From the NCBI GenBank assembly GCA_014871385.1, contig CM026425.1:3615561-3679560 (forward strand): a stretch of DNA of 64,000 bases, read 5' to 3'. Position 1 is the first letter of the stretch. Each line of letters begins with the position of its first letter. This document shows positions 1 to 64,000 of this stretch, piece after piece. The notes under the pieces were generated by a model. It was not told the DNA's origin. It ran no database searches and saw only the letters and a program-made list of their open reading frames with translations. A program made the position numbers and the translations under genes. Source of the stretch: Ceratodon purpureus (lineage: Eukaryota; Streptophyta; Bryopsida; Pseudoditrichales; Ditrichaceae).

Positions 1-875
1 CTCGGGTACGTTCTGCACATTGATGTACTGTATAGCACAACACTGCACGATGGCACAGTAGAAGGGGCTGGTCTCTAGAACTGCCTTTGAAAACACCCAC
101 ACCTCCGTTCCCACCTCCAAGCACTCAGTGTAATATGAACCGAGCTGTTTTCACATCTGTGTCAGCACTCCTTCCATCACTCACGCCCTATTTCGATGAT
201 CTCCCTCGTTTCAACGCACTTCTATCTTTCAAGGTTTACTAACATTAGACTGCTGCTAAGAGACTAGTGATCTTCCTGCAAATATCCGACAGTCTCCCAG
301 ATTGAGCATTTTCGTTGGCTTAGGGTGGTACTTTGAGTTTATTGACGCTTTTCTTTTCACACTTTTACCAGATTTTCTACTTGGGAGTGGGCGAAGTCCG
401 AACAAACACACAACTGATGTGCGGTTGCTGATAATAGAATTAGTATAATACAATCATTGAGTAGAAATGAACTTAGTTATCTTTTGTTAAGGCCTGCCTT
501 TAGTCTCAATGAACACAAGGTTGGTGATTATATTCTGAAAATATCTATCTCTGAATTTTCTAAGTTTATAAATAACTAGATCAATGTTCAAAAATGCCAA
601 AGGCCTCCTCTGCTTCTACTACATCTAAAATGCTGATGGCTGAAATATGTACCATGCTGATGGCTGAAATGTGTACCAGGCTTGATGATAAGAGTCATTT
701 CTCCAGCTACTTGGTAGCAAAATGTTTTGAGACTATACCTCTCTCGGCTGTTAATTCGGATGCATTACCTGTATTGTACACTCCCTAGAATGAATAATAT
801 AATCTGTTCTGTACACCATGAGCACTGGTGAAAGTTCTAGACTACAAAACTTATCAAAGAGTAGTTGTCCAGGCG
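1..875. other. Region downstream of MLO, no gene recognised
   Basis: This stretch lies beyond the stop codon proposed for the minus-strand MLO gene. It should hold that gene's 3' untranslated region and then intergenic DNA. Only short open frames are present, none with a recognisable domain. A short imperfect direct repeat (atgctgatggctgaaat-type) occurs near 630-672. Confidence 0.5.
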
Positions 876-3800
876 CTACTTGGCAGCCGGGCCTTGCTCT
901 CGGATTTCCACGTTGTGCGCTTCAGCAGAGCCTAGACGTGACAAGCATCATTAGAGTCAGAAGAGGAATTCAAAGAAGCAACTTCTTGAGGGAAAACAGA
1001 ACACAGTGCCACAACAACTACACGAAAAGATCCACACGCTGAATAATTAATTCAGAAATATGGTTCCTATAAGCTGAAGAAAACTCTCCACAACCTGGCT
1101 AATGTGTGAAAAATCTACAACGCACATGACAACAAGTATACTGATGAATCAGCGGCTTATCGTTCTGGAAAGAAAATTTCTTCTTGGATTTCGGAAACGG
1201 TACTAGTGCTCACCTCGAGACAAATGAGAGTTTTCGTCAGAGACAGTCGGGTGGTGAGGGTGATGGAATCCATTACTTTCTCCATTTACTCTTTGGTCAT
1301 TGTCATAATGTCCATTCGAGTGTGACAACTCTATGTCTATGGTATGGTCGGAATGACCATTGGAATCTTTGGATGGCAAGTCGGAGTCTTCCCGTTGTTC
1401 TCGTGCCTTCACCTTCGCTGTATCCCGCCAGTTGTGAATTGCACCCATGGCCTTTTCCGATAGCACATGGTTCATTCTGATGTTTGATCCCAACTGCACA
1501 CATTCAAGTATTTATTTACTAATAACCCTTGTGAGAGCTACATCAATCTATCATTCGGCTTGAATCCACAACAATTGAATGTCAAGTAGTATTCAGTCGT
1601 TATGATGAAAGTCAGATATACATCACATTAGGATTCAAATGATCACTGTCTACTACACCATGTTATGCTAAATTCGCAATATGGGAGTATGAAATGGAAG
1701 ACCATTCAAAACCATATCTCAAAGATTATGTACCTGGCTAACAAGGGCGTAAAGAGGCAACGTGCTGACGCTGCACAGTATTTGCACAAGTACCCTGCAC
1801 ACGCGAGCCAGTGGCACCTAAAGTTAGCGAACTGCCGACACATCCACATTTCGGAGCCAGTTTCGAGATCTCACTTTTCTTAAGTCACAATCTACACCGG
1901 ATCTGTTATATGCTGTGCACCGAGCCGCTCCAAGCATTGAAGCCGGATCAGTATCAACCAGCATATTGGGAATCCAACAACTACTCTTCTTGCAAAATAA
2001 TGGCCGTGAGCTCCATATACATCGCCCTACTTGGTAGCCTCATGGATCGTAGATTCGTTCAATAATGAAGAGATAAACCAAGCTCTCTCTTACCCCATAA
2101 CCAAGCGCACAATAATCATCCATCGTTTCCCGACCAAACAAGAGCTAAAGCCATGTGTAAACTGCACAAAGAAAAGGAAATAAGATCTATTGTCAGACAG
2201 CCAGTAAATCATTAACCACTAAACTCCATCGCTCTGAATGCAAAAATTATAGTCTACACAAGGCTTAGCAGATGATTGGTATACGTCTCCAATCGGCATA
2301 AAAAAATAATGCTAATGAATTCAACGTTATCGAAATCCTTCTTCACTACATCTTACAAATCAGAACCATCGTCCAGATGCATGCCAAACTGCTCTTACCA
2401 ATCCCCAGAAGAAGAAGGCGAACTCAAATGCATTCTGCAGTGATCACAACAATTTGCTACGTGGTCAGTTAACATATTATCACCAAACACACAAGATCAA
2501 GCAGACTGACATGGATTCAACAAGGCATCGATTGCAAAGCAGACAAATATCAAAACTGACCTGAAAGAGCATGAAGTGTACGATGTACAGCAATAGCCGG
2601 GGTCGATTGAACCAGAACAGGTCATCACGGGGCTTAATTGGGTGGATCTTCTCGAGCTTTAAATCTGAATCGTCATCACGGGGCTTAATTGGGTGGATCT
2701 TCTCGAGCTTTGAATCTGAATCGTCATCACGGGGCTTAATTGGGTGGATCTTCTCGAGCTTTAAATCTGAATCGTCATCCTGGACCTTCTTCGATACTGT
2801 GCTCTCTGGCTTGGATCGTCTTCTCCCTAGACCCCTTCTTTCCACGCCTCCCATTACTTCGAGTGCCAAGCTCGTAATAATCTGTTGCAACTTCATTCCT
2901 ACCAACAGTACTGTCTGCAAGCACATCAAACTATTAGTTTAGCGTAATCTACAAAACCTCCTTACTCCGGCTCCTGTTACATCCACATGGGTTCTGCTTT
3001 ATTTTTGAAACGAAAGAACTGAAAATTTAGCCTCCACAAGTATTCAATGACAGACTTAGAGCTCAAACCATTTGAAACAAGCGTTGCCCTGGAAGCAAAA
3101 ATATTTCAAGGCAATGATGAATCCTTTAGACATGGTAACTAGTTTAACGGGTATAAGAAAGACTTACAACAGTCGGAATGAAGGCTATCCAGAAGTACGT
3201 GTACCAACCTGCAGTAGTCCGAAATGAAGAGTCCATTAGAAACCATAATCAGCACGAACAGTTTAAGTTGAAAGGTGTACACAAAAGATTGAAAAGGAGC
3301 ATGCTCCTGTGTTTGCAGAGAATTGTTTATGACTCTGGATGTCGTACCATATATGTCCATGAGCAGGAAGATACAAACGAACGCCCATAAGTACCAACTG
3401 CCACCATTTTCCGCAGTGACACCCATCATGTCAGTACTTGAAATAAGGAAGCAATACTATATTCTAAGAGTCCACATACATGCTATTTCACAGCAGGCTC
3501 GGTGTATGAAGATTAAATGGCAACCGCAGGATAGTGATCTAGAAAATTGCATGCAAACAGGCGTGAGAAGACCTGATGCCAACGACAACTTTAAAATCTG
3601 CTTCCATTGTTCGTCTGATGTAGCTATGAAAGTCGTACGCAGGGGTGAGATTGTGCTCCTGCAATATTACCGATTGAAATTCCCAAGCATGCCCATTCAC
3701 TCTAAGTCAGTAATAAACATGTAAGGTAGAATACATATCATCTTCTTACATGAATTCTTTCGGACTTGTTAAGAAACATTTAGTAAATGCAGGTGCAATT

Positions 3801-5603
3801 GTATCTGAATGCTAAATAGTAGACGTTTTGAGACGAGAGTCTGTAGCGTGCAGAACGAAGTCTAGTACTTACGGCAATGAAGCCCAATCGAAGACACAAA
3901 TAGTCATGTTTATAGATGGGCCTCCCAAATTGCCGGAAGAAGCAGTAAATGTAGCTATCAATGTTCAGCCCAGTTACGGTTTGTTTCAAGAAGTTGTAAT
4001 TGACGCGCTTCGTCACGAAATTGTTGCTTGCTTTCTTGTGCGTGTGCTTTCCCAATGCTGCGCACCCACAACGTTCCCCCCACACACACATGAGGCGCCG
4101 TTCAGATTTACTTCACCCATTGCAATTTCTAACTCAACGTATTTCCTTAACACCGCATACCATCGATCAAGCCATGGCCTACAACCTGATGGTATTTCAA
4201 TTCAAATCAAAATCAGAGAGCTAAGAATTGTAAGATTAGTTTACCGTCGTCCACGGTATGATCATGATGTTCTTTTCGAGTTTCATTTTCCCAACTCTTC
4301 CAACTGTGCACCTGCCAGCCAGCGTTTGCACCACAATTTAACGTCCACCGTGATCAAAAATCATTTATTCCATTTATCTTCTAGAAATTAGTCGTGCAAT
4401 TAAGCAGAACTATGAGAGACCTCGACAGGAGAAGATCCCCAAGGGAAGAGACTTAGGGTAGGATGTCCACTCACTTGCCAAAGGCTAAGAAGCACCGTCA
4501 CACAGCTGTACAGCACATGCACCACCGCAAGCACGAATATGAAGATGTGGAGCTCGTGCAGGCCACTGGCTGATATCACTTGCACCTTGCCCTGCAACAT
4601 TAAATCAATTGTGTCAATGTCATTGTGTAGTGTGATTTACACATGGGCAACTCTAACTTAACTCATACTTGTTCCCGGAATAGCAATCACAACTCAGCCG
4701 GCCATACTTTAGAACGAAGAGATCCAAAGAATCCAATCTGGACACTGCTATGACACTCTAGAGAATTGTGTGTGGGTTACCGGAGGACATGTATTTCCGC
4801 TGGACGAGGGCTCGCCCTGTGCCAGCAGGCGGCGCGCAGGTGCTGCCGCCGGTGCAGGAGTAGGAGGCGGTGGCTTGTAGGCGCAGGGCAGCATGTAATG
4901 ATTCAAGCGCTCGGGCATGCATATGCTCGCAATCTTCGGCTGGAACACCGTCAGAAACAGCGACACGAATCCCAGCAGCATCAACTCTACAGTGGTGACA
5001 GTCCCACATTGTTCGCAGCATCAGTCAGTCCATTCAATCACATGCACTACACGCTAAGCTAGCTTTTATCTAGAAAAACCAAACGCCAATACTGTTTCAC
5101 GATCGGTCACAAGCAACTCCGAGTTACAAACCGGCTCAATGCGGCTGTCTAATTACCTTTCAGACAACAGCAGCACAGAAGGCATTCGAAGATCGACAAA
5201 GCTGTAAGAAAAAGTACTGCCGATAGACTTACCATTCCTGATAACTTCTAGTGTGTGAAACAGTTCTTTCTGTTTGTTTCTCTTCAAATACTGCACGATG
5301 AAATCACCCCAAGGTCCAAATGATCAGTTGCAATCGGTGGCCCACATATGTAAGCTCACTAGGCTACCAATGAAGAAGAGCGGCGCCAACCTGGTTGCAA
5401 GATCGAATGAGCAAGAAAGAGGACAATAAGTTGATATTACTTACTCTTCCCAGACTAAAAATGCCTCTCTCGACCAACAAAGAGCATACCACGAATACGG
5501 TGCACACCGTGGCCACAGCCCATGTAGGTGTCTGCTCCAAAGATTTCTCAGATTCACCTCCTGCCATCTCTCCTAATGGATTGTCCTCCTTTCCACCTCC
5601 CAC
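876..5603 (-). CDS. MLO: MLO family seven-transmembrane protein, 15 exons, ~607 aa
   Basis: MLO proteins are plant plasma-membrane proteins with seven helices and a calmodulin-binding tail; members act in powdery-mildew susceptibility, pollen-tube and root signalling, and have been linked to calcium transport. Exons read on the minus strand with GT-AG borders and continuous phase: 5603-5445, 5290-5233, 4986-4781, 4591-4475, 4311-4245, 4057-3873, 3658-3573, 3397-3348, 3208-3168, 2914-2561, 2434-2399, 2161-2094, 1794-1734, 1493-1214, 931-876. Together they give 1824 nt including the TAG stop. Family motifs appear in order: [11 protein letters not shown] (N-terminus, helix 1), [13 protein letters not shown] (helix 2), [19 protein letters not shown] (helix 3), [48 protein letters not shown], then the calmodulin-binding helix around [10 protein letters not shown]. 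The second Met (5567) is an alternative start. Exon 6 lacks the usual FRFARQTSFGRR-like stretch, so its 5' border is less certain. The last small exon is the weakest call. No expression evidence is available. Confidence 0.9.
2621..2773 (-). repeat. 51-bp in-frame tandem repeat in MLO exon 10
   Basis: Three nearly perfect 51-bp copies (2621-2671, 2672-2722, 2723-2773) plus a 6-bp partial copy. Each encodes the 17-residue unit [17 protein letters not shown], with one Leu-to-Ser change in the middle copy. The repeat sits between helix 5 ([20 protein letters not shown]) and the LFWFNRPR motif before helix 6, so by known MLO topology it lengthens the third cytoplasmic loop. Copy number is a multiple of three, so the frame is kept. 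Confidence 0.9.
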
Positions 5604-7048
5604 TATACAACTAGTTCTCCTGTATGAATTGTAATTTCAATGCTTCTCTCTGACCAGCACCACTTCTGCTCCTGCTAGATCTTCTCTAAGCTAAGTCGTC
5701 ATAATCCAATCTTACCTAATCTACACAAACACACTGTAATAACCAACTCTCAAGCACCTCCCCCCGAGTCGGTGTCCCCGGCCGTCGACCGATCATCTCT
5801 GCCGGAACTTCTTCTCGTCCATTCAGGCGGAAGCTTGTGGTGACATCGAAGAAGATTCAACCATAGCTGCAAAACATTCTAAGAATCATTCAAACTGCTA
5901 ATCTCAACTTGGATGTTGTGCATTCCCTTCATCTTCTAGAACTTACTTGAGAACTGATTCCGACAATCTTAAGGAAAACCAAACGCAGACAACGACCACC
6001 ACCACCACCATGAAATTGCTCGGCCAGCAATTGCAAGTTTATACTTCTGCCCGATTCACTGAAAACATGAACGAGATTCAGTGCAACGTCGGCAGCTACC
6101 GGAGCAACTGACACTACGATCCTGCTATCGAGCACCCAACCTGCACTTGGCAGCACTCCAAGCTATCATGTAAAATCCTAGTCCGGCAGGAACCCATTGG
6201 AGGAATCTGAGGCATCTGAATGAGAATCTCGTGAGTGTCGTCGATATCCGAAGCCGCTCGCTTCCCGTATTTCAGCGACCGTAAAGTCTGTAAAGTGTAC
6301 TTCTGGGGACAGAAGTGGTACTTGGCACCCAACCGATGAACCGACGAAGTTCATGACTCGTCTAGATGGTGAGATTGGCGCTTCAAGTCCCCAGCAAGGA
6401 GAACACACGGGGTGCAGCCATGTGGACCAAGGACTCGGCTCTGTCTCCGGCATTGCGGGCGGAAATGGTGGCGACGACGTGATGTCATGGATCGCTCGAC
6501 GCAGAAGCTGCTGCGTCAGAAAGGTGCACCTCACCAAAGGTGGTCACGAATATCGTGTGCATGCAGCAGCTTCAAACTTCAACGCCAGGCAACTACTGTA
6601 TCCATGAAGTTGACCACGCGGCCTCCAAAAATATTGCAAGAGGCCTGGATACAACTGGAAGTGAAACCAGTAAGTTGACTCCAAGTTTCGAGTCTGGTGC
6701 AACGCAGGCCACACAAGAGTCACTCGAGTAACTCAAGAGCTCACAGCAACGTGACTTGAACGATGCGAAAGTAAGTTAGTGGGCGACTTATCGTTGTGAA
6801 AGCCTCTCAAGCGTCGCCACCGGGCAGAAGAAGAAGCACAAGGAGCACGAAACTGCCTTCTGTTTTCTTATTGTAATGGATGGTGCAACTCCAGTTGCTA
6901 CTATTACGGGAAGAAAAACGTTACAAAACTCTGTTGTCGATGAGAGCCCTCATTGAATCTAGAGCCAGTAATCCAGTGAACTGTAGCAGGCATGACAAAG
7001 ACATGAAGCTTCTGAAACTACCGCTTGAAAACGGTGACATGGAGCGTG
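5604..7048. other. Region upstream of MLO, no confident gene
   Basis: This stretch should contain the MLO promoter and 5' untranslated region. Short overlapping open frames exist on both strands near 6178-6678, where base composition is more mixed. None has a recognisable domain and no consistent splice chain was found. It may hold exons of an unrecognised gene. Confidence 0.35.
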
Positions 7049-7156
7049 AAAAATATTTGGACCATTTCTCGATTTGTGCGTGTCATCCAGCTTGCGCAGG
7101 GACCACGCTAATCTTCTCTGTATCGACCCAATTTTATCAGACGTCTCCGAAGAGAC
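7049..7156 (-). ncRNA. U6: U6 spliceosomal RNA copy (variant or pseudogene)
   Basis: The minus strand reads through the main U6 landmarks in order: a 5' hairpin with loop TTCGG, GATAAAATTGG, the invariant ACAGAGA box inside GATACAGAGAAGATTAGC, CCTGCGCAAG, GATGACACGCACAAATCG, GAGAAATGGTCCAAAT and a short T run. U6 pairs with the 5' splice site and U2 and forms the spliceosome catalytic core. Against the canonical plant sequence I see substitutions in the 5' stem, GCATGGCCCC changed to GCGTGGTCCC, and two or three extra bases between GCGCAAG and GATGACACG. A TATA-like TATATTA lies about 25 nt upstream (near 7183), as expected for pol III U6 genes. No clear upstream element (TCCCACATCG) was seen. 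The changes favour a divergent or dead copy. Confidence 0.8.
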
Positions 7157-7554
7157 AGATAACTGAAGCCGAAGCTAGCTAATATAACTTTCAATATCAC
7201 TTCTGCCAAATAGTATGGTTTGACTACGTACCCAAAGTTCCATTACAAAAAATCTTGCAACCATACGTCAAAACAAGAAAAGCCGTAACTAACTGTACCA
7301 ACTGGGTCCACAACTTCCAAGAGGTGGCATATACGCAACACCAAAGGCAACAAGCGTTACATCAAATCAGCTTCAGTACTGAATAATTGGTTAACATTTC
7401 TAGCTAGAAACCTACGCCTGGGGAGAATTATTGTAAGCTGACCGACTTTTAAAAGTGTATTTGTTATCCTACTCAAACGAATTGCATGGTCGAGACATGA
7501 GAAAATTTAATCAAGGGCGATAAGCTTTCAACCTCATCGAACGGCCAGGAAGTT
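7157..7554. other. Intergenic between U6 and LINE
   Basis: AT-rich sequence with no open frame of note. It contains only the possible U6 TATA element near 7183 and ends at the LINE target duplication. Confidence 0.5.
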
Positions 7555-7564
7555 TTATCTCGAC
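7555..7564. repeat. LINE target-site duplication, 3' side
   Basis: TTATCTCGAC is repeated at 14381-14390 on the other side of the LINE. A following TTTT is also shared, but merges with the T run. The match supports insertion by target-primed reverse transcription. Confidence 0.85.
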
Positions 7565-7678
7565 TTTTTTTTTTTTTTTTTTTGGTGCAAATGAACGGAT
7601 TTTCATTGCAAAAAATTAATTACAACCCTCATCAGTCCGAAGACCAGGGAAGAAGGACTCCTGAACAATCGAACAACA

Positions 7679-10600
7679 CTATAACCAGTTGAGTAGCACT
7701 CCCGCAGGGGGGATCAAGTTCCATGTCACTTTACGGTCAATTCTCTTTCCTAAAATTCCCTTTGCTAACCATTGTGAGTCGAAGCCTTTCAGAATCTCTT
7801 GGACCTGGGCTTCTTGTGTTGATTTCTGAATCTCTTTTAGTGCTCGTTTCCAATCCAACCTGCCGTAGTCAAGGATCGAGTCCCACACAAACTGTCTTAT
7901 CCTCTGCACAGGCCATCTTCCCCTATCAAATACTTGGCTGTTTCGGCTCAGCCATGTGCACCAAATTCCTATCCCACGTAACAGGGACCAGATGCGTGTT
8001 AGGCCCGCCCTCCTGAATCTGACTTTTTCACCAAAGAGACACTGGTTGAGAGAGAATGCCTCCGGGGGAGACAAATTCCTTCTCCCTCTCTTGAGCAGGT
8101 GAATGACATAAAAACAAAAATTCCATACTTCCTTGGCATTCCTGCATTCATAAAAACAATGCACATAAGACTCAACAGGTTGAGAAGGGCAGATAGGGCA
8201 CCCAGTGTCAGCGTTTGGGTTGAACTTTGCTCTCCAAGCATTGGTAGCGACCGCCTGGTGGCAGATCGACCAAAGGAAGGCTGCTTCTTTCTTGCTCCGA
8301 TTTTTCTTCCAAATGTCTTTCCAGTCGGGTGTGAAGCTTGTGTTGATCTCATGTCTCCATTTCTCTCGAATGGGCTTGCTAAGGGTAGTGCGATCGGAGA
8401 TTAATTGCCTGCCAAGTTTTGAGGAGTACATCATGAAAGGGGCTCCTGACGACCACTTCCAATGATTCGGATCGAAACCGTTGTCTAAACTCCCCGGGAT
8501 GCCGTAGTATACAAATTGATCCATCTTGGTCGTTTTGTGTTTATCAACCTGGGCGACCCTGACTTTCTTAAAGGACCCCGGCCACTGCATGAGTGAAAGG
8601 AGGACAAGGGCCGGCTCTACTTCTATTAGCATCCTGGTGTATTGTCCAACTCTGTATGTAGGGGTAGCGAACGGAGGGTTGCGGAGCGCATCGAAGTCTG
8701 ACAATGAGTTAGGGCACCAATCTGGAATTGTTCTTAGAACAATTTCGGGGAGCTCATCCTCAGGGTTTCTGAAAGCTCCGATCCAGTCTCCCGTCGAGAT
8801 AGTTCCAGGGGGAGACCTCAAGGTCGCACCTAACCTGGATTCTAGGTCTCTGAGCAGCTCATGGAGGCCTATAGAATCTTCTTGCGATATGTCGAGCTCT
8901 GTCCTGATCTCGTCCACAGTCTTCATGCGTTGCTCCCGTTCCTTCCAGACGTCCTCAACTCGTCTAAGCCCTCTGTAGTACAGAAGGCAGGCCTGCTGCT
9001 TAGCTATGCCAAAATGCCCACCCTTGAATTTAGTATCCCACCATAAGGAGAGTTGTTTGGCGTCTGCGGGGCCTGAGGGGTGGCAAGGTCTGAGCTTCAC
9101 TATTAGCTTCTTCCAGGCGAGCTGGATTTTGCCCCATGCTTTAGATCCCGCTCTTGGGGTGTGTCCTTCCACCAGTCCCCATTGAGGATCACTAGGCCAT
9201 GGGAATCCCTTGCAGGGGTTGCATCGCCACAATTTCTCACGTATCATGAGCTGTAGGTTGGAGCAACCTGGGGTGTAAGCTTGAAGGATCCACTTGCAAA
9301 GGAGGGTGGTGGTGGCTTCGTGCGGGTCCAGCAGGCTTAAGCCTCCAGCTTTGCGTAGAACGCAGCAGTCTTTCCAGCTTACTCGAGATCTGGCATTGTG
9401 CTCCTTGCCGGACCACAAATAATTCCTTAAGAGGCTTCTCGCCTTCCCCAGCGCCTTAACTGTCCCTGTCCATATTGACACGAAATACCACAGTGACGAA
9501 AGCAGTACTTGTTTAACCACCATAGCACGACCAGCCAGGGATAACCTTAATGTGGTCCAGTAAGCTAGTTTGGTCTTGAGTCTGTCGATCAGAAATTGGT
9601 CTATGGACTCCGAGGATGGGTCTATCCCAAAGGGGGTTCCCAGCAGCTTTTGGAGTTCTCCTTCTGTCGCCCACTGCCAGCCCAGCTCGTTCAGCCATCC
9701 TGGTTTGTCTCTGTCCGAAAGCCAGAATGCGTGGCTTTTATGCCAATTTATCTCAAGCCCTGAAACTGATTTGAAAATCTCCAGTATGCCGATTAGTCTC
9801 CTAATGCTATTATGATCGCTGACTTCTAATGTTATGGAGGTATCGTCAGCAAACTGGGAGGTTATCTGTGTTTTGTTAGAGTTTGGGATACGGATACCTG
9901 TAATCTCCCCAGCTGCTTCAGCTTCCTTTAAGAGGATATTTAAAACCTCAGTTACTAAAATAAAGAGGATAGGGGAGAGAGGGCAGCCTTGCCTGACACC
10001 TCGGAGAATGGCAAAGTTTTCTGTGCTGCTTTGGTTCAAATTGACAGCTGCTGAAGCTCCTCTAAATAGCAACTTGACTAGATTAGTGAAATAGTCATCA
10101 AAACCGAATCTGGGAAGGCAGCTGAAAAGAAAATTCCAGTCCACTCTGTCAAAGGCTTTTCTGAAATCTACTTTCAGGAAAAGAAGTGGCTGGTTGGTTC
10201 TTCTAGCTATGTCTATAGTTTCATGTGTGACCAGCACATTGTCTAGGATGGTTCTCTTGGGGATAAACGCCGTCTGATCAGGGTCTATGATGTCTCCTAG
10301 AAAAGGTTTGATTCTCAGTTGGAGGGCTTTTGCTAGAATTTTGTATGAGGTGTTAAGTAAGGTAATGGGACGCCAATTAGCTAGGTCCTCCCTGATTCCT
10401 GACTTGAAAATTAACGAAATAAGGCCACTGGTCATACCTGCAGGGAGAGAACCCGAAGAGAGACCTTGGTTGATCATGGCGAGGAAGTCTTTTCCAATTA
10501 CCTCCCAATGCTGGGTATAAAATTGTATGTTGATTCCGTCTGGGCCAGGAGCCTTCTCTTTGGCCAGGGATTTAGCTGCTTTAAAGAGCTCTCTCTCTGT

Positions 10601-11986
10601 TAATTCCTTGCCAAGAGCTTGGTTCATTTGATGGGAAATGCGGCGAGGGATTTTGTTAAGCACTTCCTCCACTAGGGCTGGGTCAGGGGGCTGAGGGGCG
10701 GCATAAAGGTCCCTGTAAAAGTCTCTGGCTACCGTTTCCATCTCTGGTCCTTGCGTGATCATCTCGCCCCTGGAATTTAGCAATTGAGAAATAATTGCTG
10801 ACTTGGGTTTTTCGCTAACCCATCTAAAGAAATCCGCCGTGCAATCATCCCCCTTCTCCTTCCAATTAACTCTCGCACGGATTCGGGCCCCTTCCGCTTT
10901 GCTCTTCTCTAGATTCGAAAGCCTTTCTTTTAGCCTGGCTACTCGCAGCTGGGCCGTGGGAGAGAAAGGGTCGTCCTGTACTTCGTTCTGAGCAACTGTG
11001 AGCTCCCTCCTGAGATCATCCTCGGCCTGCTTGAATTCCTGAGCCTTGTTCTTGCAATAGGTCTTGTAGAAGCCAATCACTCTTCTCATCTTGGCAAAGA
11101 ATGGCATGCTGGCAGGGAGATCTGTCCAGAGTTGTTTGACCTCCGCACTGGTTTCCTTCAGGTATCTTGTATTCATTTTCCATTTGGTTCTCCTTCGTGT
11201 CGGGTCTCCTAAGGTTAGGGTAAGGGTCACTGGTAAGTGGTCTGAAATCTCACAATCGCCTTTGATGGAGTAAGCCGAGACAGAGATGGATTGGCTGCTT
11301 GGATTTTCACATGGGGTGTAAAATCTATCCAAGCGAGCCAAAATCCTTGACCCCTCCCATCTACCGTTATCCCAGCTGAATTTCAGGCCGCGCCCCGGAT
11401 TGAACAGGTCTTGAATGTTGAGGTTATGCTTTAAAGCCTCCCAAGTAATCCTCTCCGAGGGGCTGAGGAGTCTACTACAGCAGGAGGACTTATCCTTTTC
11501 TTCTTCAACCATGTTGAAGTCGCCACCTATTGCCCAACGAGCAGCTCTCGGGAGATTGTCCTGCAGGATAGACCAGAATATCTTCCGCTCCCTCTGGTCA
11601 TTTGGGGCGTAGATGTTGAGGATCCCCAGCTCACCACCGGGAATGTTGGCCAGAATGCACCAGGCGGCTCGTCCTCGACAGAGGCTACCTGTAGAAGCAA
11701 TCTGGTTCCGCCATTTTTGATTGAGGAGAATTGCCGTCCCACCACGACCAGCTCCCTCGTTGTCTGCATCGTGGCCATAGCCTTGCTCCGCTTCGTTGCA
11801 AAGGCAAATAGCTGCGTTGCCCAGAGTTCTTTCTAGGTCAGTCGCTTTCTGACCTCTAAGCTTGTGTTCCTGGAGAAGAAACATGTCAGGTTTTGGATTC
11901 ATCTGTTTCATGTATTCTTTTAGAAGGTCGACCTTAGTGGGATCGTTTAGACCCCTTACGTTCAATGTACAAATTCTGAATTCCAT
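7679..11986 (-). CDS. LINE ORF2: endonuclease-reverse transcriptase, 1435 aa
   Basis: This protein nicks genomic DNA and copies the LINE RNA at the nick. The first ~265 residues are an apurinic-like endonuclease: LNVRGLN near residue 8, GGDFNMVEEE near 153 and SDHLPV near 247. The reverse transcriptase follows, with KVDFRKAFDRVDW, GVRQGCPLSPILF and the catalytic FADD box near residue 711, all intact. The C-terminus has a zf-RVT-like region (FLWSICHQAV, then GCPICP and a later H/C pair) from about residue 1230. The order and length match plant L1 ORF2. The start is the first Met after ORF1, in LNVRGLN context, so little can be missing upstream. Confidence 0.93.
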   Translation of the reverse strand: MEFRICTLNVRGLNDPTKVDLLKEYMKQMNPKPDMFLLQEHKLRGQKATDLERTLGNAAICLCNEAEQGYGHDADNEGAGRGGTAILLNQKWRNQIASTGSLCRGRAAWCILANIPGGELGILNIYAPNDQRERKIFWSILQDNLPRAARWAIGGDFNMVEEEKDKSSCCSRLLSPSERITWEALKHNLNIQDLFNPGRGLKFSWDNGRWEGSRILARLDRFYTPCENPSSQSISVSAYSIKGDCEISDHLPVTLTLTLGDPTRRRTKWKMNTRYLKETSAEVKQLWTDLPASMPFFAKMRRVIGFYKTYCKNKAQEFKQAEDDLRRELTVAQNEVQDDPFSPTAQLRVARLKERLSNLEKSKAEGARIRARVNWKEKGDDCTADFFRWVSEKPKSAIISQLLNSRGEMITQGPEMETVARDFYRDLYAAPQPPDPALVEEVLNKIPRRISHQMNQALGKELTERELFKAAKSLAKEKAPGPDGINIQFYTQHWEVIGKDFLAMINQGLSSGSLPAGMTSGLISLIFKSGIREDLANWRPITLLNTSYKILAKALQLRIKPFLGDIIDPDQTAFIPKRTILDNVLVTHETIDIARRTNQPLLFLKVDFRKAFDRVDWNFLFSCLPRFGFDDYFTNLVKLLFRGASAAVNLNQSSTENFAILRGVRQGCPLSPILFILVTEVLNILLKEAEAAGEITGIRIPNSNKTQITSQFADDTSITLEVSDHNSIRRLIGILEIFKSVSGLEINWHKSHAFWLSDRDKPGWLNELGWQWATEGELQKLLGTPFGIDPSSESIDQFLIDRLKTKLAYWTTLRLSLAGRAMVVKQVLLSSLWYFVSIWTGTVKALGKARSLLRNYLWSGKEHNARSRVSWKDCCVLRKAGGLSLLDPHEATTTLLCKWILQAYTPGCSNLQLMIREKLWRCNPCKGFPWPSDPQWGLVEGHTPRAGSKAWGKIQLAWKKLIVKLRPCHPSGPADAKQLSLWWDTKFKGGHFGIAKQQACLLYYRGLRRVEDVWKEREQRMKTVDEIRTELDISQEDSIGLHELLRDLESRLGATLRSPPGTISTGDWIGAFRNPEDELPEIVLRTIPDWCPNSLSDFDALRNPPFATPTYRVGQYTRMLIEVEPALVLLSLMQWPGSFKKVRVAQVDKHKTTKMDQFVYYGIPGSLDNGFDPNHWKWSSGAPFMMYSSKLGRQLISDRTTLSKPIREKWRHEINTSFTPDWKDIWKKNRSKKEAAFLWSICHQAVATNAWRAKFNPNADTGCPICPSQPVESYVHCFYECRNAKEVWNFCFYVIHLLKRGRRNLSPPEAFSLNQCLFGEKVRFRRAGLTRIWSLLRGIGIWCTWLSRNSQVFDRGRWPVQRIRQFVWDSILDYGRLDWKRALKEIQKSTQEAQVQEILKGFDSQWLAKGILGKRIDRKVTWNLIPPAGVLLNWL

Positions 11987-12033
11987 GCAAAAGATTGAGA
12001 TAGGGTTAGGAGGTCTTGCTATGTAGCTGTGTT

Positions 12034-14052
12034 TCAGCTATTGTCCAGCTTGCGGTTCATTTCGATCCACTTGGCCTTGAATGCCGCTGCTGTTGTCAGA
12101 GAGCGAATCTTGTTCGCTTCTTTGTTTAAGGTTTGATCTTGCTCCTTTAGACTCACTAGGATCGCTGGTCCTTGCTGAGAGAGCTCACTTGCTGACGGTT
12201 GGGTCTCGGCGAGTCTCGTGACTGGTTCTGGGGTTGGCAGGCTCGAGCTCACTCCTGCTGATGAGGACTCGCTAGGGGATGAGGGGCGTTGGGGAGCCGA
12301 GCACCTAACCGGGAAGGAGGAGTCCAGGGAGCTCACGCTATTGGAAAGGGCTTGAGTGGGAGGGGACTTTTCCTCTGGCTTGGAGTCCGAGGAAGAGCTA
12401 ATGCATCCAGCCTTCTCCAGGAGTCGAAAGGCTTCTTGCGGAGATTTGTCGTAAATGATGTGAATTCGGGTGGGGGAGTCTGGGGCTTGGATCTTCTTGG
12501 GGGTGAGGGCCGGGGCCGACGCTAGACGAGGGGATTGGGGGATGATTTGAGATCCCAACTCTCTGCTGGTGTCTGATGAAGAGGGGCTCTCCAGGATTTT
12601 CTTTCTGCTGCTGCCTTGGGGTTGAGCCGGTCTCTTGCTGCTCGGGTAGCGTCCATATCTTCCCGGCGACCAATTCATTGGGGCTTCTTTCTCAGCTTCC
12701 GAGTCTCCCGGCGTGGCAAGCATCTCTTGGACTTGTTCGGAGGTGAGCAGTTGTTGGCTGCTATCTGATCTTGGGAGAGCTTGCTGGATCCATTGCGACA
12801 TGCGAGGGGGTGAGGGGGGGCGAAAGTCATGCTCTCTACTGCTTGGAGGGGTCGGCCGGTTTCTCAACTCCGAAGCTCTCCTCGAATCTGTGCTAGTGGT
12901 CTGGTTTCCCGAGCTCCTTGATTTTTTAGATTGCACCTTGGTGAATCCGTCTTGGTCCACCTGCTTCTCTCTTCTAACCTGATTCTCTGCCGGTATCTGT
13001 GCCCGGGGCCTCTCCTGAAAGGTACGCTTTGGCTGGGGGTGCGGAGCAGCTGCAGGGGCCTTTGGGTGAGAGTCCTTCTGAGTAGATTGAGGGAATGACC
13101 TGTGCTGGTCAGGATCCCAAAAACCATCTGTGCCGTTGAGCTTGAGAGCGACACAGTCTGCAACTCGGTGATTCAGCGAAAGGCAGAATCGGCAACGCAC
13201 CGGAACGTGCTCGTAGTTGACAAGGATGGTATTCACTCTTCCATCAATACCGACGACCCTTACTGTAGAGGGCCAACCTTTAGCGGCATCTATACCTACA
13301 CAAAATCTGGGGTCCCTGTTGTTAGCGTTTTCAGAGTCAGCAAGGTATACGGGCCCCAAGCATGAGGCAATGTATCCTTCCACCGGTTTGAATTCATGTG
13401 GCAGCTTTACAAGTTGGATCCATGTCGGGATCCTTAACCATTCAGGGTAGTCGGGGTTGAATCCTGGCTCCCATTCTTGGTATACGCAGGTCCCCCAGGG
13501 AGTAACATGGGGAGTAAGAGCTAGGACTTTGTTGGTCGTTTGCCTGTCTGGGGAAGAAAGGAATATAAAACCCCTTCCCATGTCCATCTTGTAAGCGATC
13601 GCATCATAACCGAGTTTCCTGTTGATTGAGCATATCCAATCAGAGCAAGCATGCGGCGTGATTTTCTTACCCAGAAAGCTTGCGATAATTGTGTGGTCTT
13701 TGAGATATGCAGCTTCCTTCTTCAATGTAGCCTGATCCAGCTCCGGAGCGAGGGTAATATGCCGCATCAGCAAGCCGTGATAGTTGCGCCCTAACCCTGG
13801 GGGTAGGGTTTCGCCTTCAGACTTTTGAAACGGGTTGATGCCGCCGTCCATACTGAGCCTGTAACTCAGAGGAGGATACGCCAAAACCGCATCTGCCGGA
13901 GCTGCCCGAACAGGTCCCCGAGCCGTGGGAGCAGTGAAACTGGAGCCGGGTCCGCTCCTGACTCCACTCGTGAGGGCTGACTTGTACGTGACTGTATCCA
14001 TACCGTCTTGCAGTCCGTCGAGCATTGAAACTGCAACTGAACTAAACGACAA
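12034..14052 (-). CDS. LINE ORF1: RNA-binding protein with zinc knuckle, 672 aa
   Basis: Plant L1 ORF1 proteins bind the LINE RNA to form the transposition particle. The central part (about residues 100-300) looks like the DUF4283-type domain of these proteins, with GRGFIFLSSPDRQ and WLRIPTWIQLVKLP, followed by one CCHC knuckle, CRFCLSLNHRVADC (CX2CX4HX4C), near residue 286. The C-terminal half is Ser/Pro/Gln-rich and probably disordered. It is translated before ORF2 from the same RNA with a 47-nt spacer, so ORF2 would need reinitiation or an internal start. The reading frame is intact. Confidence 0.88.
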   Translation of the reverse strand: MSFSSVAVSMLDGLQDGMDTVTYKSALTSGVRSGPGSSFTAPTARGPVRAAPADAVLAYPPLSYRLSMDGGINPFQKSEGETLPPGLGRNYHGLLMRHITLAPELDQATLKKEAAYLKDHTIIASFLGKKITPHACSDWICSINRKLGYDAIAYKMDMGRGFIFLSSPDRQTTNKVLALTPHVTPWGTCVYQEWEPGFNPDYPEWLRIPTWIQLVKLPHEFKPVEGYIASCLGPVYLADSENANNRDPRFCVGIDAAKGWPSTVRVVGIDGRVNTILVNYEHVPVRCRFCLSLNHRVADCVALKLNGTDGFWDPDQHRSFPQSTQKDSHPKAPAAAPHPQPKRTFQERPRAQIPAENQVRREKQVDQDGFTKVQSKKSRSSGNQTTSTDSRRASELRNRPTPPSSREHDFRPPSPPRMSQWIQQALPRSDSSQQLLTSEQVQEMLATPGDSEAEKEAPMNWSPGRYGRYPSSKRPAQPQGSSRKKILESPSSSDTSRELGSQIIPQSPRLASAPALTPKKIQAPDSPTRIHIIYDKSPQEAFRLLEKAGCISSSSDSKPEEKSPPTQALSNSVSSLDSSFPVRCSAPQRPSSPSESSSAGVSSSLPTPEPVTRLAETQPSASELSQQGPAILVSLKEQDQTLNKEANKIRSLTTAAAFKAKWIEMNRKLDNS

Positions 14053-14380
14053 CCAGCCTAAAGCACAAGGTTAAGCTAAGCTAATCGCAAATTAAGCAAA
14101 CTACAGCGCAAAACCAAATTAGGGTTTAAGGGTTTGTTGACCTGGAGCATGCGACTAAGTGGCCCTACCACCTCTGGCTTGGCCGCAATCCCTAATCACA
14201 TACTACCATGAATAACACGACGAGTGCCTGATCCTAGCTAATTCGGCGCTCAAACGAGAGGAAATCTCGCGGTCTCATCGCGTGCGGAGCGTGTTCAGGA
14301 GTCGAGCATCCGAAGCTAATCGCCCTTCCCTAACTTTACTGCATGAGGAGTAACAGAAATCTCTGGTTGTTACACTTTTC

Positions 14381-14390
14381 TTATCTCGAC
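14381..14390. repeat. LINE target-site duplication, 5' side
   Basis: TTATCTCGAC, identical to 7555-7564. It defines the 5' end of the LINE. Confidence 0.85.
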
Positions 14391-15589
14391 TTTTCGAACA
14401 CTAAACATATTGATACCTTCTCCAGCCATCCAAATTCGTTGCTATCAGCTTCTTCCTGCTCTTATAATATTTTATTATCTTCTCCTGCAAAAAACTAGTC
14501 TGCCCCTGAAATTCACAACACCACACTAGCCAGTCAGATGACGAATGACTTGTACTGTAACTCAAACCTTAGTGATGAGCTTGAATGCTCCTACAGTGAA
14601 CCCCATCATCTTCACCAATGTAGAAATCAGGCAGAGTGAGGTCTGCTCAAGTCATTGCTCTCGAAACAAGGTCATGTGCGGGACTCTTAAAGACGGTGAG
14701 TCTGTACAGTCGGGATATGAGCCTGGTGCTCAGGAGATTTGGATCAGGGCCAAAACGGATGCTGCGGCAGGAGATCAGCTTGGGCAAGGAGGTGGAATTC
14801 CAGGTCTTGTTGGAGTTGTGTGGGCAGCAGTTGGGTCTGATGACCAACTTGCTCAAGAAACGGTAATACACTCGCTCGTTATTGCCATCGCTGTTGACCC
14901 GAGCTGGTTTAGATCGGGAGGTATATAGAGCGGAGATAGGTTGGTAAACCCTAACTTGAAACCCTAATTTTGTGATTTTACTCTGCCTCTTTCATCTTTT
15001 CTCTTTATTACATGCGAGTGAAAACACTTTTGACTTGTAAAATGGAGTTACTCCGCCTTTGTACGACCACAAGACTTCAAACTTTTGTTTCAAAAATGGT
15101 AGTAATTACATCAGAACTTCTATGCCAAATGAAAGCCACTTAATCTTATAGTTCTTTGACCTCTAGAGCAAGGTACAATAGAGTGAGAACTTGAAAGTAG
15201 TGTTGGTTTAGGGCTTTTGAAGAAGAACCTCTATTGCTAGCTAAACTGGAAGTAATGGAGCCTACCTTCATGTTGATATGAAAGTTATTTTCAATATTTG
15301 GCTTACTGTTGTCTGACTTCTAGTTTGATACTAGAAAGGTGGAGAGAGGTTACAAGAATAGGGTTTAAAATGAAAATAGGTTATCTTTGTTTTATGTACT
15401 TACAATCATAATTTAAAAATATAAAAACATTTGTACATTTTTGTCTTCACTTTAAAGAAGTGGATGGTTGTCAATAATAAGACTCCTTTTAAGGTTAGTA
15501 GTCCAATAACCACCAACATAAGAAATCTAATATATTTCTAAAAGTGATATTTATGAAAAACCCCTTCTTGTAAGATTATTTTTATGAAG
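14391..15589. other. Intergenic with an exon-like island
   Basis: Mostly AT-rich. The segment about 14550-14960 is less AT-rich and holds an open frame (14636-14866, plus). A CAG/ acceptor-like site precedes residues SRDMSLVLRRFGSG and a GTAATA donor-like site follows LLKKR. Downstream come a TATATAG box near 14920 and two AAACCCTAA-like telo-box motifs (about 14945-14968), a combination seen in plant promoters. No domain is recognised. It may be an orphan exon or the 5' part of a decayed gene. Confidence 0.25.
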
Positions 15590-16860
15590 ATCGCATATTT
15601 TGAAAGACAGCAATTCAATGAAATTTAATCATTAAACAAGACGTGTGGGACCATAAGGTTCACGTACAAATACAAAACTTGGAGGAAGTCAAAACTAAAG
15701 TATTTGGTTTTAGATACGTGTATGAACATATACAAGTAGAAAAAGAAGTGCATCAAGGCAAGAACTTACGGCTTTGCATTTCCAGGGTTTCATGGTCCTG
15801 AAATTTTGTGACAATTTTTGAAATATGAATACACGTTTCACCATCAATGTATATTGTGATACCTTATTAATATGGTTTTTTCACTTATGAATTTATAGCA
15901 GCATACATTTTAACAATTTTGTCGCAGTTAAAAAATTTTGTTAATAAATTTGTGAAGATATATATTATACCAGTGTGTTGATGACTGAAACTAATGCATG
16001 ACTAGGCTAAATGTGAAATGAACACCTTCTCTGTATATTTGAATAGATTTGGTATATTCAATCACACTATTTTACAACCTCGCACAAGAGAATTGCATTG
16101 AGGTTTCCTAAAATGATGATGATTTTATATGTCTCAGCAAATTTTGCTTCTAAACTGGAAGATCTCTCCACACTCCAATATTATTATTCCAAAATCAAAT
16201 ATTTGCACAAGATAAAACAACCTATGATAGTCAAAATGATTGGTGTGCCTTGTTGCCATTGTTGAATTTTTTTCTAAAATTCCACATAAAGACAAATGTC
16301 AAAAATGGATAGTGGAAATGAAATTTCATTTCTTAGACAAAGTATGAATTTGTTATGAATTTTAAAGTGTGTGCTCTCAAATTGGTCAAAAACATTCTCT
16401 ACACTATCTCCAAATCAAGAAAAAATGTATCTATAAAGGCCATCTAATTCACCTATAATGGTTGGTAAATGTGACAAATTCCAATTGTTTGGACTGTATT
16501 TAAAAGTCTGTTTTGATTGAATATGAATAATCACCCCAATAATTTTTGCTGCAATGGAACAGTCCTTACTTTTCCTGATCACTGCACATGGAGACATTGC
16601 GTTCACAAAACATGTGACAACAAGAGCACTGCCAGCATCAAAATGTTGAAAACACACATTTGCTAGACTCTTCAATCACCTAGATTTTTCATTGTTTTCT
16701 AGAGGTTTGAAGAGAAAGTTGACTGATTACACTTCCATCAGAAAGTTATTTTAATCCCTATGAATTTTTGAAATAGATGCCAAAAGAATCTAATCTATAA
16801 AGTTTTTTTCTTGTCTTCCATCCTGTCTAGGATAAAGAAGTGATAAAATTGTACATAAAT
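15590..16860. repeat. Dispersed repeat, copy A (~1.27 kb, uninterrupted)
   Basis: Matches copy B (21075-22531, resuming at 28312) in the same orientation, with scattered substitutions and small indels. Shared blocks include catatacaagtagaaaaag, cttacggctttgcattt, ggtttcatggtcc and tctagaggtttgaag. No coding frame, terminal repeat or poly(A) is evident, so the element class is unknown. Boundaries are approximate. Confidence 0.8.
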
Positions 16861-18750
16861 TGCCATGCATTTATAACCAAATGATTACCAAAAGCCATAT
16901 TTTAATCATGCAAACAACAAAGCAATTGTCTTTACCTTTCTATACATTTATCCTTTAGTTAAACTAAAGATTTCTAGACATTCAAAACTTTCACAACTAT
17001 GTTTACTCTATATTATTAAGTATCTTATGCTTTAGTAGCTTGAAGTCATCAACAATAAGATTTCTAGGTAGCATAACCTATTTACTTTCTGTTACTCTAG
17101 ATAACAAAACATATGTTAATCCCGGTATGGATACCTAGCAAATCTTGATAATCACTTTTGCAGCAACAGTGGCATATGCCAAAACCAATAAAAATGTAGA
17201 CTTGAAATATTTTTCTATATAGTTGTAGTTAAACTTTGTCTTTTTTTCTTTAACTTTGTTTTGTAGCTGGATTCTAACATACCTATTGTAATTCCTTGAA
17301 CATTTGTATCTTCCTTAAGATGAATAGCTTCTACTTACTCATTTCAATATTGTTGACTCCTTTTTGAATGTTGATATTGTCCAAAACCATGGCGAGCCCA
17401 CTTAGCGACTTTTTTCAATTAGTTGAATTTAGTGTCATCTATTCAATCAGTCAGTTCTTCAATATAGAATGCATTAGAGTCAATGGACACTAAGAATACT
17501 TCACAAGGATCTGTGTTGCCTAGTCACTATCTCTGGTGGAATCGATTTTCATGGAAAACTTAGAAATTATCGAGTCTCGACGAGTTTTGCTTGGCTTCAT
17601 TTTTGTGACTTCACATAATGCGCTTCGCTTGAATTTCAAGTGATTGGTGTTTATTCAATGCTGCTAGATTTGCATATGCTAGTTGTTAGGCTATGTATTA
17701 AGAAACCGTATCTCTTTGGTCATTGATTTGCACTTTTTCTGTAGAATCTCCTTGTGTTGTCTCGAAATGACAATTAAGGTGTGCTAACTTATGATACTCT
17801 TATTAATAATTAAATGACTTCTTTTACTTTTGACAATATGGTTGTGGATTCGAGATAAGGATTTAAATAGCGTGTGCCAGTGGTTTTTTTGAAGATGAAT
17901 TAGCTCCTACCTTGTACCCTATACTTTAGGTGAATTTGTAGGTGAACCTTGGAGGTCCAATAAAAACTTTGCACTTTCTACGGTATTTGTGAACACACTG
18001 GTGAAAATCAAAAACATCCGGATGAGTTGCACCTACAATCAAAATATTTAAATTTGTAAGTCTTTATTGTAAGTTTGAATACAATATCGTTAAGGTAGCC
18101 GGAAACCTCCATAGCAAGTGGTAGCAATCCTATAGCAGTGTATACATATGAGCCCAAAAAATGTCTGACTTGACGTGTCTGAGCCATTGCCCAAGCTATC
18201 GTTGTTTTCTTTGATGGATAGAAACTCTTTGCTCCTAGACATTTCTTAACCCCTAAAGTTCCTTGACTATGTTTTACCAAAAAATGCTCCAAAACTGCCA
18301 TTTCCAATGTTAAAAGCATAAATGACTAAAAAATCATTTTTTTCTAATGCTAATTGTAAGATCTTCAAGTAGATTATTTTAATGGACAGTTCAAAAGAAT
18401 TTCAATATAATCGACCATAGAGATTAGAAGATTATAGCAATTAAAATTTAAAAACAAACTTTTTTGACAAGATTTTTGACTAAGTTGACACACTCAAATT
18501 TTTTTTTCTCTTAGGTTTTTTGCATTATGGATTTAAAAGATTTTGATGCATGTCAAAGAAGACTAAGTTAGATAATTTTATTAAAAAAACTAATCTCAAA
18601 AGTCAAGTGTAGCATGTTGAAAACAATATTTTTATTAAGTTGTATACACAAGAATGCTAAATCTTACTTCTTATCTAAAAATTCCATTATTTGATTTAAC
18701 TCCTAATCCAAACGGTCAAAGTATAGGTTGACGTCCATCCTTTCACTAAA

Positions 18751-18766
18751 GAAGAAGAAGAAGAAG

Positions 18767-18813
<47 letters not shown>
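18751..18813 (+). repeat. (GAA)n followed by a 47-base A run
   Basis: Six GAA units lead into an uninterrupted A run from 18767 to 18813. It could be a simple microsatellite or the decayed tail of a retroposed sequence; nothing recognisable precedes it on the plus strand. Confidence 0.85.
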
Positions 18814-18816
<3 letters not shown>

Positions 18817-19295
18817 AAAATAATATTTTTTCTAACTTTTAGGAACGAAAGAAGAAGTTTTTTTAGTACACTACCCAAAACGGTGAAAAAACTTTGATAT
18901 TTTGTGGAGTGAACATTATGCACTCAAAGTCGTTTTTTTTTTTGAAACTTCAAAGATGACATCATGAAGTATTTAAAGAAATATGTTCAGAGATAATTGA
19001 TGTATTTAGCATGGCTGGCAGCTTTTCCCACTTTGGGTACCATAACTATTTTTATAAATGTCCAATTGAAAAAAATAAAATTCCCTCAGAGTTCTTGTTA
19101 TGGCGTACATTCACAAAAAAATTCAAAAAATCTCGACTTTAATTGAAGCCATAGGTACATGCCCAAATTTTAAAAAAGTTCATTCTAGGAGAATTGTTCT
19201 TTAAGGGTTAACCGACCGTTCGTTTCGTCTTTGAGGCATCTTCGCAACGCTTTGTCAAATGGAGCATGTTCTCTGATGTAGTTGGGTGAAGAAGC

Positions 19296-19423
19296 TGCTC
19301 ATTCTGTATCAATCTAGTCTTGAAAAGTAATTATTCCAATCCATGATTGGGCACAAACTTGCTCATTTTGTATCAATCTAGTCTTCAAAAGTAATTATTC
19401 TAATCCATGATTGGGCACAAACT
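19296..19423. repeat. 64-bp tandem duplication
   Basis: Two direct copies (19296-19359 and 19360-19423) differing at about three positions. Each begins TGCTCATT and ends in GGGCACAAAC-type sequence. No coding role is seen. Confidence 0.9.
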
Positions 19424-20469
19424 AACATTCTGGGTACAATTGAATTCAACCTCCTACATCAAGATTTACACTTGAATAAATTAATGTCAAAACCAACATA
19501 GACTTATAAAATACCGGGCTAGAGCACTCACACAACGTGTCACATCTACACATGTGCATGTATAAAAATATAAGCGCATACGAGGATAAAAGATGGTCGT
19601 AATCATTGAAGCCACTGAAAGACGAAGGCATTGACATACTTCTATGACCAACTACAATAACGACTTGAAGGACGTTGTATTCACTATGTACCAAAGTACA
19701 AACCAAAGAGTAGCACATGTTCCTCTTATTTTTGAGTACATACAATAACATGCTCTGAAATTCTACACACCTTTTTCAAAACAAAAACAAAGATTTCTTT
19801 GAACCCCCTAGTTTCCGACCAAGGTTGAAGTTAGACAGCAACATTCCAAAACATAGACAAGCTTATCTAGTGACCTCGCAACGATACTCTGTTGGAGAAT
19901 GAAAACACAAAATAAGTAATAAGTAAAACCAGCCAACATCTATAGTTGCCTACAAGAAAGATGAGGGTAAATGCTTTTGCCAAAATCTAATTACAATAAA
20001 GAAATATCTATTTTACAAAATTATTTACATAATAACTTTTTATTGGATTCTTCATAGAGGAAAACTTTGTTACTCAATGGAGTGATTTTTAATGCAAAAG
20101 ATGTGTGTATGTATGTTCCTTACATTTCTTTGGAATCAAACTTTAAAAAGTCATCACCAGAAATTAGAATTTTACTTTTTTGAAATTGAAACTTGGTACC
20201 CTTGAGTGGGATTGGCTAAGAATTGAGTGATAATTTTGCAAGATAACATGGACCAATTTTATTGTATGTTATTTACAAATATTTGAATGCATCAAAAAGC
20301 ATCACTCATCAGTTCAGAGCCTCCTTGCAGCCCAAGTCCCTGCCCAATAATTAAAATGACTTTTTAAATTAAAATTAGCTTTTGCTTGAAAACAAAAGTG
20401 TTGGAGGAAGCTGCCAAGCACGAGGGGAGGTGGTGAAAATCCCAACAACTTCAAACTAGAAGATTCAGC

Positions 20470-20545
20470 CATGAATGGATTCGAACCCGCGATCTCCGAG
20501 TCCGCAACCTGGCTCTCTGATACTAATCCTTAAGACCCATTTTCG
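20470..20545 (-). repeat. tRNA-derived SINE-like pol III promoter
   Basis: The minus strand contains a B-box match, GGGTTCGAATCC, near 20480, and about 35 nt upstream TTAGTATCAGAGAGCC, resembling an A-box. Several tRNA genes share this spacing, but a full cloverleaf cannot be drawn. A related TAGTATTAGAGAG stretch lies just upstream. The best reading is a tRNA-derived SINE head or tRNA relic; no clear tail or duplication was found. Confidence 0.4.
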
Positions 20546-20647
20546 GGAGAGACTCTCTAATACTAATCCACAAATTACAGTGCTGGTCAACCAGCAAAGA
20601 CTTCTGTGAGAACGTGGGATCGTCGTTGCGATCTTAGGGAGCGTCTG

Positions 20648-20693
20648 CGCTCCCAATGTTGGGAGCGTAGGCGCTTCCTTAAGGTCCCATAAA
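20648..20693. repeat. Short inverted repeats GGGAGC/GCTCCC
   Basis: GGGAGCGTCTGCGCTCCC forms a 6-bp stem with a 6-base loop. A related GGGAGCGTAGGCGCTTCC follows directly, giving two adjacent GC-rich hairpins in AT-rich DNA. The role is unknown. Confidence 0.6.
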
Positions 20694-21074
20694 AAATTAT
20701 TTCATCTTCATTTTGAGGTCCTTAACTCCTAAACGGACAAAGTCCTAGTGGAGGCGTTTTTGGACTTTGGGTAGGTTCCGAAAAATTCAAATTTACTTGA
20801 AATTTTTTGAATTCTTTGTGGAAAAAGGTTTTTTCAAGAGGTTTATGGGGATATTTTTTTATTCTTTTTGGATGAAGTGGGGAAAAGTTATGCTCCTCTG
20901 AGCATAAAACGCCCTTTTTGGGGTAGGCTCTCAGCCACTGTGAATGCAACAATTCCTACCCAAAACTGCCCAAATCTGCCTAAAGACAAAACTTTGAAAT
21001 TTCACCAAAAATCGAGATTTTAGTTTTCTTCAAAAATAAAAATCTCCTTATGTAGAAGATGCACTAGAGCATGT

Positions 21075-22531
21075 ACCTACTGTTGGATTTTAAATCAAAG
21101 AATCTTTTATATGCTATTTTTATTGTAAACAAGGCATGTAGGACCTCAAGGTTCACCTATAAATACAAAATTTGGAGAAAGTTGAAACTAAAGTACAGGG
21201 TTCAAGGTAACAGTATGAGCATATACAAGTAGAAAAAGAAGTACATCAAACCAACATCTTACGGCTTTGCATTTTTGGGGTTTCATGGTCCCGAAATTTT
21301 GTGACAATTTTGCAATATAGATACAAGTTTCACCATCAATGTCTATTGTGATACTTTATCAATATAATTTGTTTAGTTGTGAATTTATAGTAATATGTAT
21401 TTTAACAATTTTGTCGTAGTTTGTGAAGATAGATATTCTAGCAATGTGTTGAGTTGAATAATTTTGTTATTAACTTTGTGAAGAGCAGTGTGTTGATGAT
21501 TCAAAGGTGTAGATACACCAATTTTGCTTTGATTAGCTATAGTTATCACGTTCACGATATTGAAGATGAAATTGAAGTTGAACTTCGTATCATATGAATT
21601 GCAATTTGGGATTACCTTGTATATTATTCTTGTGAAGATGCTTTAACCCCCATCTTTAAATCAAAATCAAAAGCTTGATCTATATCCACATTTTTCTAAA
21701 CTAAATCATTCAAATACTCTACACTTTTTATCAAGCAATTACCTTAACTATTCTTTCGGAACTTGTACAAATGTAATCAATTACTTACGTCAAGTATTAT
21801 AATGAACAACTATTCTTATGAACTAGAGAGTTATGTATTATAATGAAAAACAACTTAAGTAACTATATACTCGGTTGGATTTCTCAAGTAGAATATATGA
21901 TCCATGACCATGCTAGGTGTTAAATGAATTTTTTCTGTATCTTTAAACGGATTTGGTATTTTCAATGATATAATTCTGCAGCCTCATACAAAAGAATTGC
22001 ATCGGGATCTCCCAAAATGATAATGATTTGATATATCTCAACTATTTTGGCTTCTAAACGGGAAGATCTCTCCACACTCTAATATTAATATTCCAAAATT
22101 AGATATCCGCAGAAGATAAAACAGCCTTTGATAAGAAGAATGATTGGTATGCCTTGTTGCTATTGTTGAATTTTTTCTATAATTCCACATGAAGATAAAT
22201 ATCAAAAAATGGAGAACAGAAATAAAATTTTAATTTTTATACAAAATATCAATTAGTTATGAATTTTTAAAGTGTGTACTATCGAACTCACACAAAAGAA
22301 TCTCTACACTATCCCCAAACCAAATACAAATGTACCTATAAAGGCCATCTAATTCATCTATAATGGTCGGTATATGCAACAAATCCCAACTTGTTGGAAC
22401 TATACTAAAAAATACTTTTTGATTAAATATGAGTAATCACCTCAGTAGTTTACACTGCAATGGAACAGCACACAACTATCCTTATTTTTTGTAATTAGTG
22501 CACACACATACACATGAAAACATTACGTTTA
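21075..22531. repeat. Dispersed repeat, copy B, left part
   Basis: Matches copy A at 15590 onward in the same orientation. It is interrupted at 22531 by the chromovirus; the match resumes at 28312. At the join, copy A reads cattgcgttcacaaaa, where copy B has cattacgttta, the element, then gcttacaagc, so copy A serves as a paralogous empty site. Confidence 0.8.
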
Positions 22532-23259
22532 TGTAACAAACCTCCCAACAGCTTTGCCACCAACTCCCAAACAACCTCACAATAAAGACAAAAAAAAATA
22601 ATAACTCAATAAACTACAAAGATCAAATTAAGGCTCACAACCCAACCATAGAGAAGTGATCACCAAAGAAGTATCTCACCTTCTCACCCCCAAGCCTTTA
22701 TATACTAGTTCCTTCCCAAAAGAAACTAGAGTCTATCTCAGACTATGTCCCAGAGTCTAGCCTATTCATAGATCATTCTATCTCCTTTACTCCTATATTT
22801 GAAGTAAAGATAATCCATAGATCATTCTAGATCCTTCTATCCCTTTAATTCAGAGACTCTTCTAGATCTTTTTATCTTGTCCCTTTAATTCAGAGACTCT
22901 TCTAGATCTTTTTATCTTATCCCTTTAATTCAGAGACTCTTCTAGATCTTTTTATCTTCTTACTCCTATATATGGAGTAAAGATAATTCATTACTATCAA
23001 TAGTATAATTCTAGTGCACCTCATCTTGAGTTGTCTAACTCTGATACACATGTTCTCAATCTTGGACTGGTCTGACTCCAATGCACTAAATATAGAGCTG
23101 TCTAACTCCGGTGCACATGTTCTCAATCTGGAGTTGTCTGACTCCAATCCATCCATCTTCAACTAGGAGTTGTCTGACTCCTTTCATCCTCTGCTTACAC
23201 ACTGCCACATGTGATTAGAAGATTTCATTCATCCATCTATCATCATAAGTTACCTTACA
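22532..23259 (-). repeat. Chromovirus 3' LTR (728 bp)
   Basis: Highly similar to 27699-28311, but longer because of a 40-bp unit present three times (22841-22960). The polypurine tract lies just inside, about 23260-23275 (minus: GGAAAGGGAGGA). Confidence 0.9.
22841..22960. repeat. 40-bp triplication inside one LTR
   Basis: Copies at 22841-22880, 22881-22920 and 22921-22960, each starting CCCTTTAATTCAGAGACTC. The partner LTR has no such array, so it arose after, or was lost since, insertion. Confidence 0.9.
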
Positions 23260-23273
23260 ATCCTCCCTTTCCA

Positions 23274-26200
23274 TTAAAAGTCATTGTCCTCAATGACAAA
23301 GTCACGATAATCTCTTCCGAAATCAACTTCTCTCTCCGAAGAAGCTTCTTCTTCCGGATAATCCTTCCACTTCACATAGAATCTACGGAATGTCTTATTC
23401 CTCAAATGCTGATCCTCTACCTTCAAAATCTTCTCAGGTTGAGCAAATAGTTCTCCCTTAGGAGCAGCTTTTGGAAGATTAGGCAAAATATGGCTAGGAT
23501 CAGATACATACTTCCTCAACAAACTCACATGAAATACATCACCTATTTGCCAATCCTAAGGTAACCTCAGTTTAGAAGCAACTTGTCATATTCTCTCAAC
23601 AATCTCAAAAGGACCACTAAACCGAGGTGATAACTTCCTTGACTAACCAAGCTTTAGTCCAGATCTTTTTGGAGCTACCTTCAAAAATACTTTATCACCC
23701 ACTTCAAATTCACGAAAGATTCTTTTTCTATCAGCATAGTATTTACCTCTATCCTGAACACTCTTCATAGCCAACTTTGCCAACTCTCTAATTTCATTCA
23801 TTTCCTTAATTATGTCATTGATGCTTTCAAATCTAGTAATAGGAGTAGAGAGTGTAATGGAAGTTCTACATTCTTCACCATATAAAACATAGAATGGAGG
23901 CTTACCCCAATACTACTATGAATATGATCATTGTAAGCAAATTCAATCAAATGCAACAACTTCTCCTATAAGTGTTGTTTCTTACCAACATACATTCTCA
24001 ACATATTTTCAAGAGTCCTATTAGTTCTTACAGTCTGTCCATCAGTCTTAGGATAATATGTAGTATTCAACTTAATTTTGGTTCCACACAATTTGAAAAG
24101 TGTAGTCCAAAATTCACTCACAAACTTACGATCTCTATCACTTATAAACTCATGCGGAATTCCATGGTGTTTGAAGATCTCTCTCATAAATAACTCAGCT
24201 ACCCCATAAATAGTTACAGTAGTAACTTTAGGAATAAAATGAGCTATTTTAGTTAGTCTATCTACAACCACCATGATGTTATTAAAGTTATTTCGAATCC
24301 TAGGCAATCCAACAATAAAATCCATACTGGGTGATTCAAATTTCAAGTTAAAAACACTAAGAGGTTGCAACAATTCATGGCTCTTCACTTGTTCAGACTT
24401 AGAGACTTGACATTTCAAGCATCTTTCAACATATTCTTTGACATCCTTTTACATTCTTGGCCAGTAATAATGACGTTTGACTGCCATATAGGTCTTTTGA
24501 AAACCTAGATGGCCTGCTATTGGAATATCATGAAGGTTATTCATGATGTTGAGTCTATATTTCCCAACTTTGGGAATACAGACTCTGCCATTATAATATA
24601 AAGCTTCATCTTTCAATTCAAAAGACTTACACTTATCAATTTCATTCACAGTTCTAGCTTCCTTAGACAAACTTTCAAATGAAATTCTAAAGAAATCATC
24701 ATTGGGATAATGCATTCTGATTTCATCCATCAGAGAAATTCTGATGCATGACATAGCATTTGCTAGCGGTCTTCTTGAAAGAGCATCAACCACCACATTT
24801 TCCTTACCTTTAACATATTATATTTCAAAATCAAACTTTTATAACAATTCCATCCACCTACATTGCCTTCTACTCAAATTCGATTGGGTTAATAAATATT
24901 TCAAAGACTGGTGATCGGTTTCTATCTTAAACCTTACTCCTAGTAAATAATGTCTCCAAACCTTCAAAGAATGAATGGTTGCTAGTACAGTTCCTTCTTG
25001 TGTATCAAATAATTTAACTCAACGGAATTCAATTTACGAGATTCATATGCAACTATCTTTCTATCTTGCATAAAAACTGCACCAATAGCTAAATCACTAG
25101 CATTAGTACACAATATTATGTTTCATTTCAAGGGATCCATAATAGTCAAAACAGAGGTTTGGGTTAACACTAACTTCAAAGTCTGGAAACTCAAGTCACA
25201 CTCAGCAGTCCAATCTATTCCATTACCCTTTCTTTTCAACAAATTGGTCATAGGAGCAGCTATTTTAGAAAATCTTTGACAAATCTTTTTAATAGCTTGC
25301 AAGACCTAAGAAACTTCTCACTTTACTCTTGTCTTTTGGTATTGGCCGCTCAGCAACTACCTTGACCTTCTTAGGATCTACTGAGATTCCCTCATCAGAA
25401 ATGATGTGACCAAGAAATTCAATTTGAGAGGTAAAGAAATCACACTTACTTTACTTAACATATAACTTATTTGCTCTCAGAATTTCAAAAACTTATTTAA
25501 GATGTTTTTATCTTCTTCTACATTCTTAGAATATATAAGAATATCATCTATGAATACTAATACAAATTTATCCAAATGAACACGAAATAAAGAATTCATC
25601 AAAGTCATAAACGTAGCAGGAGCATTTGTCAATTCAAAAGGCATTACACATACTCGTGATGACTTAAACGCAATCTGAAGCCTATTTTTGCAATGTCAAA
25701 CTCTTTAATTCGAATTTGATGATAACCACTTTTCAAATTTATTTTAAAAATATTTTTGATCCATGTAAATGATAAAAAATATCATCAACACGGGGCAACA
25801 AAAACCTATTCTTTACAGTGAGTTTATCAAGACCACGATAATCTACAGATAATATTAATGATCCATCTTTCTTCTTAACAAAGAGGACCGAGGCACCCCA
25901 AGGTGATTTGCTAGGTCTAATGTAACCTTTTTTCAACAAATCTTTCAATCAATTCTCCAACTCAACATTTTAAGTTAGAGAATGGTGATAGGGTGCCCTA
26001 GCAATAGGAGCGGCATCAACAATTAAATCTATAACCTGATCAACATCTCTCCTAGGTGGAAATTCCGTCAACTCTTTAGGAAATATATCTTTAAAGTCAT
26101 CCAAGAATTCATTCACTCCTTTGTTATCCTTACTTTTATCCTGAACTTCACTCACATGTATTAGAAATATTTTGTGGTTTTTTTTAATACAGCGTTTCAT

Positions 26201-27690
26201 TTGTATGTGAGAAAGCATAGTGACCCTTGGTGAAGACCTCTTACTTCTTGTGGTGAAAGATCTACCGTAGTCAAGCTTTCAATGGATTGCTCCCTCGTTG
26301 CATGCAATCCATGCATCCACTTGCTTCAGCCACGCCATTCCTAGTATCACCTCATATCGTGCTCCATTCCAAACTTCAAAGTCCACCTCAGTATCTACAC
26401 CTTGAATGTTTACAAGAACCTTCAACATGCGGTGAGTGATAGAACTTGTTTAGTTGTTTGGTAACAAAATTTAGCAAGATTTGATAGGAACTAATGGCAG
26501 TCCTATCTTGTGAGCAAATGAAGTTGATATCATATTATGAGTGTTACCAGAATGATTCAACAAGAATCATAAAAGAGAAGGTAGAGTTTAGAAAGCCTTT
26601 GATTTGGAGCATCGTTGGATCTTGCTCCACTTCCATATTCATAATAGCAGCTGTGATATTTGGAACGACATCCTTGCTTGACTCTCCATCAAATATATCT
26701 TCATCTCCTTGCTCTACCTCCAAAGCAATTGTCTTCCTTTTGGATGATAGACACTCAAAGCTTCAATGACCAGGCTTATGACACCTAAAGCAAAGACATT
26801 TCTTCACATGCTCCTCTTGCTCTTCTTTGCTCAATATGGCACCCCTCTGTCCTGGGTCGAGCTTGGAACTTTGAGAGGGATTAGAACCTTGAGAAAACTT
26901 TGAAGACTTCAAGTTATTAGATCGGTCGAACTCAGAGGACTTCTTTTCCAATAGACTCTTGTTCTTCTCTAACTTGCTATTAACCTCTTTCTCAAAATTC
27001 ATAGCCAAACTATAAAAACTCAACTCTATCACTTTCACCCCAATTAGAAAAATAGACAATATGCAAATCAAACTTTGACTTGTATTGGGTGATAGACAAA
27101 CTTCCCTGTTTCAAGTCATAGAGTCCTTGGCGCATGTCTACTCCATAATTGCCAGGGAAAACTTCTTGAAGAAACAAGTACTTGAAAGTGCTTCAATTTG
27201 ACAGAGGTTGATGTCCACGATTCTCCCGGTCGTTCTTCAAATTGTCATACTACACACGAGCATTGTCTTGAAGACAAATCACCATAGCCTTGATCTTGTC
27301 ATCATCTTGGTAATTTGAAGTAAAGAAGTGCTCTAGCATGGAATTAAATGACTTGACCTCCTTCGGCTTGCACTTCCACTACCCAAATCAAGGCTTGAAA
27401 GGATACTTCCTCAAGTCCTTCAAAATATTAACTCCTCTAGGACCAGGACCCCTCAATGCAGATGTTGCAACAGACTCTACTTCTCTTGACCTAGCAAGTA
27501 AAGTTGAAGAAGGGCAAGGGGGGTTTGAACGAACTCTACTAAAAAGTAGTGGAGCTCCAGATTGAACAGAATCCCCTCTGAGAAGATGTAAAACTTCGGA
27601 TTGTATAGAATCAAAATTTCCCTCATTGCTTCCATCACTCTTCTCATAACCCTCTCTTCAAAATCCTCAAGAGAATCTATAACTACTCTA
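23274..27690 (-). pseudogene. Chromovirus gag-pol pseudogene
   Basis: Read on the minus strand, fragments appear in the expected order. Gag: 27477-27690, then 26763-27071 ending in a zinc-knuckle start (CFRCHKPGH). Protease-to-RT linker: 25970-26218. Reverse transcriptase: 25739-25948 ([16 protein letters not shown]), with a conserved FIDDILIYS box near 25535-25560. RNase H-like sequence lies around 24830-25330. Integrase zinc-binding region: 24449-24796 (GHLGFQKTYMAVKRHYYWP). Integrase core: 23966-24418 (SMDFIVGLPR, SDRDRKFVSEFW). Chromodomain: 23274-23528 (FYVKWKDYPEEEASSE). Stops and frame changes separate these blocks, so no full polyprotein can be made. The RT catalytic box has survived. 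Confidence 0.88.
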
Positions 27691-27697
27691 ATACCAA
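27684..27697 (-). promoter_or_regulatory. Chromovirus primer-binding site
   Basis: Directly inside the 5' LTR the minus strand reads TGGTATTAGAGT, close to TGGTATCAGAGC, the usual complement of the initiator-Met tRNA 3' end that primes many plant LTR elements. Confidence 0.75.
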
Positions 27698-27698
27698 T

Positions 27699-28311
27699 TG
27701 TAATATACCTCCCAACAGCTTTGCCACCAACTGCCAAACAACCTCACAATAAAGACAAAGGAAAATAATAACTCAATAAACTACAAAGATTAAAATAAGG
27801 CTCACCACCCAACCATAGAGAAGTGATCACCAAAGAAGTATCTCACCTTCTCACCCCCAAGCCTTTATATACTAGTTCCTTCCCAAAAGAAACTAGAGTC
27901 CATCTCAGACTATGTCCCAAAGTCTAGCCTATTCATAGATCATTCTATCTCCTTTACTCCTATATTTGAAGTAAAGATAATCCATAGATCATTCTAGATC
28001 TTTTTATCTTCTTACTCCTATATATGGAGTAAAGATAATTCATTACCATCAATAGTATAATTCTAGTGTACCTCATCTTGAGTTGTCTAACTCTGATACA
28101 CATGTTCTCAATCTTGGACTGGTCTGACTCCAATGCACTAAATATAGAGCTGTCTAACTCCGGTGCACATGTTCTCAATCTGGAGTTGTCTGACTCCAAT
28201 CCATCCATCTTCAACTAGGAGTTGTCTGACTCCTTTCATCCTCTGCTTACACACTGCCACATGTGATTAGAAGATTTCATTCATCCATCTATCATCATAA
28301 GTTACCTTATA
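27699..28311 (-). repeat. Chromovirus 5' LTR (613 bp)
   Basis: Direct repeat of 22532-23259. Both begin with the inner ACCTCCCAACAGC block and end at AAGTTACCTTA. It lacks the 40-bp array. Confidence 0.9.
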
Positions 28312-28534
28312 GCTTACAAGCACTATGACAACACGAGCACCAACAACATCAAAATGCTCATAATGCACATGTACTAGACTCTTTAATCACTTGGATTTGA
28401 CAGTGCTTTCTAGAGGTTTGAAGACAAAGTTGACTGCTTAAGTTTTCATTACATATTTTTTCTAAATCCTATGGACTTTTAAAAAAATTCCTATTCTTTC
28501 ATCCCGTCTAAGATTGATAAGTGATAAAATTGCA
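28312..28534. repeat. Dispersed repeat, copy B, right part
   Basis: Continuation of copy B after the chromovirus, matching copy A from about 16605 to 16855 (tctagaggtttgaag, aagtgataaaattg). The match stops abruptly at 28534, where G-rich sequence starts, a second break point. Confidence 0.8.
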
Positions 28535-28720
28535 CCGACGGCGGGGAGGGGGGGGCTGGGGCTGGGGCTGATGGTGGGCGCCGAGGGCAAGGGGCCGGGA
28601 TTTTGGTGGAGACAATAGATGAGCAGTTAGAGCCAGGGGACATGGGAGGAGCTGCAGTTCAAGGAAGGGAAAGAATGGGGCCGTGGAGGTTTGAAGAGGG
28701 AAGGGTGGAAGGGGGAGGGG
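28535..28720 (+). other. G-rich segment with quadruplex potential
   Basis: The plus strand has closely spaced G runs (GGGGAGGGGGGGGCTGGGG, then further GGGG and GGG tracts) in otherwise AT-rich DNA. It lies at the left edge of the PiggyBac-related region and may be its 5' noncoding end. A similar G-rich stretch at about 30535-30600 lies beyond the coding part. Confidence 0.5.
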
Positions 28721-28749
28721 TGGAGCAGCTCCAAAAACACCGAAAAAAT

Positions 28750-30203
28750 CATACATGGGTCCATGGAGGACATTTTTCAAGTGGAGTCTTGGACAATTGA
28801 GTTAGAAGACTATAGCTATGATGTGGATGTATTTTCAGGGCTTAAATCGGGTGTGAAGGTAGAGTTTGAGAAGGTGCCTTCACCATCAGGATTGTTCCAC
28901 AAATTTTTCATGAGTCAACTTTGAAGAAGATTGTAAAAGCAACAAACCGGTGTGCATTAGAAGTGGTCAAGGATGATGGGAGTACTAGAGGGGGACCAAA
29001 GTGGGTTTGTTTGACTATTAGAGACTTAGAAGGGTATTAATCTGTATGTTTAAGAGCCTCAAGAGATTTTCCAATCTCCGCTTTATTGATCACGTGACCA
29101 AGTTTTATAGCGTTGTCTCATTGTTTCATCAATGATATCCCAAGATTGGTTTGATTCTATTACATGGTGTTTGCATTTGATCCTAGACTCTAGTAGGAAG
29201 GGTGAGAAGGAAGATCCAAATTATGACAAAATTTGGAAAGTGAGGTGGTTAGCGGATGACGTGATGGATGCATGTGGAACATTGTGGAATCCTAATGTTG
29301 CACTTACGGTACATGAGATCATGGTCCGCTACAAAGGAAAATATTGTCCTATAAGACAATACATGCCTAAGAAATCAACCAAATATGGCGTCAAAGTGTG
29401 GGTGCTTGTAGATTCAAGGGCAAAATAAGTTTTGAACTTCAACATTTATTTATAGAGCAAGCACAAAGTATGGGGAGAAGAAAAAAGATAGTGGAAAGGG
29501 AGTTGGCAAACAAGGGGGTGACATGGTGAAGAAGTTGGTAAAGGATTTGCATCATAGGGGCCATTTAGTTGTTGTAAACAACTTTTTTAGTAGCATCTAT
29601 TTGTTCACCAACCTCTTGGTTGTTGGGATTTTTGCAACGGGGACGGTGAGGTCAGATCGCAAGGGGCTTCCACCTAGTTTGACCAACAAGACGGAGAATG
29701 CAAAACACCATCAAGGCTGGTACGATTTCCGCTTCCATTCAAGTGACAAAGTTTGTTGTTTAATGTGGATGGATAAGAAGCCCGTGTTGCTATTATCCAC
29801 TTATGCTTTGCCAAGAAGTCCATTGAAGAAGCCATTGTTTGTTTGGCGTTTGGTAGATGGAGACAAGAAGAAGATACCTACCACCCCCATCCACCTAGAA
29901 TACACCAAGGAGATGAGGGGGGTTGATGTAGCCGACCAGTTGAAGGGGGCTTATTCCCTTCTTTCTAAGAGCCACAAGTGGTGGCACAGAGTCTTAGTTT
30001 TTTTACTTGACACGGCCTTTATCAACTCGTGGATTGTTCACTCTGAGGTGTCTTATTGGCATGGTTTAGAGCCACTAACACATTTGGATTTTCATTTGCA
30101 ACTGGCTCAACAATTTGGAATTTGCATGTCAGGTCCTCGATTATCCATCTCTACAATATCTCCATTGGACCCCCGACCTCATGGGACTTTGACATCAAAG
30201 TAG
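28750..30203 (+). pseudogene. PiggyBac-type transposase pseudogene
   Basis: PiggyBac transposases cut and paste DNA at TTAA using three catalytic aspartates in an RNase-H-like fold. Three open blocks follow the family order. 28750-28924 holds an N-terminal fragment. 29132-29428 carries ALTVHEIMVRYKGK and IRQYMPKKSTKYGVKVWVL. 29523-30203 carries NNFFSSIYLF and EMRGVDVADQLKGAYS. Between the last two blocks there are two in-frame stops and a frame change. Where active enzymes have Asp, the first motif has His (VHE) and the second has Asn (NNFF); the third Asp (GVDVADQ) remains. The copy therefore cannot be catalytic as written. Terminal repeats and TTAA duplications were not identified. Confidence 0.85.
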
Positions 30204-30707
30204 AGGCAAGTTTGTTGGGTTTGTGGAGTGCGCACCAACAAGACATGCTCGAAATGTGCAGGCCCTTTCACTTCTGAAGGTGAATGCTACTTTTCTATCC
30301 ATAGAGCCTATCGGAGATGAATTTTTCCAACCATCCAATTTTCCTTTGTAGAGTCTTACGTTTTGCTTCCATATGTCTAAATGCAAGCCCTTTGCTACTG
30401 CCTTAGATCCCCCATCCTCTCTCTTCAAACAAAAATAAAAATAAAAATAAATAAAAACAAGCAAAGGAGGAAAAAAAAACACAGTGTTGGTGGACAAAAC
30501 TAAATGCAATGAGGTCGCAGTTGGAAGGCTTGCACAGCGGGCTGTTTGGTGAGGGGCAGGTGCATAGGAGGGGTGGGGCCGGGAGGGAAGTGGCAGTTGA
30601 GTTCCAATCAAGGGATACGGAGAGCCTAGAGGGCCATTGGAAGGGTGGCCATGAGCTACAGTGCGCACTTCTGGAAGCGGTGTGGAGATCTCTCGAAGAA
30701 GTTTGAA
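30204..30707. other. Spacer between PiggyBac and copia remnants
   Basis: Contains an A/T-simple tract near 30427-30478 and a G-rich plus-strand segment at about 30535-30600. No domain is recognised. Confidence 0.4.
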
Positions 30708-31790
30708 AGCTCTGGAAGGTGCTCTACGGATTGAAATAGACATCACGAGTCTGGAACAAGAATTTTCATGATTTTTTTATGAAGCACAGTTTGATACCAA
30801 GTCAAGCTGACCCTTGTGTGTACATCGGGACTGGTGATGCCGGACTATTTCTGACTCTCTTCGTGGACAACGGCATTATACGCTGCTCCGACCTTGACAG
30901 AATCAACGCTGTCATTGCATCCATGAAAGGAATTTTTAACATTACCACTGGACATCTGGAGATTTATGTAGGCCTTCACATCGCTCGAAACAGATGTGAG
31001 CCCGCAAACCATCACACCTAGACAAGCTTCGTATCTTCAGTGCACGAGGACACCAATCCCAATTTTCCATATGCATAAATTGTTGGGAGTCTACATTTTG
31101 GCAATCGAGTTGATATCACCTATGCTACAGGGCACACATCGAAGTTCACACGCAACCCCAAGATCAGCCATATTTCCGGAGTCAAACCCATACTAAAATA
31201 CCTACGTGGAACACCTGATCTACGAATTACTTATTCTGCCAGCTCTTAACCGAACATCCTTCACGCTTATTGCCATGCCGACTATGCGAGGGACATGGAT
31301 GACTGCAAGTCACGTTCCGGGTTTATTATTACACTCAATGGGGGACCTGTTGCATGGGAGAGCAGGAAACAGGGTTGCACTGCAGCCTCGACCATTGAGG
31401 CCGAGTATGTGGCCGCTCACCTCGCCGCACAGGAACTCGTATGGATGCGACACCTCCTCGATGATCTCGGTTACCCACAAGTCACACCAACAATGCTCCG
31501 GAGTAACAATCAAGCAGATGTCAAATGAAAATCAAGTAGACATGTCAAACACAGAGTTTCATAAAAGAACGAAGCATGTCGATTTAGAATACCATGTCAT
31601 CCGGGATCATTTCCAATAGAAACGTATCATTGTTGCATATGTACCAACTGCAGAAAATGTTGTTGATTTATTCACGAAGCCCCTGCCAAGAGAGTGGTTC
31701 CAGCGTCTTACCAGTCTGCTTGGCCTTACTACATACCCCTGCAATTTCCTCATCAAAAGTGGCAACGCTTGAGCTTCAGCTAACTCGTTA
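30708..31790 (+). pseudogene. Ty1/copia polyprotein 3' fragment (RT-RNase H)
   Basis: The plus strand encodes the end of a copia polyprotein. An LWKVLYGLK block has one in-frame stop. Then come the reverse-transcriptase tail (SQADPCVYI, LFLTLFVDNG, YVGLHIARNR) at 30779-31021, RNase H (DDCKSRSGFIITLNGG, AASTIEAEYVAA) at about 31290-31528, and the C-terminus (KHVDLEYHVIRD, VVDLFTKPLP) to about 31730. Frame changes separate these parts. The RT box, normally VDD, reads VDN, so a catalytic Asp is lost. Gag, integrase and the 5' LTR are missing. Confidence 0.88.
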
Positions 31791-32161
31791 ACCTATCGAG
31801 TGGGAGTAGTGAACGGAATATACAATAGGTTAACTACTCGGTAGCATTTGTAGATACTACTTGTAGTTATAAGCGTAGTGCTAGCTGGATCAGAGTTGTT
31901 CCCACCAGCATTCAAACTTGCTCAACGAATCATCATTACAGAGATTCCCGCCAGATGGAGCTGTAGTCAGAGGGTTTAGTACCGGTACCATGTTCGTGAT
32001 CTCTCTCTTGTGTATGCACCTTCGCCGTATGATGCTTTAAGATCTATGCTATGTCAGTGGAAGCGAGGCTAGGCTAGTTGGTGTCAACGGGTCATTGTAC
32101 TAAGTGTGTCTTTATTTAAATCAAGGCTCTATGGAATCCTCTGACTACAACCGTGTACTGT
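31791..32161. other. Flank of copia remnant, possible LTR residue
   Basis: A purine-rich GAGTGGGAGTAG near 31798 could be the copia polypurine tract, with LTR sequence following. No second LTR exists to prove it, and the stretch is cut by element II at 32167. No coding frame is seen. Confidence 0.35.
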
Positions 32162-32166
32162 AAAGC
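32162..32166. repeat. Element II target duplication, left
   Basis: AAAGC, identical to 41546-41550 on the other side. Confidence 0.93.
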
Positions 32167-32887
32167 TGTTAGCTGGATTCTTCGGATGGAAGGTAGAGGA
32201 AAGGATAAACTAGTAATAATCTGGTAAACACTTGGATTTAGGGAGATAGATAGAGCGCTATGTCTTTAGAAGGGGGTTTAGTAGCTTAGTTAGATGCCAA
32301 GGGTGTCATAGTGGGAAGAAGTCGTTGAGACGTCAATGATGACCCAGGTCCCAGAGTCAGGACGTCAACTGCTAGGGTCTGGACAGTCCCGGGGAAGAAT
32401 AAGCGTTACTTCTGAGTTCGAGAAACTGTTAGGTTGGAGTAGAGAAAAGAAGCTATGGTGTCTGAGGAGAGAGAGAGATTCTTTAGGTGACACAGGGCAT
32501 GTGATCTCGCCCAGAGAGTCTTCTGGCGTCCTTAGAGTATGCAACGGAGTCGTCACAGTTTGAGGAACAAGCATACACAATAACGGTAGACAAAATAAGA
32601 CCAAGCAGCAAACACAGGAAAGAGTAATAGTAGTAGAAAGTGATCAGGTCCTTAGAGTCTGGCCAAGCGCCGGTATTACAAAAGGGGAGTCAGTGGGTGC
32701 CTTAGGCAAAAGGCCGTGGAACTGAACTACGGCGTCACTGCTATCAAAACTAAGCCGACTGTCTACACTTCCTGTCTATGATCTTTTTATACTATTCAGG
32801 TCGTCCTTGGAACTGCGAGTCCTCTCCAGTTGTTGCTGCCACCATGCCGTCTTAACTGTTAGTTGTAGCAGATTCCTTGCGGTAACA
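32167..32887 (-). repeat. Element II 3' LTR
   Basis: 721 bp, one visible difference from 40825-41545. Short frames inside it recur identically in the other LTR and are not genes. The polypurine tract is just inside at 32888-32902 (minus: AAGAGGGTAAAA). Confidence 0.95.
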
Positions 32888-32937
32888 TTTTACCCTCTTT
32901 TGGAGAGTGCAATCCGTCCGCGGATTGCCATGGTTTT

Positions 32938-34431
32938 TTAGGGTTTTGTGCGTCGGTAGGCTAGACGTCTGTCGGGGCGGGTTGCCTCGCGAGGGAGCTG
33001 CATTTGGCGTCTGGGAGGGGCTTGGTCGCCATAGAGCGCAGCTATTGCTGCAGCCACACCACGGTGGATGAGATTGTGTGCTGAGCGGGAGGTGGCTGAG
33101 TGCTGGTAAACATCATACACTGTCTTACCTAATATTTTATTGCACGCTGGGCATTGTACTTGATCTGCTTCAGGATCTGCATACCTATTGGCTAAATCTG
33201 GGTGATCTTGAAAATACTTCTTAACCTGTTCTATGGCTGTGTTCAGGTCATCTTCGGCATCACTGTCATCACTTGCTTGGACTTCTAGGTTATATTCTTC
33301 TTCCAACTTTTTCAACGCATCTTTGTGAACTTTCATGGGTTTGGGTCGGAGATTTACCGGAGAAAGGGTCTGGCTGGGAGCCTCGACGACAGGGGCAGCG
33401 TGATGCGGCGATGGCTGCGGCGTATCTTCGGCGTCAGTGATCTGATCGGGAATGTCGACGCGCTCCGCAAGGTCATGGATGTCGGTTGTTGCTCCTCCTG
33501 GCTGAGACGACCCTGGTGTTGACAGGTGAATCACAAGGGGATGATCAGCCCGTGGTGGAGACAGGTATGGTTCCTTACCTCTGCTGCTGGCTGGAGTGCG
33601 GATCTCCGGGACTGTGGGAAATGTTAGCTCCATGTCCTCCAAGTCGTTGTCGAATTGTTCTGCATCCAAGGTCGTCATGGCGTCATTGAGGCATCTATCC
33701 AGGAAGTCTTGTGGCGGTTCCTCAGACGTAGGAGGCTGGGTTCTCAAGGTTCGGTAAGCATAGCCGGCTATGGCGTATGTGGCGTCCTGTATCCAGCCTG
33801 TTTTGTTGGTTTCAAAATTGTCCCGAGCTTGCTCCAGCTCCTGGCGTTCGCGCTGAATAAGGTCAAGATCGCCTGATGCCGTCGGGATGGCTGGGACGGC
33901 TTTTTCTTCAGCAAGTGCCTTGCATCGAGCTAAGTATTCTGCATTCTGCTGTTCCACTTTGTGTGCTTTCTCCTGCAACCATGCTTTTTCCTTGGCTAAC
34001 GAGTCCACGTGTTCCTGTGTGTTCGTTAGCTCTAATTCTGTATTGGATATGCGGTTCCGCAGATTGGTCAGCGTAGCATTGGCTTCCTCCAGTTGCTGCC
34101 GGTACTCAGCTCGAGTGTTCTCCAGAATCTCTGCTGCCTGCTCTTGGACGGCCCGAATGGTAAGGGTCATCTTCCTCTCGTGTTCCTGTTGTGCTATGGC
34201 CAACCCTTGTTCGGTGCTGTGGACAAACTGGAGCAGCGTATCCAATGTCGTTGTAAGCGTCATCGTGTGTGCGTGGAGCTCTGCCGTCTTTGGTCCCCAA
34301 GCAGGATCCCTTGCTGCTGCCCCCCCGGTCGTCAGCTCCAACACCCGTTGGCGTTTGTGGCTGGGGGTACCTGCGCCTGCACCTGCGGCCTCCATGGCGA
34401 GCTCCTGTTGGACGTCGAGGAATGTGCCCAT
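32938..34431 (-). CDS. Element II extra ORF: coiled coil plus SGS3-like zf-XS finger, 497 aa
   Basis: An additional 3' ORF beyond integrase. Residues ~60-225 are rich in heptad-like Gln/Glu/Leu sequence and predict a long coiled coil. Residues ~260-425 are an acidic, Pro/Ser-rich linker. The C-terminus, from residue 427, reads CPACNKILGKTVYDVYQHSA and then NLIHRGVAAAIAALYG: Cys427 and Cys430 with His444 and His452/456. This resembles the zf-XS finger of the plant SGS3/FDM proteins (CPxC, then a spaced H...H), which act with RNA-dependent RNA polymerase 6 in siRNA production. In SGS3 the order is finger, XS, coiled coil; here there is no XS domain and the coiled coil comes first. The basic tail (RPDRRLAYRRTK) could bind nucleic acid. 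The start is the first Met, 105 nt after the integrase ORF. The function is unknown; the zf-XS match is by eye. Confidence 0.72.
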   Translation of the reverse strand: MGTFLDVQQELAMEAAGAGAGTPSHKRQRVLELTTGGAAARDPAWGPKTAELHAHTMTLTTTLDTLLQFVHSTEQGLAIAQQEHERKMTLTIRAVQEQAAEILENTRAEYRQQLEEANATLTNLRNRISNTELELTNTQEHVDSLAKEKAWLQEKAHKVEQQNAEYLARCKALAEEKAVPAIPTASGDLDLIQRERQELEQARDNFETNKTGWIQDATYAIAGYAYRTLRTQPPTSEEPPQDFLDRCLNDAMTTLDAEQFDNDLEDMELTFPTVPEIRTPASSRGKEPYLSPPRADHPLVIHLSTPGSSQPGGATTDIHDLAERVDIPDQITDAEDTPQPSPHHAAPVVEAPSQTLSPVNLRPKPMKVHKDALKKLEEEYNLEVQASDDSDAEDDLNTAIEQVKKYFQDHPDLANRYADPEADQVQCPACNKILGKTVYDVYQHSATSRSAHNLIHRGVAAAIAALYGDQAPPRRQMQLPREATRPDRRLAYRRTKP

Positions 34432-34536
34432 GGTGGGGGGGCGATTGTTACGGCGGTGAAAAGCAAGGAAGTGTACGATATACGCCGTGAGGAAGGGGCC
34501 TATCGGACTGCGATACTCCGGGTTGCGGGTGTGATT

Positions 34537-37008
34537 TCAGAGCTGCACACGAAAGTGTTCGTCTACTAAGAAGCCCCAGTTCACTTTCTCGTCCTGGTCG
34601 GCTAAGATCATCACCTCCAGCTGCGCCGGCGAGACGCGGTTGCAGTTATTCCTGAAAAACACCTGGCTAAGGATTCCCCGGATGCGTGAGAACCAAGGTT
34701 CGTCCAGAACCTTTCCCAACGCGAAGACGTCGTAGGAGCCATCAGGCTCAGGTGGGGTGTCTTTGACAAATGCAGGGATGTCTGGACGAGGGACCGAAGA
34801 CGATGGAGTCCACTGCGTAGCACCCGTTCCATCCCATCCAAAGAAAACATGCAAGTAGCGGCTCGAATACTGTACCATGATGCCGTCCACCATGCCCTGT
34901 GGGTTGATGTCGTCCTTGCGCTGCTCCCGCATGGAACGCACAAACTGAGTACAGTAGTCCAGGTTTGTCTTCGCCGCCATCATTGTCCAATATATGACCA
35001 AGCCTGTCTTGGTGGTCCAGATCGTGTCCGCGCGGCGTTTCCAATCGCCAATCACAGGAGGGACGCCAAAGGGGGGAACATGCCGTCTGCTGGCCATGGG
35101 TAGCGCCACAGGGGAGCAGAGAGCGGAGGAGGAATAAGGCGAGGAAAGGTCCGCACGGAAGAGAAAACTCTGAGGGCGGATAGTCAAATGGCGGAGGACC
35201 TGAGCTAAGTGGAATGCGGAAGGTGAAGGGGGTGGAAGCGTAGGCGAGAAGGCAGAGCAGGTGGAGAAGGTGGGGATGCGCACAGTGAAAGCTTTGAGGC
35301 GTCTGTGACTAATGCAAGGAGAAACCCAGTGAGGAGACGCTGGGATTTGGGTTTGGGGCTGATGATGTTGACCCTCAGCAGACGGCCTTGGCGGCTGAGG
35401 CCGACAGTAGGAGCAGATGGGAGGGGGCGATGATCGTGGCGGCGATGTCCTGAGACTGCGGCCGTCTCTTCTAGTTGGGAATGTCCCATCCTCATGATGT
35501 CCCTGGATGTCTTGGATGTGGGATGGTATAGCTTGGATGGAGTTGATGCTAACTTCAGGGTAGGATGGACGCGCGCTTGGGAGGGATGAGTTACCCTGTT
35601 CATCCTGAAAGACGTCCTGCGTGTCGTCCTGGGTGGCGTCCTGGTTGTCTTTGCTGTCTGCCTGGCTGGCTTCTAACGCGAGCTTAGTGTTAATTTCTCC
35701 AAGGGTCATTGGTGGGGGTCGATTTGGCGTCACTGTATGGTAGTGCTTGAGTTTGCCGGCATTGACGATGGTGGCCTGGTCGTCAAAGTGGTCCTCGTGT
35801 ACCAAAAGCACTGTGTTATTCGGGAGGACTAATTGAATCCTGTAGGGGCCGTGCCATATGGAATCAAATTTGGCTTTTCTTAACTTTGGATCCTTGGGGC
35901 ACCATAATACCATATCGCCTTTGTGAAAAATTCGTGGGGGTTGGGAGGCTTGGAAATGATTTGCACTGAGTTTTTGCTTATGGGCAATGTGCTGTAAAGA
36001 GAGCTCCCGAAGTTCTTCTAAGTGATGAATGTCATGCAATGTAGCGGCTAATACTCTGTGTGGCGTGTAATCCTTGGGTTGGACTGATTGGAAAGTTGGC
36101 GCTATATATTCTGTCGGCAGAAGTGGCTGGGTGCCATACACTAGTTCGAAAGGGCTAGCATGTGTTGCCGTCTTAGTGGCTACTCTGTAAGCCCATAGGG
36201 CAGCTGGCAAACAGTCGTCCCAGTCCGACTTATTGGCGTGGACAAAGCGTCGAAGCATATTGATCAATGTTTTATTTGTCGACTCTGCTTGGCCATTGCC
36301 CTGGGGGTAATATATCGTGCTGGTGCAATGCTTGATGACGTGGTTGTCTAGGAGCTCTTCAATGACGGCGTTGACGAAATGCGAGCCTTGATCAGACATA
36401 ATTTCTAGGGGACAACCAAACCTGGTAATAATCTGTTCATATATAAAAGTGGCTGTGACGACTGCAGTGTTAGTGCGGAGAGGTTTTGCTTCTACCCACT
36501 TTGTTGTGTAGTCAGTGGCGACCAATATATATTTGAAGCCTTGTTGTATGACAGGACGAATTGGACCCACGAAATCTAAGCCCCATCTTTGGAAGGGCCC
36601 TAGGGGCGGAATCGACTTTAAGGGCACCTTTCCCTGGTATTGGAAATTAGTGGTTGCTACTTGACAGGCGTGACAGTTTTTAATGTATTCGCGGACGTCT
36701 TTTTGTAATGTTGGCCACCAATATCGAGCGGTTAAGATCTTTTTAATCGTAGTGTCCGGGCCTTGGTGACCTCCTGCAGGGCCGGCATGGAGCTGAGAGA
36801 TGATATCCTGTTGTTGCCATGCAGGAACACCTATTCGTATTTCGCCGTCTAAGCTTCGTCGGTAAAGTTGGCCCTTGACGACAGTGTAAGGCAAAGTTTT
36901 TCGTACGAAGCTGATGCGTTGAGTGCCGGAGATGTCACTGGGCAGTTTGCTTGTGGTCAGGTACTGGATAAATGGTTGACGCCAGTCCGCTGTAGACTCG
37001 GTTTCCAT
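34537..37008 (-). CDS. Element II integrase ORF with long C-terminal extension, 823 aa
   Basis: Integrase inserts the cDNA into the genome. An HHCC zinc-binding region spans residues ~74-115 ([12 protein letters not shown] ... CHAC). The DDE core has Asp145 (GLDFVGPI), Asp206 (SDQGSHF) and Glu242 (GQAES), with the usual 35-residue gap between the last two. Residues ~440-620 are Pro/Ser/Gln-rich. From an internal Met ([12 protein letters not shown]) about 200 residues form a compact, unrecognised domain ([25 protein letters not shown]) that might be made separately. The ORF overlaps the upstream gag-RT ORF by 52 nt in another frame. Its frame remains open upstream of the Met ([11 protein letters not shown]), so integrase is probably made by frameshifting, or a one-base change broke a single polyprotein. 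Confidence 0.88.
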
Positions 37009-40000
37009 ACTTGCAGCTTGAATGTATGGGTCGTTAAACGAGTCGTCAATGCTGTTTGAGTGGTATCCCTGGATAAATAGTCAGCCACAATGTGGCGTTT
37101 GCCAGGTACATAGACGACTTCAAAGTCGTATTCTAAAAGGATCATGATCCAACGGGCCACGCGACCACTGACAAGCGGCTGGTTTACCAGGTACGACAAA
37201 CTGTGATGGTCGACAATGAATCTAAATTTATTGCCCAAGAGATAGTGTCTAAATTTTTTGACAGCGTAGATCATAGCTAAGGCTTCTCGTTCAGTTGTCG
37301 AGTAGTTCCTTTCGGCAGGGTTAAGGAGACGGCTTGCGTAGGCCACTGGCTGATCATGCTTGCCTGTTACGTTTTGAGCGAGCATGACCCCAACGGCGAC
37401 ATTTGAGGCGTCGGTGTGCACATGAAATTGTTTAGTCCAGTCTGGTGCAATTAGGATAGGTGCATTTGAGTAGGCCTGTTTGATTTTGTTTAAAGCTTCC
37501 TGAGCCGTCGGCGTCCAATCCTGAGGGTAGCTGTATCGTGGATGATTTAAGGCAGTAATCGGTGCGGTTATATGAGCGAGCTTTTCAATGTATATTCTAT
37601 TGAACTGTGCTAACCCAAGTAATCGCTGGACGCCCTTTTGGTTAACTGGAGGCGTCATATTTAATATGTCTTGTATTTTGTCAGGGTCGGGAAGCTTGCC
37701 GTATTTGCAGACTATGTAGCCTAAAATTATACCTGCGAAAAATAAAAACATGCATTTTTCAACATTGAGGCTGACTCCGTTGGCTCTGCAGGCGTCGAAG
37801 ATTTGTCTTAGGTGGCCAACATGGTCTTGCACGGTGCCATAAACCGTGCCGTCGTTGAGGTAAATGCGAAAAAACTTCTTTAGATACAGGCAAAAAATTA
37901 ATTCCATTACCCGTTGAAAGGTCATCGGTGCATTTTTTGCGCCAAATGGCATGCGTTCAAACTGGTATGGTCCCCACTCTGTTGAAAATGCCGTCTTGTT
38001 TTTGTCATGATCGGCCATGGCGACTTGATAATATCCTGAAAAACAATCTAAAAAGGAATACATTTCATGGCCGGCTACTTCATCAATTATTTCTTCCATA
38101 TAAGGAAGGGGATAATGGTCTTTTTTAGTGGCCGCATTTAGCTTGCGGAAGTCTACACATATTCTAAGGGCGCCATTTTTCTTTGGGATAATCACCATGG
38201 GTGATAACCACGGGGCCGAGTCTACAGGCGAAATGAATTTGGCCTGTAGTAATTTATCTAACTCAGCTTTGACTTTGACGGCGTAGTTAGGGTTCATGCG
38301 GTATCGTCGTTGTTGCACTGGATGTGCATCGGGAACGAGATCAATGGTATGTTCTGCTAGGGAGCTAGGAATCCCCTTTAGATCCTCATGTCCCCAGGCA
38401 AAAATGTCCCTGTACTCTCTGAACAGTTTAATGGCGGCCTCTTTGACGTATGTGGGGGCCTCAGCATTAATTTTGATGTATTTGGGCTCTGTTGGTGTAC
38501 CTAGGTTAACCAATTCTACTTTGTCTTTGGCGCCATGGGACCAACCATTGACCACATGATTTTTTAATGATTGAACAGCGGGGGGAGCGTTAATTGTTAC
38601 GGGTTCTTGGATTTCCTTTGTAAAGTGTGCAGGAATGTCCATCTTTTCTGGTTCGGGTACCAGGCTTGCGAGATGTATTTCAGCTAGAGGTACTAAGTCA
38701 GGGTCGGCTTGGAAGACGAGTGCTTCCTGCTCTTGAGACAATCCCTGGAGCCAACTAGTACCTGCATGATTTCGTATTTGGTTTGCCCGCGCCCTGGTGA
38801 CGCAACTGTCGACCGGAATGACTATTGTTCGTCCATGTCTATGGATACGGATCTGATTTCTTGACCAATCATGCACGGCGTCCATGTCGCGTAACCATGG
38901 TCGTCCTAAGATTACTGGGAAATTACTTCGATCAGGCATTTCGATGACGACAAAAGTGGCGGGAGTCGTGACTTCATGTGTGGTGATAGCCACTGCGGAC
39001 AGTATACCCAATGGCGTCACTGGGGCGTCGTTGGCCATCCTTAGGATGAACTGTGCTGCTTTAGGAAAGGGTAATCTCATTTTTTCTCTTAACTTATTGC
39101 TCATCACGTTGACTCCCGAGCCACCATCGACCAGGACATTGGAAAGTTCGAATCGTCCTAATTGCATGTGTATGACGGCGGCGTCTGGGTCCATTGTCGT
39201 GGTGTTTACTTCTATGGTTACTGGTTCATTGGGTAGACAGGGTAACGACGCCTGTTGTAGGTATCTCTGGAGTTCTGGACTCAACTGAATTAATTTGGAT
39301 AGTGTTATGGTTACACTAGTGGTGTCAATAATATCCTGCAGGCTTGGATAACTGGGAGAAGTCTCTAGTTCGGCTTGGATGTCTTGGCGTATTTGATGTA
39401 ACCGGTCCCAGTGTTTTGGAGGGAAAGGTTTTCTATGTTCGACAACATGGTCGACTGGTTTTGCAACCTCGGCAGCTTTGGACCTTGTACTGACGGCAGC
39501 CGTCGTGATCATGGCGATTTTGGTTTCTCCCCCTGATACCTCAGTGAGGGTTACTCCTCCGCGGCGGGGTGGCATGGATTTGTTAGTCTCTGTGGGAGTC
39601 ATGTTGTGTGGTGACAAGGTTGCTGCCCATCGTTGTCGAAGAGTGGGACACTGGCTACGTCGATGGTGCAACGATCCGCACTCCCAACAAGCGTCGTTGC
39701 GGCTGGGTTGGAATGCGTCGACGTTGATCTCCTCAGTCTGCATGGCGGCCATGGTCGGCCTTGGACGTCGAGTATCGTCGACGCGTGCAGGGTTGTTGGC
39801 AAACCAGCACCGTCCCCCGTGGATCTTGCCAGAGGTGTTGCAGGGTCCAGTGGCAACCCGGACGTCAGATCTTGTTACGGGCAGGGGGAGTAATGGAGCT
39901 TGTAACCGATGTAAAGCTCCTAATTCACGACTGATGTCGATGGCAGCGTTGAGTATGTCTTGGAGTGTTTTAACACCCCGGATGACTATGCCTTGCTGGA

Positions 40001-40757
40001 TCCATGGTAACAAGCCCTTCTTGAACCATTCGCACAAGTAATCCTCCTCGGGTTTTTGGTTCAGTTTATCTACAAGTTGTTTGAACCTATCATAAAATTT
40101 ATCCACTGGTTCGTCCTTTTCTTGAGAAATACTGCCCAATGCTCTGAGGATTTCGGAGCTTGTTTTTAGTTTCCTGAATTTGTGTAAAGAACTGACCTCC
40201 ATCTCTTCCCATGTTGAGTGAGGGTGGTCTGTTTCAAAATCTATGTACCAATTGATGGGATTGCCTTGTAACGTAGTACCAAAGATATTCTGAAGGTCGG
40301 CGATGTTAGTGACGCCGTTTGTTCGAGCGATGACCCTGAATCTTCTTATGTGCCAGTCTGGGTCGCCAGAGTTGTCAAAAACTGGGTACGGTATCTTCGG
40401 TAGCTTCGCATGATGATCTTGACTTCCCAAACTCCGAGAGGTTGCCGCCGTCGGGTTTCCATGTGGTAAGGTAGCGGACCGCAATATTTCTTGAGGTGCT
40501 TGAGAAGCTTGGACGTCCTGGTCCTGCGGTGACGCTTCCATAGGTCCCGGAGTTCGGCTGGCTTGTATGTGCTGGTACTGCATGCTGAGCTGTTCGAGCT
40601 TAGCGTTGGTGGCTTCGTTTTTGGCGACCAGGTCGGTCATCTGCTGTCGCATCCATTGTAAGAATTCCCTGGTGCCATCTTGGTCGCCCTCGACGGTGGT
40701 TTCATCGTCCTCATTGTTTCTGGCCGCCTCAATGGCGGCTACCTTTTTAGGTGGCAT
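36957..40757 (-). CDS. Element II gag-protease-RT-RNase H polyprotein, 1266 aa
   Basis: It begins [18 protein letters not shown], 67 nt inside the 5' LTR. Gag (retrotransposon-gag type) covers residues ~120-290 with one CCHC knuckle, [14 protein letters not shown], near 355. The aspartic protease has DGGSG near residue 540. The reverse transcriptase runs ~790-1000, with [14 protein letters not shown] and [13 protein letters not shown]. Its catalytic box reads YLND near residue 965, where YLDD is expected, so one metal-binding Asp is Asn. RNase H follows (HTDAS near 1110, [12 protein letters not shown]). Length and order fit Ty3/gypsy. The Asn is encoded AAC after CTC, so a CpG-to-CpA transition would explain it. 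The protein is probably inactive in polymerisation. Confidence 0.92.
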
Positions 40758-40803
40758 GGCTTTACCTGATTATCACACAGCCTTTCGTTTCCTCAAATTT
40801 CCA

Positions 40804-40821
40804 TCCCCAGCATGGTCGCCA
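40804..40821 (-). promoter_or_regulatory. Element II primer-binding site
   Basis: Three bases inside the 5' LTR the minus strand reads TGGCGACCATGCTGGGGA, starting with TGG as needed to pair with a tRNA CCA end. I cannot name the tRNA. The first 12 bases match element III's site. Confidence 0.7.
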
Positions 40822-40824
40822 AAA

Positions 40825-41545
40825 TGTTAGCTGGATTCTTCGGATGGAAGGTAGAGGAAAGGATAAACTAGTAATAATCTGGTAAACACTTGGATTTAGG
40901 GAGATAGATAGAGCGCTATGTCTTTAGAAGGGGGTTTAGTAGCTTAGTTAGATGCCAAGGGTGTCATAGTGGGAAGAAGTCGTTGAGACGTCAATGATGA
41001 CCCAGGTCCCAGAGTCAGGACGTCAACTGCTAGGGTCTGGACAGTCCCGGGGAAGAATAAGCGTTACTTCTGAGTTCGAGAAACTGTTAGGTTGGAGTAG
41101 AGAAAAGAAGCTATGGTGTCTGAGGAGAGAGAGAGATTCTTTAGGTGACACAGGGCATGTGATCTCGCCCAGAGAGTCTTCTGGCGTCCTTAGAGTATGC
41201 AACGGAGTCGTCACAGTTTGAGGAACAAGCATACACAATAACGGTAGACAAAATAAGACCAAGCAGCAAACACAGGAAAGAGTAATAGTAGTAGAAAGTG
41301 ATCAGGTCCTTAGAGTCTGGCCAAGCGCCGGTATTACAAAAGGGGAGTCAGTGGGTGCCTTAGGCAAAAGGCCGTGGAACTGAACTACGGCGTCACTGCT
41401 ATCAAAACTAAGCCGACTGTCTACACTTCCTGTCTATGATCTTTTTATACTATTCAGGTCGTCCTTGGAACTGCGAGTCCTCTCCAGTTGTTGCTGCCAC
41501 CATGCCGTCTTAACTGTTAGTTGTAGCAGCTTCCTTGCGGTAACA
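40825..41545 (-). repeat. Element II 5' LTR
   Basis: 721 bp, nearly identical to 32167-32887. The promoter for the minus-strand RNA should lie here. Confidence 0.95.
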
Positions 41546-41550
41546 AAAGC
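41546..41550. repeat. Element II target duplication, right
   Basis: AAAGC, identical to 32162-32166. Confidence 0.93.
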
Positions 41551-42377
41551 CAGCTTGCCGAACCTTCTTGATGCTTGTTAAATTCTTTTCTTTAGCCTTC
41601 TGATCGAGCTTTGAGGATTAACCCCTAAAAGGATATGCCTGCGGAGTTGCTGCAGTAGTTAACACATGTATTTATACATTGAAGACTAGAAAATGATGTT
41701 GTGATATTGAATTTTTTTGAGGAAGACAATGTCAGTACTATAAATGGTATATTTTTTCCAAAAATTTTGGAGTAATTTAGAGCAACTCTACCACGACCTA
41801 TATATCCTGCAAATACGTATAAATGAGCACAAAAGACTCCATAGAATACACATAGTTATTCCAATTTTATTTTTGAAGGTTTCACAATTTTCCTCATCTT
41901 TGGGCCCATCTTTTGCTCTTTGGTTGTTTCAAGTAATATGCATTGTAAGGTGCCTCAATTCATATTACAATCCCAGCCGAGGCCATATTCCAGCCTCAGG
42001 GCCCATTAGGGGTTAAGTCAATCCGGAGTTTAAATCCTCTTTTTGTGATCACAACAAGTTCACATCGTGGTAATGTGCTGTCAACTGGGCATTATTGTTA
42101 TTTGGAGGCATTCTAACAGTGAAGTGAACAATGTTCGAGCATTGCCTTGTGTTGATCAATACCTGATTGAAGACCCTCATTTTATCATTAGTATAATATC
42201 ATGAAAATTCCAAGATATATGTGTGTTCTACTACCATTGTACCACACATGTTTGCCCAAAAATAATTGTAAAAATAAAAATAAAAAACAAAAAATTCTGA
42301 AGACAAAAAATGAGAATAGGATAAATTTATTTTGCAATATGTACTTAATTTTAAACCATTCAAAGTCATTGTCAGTG
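41551..42377. other. Intergenic between element II and CACTA
   Basis: AT-rich with short frames only. It continues the sequence split by element II. Nothing else is recognised. Confidence 0.5.
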
Positions 42378-42736
42378 CACTAGTAGAAAAGCCCCTCAAC
42401 TACACCGAGCAATTACACCAAAAAATCTCTTTGGTGTTCATGTATTCTGGGTAGTGCTCTCTGATTGGTGCACATTCCATTTCGGTGTTCACGAAGGCGG
42501 ATGAACTGTAATAGCTGTGGGGTCCGCGATTAGCGTTGGGTAGGAAGGCAGCGTTGGGTGTCTCAGGTGGGGTCTGTGACCAAACATCCAATCCCCATGT
42601 TCCACCTCGCACCACGCAGGCACCAAGAATATACGTACAGTGCAGTTACCTTCACCAAGAATACCTTGGTGAAATCCGACGGAGTTGCCTGGCAGCTCTT
42701 CGCGTCCCGTTGGTCGACCCAGCTCACCCTCTCCGA

Positions 42737-42802
42737 ATTTCCCTCCCTCACCCTCGCTGAACCTCCCTCCCTCACCCTCGCTGAACCTCCCTCCCTCACC
42801 CC
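42737..42802. repeat. Tandem CCCTCCCTCACCCTCGCTGAA-type repeats
   Basis: About three copies of a ~20-bp C-rich unit inside the CACTA interior, giving FSEGEGG-type repeats if read on the minus strand. They are not judged to be coding. Confidence 0.75.
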
Positions 42803-42947
42803 ACTCGCCATCTCCCCAAACCCTCACTCACTCCCTCCAAACCCCAACTCCCAACCCTCACTCCCTCACATACGCTACGCTACATTACCACACCACTAAC
42901 TCCAAAACCCGACCGAGCTGCGTGAATTCCCACATGTTTCGGCTGTG

Positions 42948-43180
42948 TGCAGGTGCAGATGCGAAGGCTGTGCAGGTGCGGAGGCTGTGCAGGTGCGAAG
43001 GCTGTGAAGGTGCGAAGGCTGTGATGCGAAGGCTGTGATGCGAAGGCTGTGCAGGTGCTGCAAAGGCTGTGGGTTTGCTGTGGGTTTGCTTATAGGTTTG
43101 CTTGTAGGTTTGTTTGTGGATTTGCTTGTGGATTTGCTTGTGGATTTGATGTGGGTTTCCTTATAGATTTGCTTGTAGGT
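42948..43180. repeat. Two adjacent short tandem arrays in the CACTA interior
   Basis: First, GTGCGAAGGCTGT-type units of ~12-17 bp (about 42950-43060). Then TTTGCTTGTGGA-type units of ~12 bp (about 43070-43180). They fill the middle of the element. Confidence 0.75.
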
Positions 43181-43599
43181 TTTTACAGAGCGTTATTGTC
43201 ACAACGAAAGATGGTGAATCCTCTGATCAAGAATCAGAAAGCTCCTCCATGGCTTTGGGCATCTATCTCCGCCACCCTACCACAAACCAAGTAACCTATG
43301 AAATACAAGATGAATATCATACGAACGAACAGAATCAGTCTCCATCTAGTCGGGCAGCAGTACAAAACAATTACAATGCTGTAAAATACGTTGGATTTAC
43401 TTTACTGGAAACCAACAAACGCGGGCCAGAAATATACAATGTTCGTAGGGACCACAGTGACACTATTCACCTTTAATTTTGGTCATGTCAGGTGTCCAAT
43501 TACACCAAAGAGACTTTTGAGTACACCATTTTGAAAAACCCAAATTAGCTACTATTTTGGTGTAATATTTGGTGTAGTTGAGGCCTCTTTCTACTAGTG

Positions 43600-44285
43600 G
43601 TGTTTTTTTAAATAAAAAATTGAGAAATTTAGTTTTTGATAAGCAAACCATATTTTTTCAAGAAAATAATAATTTGTGGCATGGTGTACCGTGTGACTGT
43701 AACTTGATAATTTGCATCACTATAATTTGGAGGTTCATCTTATTTTGTTTTTTCTATGCTGAGATAGATGCAAACACATACATAATGCAAAAGCAAGGCC
43801 TAATTTCAACCATGTTGTACTTTGTACGCATGCACTACATTGGTATTGGATCCATGTTCCTTGTTAGGTATCTATGTCTAAATTTGTTTCTTGGATGCTA
43901 TACATATTTTACACTTTTGTACAATAATTCAATGTCTTTCATTGCCACATTGTGAGAAATGATTTTGTAATTTAAATAATAAGTCTAAACTTAAGCTCAA
44001 TTTGCCTTTATAACCAATCTACAGCAGCACGGATTGTCTGTGTTCATTGGCCATTAACACTAAGCTCTTTGCCAAGCTAGTGACTTACATGAAATGAGTA
44101 ATGTCCAAGAAAATGTCTATTTTTTAAAGATTTAATCTTCTTTTAATTTTAATTTTAATCTATAATTTTTTTTAAATTATGAATTACAGTCAATTTAAAC
44201 CAATTTTTAATCTAGGATTTTATTGTAAATGAATGCAACTACTTTAATTGCTCTCATCTTGGTTCTTTTCTACATATGACATCTG
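43600..44285. other. AT-rich intergenic
   Basis: Begins with the GTG duplication of the CACTA element. No gene or RNA recognised. Confidence 0.5.
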
Positions 44286-44328
44286 CTAGTGGAAAAGGCG
44301 TATAACTAGGGCCAAAGGTGAACACCAA
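44286..44328. mobile_element. Fold-back CACTA-like MITE, left part
   Basis: CTAGTGGAAAAGG at the left end pairs with CCTTTTCCACTA at the right end near 59637. The element is split by element III after GTGAACACCAA. If rejoined it is about 140 bp and nearly palindromic. Confidence 0.72.
44324..44328. repeat. Element III target duplication, left
   Basis: ACCAA, identical to 59539-59543. Confidence 0.93.
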
Positions 44329-45146
44329 TGTGAAAGGAATATTTTTCTTACTCCTTCAAAAATAAATACTGTCCTAAAAACTCTCTGAAATCCTGCGAAA
44401 AATTCTGTACTGCCCCTGAAACTGCCCTGAAACTGCCCTGAAACTGTCCAAAATCCGGGTCCTAGATCTGAAACTGCCAACTTAGATCTACTCAATTCCT
44501 GATGGTATTTTCATAGATCTGATACATTTTTCTACTCTCCTTGGTCTGATCTACAATACCCACTCATTTAAACACCAGATCTACTGGACCCACCAGGTGA
44601 ATCCACTAACCTGGTCCCTCAAGCACTCATAACGGCAATTTCAGACATTTACACCCAATGTAATCAATTCCTTCCCTTTACTCACTGTAATTCCGTACAT
44701 GATTCTACTCCCTACTGATATCACTATCTGGACCCCCTAGAGTCCTGAAAACTGCTCTAACAGCATCCTCCTACAGTTTTACAACATGTCCTACACACAA
44801 ACTACCATCTGAGAGCTCTGAACTGAGAGGGAGAGAGAGAGAATGAGCTTCGCAGCCCCCTCTCCCACAACCCCATCCAAAACCCTAGCCGCCACCCCCA
44901 AAACCCTAACTGCCAACAGTTTTCATCCGACCACCAGATTTCATCCAACCACCAGATTTCATCCATCTGACAGTTTTCATCCATCTGGCAGTTTTCATCC
45001 AAAACAGGCAGTTTTCATCCAACAGAGTTACTACAGGGCAGGACAGTAACTTAACAGTTTACTGCCCCCCCCAGTAACTGCAGTTTTACTGCTCCCCTAC
45101 AATTTTACTGCCCCTCTATTCTACTACTCTAAATCTCCAGTTAACA
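44329..45146 (-). repeat. Element III 3' LTR
   Basis: 818 bp. It contains a cluster of TTTTCATCC-type repeats (about 44925-45020) and AAAACCCTA telo-box-like motifs near 44880. The polypurine tract is just inside (45147-45160; minus: AAAAGGGGGATAA). Confidence 0.95.
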
Positions 45147-45285
45147 TTATCCCCCTTTTAGTCTGCATCTGTTCTCAGATGCTCGGTTTTAAGTTTTATG
45201 GGGTTAACCAAAAAAACTAAGGTATCAAAAAATCAAAAACGAAAGTCCTACTGGTCCTACCAGTAATCTGGCCTACATCTACTGT

Positions 45286-48200
45286 CTAGCCACTAACTGG
45301 TGCCGCCCCTCCTGCTGCTGATGCTGGTCCCCCTGGTGCTGCCTCTGGTCCTAGTGGTGCTGGTACTGGTGGTACAGCAGGAGCGGTACCTGCTGGTCCA
45401 TCACCTGACTGAGATCCAATACCAGAAGTGGTCCCCAGGCCACTGCTGGAAGCCCCTCCATCATCCGCAAACTGCCCCCCATCAGGCATCTCCTGGTCCC
45501 CCTCATCCTGGTCATCCTCAGACCAGTACACAAAAGATGGGTAAGTCTCAGCAAACCTCATCAAATACCTGGAGTACCTGGCTTGGTCCTCTGAATAGGC
45601 CTGAATCTGGTCCAGTACCTGCTTCTTAGTGGTAGACAGCAGATGCCTGGTCAACCCCCTAGAAGCCTGAGTAGAACTGGCCTCAGCCAACTCCACCCTC
45701 TGCCTGAGCTGCTGGTTCTCCTTGGCCAGCCGATCAAAGTCTCTGAACCTGGCACTGGTCCTGGCCTCCAACTCCAATCTCCGTGCCCTGACTGCCTCTG
45801 CCTGGACCCCCTGATCCACCCAAGTCTGCCTCTCCCTGTCCTGGTCCTCCTGGAGTACTACCAGCTGGTGCTGAGCCTGCTGCAGCTGGTCAGTCAACTG
45901 CCGAATCTGCTCCTCCTGGGCCTGTCTGGTCGTCAACAACACTTGGTAGGTCGGTCCAGACCTGTCCTCCTGCCCCTGTAACATCTGCACCCGAGATGCT
46001 TGGGCCAATGCCACCTGCAACTGCTGGACCAACTGGTCCACCTCCTTGGTGATATTTTCCTGGTCCCCCATCCCTGCTGGTCCCGGCTGAATCCTGGTCC
46101 CTACCGAGCTTGTGGGAAAATCCACAACTGGCTCATCCTGGTGGTCCATGGGATCCTGCCCCTGTACCTGGTCCCCCACATCCTGGTCCTGGTGCTCCTC
46201 CTGAGGCTGGTCCTGGGGCTGGTCCTGGTACTGGTCCTGGTGCTGGTCCTCTGAAACTGGCTCCTCCCTGGTAGGTGTCGCTACTAACACCAACTCTGGA
46301 CTACTGGAAATCAGTACTGGACTGCTCACCTGGCCCCTCATCCTCCTGCCCTGATGTCCTCCTGCTCCTCCTGGTGTTGTGACACACCTCTCACCCTCCT
46401 CCAAGGAATCTGGGCTGGTCTCCCGATATCTGGGGTTGTTACCCATCCTCCTCAGCCTCTTGAACCTGCCCGGCTGCTCCCCTGGTCCCGGAGATACTAC
46501 GGCCTTCCTCTTGCCCTTCCTCTGTCCGGGTGAAGATGAAGACTGGCGCTCCACTGAAGTGGCCTGGTCCTCCTCCTGCCTGGTCAGCTGAGTCTCAAAC
46601 CCCTCTCCATTGGCCACATCTGGTGGTAGCAGTCCTGCTGGTCTGTCTGGTGTCACATCTGGTGGTCCAGCACTGTCATCCTCCTCCTCACTGGAGCTCA
46701 CCTGGGGGGCTGGATCCACATACTCCTCATCATCCGGGAACCAGTTTCGGAGCAATGCATCCATCAACTCTGCCCCCTTGATCTCTCTGGTCTGGCTGGT
46801 GTGGATCCGGATCAGTAGCCTCCTCAAGCTGGAAAGTATAAGGGGGGCCCAGTTGTGGTCTCCCTTCCTCACAGCCTGGTACAAGTTCTCCAGTAGCTCA
46901 TTGCTGGCATACTGGGAAGTCTTCTTCACACACATGATCTCCACCAGTGCCTTGACCCGCTCCTGGTACTGCTCATCAAACCCCCTGATCTTGGTCCCAT
47001 CCGTGGTGTGGTCTGCCCTGGTCAACCCAAACATGGTCATATACTTCTTCTCCAGGGTAGTGCCGCTCTTCGGAACTGGTGGTGTCCTGGTCCCCTCAAT
47101 CCCCAAAGCCTGCTGTATGGTCCATGCTGTAATCTCGACTGGAATACCCCTCACTGTGGCCCGAATCGGCATGGAATACTCAATCTTCTCCCCCTTGGTG
47201 TACTGGAACCCCTCCACCAGGTCTGCTACCAGCTCTGTGCGTGGTGCTGGCCAGGTGTACTCATAAAAAGACCCGAGACCCACCTGCTCTGCCCAGTCAC
47301 TATCCTGAAGGTCTCTCCATCCCTGCCAATGCTTCAAGGGAAGAAAGGTGAGTTGAATGGCTCTGTCTACCTTCCTCTCAACTCTGGTCCTCCTAGGAAC
47401 TCTGGCCATGGGGTTGGTGAACTTCCTCCTGGTGGTGTTCCCTGGTCCTGGTCCCTGCTCCCCTGGTGCTGGCCCTGGTCCCTGCTCCCCTGGTGCTGGC
47501 CCTGGTCCCTGCTCCCCTGGTGCTGGCCCTGGTCCCTGCCCCCCTGATGCTGGTCCTGGTCCCTGCTGCCCTGGTGCTGACCCTGGTCCCTGCTGCCCTG
47601 GTGCGGGTCCTGGTCCCTGCTGTCCTGGTGCTGGCCCTGGTCCCAGCTGTCCTGGTTTTGGTGCTGGTCCCTGTTGCCTTGGTGCTGCTGCTGGTCCCTG
47701 CTCCCCTGGTGTTGGTGCTGGTCCCTGTTGCCCTGGTGCTGGTCCCTGCTGTGTCGGCTGTGGAGGTTCCTGCCCCTCCATCTGCTCTAGGTCCATCTCC
47801 TCCTGGTGTGAAATCACACTCGATCCCTGTAAGTAAGGTCGCAGGTCCCCCTTGACTGCAGTTCTTCTACTGGATGTAGGAAACTGCTGGTCTCCTGAAC
47901 CTGCACCCCCCCTGGTGTCCCAACTTGCTCCCTGCCTTAGTTGTTTTTTGTTCATTTTTAATTTTTCTTTTCTTTTTAATTTTTTCTCTTGCTCCACTCT
48001 TCCTCTGGTTTGCACCTCCTCTTCTGAATCTCTCCCTTCGCCCCAATCCTTAAATGTCAATACTGAGGCTTCCCTTAAAACTGCCCCCGAACCCCTTGTC
48101 GAGATTCTCCTTACTGGTCTTCCTGCTCTAACCCTTATTCCTGCTGTCGCTTCCTCTCGGGCTGCTGATTTACTGCTCCTGTTATCCCTTCTATGCCCCT

Positions 48201-49704
48201 CCGATCCCTGCCTAACTGATCCTGTCCCTCTGCCTGCAGCCCTCAAAGCACCCGGAATTCTGTATGGGCGGTGCCTTACCTGGTGTCCCGGCTGTTGCTC
48301 GATGGAGCGCTGGTTTACCCTGCTTCGGCTCTGGTCACCTTCTTCTCTGCTGTCGGCAAATGCGGCCCTGCCTATCTCTCCTCGTACCGCCCAGCTGCTA
48401 TCGCTGGCTCCCCTCTCGCCCAAGCTCGGATCTTCCTCTTGTGTCGACTGTCCGCTATCACTTCGCGGCTGTAATCCCCGCACTGTCTCCAATTGCCCCG
48501 CTCCTTGCTCCCATTCAACCGCTGGCTGCTGCGCTTCCCTGATGGTCCGCTCGCTGCCCTCGCCCGTTGCTCCTCTCCCGGCGTCTAGCGACTGTTGTCC
48601 GCCACCGCCCGATGCTCTTCTCTCGGCGCCTAACGACTGTTGTCCGCCACCGCCCGTTGCTCCTCTCCCGGCGCCTAGCGACTGCTGTCCGCCACCGCCC
48701 GATGCTCTTCTCTCGGCGCCTAACGACTGCTGTCCGCCACCGCCCGTTGCTCCTCTCTCGGCGACCAGCGACTGCTGTCCGCCCCCGCCCGTTGCTTCTC
48801 TCTCAGCGCCTAGCGACTGCTGTCCGCCACCTGCAGCTGACTGCCTAGCTCCTCCGCCGGCTGCTCCTTCTTCGGCGCCTACCAACTTCAATTCCTTACG
48901 GCCCAACTGCTGTCGATACCGACTGCTCGCAGCAGGTCTTCCGACTGCAAACCCTAGCTGCTCTAACCCTCGGCTTCCGTGACTGCTTGGTTCCGCCTGC
49001 TTCCCTTGGCTTCGGCAGTCGCCTAGCGCCCCTTCGCCTCGACTGCCTTGGTTGCTGGGCGTTGTGGGTTGCTGCTCTCGGCCTTGGGGACCACCAAATG
49101 CTCCGCCTCTTCGGCCTTCCTGGCTGCTCCCAGCCGCCTGATGCTGCTCCCGACTCTGCCTACCTCCTCGCGTGGCGCCCTCCGCTCTCCAAGGCTCTCG
49201 CCCTCTGCTGCTACCGTAGCCCAACTCCACCTGAGAGCCCCGGCCCGACTCCCTTGGTGCTCCCCCGATTCCGACTTCAAAAAGACCTTGGTCTTGGGGC
49301 GAGCTGAGGAAGACCTCCCCTGGCCGACTCCTTTGCTGCCCTTGTTCATCCCTCAGGGATGAACTGCCCTGGCCCGATGGATGAAACCCTGGCCTAACTG
49401 TAGGCTGTTGCAGTCTCTGGTCCATCCCTACTCCTTGGCAGTCGCTGCTGGCCCTTCCTACTTCCCTATCTAACTGGTCCCAACTAACTTGACTCCAGCT
49501 CCCTTCAGCTCCCGGCTTATATCTGTTCACCCTGCACAGCCAATACCTAAAACTGCTGTTTAGGGTTAGCCGCCTGTTTTCATCCACTGTGGATGAAATC
49601 TGTTGACTGGATGAATTTTCTTCATCCTCTTCCTTTATTGGCTGCCCCCCTAGCTGTAACATCGCCTCTGCCACGTGTCGCTCTTGGACTGGAATGACCT
49701 CCAT
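45286..49704 (-). CDS. Element III 3' ORF: repeat-rich protein with plant-transposon-like domain and coiled coil, 1472 aa
   Basis: Residues 1-~640 are low-complexity and Gly/Gln/Arg-rich, including GGGGQQSLGAER-type repeats (~288-388). Residues ~648-755 are a QQGPGPAPG repeat array. Residues ~768-1000 form the only globular-looking domain (WAEQVGLGSFYEYTWP, IRATVRGIPVEITAW, IQQALGIEG, ALLRNWFPDDEEYVD). It resembles the 'putative plant transposon protein' domain in extra ORFs of Athila-like elements; this assignment is by eye. Residues ~1050-1200 are acidic or basic and disordered. Residues ~1208-1370 are a Gln-rich coiled coil. The C-terminus is Gly/Ala/Pro-rich. It shares pol's frame: pol ends in TGA, then two codons, then this Met. 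It could be made by readthrough, reinitiation or a spliced RNA. The role is unknown; a structural or envelope-like position is only positional analogy. Large frames on the opposite strand here are shadows. Confidence 0.8.
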   Translation of the reverse strand: MEVIPVQERHVAEAMLQLGGQPIKEEDEENSSSQQISSTVDENRRLTLNSSFRYWLCRVNRYKPGAEGSWSQVSWDQLDREVGRASSDCQGVGMDQRLQQPTVRPGFHPSGQGSSSLRDEQGQQRSRPGEVFLSSPQDQGLFEVGIGGAPRESGRGSQVELGYGSSRGREPWRAEGATRGGRQSREQHQAAGSSQEGRRGGAFGGPQGREQQPTTPSNQGSRGEGALGDCRSQGKQAEPSSHGSRGLEQLGFAVGRPAASSRYRQQLGRKELKLVGAEEGAAGGGARQSAAGGGQQSLGAEREATGGGGQQSLVAERGATGGGGQQSLGAERRASGGGGQQSLGAGRGATGGGGQQSLGAERRASGGGGQQSLDAGRGATGEGSERTIREAQQPAVEWEQGAGQLETVRGLQPRSDSGQSTQEEDPSLGERGASDSSWAVRGEIGRAAFADSREEGDQSRSRVNQRSIEQQPGHQVRHRPYRIPGALRAAGRGTGSVRQGSEGHRRDNRSSKSAAREEATAGIRVRAGRPVRRISTRGSGAVLREASVLTFKDWGEGRDSEEEVQTRGRVEQEKKLKRKEKLKMNKKQLRQGASWDTRGGAGSGDQQFPTSSRRTAVKGDLRPYLQGSSVISHQEEMDLEQMEGQEPPQPTQQGPAPGQQGPAPTPGEQGPAAAPRQQGPAPKPGQLGPGPAPGQQGPGPAPGQQGPGSAPGQQGPGPASGGQGPGPAPGEQGPGPAPGEQGPGPAPGEQGPGPGNTTRRKFTNPMARVPRRTRVERKVDRAIQLTFLPLKHWQGWRDLQDSDWAEQVGLGSFYEYTWPAPRTELVADLVEGFQYTKGEKIEYSMPIRATVRGIPVEITAWTIQQALGIEGTRTPPVPKSGTTLEKKYMTMFGLTRADHTTDGTKIRGFDEQYQERVKALVEIMCVKKTSQYASNELLENLYQAVRKGDHNWAPLILSSLRRLLIRIHTSQTREIKGAELMDALLRNWFPDDEEYVDPAPQVSSSEEEDDSAGPPDVTPDRPAGLLPPDVANGEGFETQLTRQEEDQATSVERQSSSSPGQRKGKRKAVVSPGPGEQPGRFKRLRRMGNNPRYRETSPDSLEEGERCVTTPGGAGGHQGRRMRGQVSSPVLISSSPELVLVATPTREEPVSEDQHQDQYQDQPQDQPQEEHQDQDVGDQVQGQDPMDHQDEPVVDFPTSSVGTRIQPGPAGMGDQENITKEVDQLVQQLQVALAQASRVQMLQGQEDRSGPTYQVLLTTRQAQEEQIRQLTDQLQQAQHQLVVLQEDQDRERQTWVDQGVQAEAVRARRLELEARTSARFRDFDRLAKENQQLRQRVELAEASSTQASRGLTRHLLSTTKKQVLDQIQAYSEDQARYSRYLMRFAETYPSFVYWSEDDQDEGDQEMPDGGQFADDGGASSSGLGTTSGIGSQSGDGPAGTAPAVPPVPAPLGPEAAPGGPASAAGGAAPVSG

Positions 49705-49713
49705 TACTCCTCA
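49705..49713 (-). other. Single TGA between two in-frame ORFs
   Basis: The minus strand reads ATA TGA GGA GTA ATG: pol ends at this TGA and the next ORF starts two codons later without a frame change. Reading through one stop would fuse 2618 and 1472 aa. No known readthrough signal was recognised by eye. Confidence 0.85.
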
Positions 49714-52700
49714 TATTACTGCTGGCTGCTTCCTTTCTTTCTCTTCTGCTCCTTTTTTGATTGCTTCCTCTTTTTCATTATTTTTTTCTTTTTGATTATT
49801 TCCTCTTTTTTCTTTATTTTTTTCACTAATTTCGCCCTCAGCCCCTTTGTCTACTTCCTGGTCCCTCTTCAACCTGCTCTGCTGCTGTGGGACTTCTTCC
49901 TGCCCCTCTTCATTTGTTCTGTCCTGGTCCTGTCTGGTCCTGTCTTGATGGTCTTGACGTCTGTCCTGGTCCTGTCTGGTCTTGTCTTGTTGGTCTTGTC
50001 TGGTCCTGTCTTGCTGGTCTTGATGTCTGTTCTGGTCCTGTCTGGTCCTGTCTTGCTGGTCTTGTCGTTTGTTCTGGTCCCTGGTGTGTCTGATGTCCTG
50101 GTCCTGTGTTCCTGGTGTATGTCTCTGCCTGGTGCTGGTACTGTCCTGGTCACTCAAACTGGTCCCTTCCTGGCCTGCTTGGTCACCCGAACTGGTCCCA
50201 CCCTGGCTTGCTTGCACACTATCCTCCTTTTGCTGTTCGACCAGTCCCTTGGTCGAATCACCTGGTGTTACGGTAACAAGCTGGTCCTGGTCATAGAACC
50301 TGTAAGGCTTCAACTTGTTGATGTTGACAATCACCGGGTCCGGCTCAAAATTCTGCACTGAAACCAAAAGAGCAGTGTTGTTAGGCAGCCTGTACTGGAC
50401 CCTGTAAGGCCCAAACCACCTGCTCTTGAATTTGCCCACATGCTCCTTGTGCCCCTTGGGGTACCAGAGTACATAGTCCCCAATCTGAAAATCCTTCCTC
50501 TTGTAATGCTGCTGGCTCCAGAGTGACCTGTTCCACTGTCGGGTCCCTGCCTGCTCCTGTGCATCCTGTCTGGTGGTATCCATCTGCTCCAGGTCTGCTA
50601 TCCTGGCCTGTAGTACCCTGGCTGGTGTATAATCAGCCTCCATACTGGTCCTCCTGGTCGGAACTAAGTATTCCGTGGGCATCAATGGATGGAGCCCATA
50701 CACCAGTTGAAATGGTGTATACCCGGTGGTCACCTTGAAAGCAGTCCTGTAGGAAAACAGCACTGTAGGCAGGTGTTCATCCCAATCTGTCCTCTTCTCA
50801 TTGACCAGTTTGCTGAGCAGTTGGCCAATTACCTTGTTGGTCGACTCTGCCTGGCCATTACCCTGGGGGTAGTAGGTCGTAGAAGTCCGGTGCTGGAGCA
50901 GAAAATGCTCCACCAGGTGCTCAATTGCCTCATTGATGAAATGAGAGCCCTGGTCACTGACCAGTGTCAATGGACACCCGTACCTGGTGAGTATCTGCTC
51001 ATACAGGAACTTAGCAGTTACTGCTGCCGAATTTGTCCTTAACGCCCGGGCCTCCACCCACTTGGTAGCATAATCTGTAGCCACCAGTATGTACCTGTTA
51101 CCTGACCGGGCAGCCATAGGCTTGACTGGTCCTATAAAATCCAGCCCCCATTTCATGAATGGCTCTGCTGGCATACTGGTCACTAGGGTGGCCAGTCCAG
51201 TATTCGCCATGCCTCCAACCCTCTGACACCGGTCACAGGCCTTACAGTACTCAGAAACATCTCTGTGTACTGCTGGCCACCAGTACCCGGCATCCAATAT
51301 TTTCCTGGTGGTTATCTCCTGTGAAAAATGACCACCAGCCGCTCCATAATGCATCTCCTTCATCACTGTTTCGGCCTCGACCGGGTCCAGTACTCTCCTG
51401 AGGACCAGATCCTGGCCCCTCTTGTGCAGTACCCCCCGGATCCGGGTGTATGGCAGTGCCTTGAGGACCAGTTTCCGCTGCTCCTCCCTAGTCAGATCCT
51501 GCCGTACAACACCAGTTTTAAGGTAAGAATTGACATCCTCTAACCATTCCGGCTTCACATAAAACAAACTGGCATCACTGGTCTGGTCCTCAACACCAGT
51601 TGCTGGTTCTCCATTGGGCAGTCTGGACAGTGCATCTGCTACTCCATGGTTCTTCCCTGGCTTATACACCACAGTGAACTCAAACTCCTGAAACAGCAGC
51701 AGCCACCTCGCAATCCGGCCCGATACCTGCGGTTTGTTGACCAGATACACCAGTGCCATATGGTCAACATAAAAAACAAACTTATTGCCCAGCAAATAAT
51801 GTCTATACTTGTTCAGAGCATAAACCATAGCTAAGGCCTCTCTTTCAGTAGTACTGTAATTTTTCTCAGCAGAATTCAAAAGTCTGCTGGCATAAGAAAT
51901 CGGCTGGTCACACTTCCCTGTTGGGTTCTGGGCCAGCATCACCCCGACTGCAATGTTCGAGGCATCAGTATGCACATGAAACTCCAGGTCCCATCTGGGG
52001 GCAATTAGGATCGGTGCATTCTGGTACTGCTCCTTGATCTTCAACCAGGCCTGCTCACACTGGTGGGACCAGATAAAGTCCTCCGTCTTCCTCATCAGTC
52101 TGGTGATGGGCTCCATGATCTGGGCATAGGCCTTGATGTAACACCTGTTAAACTGGGCAAAACCGTTAAAAACCTGGATATCAACCGGTTTCTGGGGTCT
52201 AGGCATTTTTTCAATGGCCTCAATTTTCTTGGGGTCCGGAAACTTACCTTCCTGGGACACAATATGGCCCAGGATGATACCAGAAAACACCAGTAACGCA
52301 CATTTTTCCGGGTTCAGGCTTATGCCATACTCCCGACATTTCTGGAAACACTGCCTCAACTTGACCAGATGACTGATTATGTCACTGTAAACACTGAAAT
52401 CATCCAAAAACAGTTTCATGAATTCACCAATAAAATCACGAAAAGCACGGTTTACTGCCCTCTGGTAGGTCGGTGGAGCATTCTTCAGCCCGAATGGCAT
52501 CACCACCCAGACAAAGGCCCCCCAGTCAGTCACAAAGGCAGTCTTGTACCGGTCCTCTGGTGCTATCTGAATCTGGTGGTACCCGGAGTACCCGTCCAGA
52601 AATGAATACTGCTCATGTCCTGCCACAGAATCCAACACCTCCTCAGTAAATGGCAGTGGGTAAGGATCCTTTTTAGTAGCAGCATTCAACTTTCGAAAAT

Positions 52701-55700
52701 CAATGCAAATTCTCAATTTTCCATTTTTCTTAGGCACAATAACAATGGGTGATAACCAGGTGGCATCCTCCACTGGTGCTATGAACCCGGCCTGGAGCAG
52801 TTTGTCCAGATCCTGCTTCACAATACTGGCGTAGTTCGGATTCATCCGATATCTGGCCTGGTGTGCTGGTGGTATGTCCTTCTCCAGCTCTATCCTGTGC
52901 TGTGCAATCGATGGCGGGATACCCTTCAGGTCCTTGTAGGTCCAGGCAAACACATCCTTGTATTCCCTGAACAGGGCTTCTGCCTCCCGGGCCTGCTCTG
53001 GACTGATATGGGCATTAATTCGCACATACTGGGGGTCCTCCTCTGTCCCCAGATTCATCTTCCTTAGCTGCTCCGACTCCGGTAGGGTCCAGGCAGCGAT
53101 CTTCAATTTCAACACCTTCTCCCTGGCTGGTGTCTCATCTACCTCAATATCCCCCTCCTCAAAGGTGTAGAATTGGTCTGGATAGGCTCGACCTGGTCCC
53201 CCCTCCTGGTGCTCTGACTGGTCCTGGCTCTGGTCCTGGTCCTTGGACTGGTCCTTCTTTTGGCTCTGGGCCTTGCACTGGTCCTGGTCCTGGTCGTGCG
53301 CCTTAGACTGATCCTGGTCCTTGGACCTGGCCTTGAACTGGTCCCTCTTCTGGTCCTTTACTTTTAACTGGTCCTGATCTTGATCCTTGGACTTGAACTG
53401 GTCCTGATCCTGATCCTTGGACTTGAACTGGTCCTGATCCTGGTGTTGTGGCTTGAACTGGTCCCGCCCCTGGTCCTTTAACTTAGACTGGTCCTGGTCC
53501 TTGGCCTTGTACTGGTCCTGGTCCTTGGCCTTGTACTGGTCCGGGTCCTGGTCCAGTCTTGGTATAGTGACTGTCCCGATGGCCATTAGATCCTGTTCTG
53601 TAGCCAACCATCTTGCTTCCTCCTCGTCTGTTAGTCCTTCAGTGAAATTATAACAGACCAGGACCTCAGGCAGTTTTGGCCTGGGCCCCTTCCTCTGACT
53701 GACTGAGACAGTTTTTACTGTCCCATTACCTCTGATTGTAACCAGATTATTACCCCAGTCATGATTTACTTTAGCATCAATCAACCAAGGACGACCTAAC
53801 AGCATACTATAGGCTTCATTGACCTCCTTGTTTTTAATTACAGTCAAGGTGATAAGGTAAGGGATACCATGAATGTGGATCTTCACATTTCGAATCAGCC
53901 CCACCGGATCTACCACTGTCTGGTCTGCCATTCTCAATCTGAAGGGTGCAGGCTGGGGGTTCTTCAATCCCAGTCGCTTACGCTCCTCTTCAGTGATCAG
54001 GTTGACACCTGATCCCCCATCCAGCAGTACATTGTCCAGGGTCCCGTTGCCAACCTGCACAGTCAACACCGGCAGTTCCCTGTCAACATCTATAGCCAAA
54101 CTGCTAATTAAATCCGGCTTACCTGGTGTACTGGTCCTTGGCTTCACTGCTGGTGTCGGGTCTGGTCGAGAATTCTTGTCTGGTCCCAATTCCGGGAACA
54201 GGTGTGCCTTGACATAATCAGTGATGTTGGGGGCTACCTTCAGTAACTGCCCCAAAGACACTGTAACTGGACTGTCCAGTATCTTCCTGCCCACCAGTTT
54301 TGTGTAGTACTGCCCCTGGTCCCCCTCTATACTGGTCCCTACCGGTACTGCTGGTCCAGGTTGCTCAATCTTCATACTGTAATCAAGGGCATCAGAATCC
54401 GGAAATCCTGCCCAATCATTGTCCAGTAAATTTCCTTCAACTGTGTCCTTATCTTCTGGTGGTTGAACTGGTTGGGCCTGCTCTGCTGCTCTAGCCTCCT
54501 CTTCCTCCTTGAGTTGAATTTCCTTCAGGGTCTCTATCATAGAGTTCCTGAGTCGTTCCTCCTCCTGCCAGTCTTCTCTGGTCCTGACCTTCCTTGGTTC
54601 TGGTACCTTCGACTGGTCTTCAATTGGTGGCAGTCCTGCCTTCCGCCTCTGGGCCCTGGTCATACTGGCCACGTTTACCTGGTCCTCCGGATCCTCCAGT
54701 AGCTCAATCTCTACGTTGTTTACCTGGTGGTCCGATTTCTTGGTTCCCTGGTCCCCTTGTGTCCGGAACTGGTCCCACTGGGCCTTCAGAGGGCAGTTCC
54801 AGCTCCTATGCCCTGTTCCACCACACAGATAACAGCATTCAGGCTTGTCTCCAAAACTACCTTGCTGGCCATTACCTGCCCTGGTGTTAGATGACCGCTG
54901 GTACCCCTGGTTGTAGTTACTGTTGTAGGTGGCTGTTGGCTTTGGGGCAGACACTTCATTCACCCCTACTGGTTCCTCTCCTTCTTTCTTCATACCTGGA
55001 CCCCTCTGATTTGCTGGGTTGTACCAGCAGTCACGATCTTCATGGCCCAGTTTCTTGCATGTGCCACAGATTCGCCTAGGAGCATCCTGGCCTGGTTCCT
55101 TCCTGGTCACAGTTGCTGGCTTGCTGGTGGTCTCCACTTTCTTGACTTCAATCTTGGTTGGCTTGCCACTTGAATCGGTGCAGTTTTCTTCACACCTCAG
55201 AGCAGCATCCACCAGTTCTGTCAGGGTCTTCACTGGTGCAATACTGGTCGTAATCTTGATGTACTCCAGTAAACCGGCCCTGAAATTTGTAATTCGAAAT
55301 CCTTCTCCAGGATCTGACTGCAGACACTTGATCAGGGTCATAAACCTGTCATAGTAATCCTGCACCTTCTCCCTATCTGCCTGCTTGAAGGACTTCAACT
55401 CCCTGTAAACTGCTTCATCGGTTGTCTGGTCCCTGTACCTTCTCCTAAAGGCTGCCTTGACTTCTTCCCATGAGCAGTAAAGGTGACTCTCCAAAAAATT
55501 CTCATACCAGGCCCCGACCTTATCCAGTAAGGTGGTACCCATCAGGTTAATGATAACCTGCTCATCAGTTTCCCCATTGTGCCACAAAGTGCGCTCAAAC
55601 TGACGAATATGAGCATCAGGATTTGTACCTTCCTTGTACTTGGAGTATGGCAGTGGCTTCCTATGTGCCATACTTACTAGTCCTGATGCTGGTAGTCCGA

Positions 55701-57567
55701 CTGGTCCTCCAACTGGTAGGTATACTGGTCCTCTAGCTGGTGGGTAGCCCGGTCCTGTAGCTGGTGGGTATACTGGTCCTGTAGCTGGTGGGTAGACTGG
55801 TCCTCTAGCTGGTGGGTAGACTGGTCCTGTAGCAGGTGGGTAGACTGGTCCTCCAACTGGTGGGTACACTGGTCCTCCAACTGGTGGGTACACTGGTCCT
55901 ATACCTGGCCTTCCATCTGGTGGGTATACTGGTGGTATACCTGGCCTTCCAACTGGTGGGTAGGCTGGTGGTACTGGCCGGTCTGGATAACTGCTGGCTG
56001 CTGTTGCCACTGGTACTCCACCCCCCACTGGTGGTCTGGACCCATATGATGTTCCTCCAACTGCCTCTGCTGGTCTTCGGAATCCTGTCCCTGGATTGGT
56101 GGCTCCTGCTCCCACCTCTGCTCCCCCACCTGGCCAGTACACTAACTGGGATGCCTCTGGCTGGCATAGATCACCAGTCAGGTGGTCCACATAGGTTGAT
56201 GATGCTCCTCCTCCTCCCGATGGACCTGCTGGTCTTGTCTGGTGGTGGAAATGGCTCTCTGCTGGTCCCTGGGGTATAGCAGTTGCTGGTACTGGTACCC
56301 CCATCACTTCTACTGATTTTGCTGGACCCGATCTTCCACCTGGTACCTCACAATGTTCATATCCTGGCCACATATCCTTCTGCTGGGCCTGTAATTTCTG
56401 ACTTTCCTCCCTCAACACCTCCTGCCACGTGTACATGGTAGACTGGCGGGTTGCTTCTTGTTTCTCTTCCTCCTTTTTCTTCTGGTCCTCCAATCTCTGG
56501 GCCTCCTGCCATAGGCGCATGGCCTCCTGGCGTAGCAGGTCCTGCTGCATGGCCTCCTGCTTCTCTGCTGTCTGCTTGATTTCTTCCCTCCTTTGAGCCT
56601 CCTGCCAGGATCTAAGGGCTTCCTGCCTCTGTCTCTCCTGGTCCTGCTCCTCTATCCTCTTGGTCTCCTGCCATAGCCTCATGGTTTCCTTCATTTGAAT
56701 TTCTTCCCTGTTCTTCTGCTCCCAAGCCTGCATGGTTTCCTTGAACCTGGTGGCTTGTCCTAGCTCCTCCATCTGGTGTCTGTACACCTCTTCCATGGTC
56801 TGCTGGTCCCTTCTGGCCTGCTCTGCCTGCCTCCTGGCCTGCTGCCTGGCCTTAATCTGCTCCAGCTGTCTCCTATCTTCTTCTTCTTCATCCTGCTCTG
56901 GTCCTTGGAACTGGTCCTGGACGAACTGGACTGTCTGCTTCCTGGTGGTCTGCTGTCCTTGTCTGCTGGTCCTGGTCAGGTCTGAAATGGGTACTGCCTC
57001 TCCTGAGGCCCTGTCTTCACTCCTGACCTGGTCCAGTTTCTTCCTCAGTGTCTCCAGCGTCTTCCCCAAGTCTCCTGGTGTCTGTATCCCTGGTCTTGGT
57101 GTACTAGGTCGGCTGGTGTTTCTCCTCTGCTCCTCTTGAAACTGGTCGTATGCTACTGCTGTCTCCAGTTGAGGATTCCAACTGTGATGGACGTCTCCAC
57201 CTCCTGGTCTTGGAAACTCCCTTCTGCTGGTCCTTGGTGATGGCATTGTGCCATCATACTTCCTGATTTCTTCATCCTCCTGCCAGTTCTTGAAACTGGG
57301 ACCAGGTTCGCCCTTGGCTGATCCGGTCCTCCTGCTTACTCCAAGCAGTGTCTCCTGGCTTGAATTTTCGCCCACCAGGTCCATGTCAATCAAGTCCCTG
57401 GTCTTTCCTTTGGCAATGCTCTCCTCAGAACTGGGCTGCCCCCCCATGTTCCTGCCTGGTTCAACTGCTGCTCTCTGCTGCTCCCTGAGCTCGTATCTGG
57501 CCAGCCTCTCTGCTGCCTGTCTTCTAGCCAGTTCTTCCTTGTCCCACCCTTGGTAGTCGCCTTCCAT
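49711..57567 (-). CDS. Element III gag-pol polyprotein, 2618 aa
   Basis: The N-terminal ~540 residues are Gln/Glu/Arg-rich coiled coil ([12 protein letters not shown]-type repeats). Residues ~546-629 are a collagen-like PVYPPATG repeat. Gag spans ~645-800 ([14 protein letters not shown]), with two CCHC knuckles: [14 protein letters not shown] near 835 and [14 protein letters not shown] near 910. Protease has LLDGGSGVN near 1180. A DQ/K-rich repeat spans ~1336-1451. Reverse transcriptase has [14 protein letters not shown] and an intact FLDDFSVY near 1720. RNase H has HTDAS near 1865. Integrase has HHCC (~2060-2105), [15 protein letters not shown] near 2203 and GQAES. The C-terminal ~150 residues are another DQ/TRQ repeat plus a Lys/Glu-rich tail. 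Typical Ty3 polyproteins are 1400-1700 aa, so roughly 900 residues are added repeats. No stop or frame break is seen. Confidence 0.93.
53215..53560 (-). repeat. DQ-repeat array between protease and RT
   Basis: Irregular tandem units of about 15-30 bp built on GACCAG (Asp-Gln), alternating with Lys codons ([12 protein letters not shown]). They lie in a normally short linker, so they may be tolerated as disordered spacer. Confidence 0.85.
55680..55930 (-). repeat. PVYPP-repeat array in gag N-terminus
   Basis: About ten units of ~24 bp (GGACCAGTATACCCACC core) encoding GPVYPP with GRPG/ATG/ARG spacers, giving a proline-rich collagen-like rod. Confidence 0.88.
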
Positions 57568-58702
57568 GATAGGGCAGTTACTGCTCCTCCCTCCTGGTCC
57601 TTCCTGCTGGTGGTCTTCTGGTCTGTCTGCTCCTCCAGTAAGTCGAGTCTGCCCTTCCAGGTGATCTCTTGGGTAGGTACTGTGGATCTCTGTCCCAGTC
57701 CTCCTCTGGTCCCTGCCGGTACTAGTCCTCCGTACTCCTGGTCCCTGTCAGTACAGCCGTCTGCCACCCCAGTCTGGTCCTTTGTGGATCTGTCAGTAGC
57801 TACTGCTCCTACTTAGGTTGGTCCTAATTGCCTTTTAGGTTTTCAAGGTTATCCTTAGTCTAGAATTATACCAGATTTCTTAGCAATACAGTTTTATAGT
57901 GTTTTCCTAAAGGTCTGTCCTGGACCCTCCAGTACTGCCTTTACAGTTTTCAGTGAAACTGGTCCAGTTTTTCACTGTCCTGGTCCAGTTTGACTGTTTT
58001 TTTTCTAGATCTAGTGATTTTTAGGTCCAGTTTCCTTCCTAGACTCCTATCACTGGTCCCTAGGTTCCTTTCCTTCCTTTTTCCTGGTGTTCATTTTTAC
58101 TGCCACATTTTTACCTTAATTTTTTACTGCGCCATTTTTTACCTCATATTTTTACTGCATCGTTTTTACTGCGATTTTTTGACTACTCTGTTTTTTACCT
58201 CATTTTTTTACTGCGACATTTTTACTGTCTGCCCATTTACGTAGACAGCAGATCTATGACTGTTTTTTACTGACTGCTCCGTTTTTTACTGACTGCTCCG
58301 TTTTTTACTGCTGGTCATACATTCAGCCAACTGTTCCTTGCAATGCAACCTCAAATCAGTGGGAAACAGCAACTTACCTGGTCCTGGCTGACTATCCCCC
58401 TTTTGCTATAGAGCTGCCCTCAGCTCCAGAGATGCGCCTCCTCTCCAGCTGGCTGTTGACTCGTCCCGACTGATCCTGTCTGCACTGCTCCTGGTGTCAC
58501 GAATGAAACGCCTCCCATGACTGCTTCAAAAACTCTTACTGTTCCAGATCTGGTCACAGTAACTGCCACTGGTGCAGATCTGCTTCCTGGAACTGTCAGA
58601 TCTGCTCCCCCCAGACCCTGGATCGCCACTGTACCTGTCACCCCTGGAACAGTACGAATCTGGTACTGTCCTGGTGTGTGCAGCTAGAGCCACATGGTTT
58701 GA
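57568..58702 (-). other. Element III untranslated leader (~1.15 kb)
   Basis: Lies between the primer-binding site and the gag-pol start. It has only short frames. It carries many CTGGTCC/GGACCAG copies (for example near 57592, 57708, 57738, 57774, 57963, 57980, 58378) and runs of ACTG(C)NNTTTTT-type repeats (58100-58310). This is where packaging signals would be expected. Confidence 0.7.
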
Positions 58703-58720
58703 ACTGTTGCATGGTCGCCA
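58703..58720 (-). promoter_or_regulatory. Element III primer-binding site
   Basis: The minus strand reads TGGCGACCATGCAACAGT one base inside the 5' LTR. The first 12 bases equal element II's site. The tRNA is not identified. Confidence 0.7.
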
Positions 58721-58721
58721 A

Positions 58722-59538
58722 TGTGAAAGGAATATTTTTCTTACTCCTTCAAAAATGAATACTGTCCTAAAAACTCTCTGAAATCCTGCGAAAAATTCTG
58801 TACTGCCCCTGAAACTGCCCTGAAACTGCCCTGAAACTGTTCAAAATCCGGGTCCTAGATCTGAAACTGCCAACTTAGATCTACTCAATTCCTGATGGTA
58901 TTTTCATAGATCTGATACATTTTTCTACTCTCCTTGGTCTGATCTACAATACCCACTCATTTAAACACCAGATCTACTGGACCCACCAGGTGAATCCACT
59001 AACCTGGTCCCTCAAGCACTCATAACGGCAATTTCAGACATTTACACCCAATGTAATCAATTCCTTCCCTTTACTCACTGTAATTCCGTACATGATTCTA
59101 CTCCCTACTGATATCACTATCTGGACCCCCTAGAGTCCTGAAAACTGCTCTAACAGCATCCTCCTACAGTTTTACAACATGTCCTACACACAAACTACCA
59201 TCTGAGAGCTCTGAACTGAGAGGGAGAGAGAGAGAATGAGCTTCGCAGCCCCCTCTCCCACAACCCCATCCAAAACCCTAGCCGCCACCCCCAAAACCCT
59301 AACTGCCAACAGTTTTCATCCGACCACCAGATTTCATCCAACCACCAGATTTCATCCATCTGACAGTTTTCATCCATCTGGCAGTTTTCATCCAAAACAG
59401 GCAGTTTTCATCCAACAGAGTTACTACAGGGCAGGACAGTAACTTAACAGTTTACTGCCCCCCCAGTAACTGCAGTTTTACTGCTCCCCTACAGTTTTAC
59501 TGCCCCTCTATTCTACTACCTTAAATCTCCAGTTAACA
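58722..59538 (-). repeat. Element III 5' LTR
   Basis: 817 bp, matching 44329-45146 with about five substitutions and one 1-bp indel in a C run. It should hold the promoter. Confidence 0.95.
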
Positions 59539-59543
59539 ACCAA
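59539..59543. repeat. Element III target duplication, right
   Basis: ACCAA, identical to 44324-44328. Confidence 0.93.
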
Positions 59544-59637
59544 GCAGTGACCAATTACACCCAAAATTTGAAATTTTTGGTGTGATTGAACATTGCTTGG
59601 TGTTCATCTTTGGTGAAGTTGTCCACCTTTTCCACTA
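59539..59637. mobile_element. Fold-back CACTA-like MITE, right part
   Basis: Continues the MITE from 44328. The inner arms AATTACACCCAAAATTT and AAATTTTTGGTGTGATT are inverted, as are GTGAACACCAAGCA (rejoined) and TGCTTGGTGTTCA. It ends at CCTTTTCCACTA. Subterminal words match the CACTA element at 42378, suggesting one family. Confidence 0.72.
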
Positions 59638-60949
59638 ATGATCCTTGATGTCATTGGCATAGTGTACTGCTAGCATTGGCCAATATCAAAGGACTGAGGC
59701 AAATTTTTAAAAACATCTTCAGGTGTTGGAGAGATATTTTGAGACATCAAAGTTATTTTATAAAGTCCCTCAAAACTAGAGTTTTTGACCTGTAATTTGA
59801 AAAGGACATGATCGTCATGATCTCACTCTAGACCCAAAATAGAACATTGAATAGATTAAAAATATTATTTATAAAAATTTGGAGGGAGGGAAAATAATTT
59901 AATAGCGAAGTGGGTGCGTGAGGGAGAGTGGTATCAAATTGATGACGACCAGCTCTGGTCCTAATTTTTTTGGGAGATTTGGGAGGTTTGGTGTTTGTTT
60001 CCATGAAAAAATGAAGATAATAGACCAATTCTTTTTACAAATAACTTTATCAAAGTTGGTAGTTGATGGAGAAACAAAGGAATATGGTAGTTGCAGCCTC
60101 TCCTAGACACATTCTCTCCTTTATTCGAGTCCGCCTTTGACGTTGACCTACTCACTTGGTGGTGGTGCATGCTAGATGTAGCTCTTTACCAAATATATGA
60201 ATATATAAAAAATTACAAAAGTTCACATCTAATTGTTTTACGTGTGGGATAAGTGTTGTTTGAGGAGCTTGAACTTCCACGAGAACAAGTTGCAAGATGC
60301 TTTAAATTCTTACTTGTAAGTTGTTACAAGAATATATATTTAGTATGCCGTGCTTAACTTTAAAAAGTTTCTCTAGTGAACTTGCTTTTACCACCTAATA
60401 AATTAAGGTGAAAAACATCCTGCATAAATTTAGTTAGACCACACCAAGAGTTTTAGATCAATTTTTAGTTTTTAATATTTTTTTATTTTTTTCAATCATT
60501 GTAGCTATTTTTGGAACTTACAACTAACATGTACATACCTAATACTTGTTTCATTCTTTTTCTTAGTATATGTTTTTTGTACTTATCTTATGATTTGAGT
60601 CTTATTTGAGCTTCAAATAGCATGTATATGTTTTATAATTAAATTTGGTCAAATTGTACTTCTAGTCTAAAGTTTGATTGTCAAATTTCAACACAACATA
60701 AGGTATACACACCTATGGCCAATAACTTAAGCATTTCAGCATAGTACATCTTGGATTATCAATAAAGATTTATTTTTTGTCCATAGGAACATAAGGTTCA
60801 TGAAGAATCAGCATTTTTTCAAAATTAATTCAGTAAAATTCAATTAACTACAAATTTTTTTCTTCAAAAGTGGCCCACACCCCATGACTGACATATAGGT
60901 TTACCCATGACCGACAATACTTAGATTAGTGAACAAACACAAGACCAGG
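59638..60949. other. AT-rich intergenic
   Basis: Nothing recognised. Only short frames and homopolymer tracts are present. Confidence 0.5.
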
Positions 60950-61600
60950 GTTTTCTATGCCGTCGGGTCGTGACTATTCCGTCGCGACGTCCGAATGGGT
61001 CGTGACGGGGGTCCTCCGACGTCACAATAGGGGTCAGCGTAGGGTCCTTTAGGTCCTGCGAGTAGCGTGGGTAAAAGAGTTACTCGGCCCCGTTACGTGG
61101 CGTCCTACTTGGAATTGCGGTGGCCCCGGACGGTGACGTGGATGAACGGAGGAGTTCCGACGGTGGAGTCGGGCGGACAGAGACGGGCAACCGATTTAGG
61201 GTTCAGGGGCGGACGTGTTTTCTCGTGGCGGACGATTGACGAGGAACACGACCATTGAATGCCGGGGAAGTCCGCGAGTGGGCCGGACTGGTAGGCGGAC
61301 ATGGCTCGGATGGGCCTGTAGGCGGGCATAATGCGTATCCGGGTGGGCGGACTTGATGCCGATCGTATTGCGAACGGAGGTTGTCGGATCGGGCGGGCGT
61401 GATGTGAACGAACACATACAGGGTGGTCCGCGATGCAGTGGGGTGTTGGGAACATGGCTTGGACGGGTCTGTAGGCGGGATAATGCGTATCCGGGTGGGC
61501 GGACTTGATGCCGATCGTATTGCGGACGGAGGTTGTCGGACCGGGCGGACGTGATGTGAACGAACACATACAGGGTGGTCCGCGATGCAGTGATTGGGAA
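60950..61600. other. CpG-rich island in AT-rich DNA
   Basis: Dense CpG (for example GTCGCGACGTCCG, CCGACGTCAC) contrasts sharply with both flanks. Overlapping frames on the minus strand come from the base composition and repeat and have no domain. Dense CpG suggests recent arrival or absence of methylation. Confidence 0.7.
61301..61592. repeat. ~140-bp tandem duplication
   Basis: Two direct copies (about 61301-61440 and 61454-61592) with a 13-bp spacer. Each runs from ATGGCT(C/T)GGA(T/C)GGG to GGTCCGCGATGCAGTG, with only a few differences. Confidence 0.9.
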
Positions 61601-62109
61601 CATATTGTCTTCAATTTTCACACAGCTCAGCTGGTTCACGAGCAAATATGAAATTCGAACCATCCGACACTACTGAAGTGACACACTGACCAACTACTTC
61701 TCAAACCAATATTGAATTCCATCAGATTATATATTGTAATCGACCTGTATCCATTAAAACATGGCTGTCTTGGTAGAAATTTAGTCAGTGAAAGAGTATA
61801 GCTCTGAAAGTTCCTTATAAAAAACAGGACTTCCGTGATAGTAGCTTAGTTATCAAACAAGTATAGGTCCGAAAATTCCTTACAAACAGTCTGTGATCAA
61901 AGTTTTCCTGGTTCAGGTACACAGTTGGGAGTTTAAAAAAGGTAAATTGTCTAAGCTACTGTACGAAAATTCACTGCATAGTCACAATGCAATCCATTCC
62001 GTCGCTGAGATACAGTCGCACTCTTCCAAGAAATCGGAGGTGGAAAACACTATTTTGATTTCCGGCGGCATGTAGAGGTCGACTTGTCCTTGCGCGCATA
62101 ATTCCACCC
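61601..62109. other. Downstream flank of RING-like gene
   Basis: Probably the 3' untranslated region and intergenic DNA of the minus-strand RING-like gene. No other gene is recognised. Confidence 0.4.
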
Positions 62110-63528
62110 TCAAATGTCCGAGTTCAAATGCTTGCACCTCTTTTCTCCCTCTCCGGTATCCGGCGCACTGCCAATTCCCACTCGCGCTGTTGTAGCAAAA
62201 CTCAGATATCAGTTCCGGACCAGCGCAATGGACACTCTAATGCATAGTATCATGTCAAAAACGAATTTCAATAAAAAATTGCTTATCAGATGCAAGATAC
62301 AGACGCATAAGTCGGAAGTATGTCATATTCGGTTCCATAACGGATTCAGCAATACTGGAAATCAATGCACATGCGCGACATTGACGTACCTTCGCACTTG
62401 AAAAAGCCGAAGCTGTTCAACCAGTTCTCTGCGAAATGCTCCCCGCATCTTGCGCAGTTCTGACCAAGCAAAGTCCGCACTGCAGCGCACCACGGGTGGT
62501 ATGGGCAAGCGCACGACGCAGTCACAAGGTCCATGGCCGGAAACCCTTGGTTACAAAGGGAGCAACCTTGCACTGTAACGGTAATTGAGTCGATGTTCTG
62601 AGTGGGCGCTGCGATTCGAGGACTGGGGGCACGGAACATTGATGTAGACGACCATATCTGAAGCTGGCGGAGATTTTCTTTCAAGCCCCTCACCTTGTCC
62701 CTTGCATCCTGCTTTGGAGAAGACAGGCGTTTCTCATCCTCGATGGCCACCGCGAGATCCCTCTCCGACGTTTCAGTTAAATCCTCCTTCATACGTTGCA
62801 CTTCCTCCCTAGCCTCCAAGATTCTCTGTTCTTCGCCGTGGATTTCGTCCTCGAAGAACCTCAGGAATGTTTCATCAGCAGAGCCTTCGACGACGGACTT
62901 CATCGCCCCCCACTTCTGCAGTTTCGCCTTGGAGGAGTCTATAGTCTCCTCAATGCACCTCAGCTTGATCTGAAGCTTGTACCTGTCCATATCCGTGAGC
63001 GGTGGCTTGGCCGTCTGCCTTCAGAAGCGCGGCCCGTTCGTGTGCAACACTATGGGCTGCCACGGCCGTCTCGAAGTCCTTCTCAGCGTCTGCAATCTCG
63101 GCTTCCAGGCCCTTGCAGACGATTTCGACGTAGGTGGCATTCCGGTCAGGGGTGCGATACAGGACTGTGAGTTCGTCTCCGCTCTCGATTTTCTTACCCC
63201 TCCAGGGATCCTCTGCATACTTTGCCCAGTTCATTGGGTAGCGATGGAAAACCTCCGAAACGACCGCTCTCGCGAAGCTCTCCGGGAGGAACAAACCAGC
63301 AGGAAGCTTGGGAATTTGAGAGATCGTTGGGTACAGCTCCAACACTCTCGCCTTGACCTCTCCTGAATTCGCTCCGTCGACGAGATATCCCTTCCCAGGG
63401 ACCCTCTCTCCGAATATGGACCTTAGCTCCTCATTGCTGACATGGTTGCAGTCGAAGGCGGGGTCCAAACCTGCATTTGGCAACCCAACCTTCACGTGAA
63501 AGTAATTCTCCTTCCCAACTTCTCCCAT
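62110..63528 (-). CDS. Bryophyte-type coiled-coil RING-like zinc-finger gene, frame-broken
   Basis: Two open blocks read in order. 63528-62950 starts MGEVGKENYFHVKVGLPNAG and holds an unrecognised N-terminal domain. 62990-62391 holds a coiled coil (KLQIKLRCIEETIDSSKAKL onward) and a RING-like finger: CSLC, then CACPYHPWC, then CARC. RING proteins usually act as ubiquitin ligases, but this class is uncharacterised to my knowledge. The blocks overlap by ~40 nt in different frames with no usable intron. Either a one-base indel (mutation or sequence error) or two separate genes would explain it. After FFKCE a donor (GTACGT) at 62389 fits a last exon 62186-62110 ending in TGA, in phase, but this is weak. 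If the indel is real, the gene is a recent pseudogene. Confidence 0.6.
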
Positions 63529-64000
63529 TCTGACCCCTCTCACTCGCAACAGGTATATCCCTCCTCTTCGATCGGACCCTTGCAACCTCAGACCAGCGAA
63601 CTACAAGTTGGAACCAGAATGCATTGGCGACTCCAATCAAAACTCTCAGCGATGGCGTGGATTGAATGGAACTGCCCTGGCCATGGCTACCCCTACAGGC
63701 AGCCGCCATATTTAACGCCAAGGTGGTCATCTCATTATGGTGATTTGAGGGGTTGAGTTCGGATTGGCGACTGTGACTTGACAACATACCCTTCAGGACT
63801 TCATATCTTCGTACTCCTCCTTCTACACTCAGTGTATCCAAGTAGGCTCCATCATTACAACATGAATATGGTGTTTCAAATGTCCTGTAGGCTGTGTGGT
63901 AATAGATGGTTTAATAGATGGATCAACACGAAATTCATTGCATTCAAAAAAATCTATGCACCTTGTAATTCTATTGAAGTGTCACACCGATCAACTCTCG
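63529..64000. other. Upstream flank of RING-like gene
   Basis: Should contain the 5' untranslated region and promoter. The N-terminal frame stays open upstream to 63585 (MQGSDRRGG), giving an alternative start. AT-rich after 63840; nothing else recognised. Confidence 0.4.

Follow-up and report, generated by a model that had tools for sequence, protein, structure and literature searches.

Element III, an LTR retrotransposon in the 64-kb window (the whole stretch of Ceratodon purpureus DNA analysed here), carries the heptamer GGACCAG amplified in all three codon frames and in its leader, as the initial annotation had claimed, and this amplification holds against both dinucleotide and synonymous-codon shuffles. 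The word is private to its clade in the families read, biased towards the sense strand and gained by substitution. As read from the sequence, the pattern is that of a force that apparently acted on nucleotides, not on protein, and gave each element a word private to its clade, in element III GGACCAG with the core ACCAG.

At 15.2 kb, element III is a young LTR retrotransposon of the Ty3/gypsy type. Its 5′ LTR (TGTTAACTGG...CACA; 58722..59538, minus strand) and 3′ LTR (44329..45146, minus strand; BLAST bound 44325) are 99.27% identical over 822 columns; BLAST stretches the 5′ LTR to 58718 because the next bases match the target-site duplication by chance. TTGGT flanks the element on either outer side and is read as a 5-bp target-site duplication. 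One base past the end of the 5′ LTR lie the 12 bases TGGCGACCATGC (58709..58720, minus strand), which, from established LTR-element anatomy, we take to be the primer-binding site (PBS); the same 12-mer also follows the LTR in element II and in family B. A polypurine tract, AAAAGGGGGATAA, precedes the 3′ LTR. The class assignment rests on the near-identical LTRs, the target-site duplication, the PBS and the polypurine tract, and the pol order RT, RNase H, integrase is that of Ty3/gypsy elements.

The leader as analysed (57568..58717, minus strand; 1150 bases) holds eight heptamers. It is followed by ORF1 (49711..57567, minus strand; 2618 aa), with 63 heptamers in three frames, which comprises a gag-like part, a protease-like part and the Pfam domains RVT_1 (residues 1611-1760), RT_RNaseH (1860-1962), Integrase_H2C2 (2064-2117) and rve (2135-2234). 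Two CCHC-like knuckles in the gag-like part (residues 831-848 and 911-926) and the protease-like part are weak Pfam matches, below the cut-off. ORF2 (45286..49704, minus strand; 1472 aa) contains 37 heptamers, again in three frames, and a Pfam scan of it returned no family above the cut-off. Its conserved part (46669..47382, minus strand) is 38% identical to that of family B, whose RT is 81% identical; the predicted structure of this domain was unusable (pLDDT 34). The stop separating ORF1 from ORF2 is missing in 12 of the 12 other copies read there, and the two-ORF layout is therefore private to the window copy.

Counted on both strands of the window, GGACCAG has 122 matches, against 9.7 from dinucleotide shuffles. 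The internal region (45147-58717) accounts for 109 sense and 4 antisense copies, where 500-base local dinucleotide shuffles gave 5.9 and 0.6. Shuffles of whole regions yielded 3.4 for the 63 in ORF1, 2.35 for the 37 in ORF2 and 0.04 for the single copy in the 5′ LTR, and the leader, with its eight, exceeds an expectation of 0.20-0.47; nothing comparable was seen in element II (1 versus 0.69) or in the LINE region of the window (2 versus 0.84). Of the sense heptamers, 100 of 109 lie in ORFs and 9 are non-coding. By codon frame, the heptamers number 14/11/38 in ORF1 and 19/4/14 in ORF2, compared with synonymous-codon shuffle means of 4.0/1.9/18.2 and 5.6/0.5/5.4, respectively, so that every frame exceeds a null that holds protein and codon usage fixed. 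These shuffles, and the in-place gains in three frames described below, support the earlier contention that selection on protein is insufficient to explain one word filling every frame as well as the leader. The leader had also been described as making no protein; that strand carries no ORF of at least 150 aa there, which makes the absence of a product probable.

The amplification first noted applies to the ORFs and the leader and less to the RT-RNase H-integrase core (50350..53192, minus strand), where just 3 sense and 3 antisense heptamers occur and yet the 5-mer core is enriched. Against synonymous shuffles, ACCAG, the top 5-mer there, occurs 23 times versus 8.3, and CTGGT 20 versus 9.6. 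The LTR of element III has one word versus about 6.6 at internal-region density, and its cores number 1 versus 0.6 for ACCAG and 4 versus 1.3 for CTGGT.

Tandem arrays hold 63 of the 109 sense heptamers, the remaining 46 being dispersed. In the PVYPP/GPVYPP array (55699..55973, minus strand; 24-base unit) the heptamer is read GGA CCA G, and in the DQ array between protease and RT (53193..53554, minus strand; 21 heptamers in 362 bases) it is read G GAC CAG; RQDQ, TRQDQ and similar arrays lie near the ORF1 C-terminus (49891..50214, minus strand), and a QQGPGPAPG array with a 27-base unit lies in ORF2 (47441..47745, minus strand). Array copy number seems variable between genomic copies, with one to three matches of a 21-mer of the ORF2 array per copy and with broken, overlapping HSPs across arrays. 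Ordinary slippage, combined with selection favouring purine-rich composition and disordered repeat proteins of the D-Q, G-P and R-T kinds, might produce such a pattern with no nucleotide-level force: most arrays encode low-complexity peptides, and the sense strand is 61% purines. We consider this account very improbable, given the excess in the leader (8 versus 0.2-0.5), the excess of every frame over synonymous-codon shuffles, the synonymous preference in the conserved enzymes and gains without indels; for the dispersed words it is contradicted.

Those gains were identified by comparison with sister A2. A2, A3 and a second cousin, B2, were picked by their RT, and family B was met by chance. 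Sister A2 is 74% identical to element III and has far fewer words, its arrays being shorter or missing; of the 56 element III heptamers in the alignment, 24 are gapped, mostly in arrays. The substitution tests left out arrays and any columns that were gapped or poorly aligned. In the columns retained against A2, element III has 22 words versus 1.76 expected (maximum 6 in 400 simulations), ranking first of all 7-mers, and the reverse direction gave 6 versus 3.8; against an A2-type copy (L040), the heptamer reached 6 versus 0.9 and ranked 10th. Sixteen words (17 in a second count) were found in element III only, 1 in A2 only and 5 in both. Of the 16 gains, 4 fall in the leader and the other 12 in ORF1, where 11 changed the amino acid. 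Slippage, which the initial annotation had offered as one option, accounts for the arrays. Alone, it fails for the dispersed words, because some 17 of these were gained in situ across three frames and the leader, and most of the gains altered an amino acid; likewise, new copies inserted next to old ones fit the arrays but not the 16-17 dispersed gains, which lie in ungapped columns with homologous flanks.

The comparison with two A3 copies, 90% identical to element III, concerned the core: ACCAG occurs 31 times in element III and 28 and 25 times in the A3 copies, and the 31 kept exceed the 19.0 and 16.9 predicted by decay from A3, above all 300 simulations in each case. The full heptamer was not outstanding in this comparison (10 versus expectations of 5.4 and 3.9; ranks 95 and 57 among 7-mers).

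In-place gain is also what a functionless autocatalytic drive would produce. During reverse transcription, the strand would mispair with the commonest local word, copy a few bases and return; the common word would thus overwrite near-matches, slippage would add arrays, and each lineage would drift to its own runaway word. Such a drive, which we regard as somewhat unlikely, accounts for the privacy, the sense bias, the presence in all frames and the leader, the arrays with their seemingly variable copy number, and the exclusion from constrained enzyme code. It would also fit the higher mismatch number from which gained sites start (at least two mismatches in 13 of 17, against 41% expected under independent substitution), although the figure for all changed 7-mers is 63%. 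In mismatch number the gained sites thus come close to changed 7-mers in general, and patch copying is at most a possible reading of the count. On the other side, gained words have a sharp right edge and their flanks retain the sister sequence as far as the word itself, and the LTR, copied by the same enzyme, has one word only.

Mutation among copies of element III also bears on the drive. Twelve other copies were found through one array 21-mer, and they hold 31-115 heptamers each (three copies read in part); because the search 21-mer itself contains GGACCAG, their keeping the word is no independent evidence. To enter their alignment, HSPs had to reach 88% identity and 400 bases, and conservation was evaluated in columns with at least eight sequences. 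Across the window copy and the 12 others, shared variants occurred at 0.034 in word columns versus 0.049 in matched columns (P=0.12), and singletons were equal. Conservation of the word among copies was accordingly rejected: initial values of P=0.001 and 0.005 were an ascertainment artefact of choosing sites on the window copy, and choosing by commonest allele gave the P=0.12. The 766 singleton changes include 2 that create GGACCAG and 30 that destroy it, as undirected mutation predicts, so the word is not a product of the mutation visible among copies. This lack of excess in word-making counts against the drive, though host mutation after insertion may account for most of the singletons. Gains are relatively more frequent among older shared variants than among singletons, but not significantly so (8:25 versus 12:70, P=0.28). 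A Fisher test of III-only to A2-only words (16:1) against the singleton 2:30 gave P=7e-10, which we take as support only, because the III-only words are not polarised site by site with B.

Cousin family B, in the same genome, has its own word, AGCCGAC(T). Relative to expectation, B contains CCGAC 88 times versus 17, AGCCGAC 25 versus 1.1 and GGACCAG once versus 2.0, and CGACT and CCGAC are the top two 5-mers of its enzyme core under synonymous shuffles. In the pol linker, where element III has its DQ array, B has ADL repeats spelled with the AGCCGAC word. B2 shares the core of B (GCCGAC 9 versus 0.36), CCGACT being the top 6-mer between the two (9 versus 1.5 expected), and the B LTR also holds the core (CCGAC 2 versus 0.09). 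The top 5-mers of the element II enzyme core under synonymous shuffles are unrelated to the words of III and B. GGACCAG is no general gypsy signal, since B lacks the heptamer and uses its own word in the same linker; the phenomenon recurs with another word in another family, and GGACCAG is its private form in one of them, as read in two clades. The initial annotation had treated relatives that keep the peptides but lose the heptamer as evidence against its reading, and the relatives are split: the 12 close copies keep the word, A2 has far fewer and B lacks it.

Clusters of GGACCAG occur, too, at sites with no link to the elements read. Genome-wide, its cluster pattern has 1238 matches (overlapping ones counted) versus 191 for a reversed control. 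Among the cluster places listed, 26 were compared with nine RT places, setting apart the block at the known element III copy on C2 and later-listed places; 6 lie near A2 copies, none near two element III copies and 20 elsewhere.

The full heptamer is sense-biased at 109:4 in element III. Antisense 5-mer cores are enriched too (CTGGT 40 versus 10 in III; GTCGG 23 versus 8.5 in B), which counts against an RNA-only role, since such a role does not predict it; these antisense cores lack the GG extension and the full word's flanks (B not masked for arrays). A single double-stranded motif is doubtful, the core being enriched both ways and yet its antisense copies lacking those flanks, and either strand model would be provisional. 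RNA accessibility was discarded: local unpaired probability of the word did not differ from that of same-composition words in III (0.465 versus 0.470; 46 sites) or B (0.438 versus 0.456; 25 sites). Splicing is probably not the general cause, the III word ending in CAG and the B word not. That the words are secondary primer-binding sites capturing the primer tRNA is highly improbable: the 5-mer GACCA sits inside the PBS of element III, but III, B and II have one PBS and different words or none.

Enrichment on both strands, together with the B LTR carrying CCGAC 2 versus 0.09, would fit a DNA-level role in anti-silencing, in which the word is a site for an element-encoded, VANC-like protein that frees the DNA of its own family from methylation, ORF2 being the candidate. 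By analogy, the evolutionary style is that of VANC in the excerpts of PMC5735166 and PMC10398659, namely short family-specific motifs, tandem arrays and fast turnover, and divergence is far quicker in the ORF2 domain than in RT (38% versus 81% identity between III and B). We judge this role unlikely, and more so than the drive: the full heptamer favours the sense strand, and its left extension is missing from antisense cores; the LTR promoter, an obvious target, has one heptamer (ACCAG 1 versus 0.6; CTGGT 4 versus 1.3); the VANC motifs are described in those excerpts in non-coding DNA, and in element III the ORFs contain 100 of the 109 words; and ORF2 has no Pfam match above the cut-off.

We favour self-recognition at the RNA level, with selection as the presumed force, RNA as its presumed target and a protein as the putative reader. 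Tandem duplication produced the arrays, and repeated in-place substitutions the dispersed words in every frame and the leader, with the core at synonymous enzyme sites. The word would serve as a repeated sense-strand address on genomic RNA; its reader may be the element's own protein, either the zinc knuckles of Gag or the rapidly evolving product of ORF2, and each family would thereby package or handle its own RNA among many co-resident relatives. A self-recognition word in genomic RNA, read by the element's own candidate protein, is the most likely function, tentative as that choice must be. With slightly greater reserve, we suggest that lineages can write a private address word across their whole internal sequence as a self/non-self code that picks out their own nucleic acid among dozens of relatives, a new word arising when a lineage splits and words and readers co-evolving in the manner of VANC/VANDAL, though here over the entire retroelement genome.

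Own-RNA packaging among close relatives and the separateness of related families are open questions that a countable clade-private word makes testable: each family's word predicts its own binding specificity, GGACCAG(T) for the III protein and AGCCGACT for the B protein. Even if the drive is functionless, the elements would still document plainly how a lineage-specific oligonucleotide spreads, by substitution in place, through coding and non-coding sequence. The spread of such a word bears on the origin of low-complexity proteins and on codon bias in mobile elements.

Several known systems resemble this one in part. The DNA uptake sequences of Neisseria and Pasteurellaceae are short, lineage-private self words scattered through coding and non-coding DNA; unlike these, which belong to bacterial chromosomes and DNA import, the word of element III sits in a retroelement. 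The dispersed packaging signals of RNA viruses are described as degenerate stem-loop motifs, in contrast to the near-exact 7-8-mer of element III with no predicted preference for unpaired sites. As in element III, many copies of a short motif lie along their genomic RNA, in coding and non-coding parts, and the 109 sense versus 4 antisense copies of III share this abundance on the genomic strand; signals of this kind are the subject of PMC6281560. Retand elements, as excerpted from PMC11963269, have long stretches between pol and the 3′ LTR; like III, they are plant Ty3/gypsy elements with an extra ORF beyond pol, family-specific tandem repeats and an internal region of at least about 10 kb; the excerpts report the lineage only from Eudicotyledons and Liliopsida, describe its domain-bearing extra ORFs as antisense and nearly always TRP28, and do not mention dispersed words. 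The main extra ORF of III is instead sense, and TRP28 (PF04195) gave no match at E<=1 in the five antisense ORFs of 150 aa or longer at 46610-50361. While VANDALs are DNA transposons of the Mu-like kind, element III is an LTR retrotransposon, known here from sequence, with words in coding frames and at synonymous sites and a sense-biased full word. In Arabidopsis, VANDAL motifs are 8-9 bases long, family-private, tandemly repeated, non-coding and quick to turn over, with VANC binding demonstrated, as given in the extracts of PMC5735166 and PMC10398659. On that account, VANDAL/VANC and III/B alike are selfish elements with a short family-private motif, partly in tandem, that turns over rapidly between relatives in one genome, as in the GGACCAG arrays of III and the AGCCGAC-spelled ADL repeats of B.

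Element III, a Ty3/gypsy-type retrotransposon on the minus strand of the window, is bounded by LTRs at 44329-45146 and 58722-59538, which have TG...CA ends, are 99.27% identical and are flanked on both outer sides by TTGGT; its PBS and purine tract lie in the expected place. Between the LTRs, also on the minus strand, come a leader some 1150 bases long and two ORFs. Pfam recognises reverse transcriptase (RT), RNase H and integrase in ORF1 (2618 aa), where protease and knuckles are weak matches only; ORF2 (1472 aa) gave no Pfam family above cut-off. In the 362-Mb genome (151 contigs), we read 12 further copies, three in part only. They were located with a pattern itself containing GGACCAG, and where they align with the window copy their identity to it is 94.7-97.0%. 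The stop separating ORF1 from ORF2 (window 49690-49735) is private to the window copy; the frame is open in 12 of the 12 others read there, and single uninterrupted frames span 4119 and 4180 aa in two copies. Judging from these frames, gag, pol and ORF2 are probably made in this family as one very long polyprotein of roughly 4.1 thousand residues. A section within the N-terminal half of ORF2 (window 47750-49130) had no HSP of at least 200 bases in several copies that are ~95-97% identical elsewhere, and this stretch thus looks hypervariable. In the leader, window 58372-58380 reads CAGGTAAGT, a good splice-donor-like sequence, and the aligned place in the sister subfamily A2 reads CAGGTATGT.

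The 13,571-base internal region contains GGACCAG 109 times in sense and 4 times in antisense, where 500-base local dinucleotide shuffles predicted 5.9 and 0.6. The leader holds 8 (expected 0.20-0.47 under two shuffle nulls). By frame, ORF1 has 14/11/38 where shuffles preserving protein and codon usage gave 4.0/1.9/18.2, and ORF2 has 19/4/14 where they gave 5.6/0.5/5.4, bearing out the claim of the initial annotation that the heptamer is amplified in every frame and in the leader. Arrays, the tandem-repeat stretches, account for 63 heptamers and 46 are dispersed; the further copies carry 31-115 each in the stretches read. Furthermore, under the same constraint of fixed protein and codon usage, the top over-represented 5-mer of the RT-RNase H-integrase core was ACCAG, the core of the word (23 versus 8.3). 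The reverse complement CTGGT was raised as well (20 versus 9.6), as was, in the enzyme core of a cousin family, B, the reverse complement of that family's own core, GTCGG (10 versus 2.6); since the letters that flank the core in the full word are missing around these antisense copies, we do not claim a single strand-symmetric motif.

Family B was found nested in a copy of element III, and its RT is 81% identical to that of III. At this place (L014 and L032, C3:24036173-24048837), B lies in the opposite orientation and has both LTRs (460 bp, 99.57% identical). B contains GGACCAG once in 11.7 kb (expected 2.0) and has a word of its own, AGCCGAC (25 versus 1.1), with the core CCGAC (88 versus 17). 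At the position of the DQ array of III, B carries ADL repeats spelled in this word, and the top two 5-mers of its enzyme core were CGACT (18 versus 5.0) and CCGAC (19 versus 5.8). Its sister B2 (RT 92%) has the same core, with GCCGAC 9 versus 0.36 in 2 kb. An RT-based search for relatives, in which 94 of 2277 candidates were scored, yielded sister subfamilies of III with graded counts: A2 (RT 94% identical) carries 8 heptamers over 5.27 kb, compared with 55 in III, and over about 3 kb, where III has 39, three A2-type copies have 5, 5 and 7 and the intermediate A3 (RT 97%) has 15 and 20.

Element II (window 32167-41545), a third gypsy family, has 721-bp LTRs that are 99.86% identical, a PBS shared with III and B, and a third ORF (32938-34536) with weak Pfam matches only, partly coiled-coil-like. 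Element I (window 7679-14070), a LINE-type element which we take to be of a kind typical for plants, encodes endonuclease, RT and zf-RVT, with a DUF4283-like first ORF just below cut-off. GGACCAG occurs twice in element I and once in element II. Neither element showed a comparable rise of GGACCAG or of B's word: the largest ratios rested on counts of two (GGACCAG 2 versus 0.7, AGCCGAC 2 versus 0.45), and CCGAC, GTCGG, ACCAG and CTGGT stayed within about twofold of expectation. The top 5-mer of the enzyme core of element II was unrelated and scored lower; GACG-type words are mildly raised there, with no comparable private word. Given the A2/A3 gradient, the separate word of B and B2 and the lack of anything comparable in element II and the LINE, the sequences indicate that, among the families read, the word belongs to one clade and is not general to gypsy elements; the sample comprises a single genome, two clades that each have a private word, and one read example of B. 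Genome-wide, runs of three heptamers spaced no more than 30 bases apart gave 1238 matches, versus 191 for the reversed pattern, some at places without a tie to the elements read. Dense clusters at C1:28756886-28756934 and C2:225776-225944, away from all RT places checked, may represent simple repeats, or else truncated copies or non-autonomous elements that carry the word too.

Replication slippage, an option in the initial annotation, suits the arrays, which look like products of tandem duplication and seem to differ between copies, but not the dispersed words. Over 4175 columns of III aligned with A2 (74% identical; arrays, gapped and poorly aligned columns left out), 22 words stand in III against 1.76 predicted by context-free substitution starting from A2, with a maximum of 6 in 400 simulations, and GGACCAG was the most extreme of all 7-mers; in the reverse direction, A2 has 6 versus 3.8 predicted. 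Words were III-only, A2-only and shared at 16, 1 and 5 sites (17, 1 and 5 under an alternative filter), "gains" here being defined by comparing III and A2 alone, without site-by-site polarisation against B. The 16 gained sites, whose individual history is limited by alignment quality in the low-complexity gag, divide into 4 leader sites and 12 ORF1 sites that cover all three frames; an amino acid is altered at 11 of the latter (e.g. LEE to LDQ, VAD to GPD), and the sequence beside the gained sites is homologous to A2 right up to the word. In shorter comparisons the full heptamer stood out less, at 6 versus 0.9 with the A2-type copy L040 (10th among 7-mers; ACCAG the top 5-mer) and 10 versus 5.4 and 3.9 with two A3 copies (95th and 57th). 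The word of B behaves likewise: in B against B2, CCGACT was the top 6-mer (9 versus 1.5).

Among 766 single-copy changes in III, 2 made and 30 broke GGACCAG, matching chance expectation, which speaks against ordinary mutation as the source of the word. Against the two A3 copies (90% identity), III has 31 ACCAG and they have 28 and 25, where decay predicts 19 or 17; the number kept exceeded all 300 simulations in each comparison, a pattern resembling turnover in which the total is maintained. Word columns among III copies were not significantly more conserved (shared variants 0.034 versus 0.049, P=0.12), and older shared variants leaned to gains without significance (P=0.28); both results speak against selection today. 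They leave room for a functionless, self-reinforcing drive acting during reverse transcription, which we rate only a little less probable than the reading that we favour. That tentative preference is for an RNA self-recognition word, which would mark internal genomic RNA and might be read by the two putative knuckles of Gag or by the ORF2 domain. The strong sense bias, together with a single GGACCAG in the 821-base LTR of III, where internal density would give about 6.6, favours such an internal role over a promoter role. Against it, the LTR of B does contain its core (CCGAC, 2 versus 0.09), and predicted unpairedness was no higher for the words than for others of equal composition. The ORF2 domain, for which Pfam likewise gave no family above cut-off, retains 38% identity between III and B, against 81% for RT, and thus evolves fast.

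Among the titles and abstract openings of the open-licence papers covered, we found no description of an LTR element bearing throughout its sequence a word private to its clade. Retand elements carry family-specific tandem repeats of unknown function after pol (PMC11963269), and a study of LTR elements from 2026 refers to VANC without settling whether extra ORFs of two LTR lineages act on methylation (PMC12844716). A DNA motif of the VANC type would be a rather unlikely explanation of the word in element III, less probable than the RNA word or the drive. The closest published system is that of the VANC/VANDAL transposons of Arabidopsis, which combine family-specific motifs of 8-9 bases, arranged as tandem repeats, and an anti-silencing protein that the element encodes (PMC5735166; PMC10398659).
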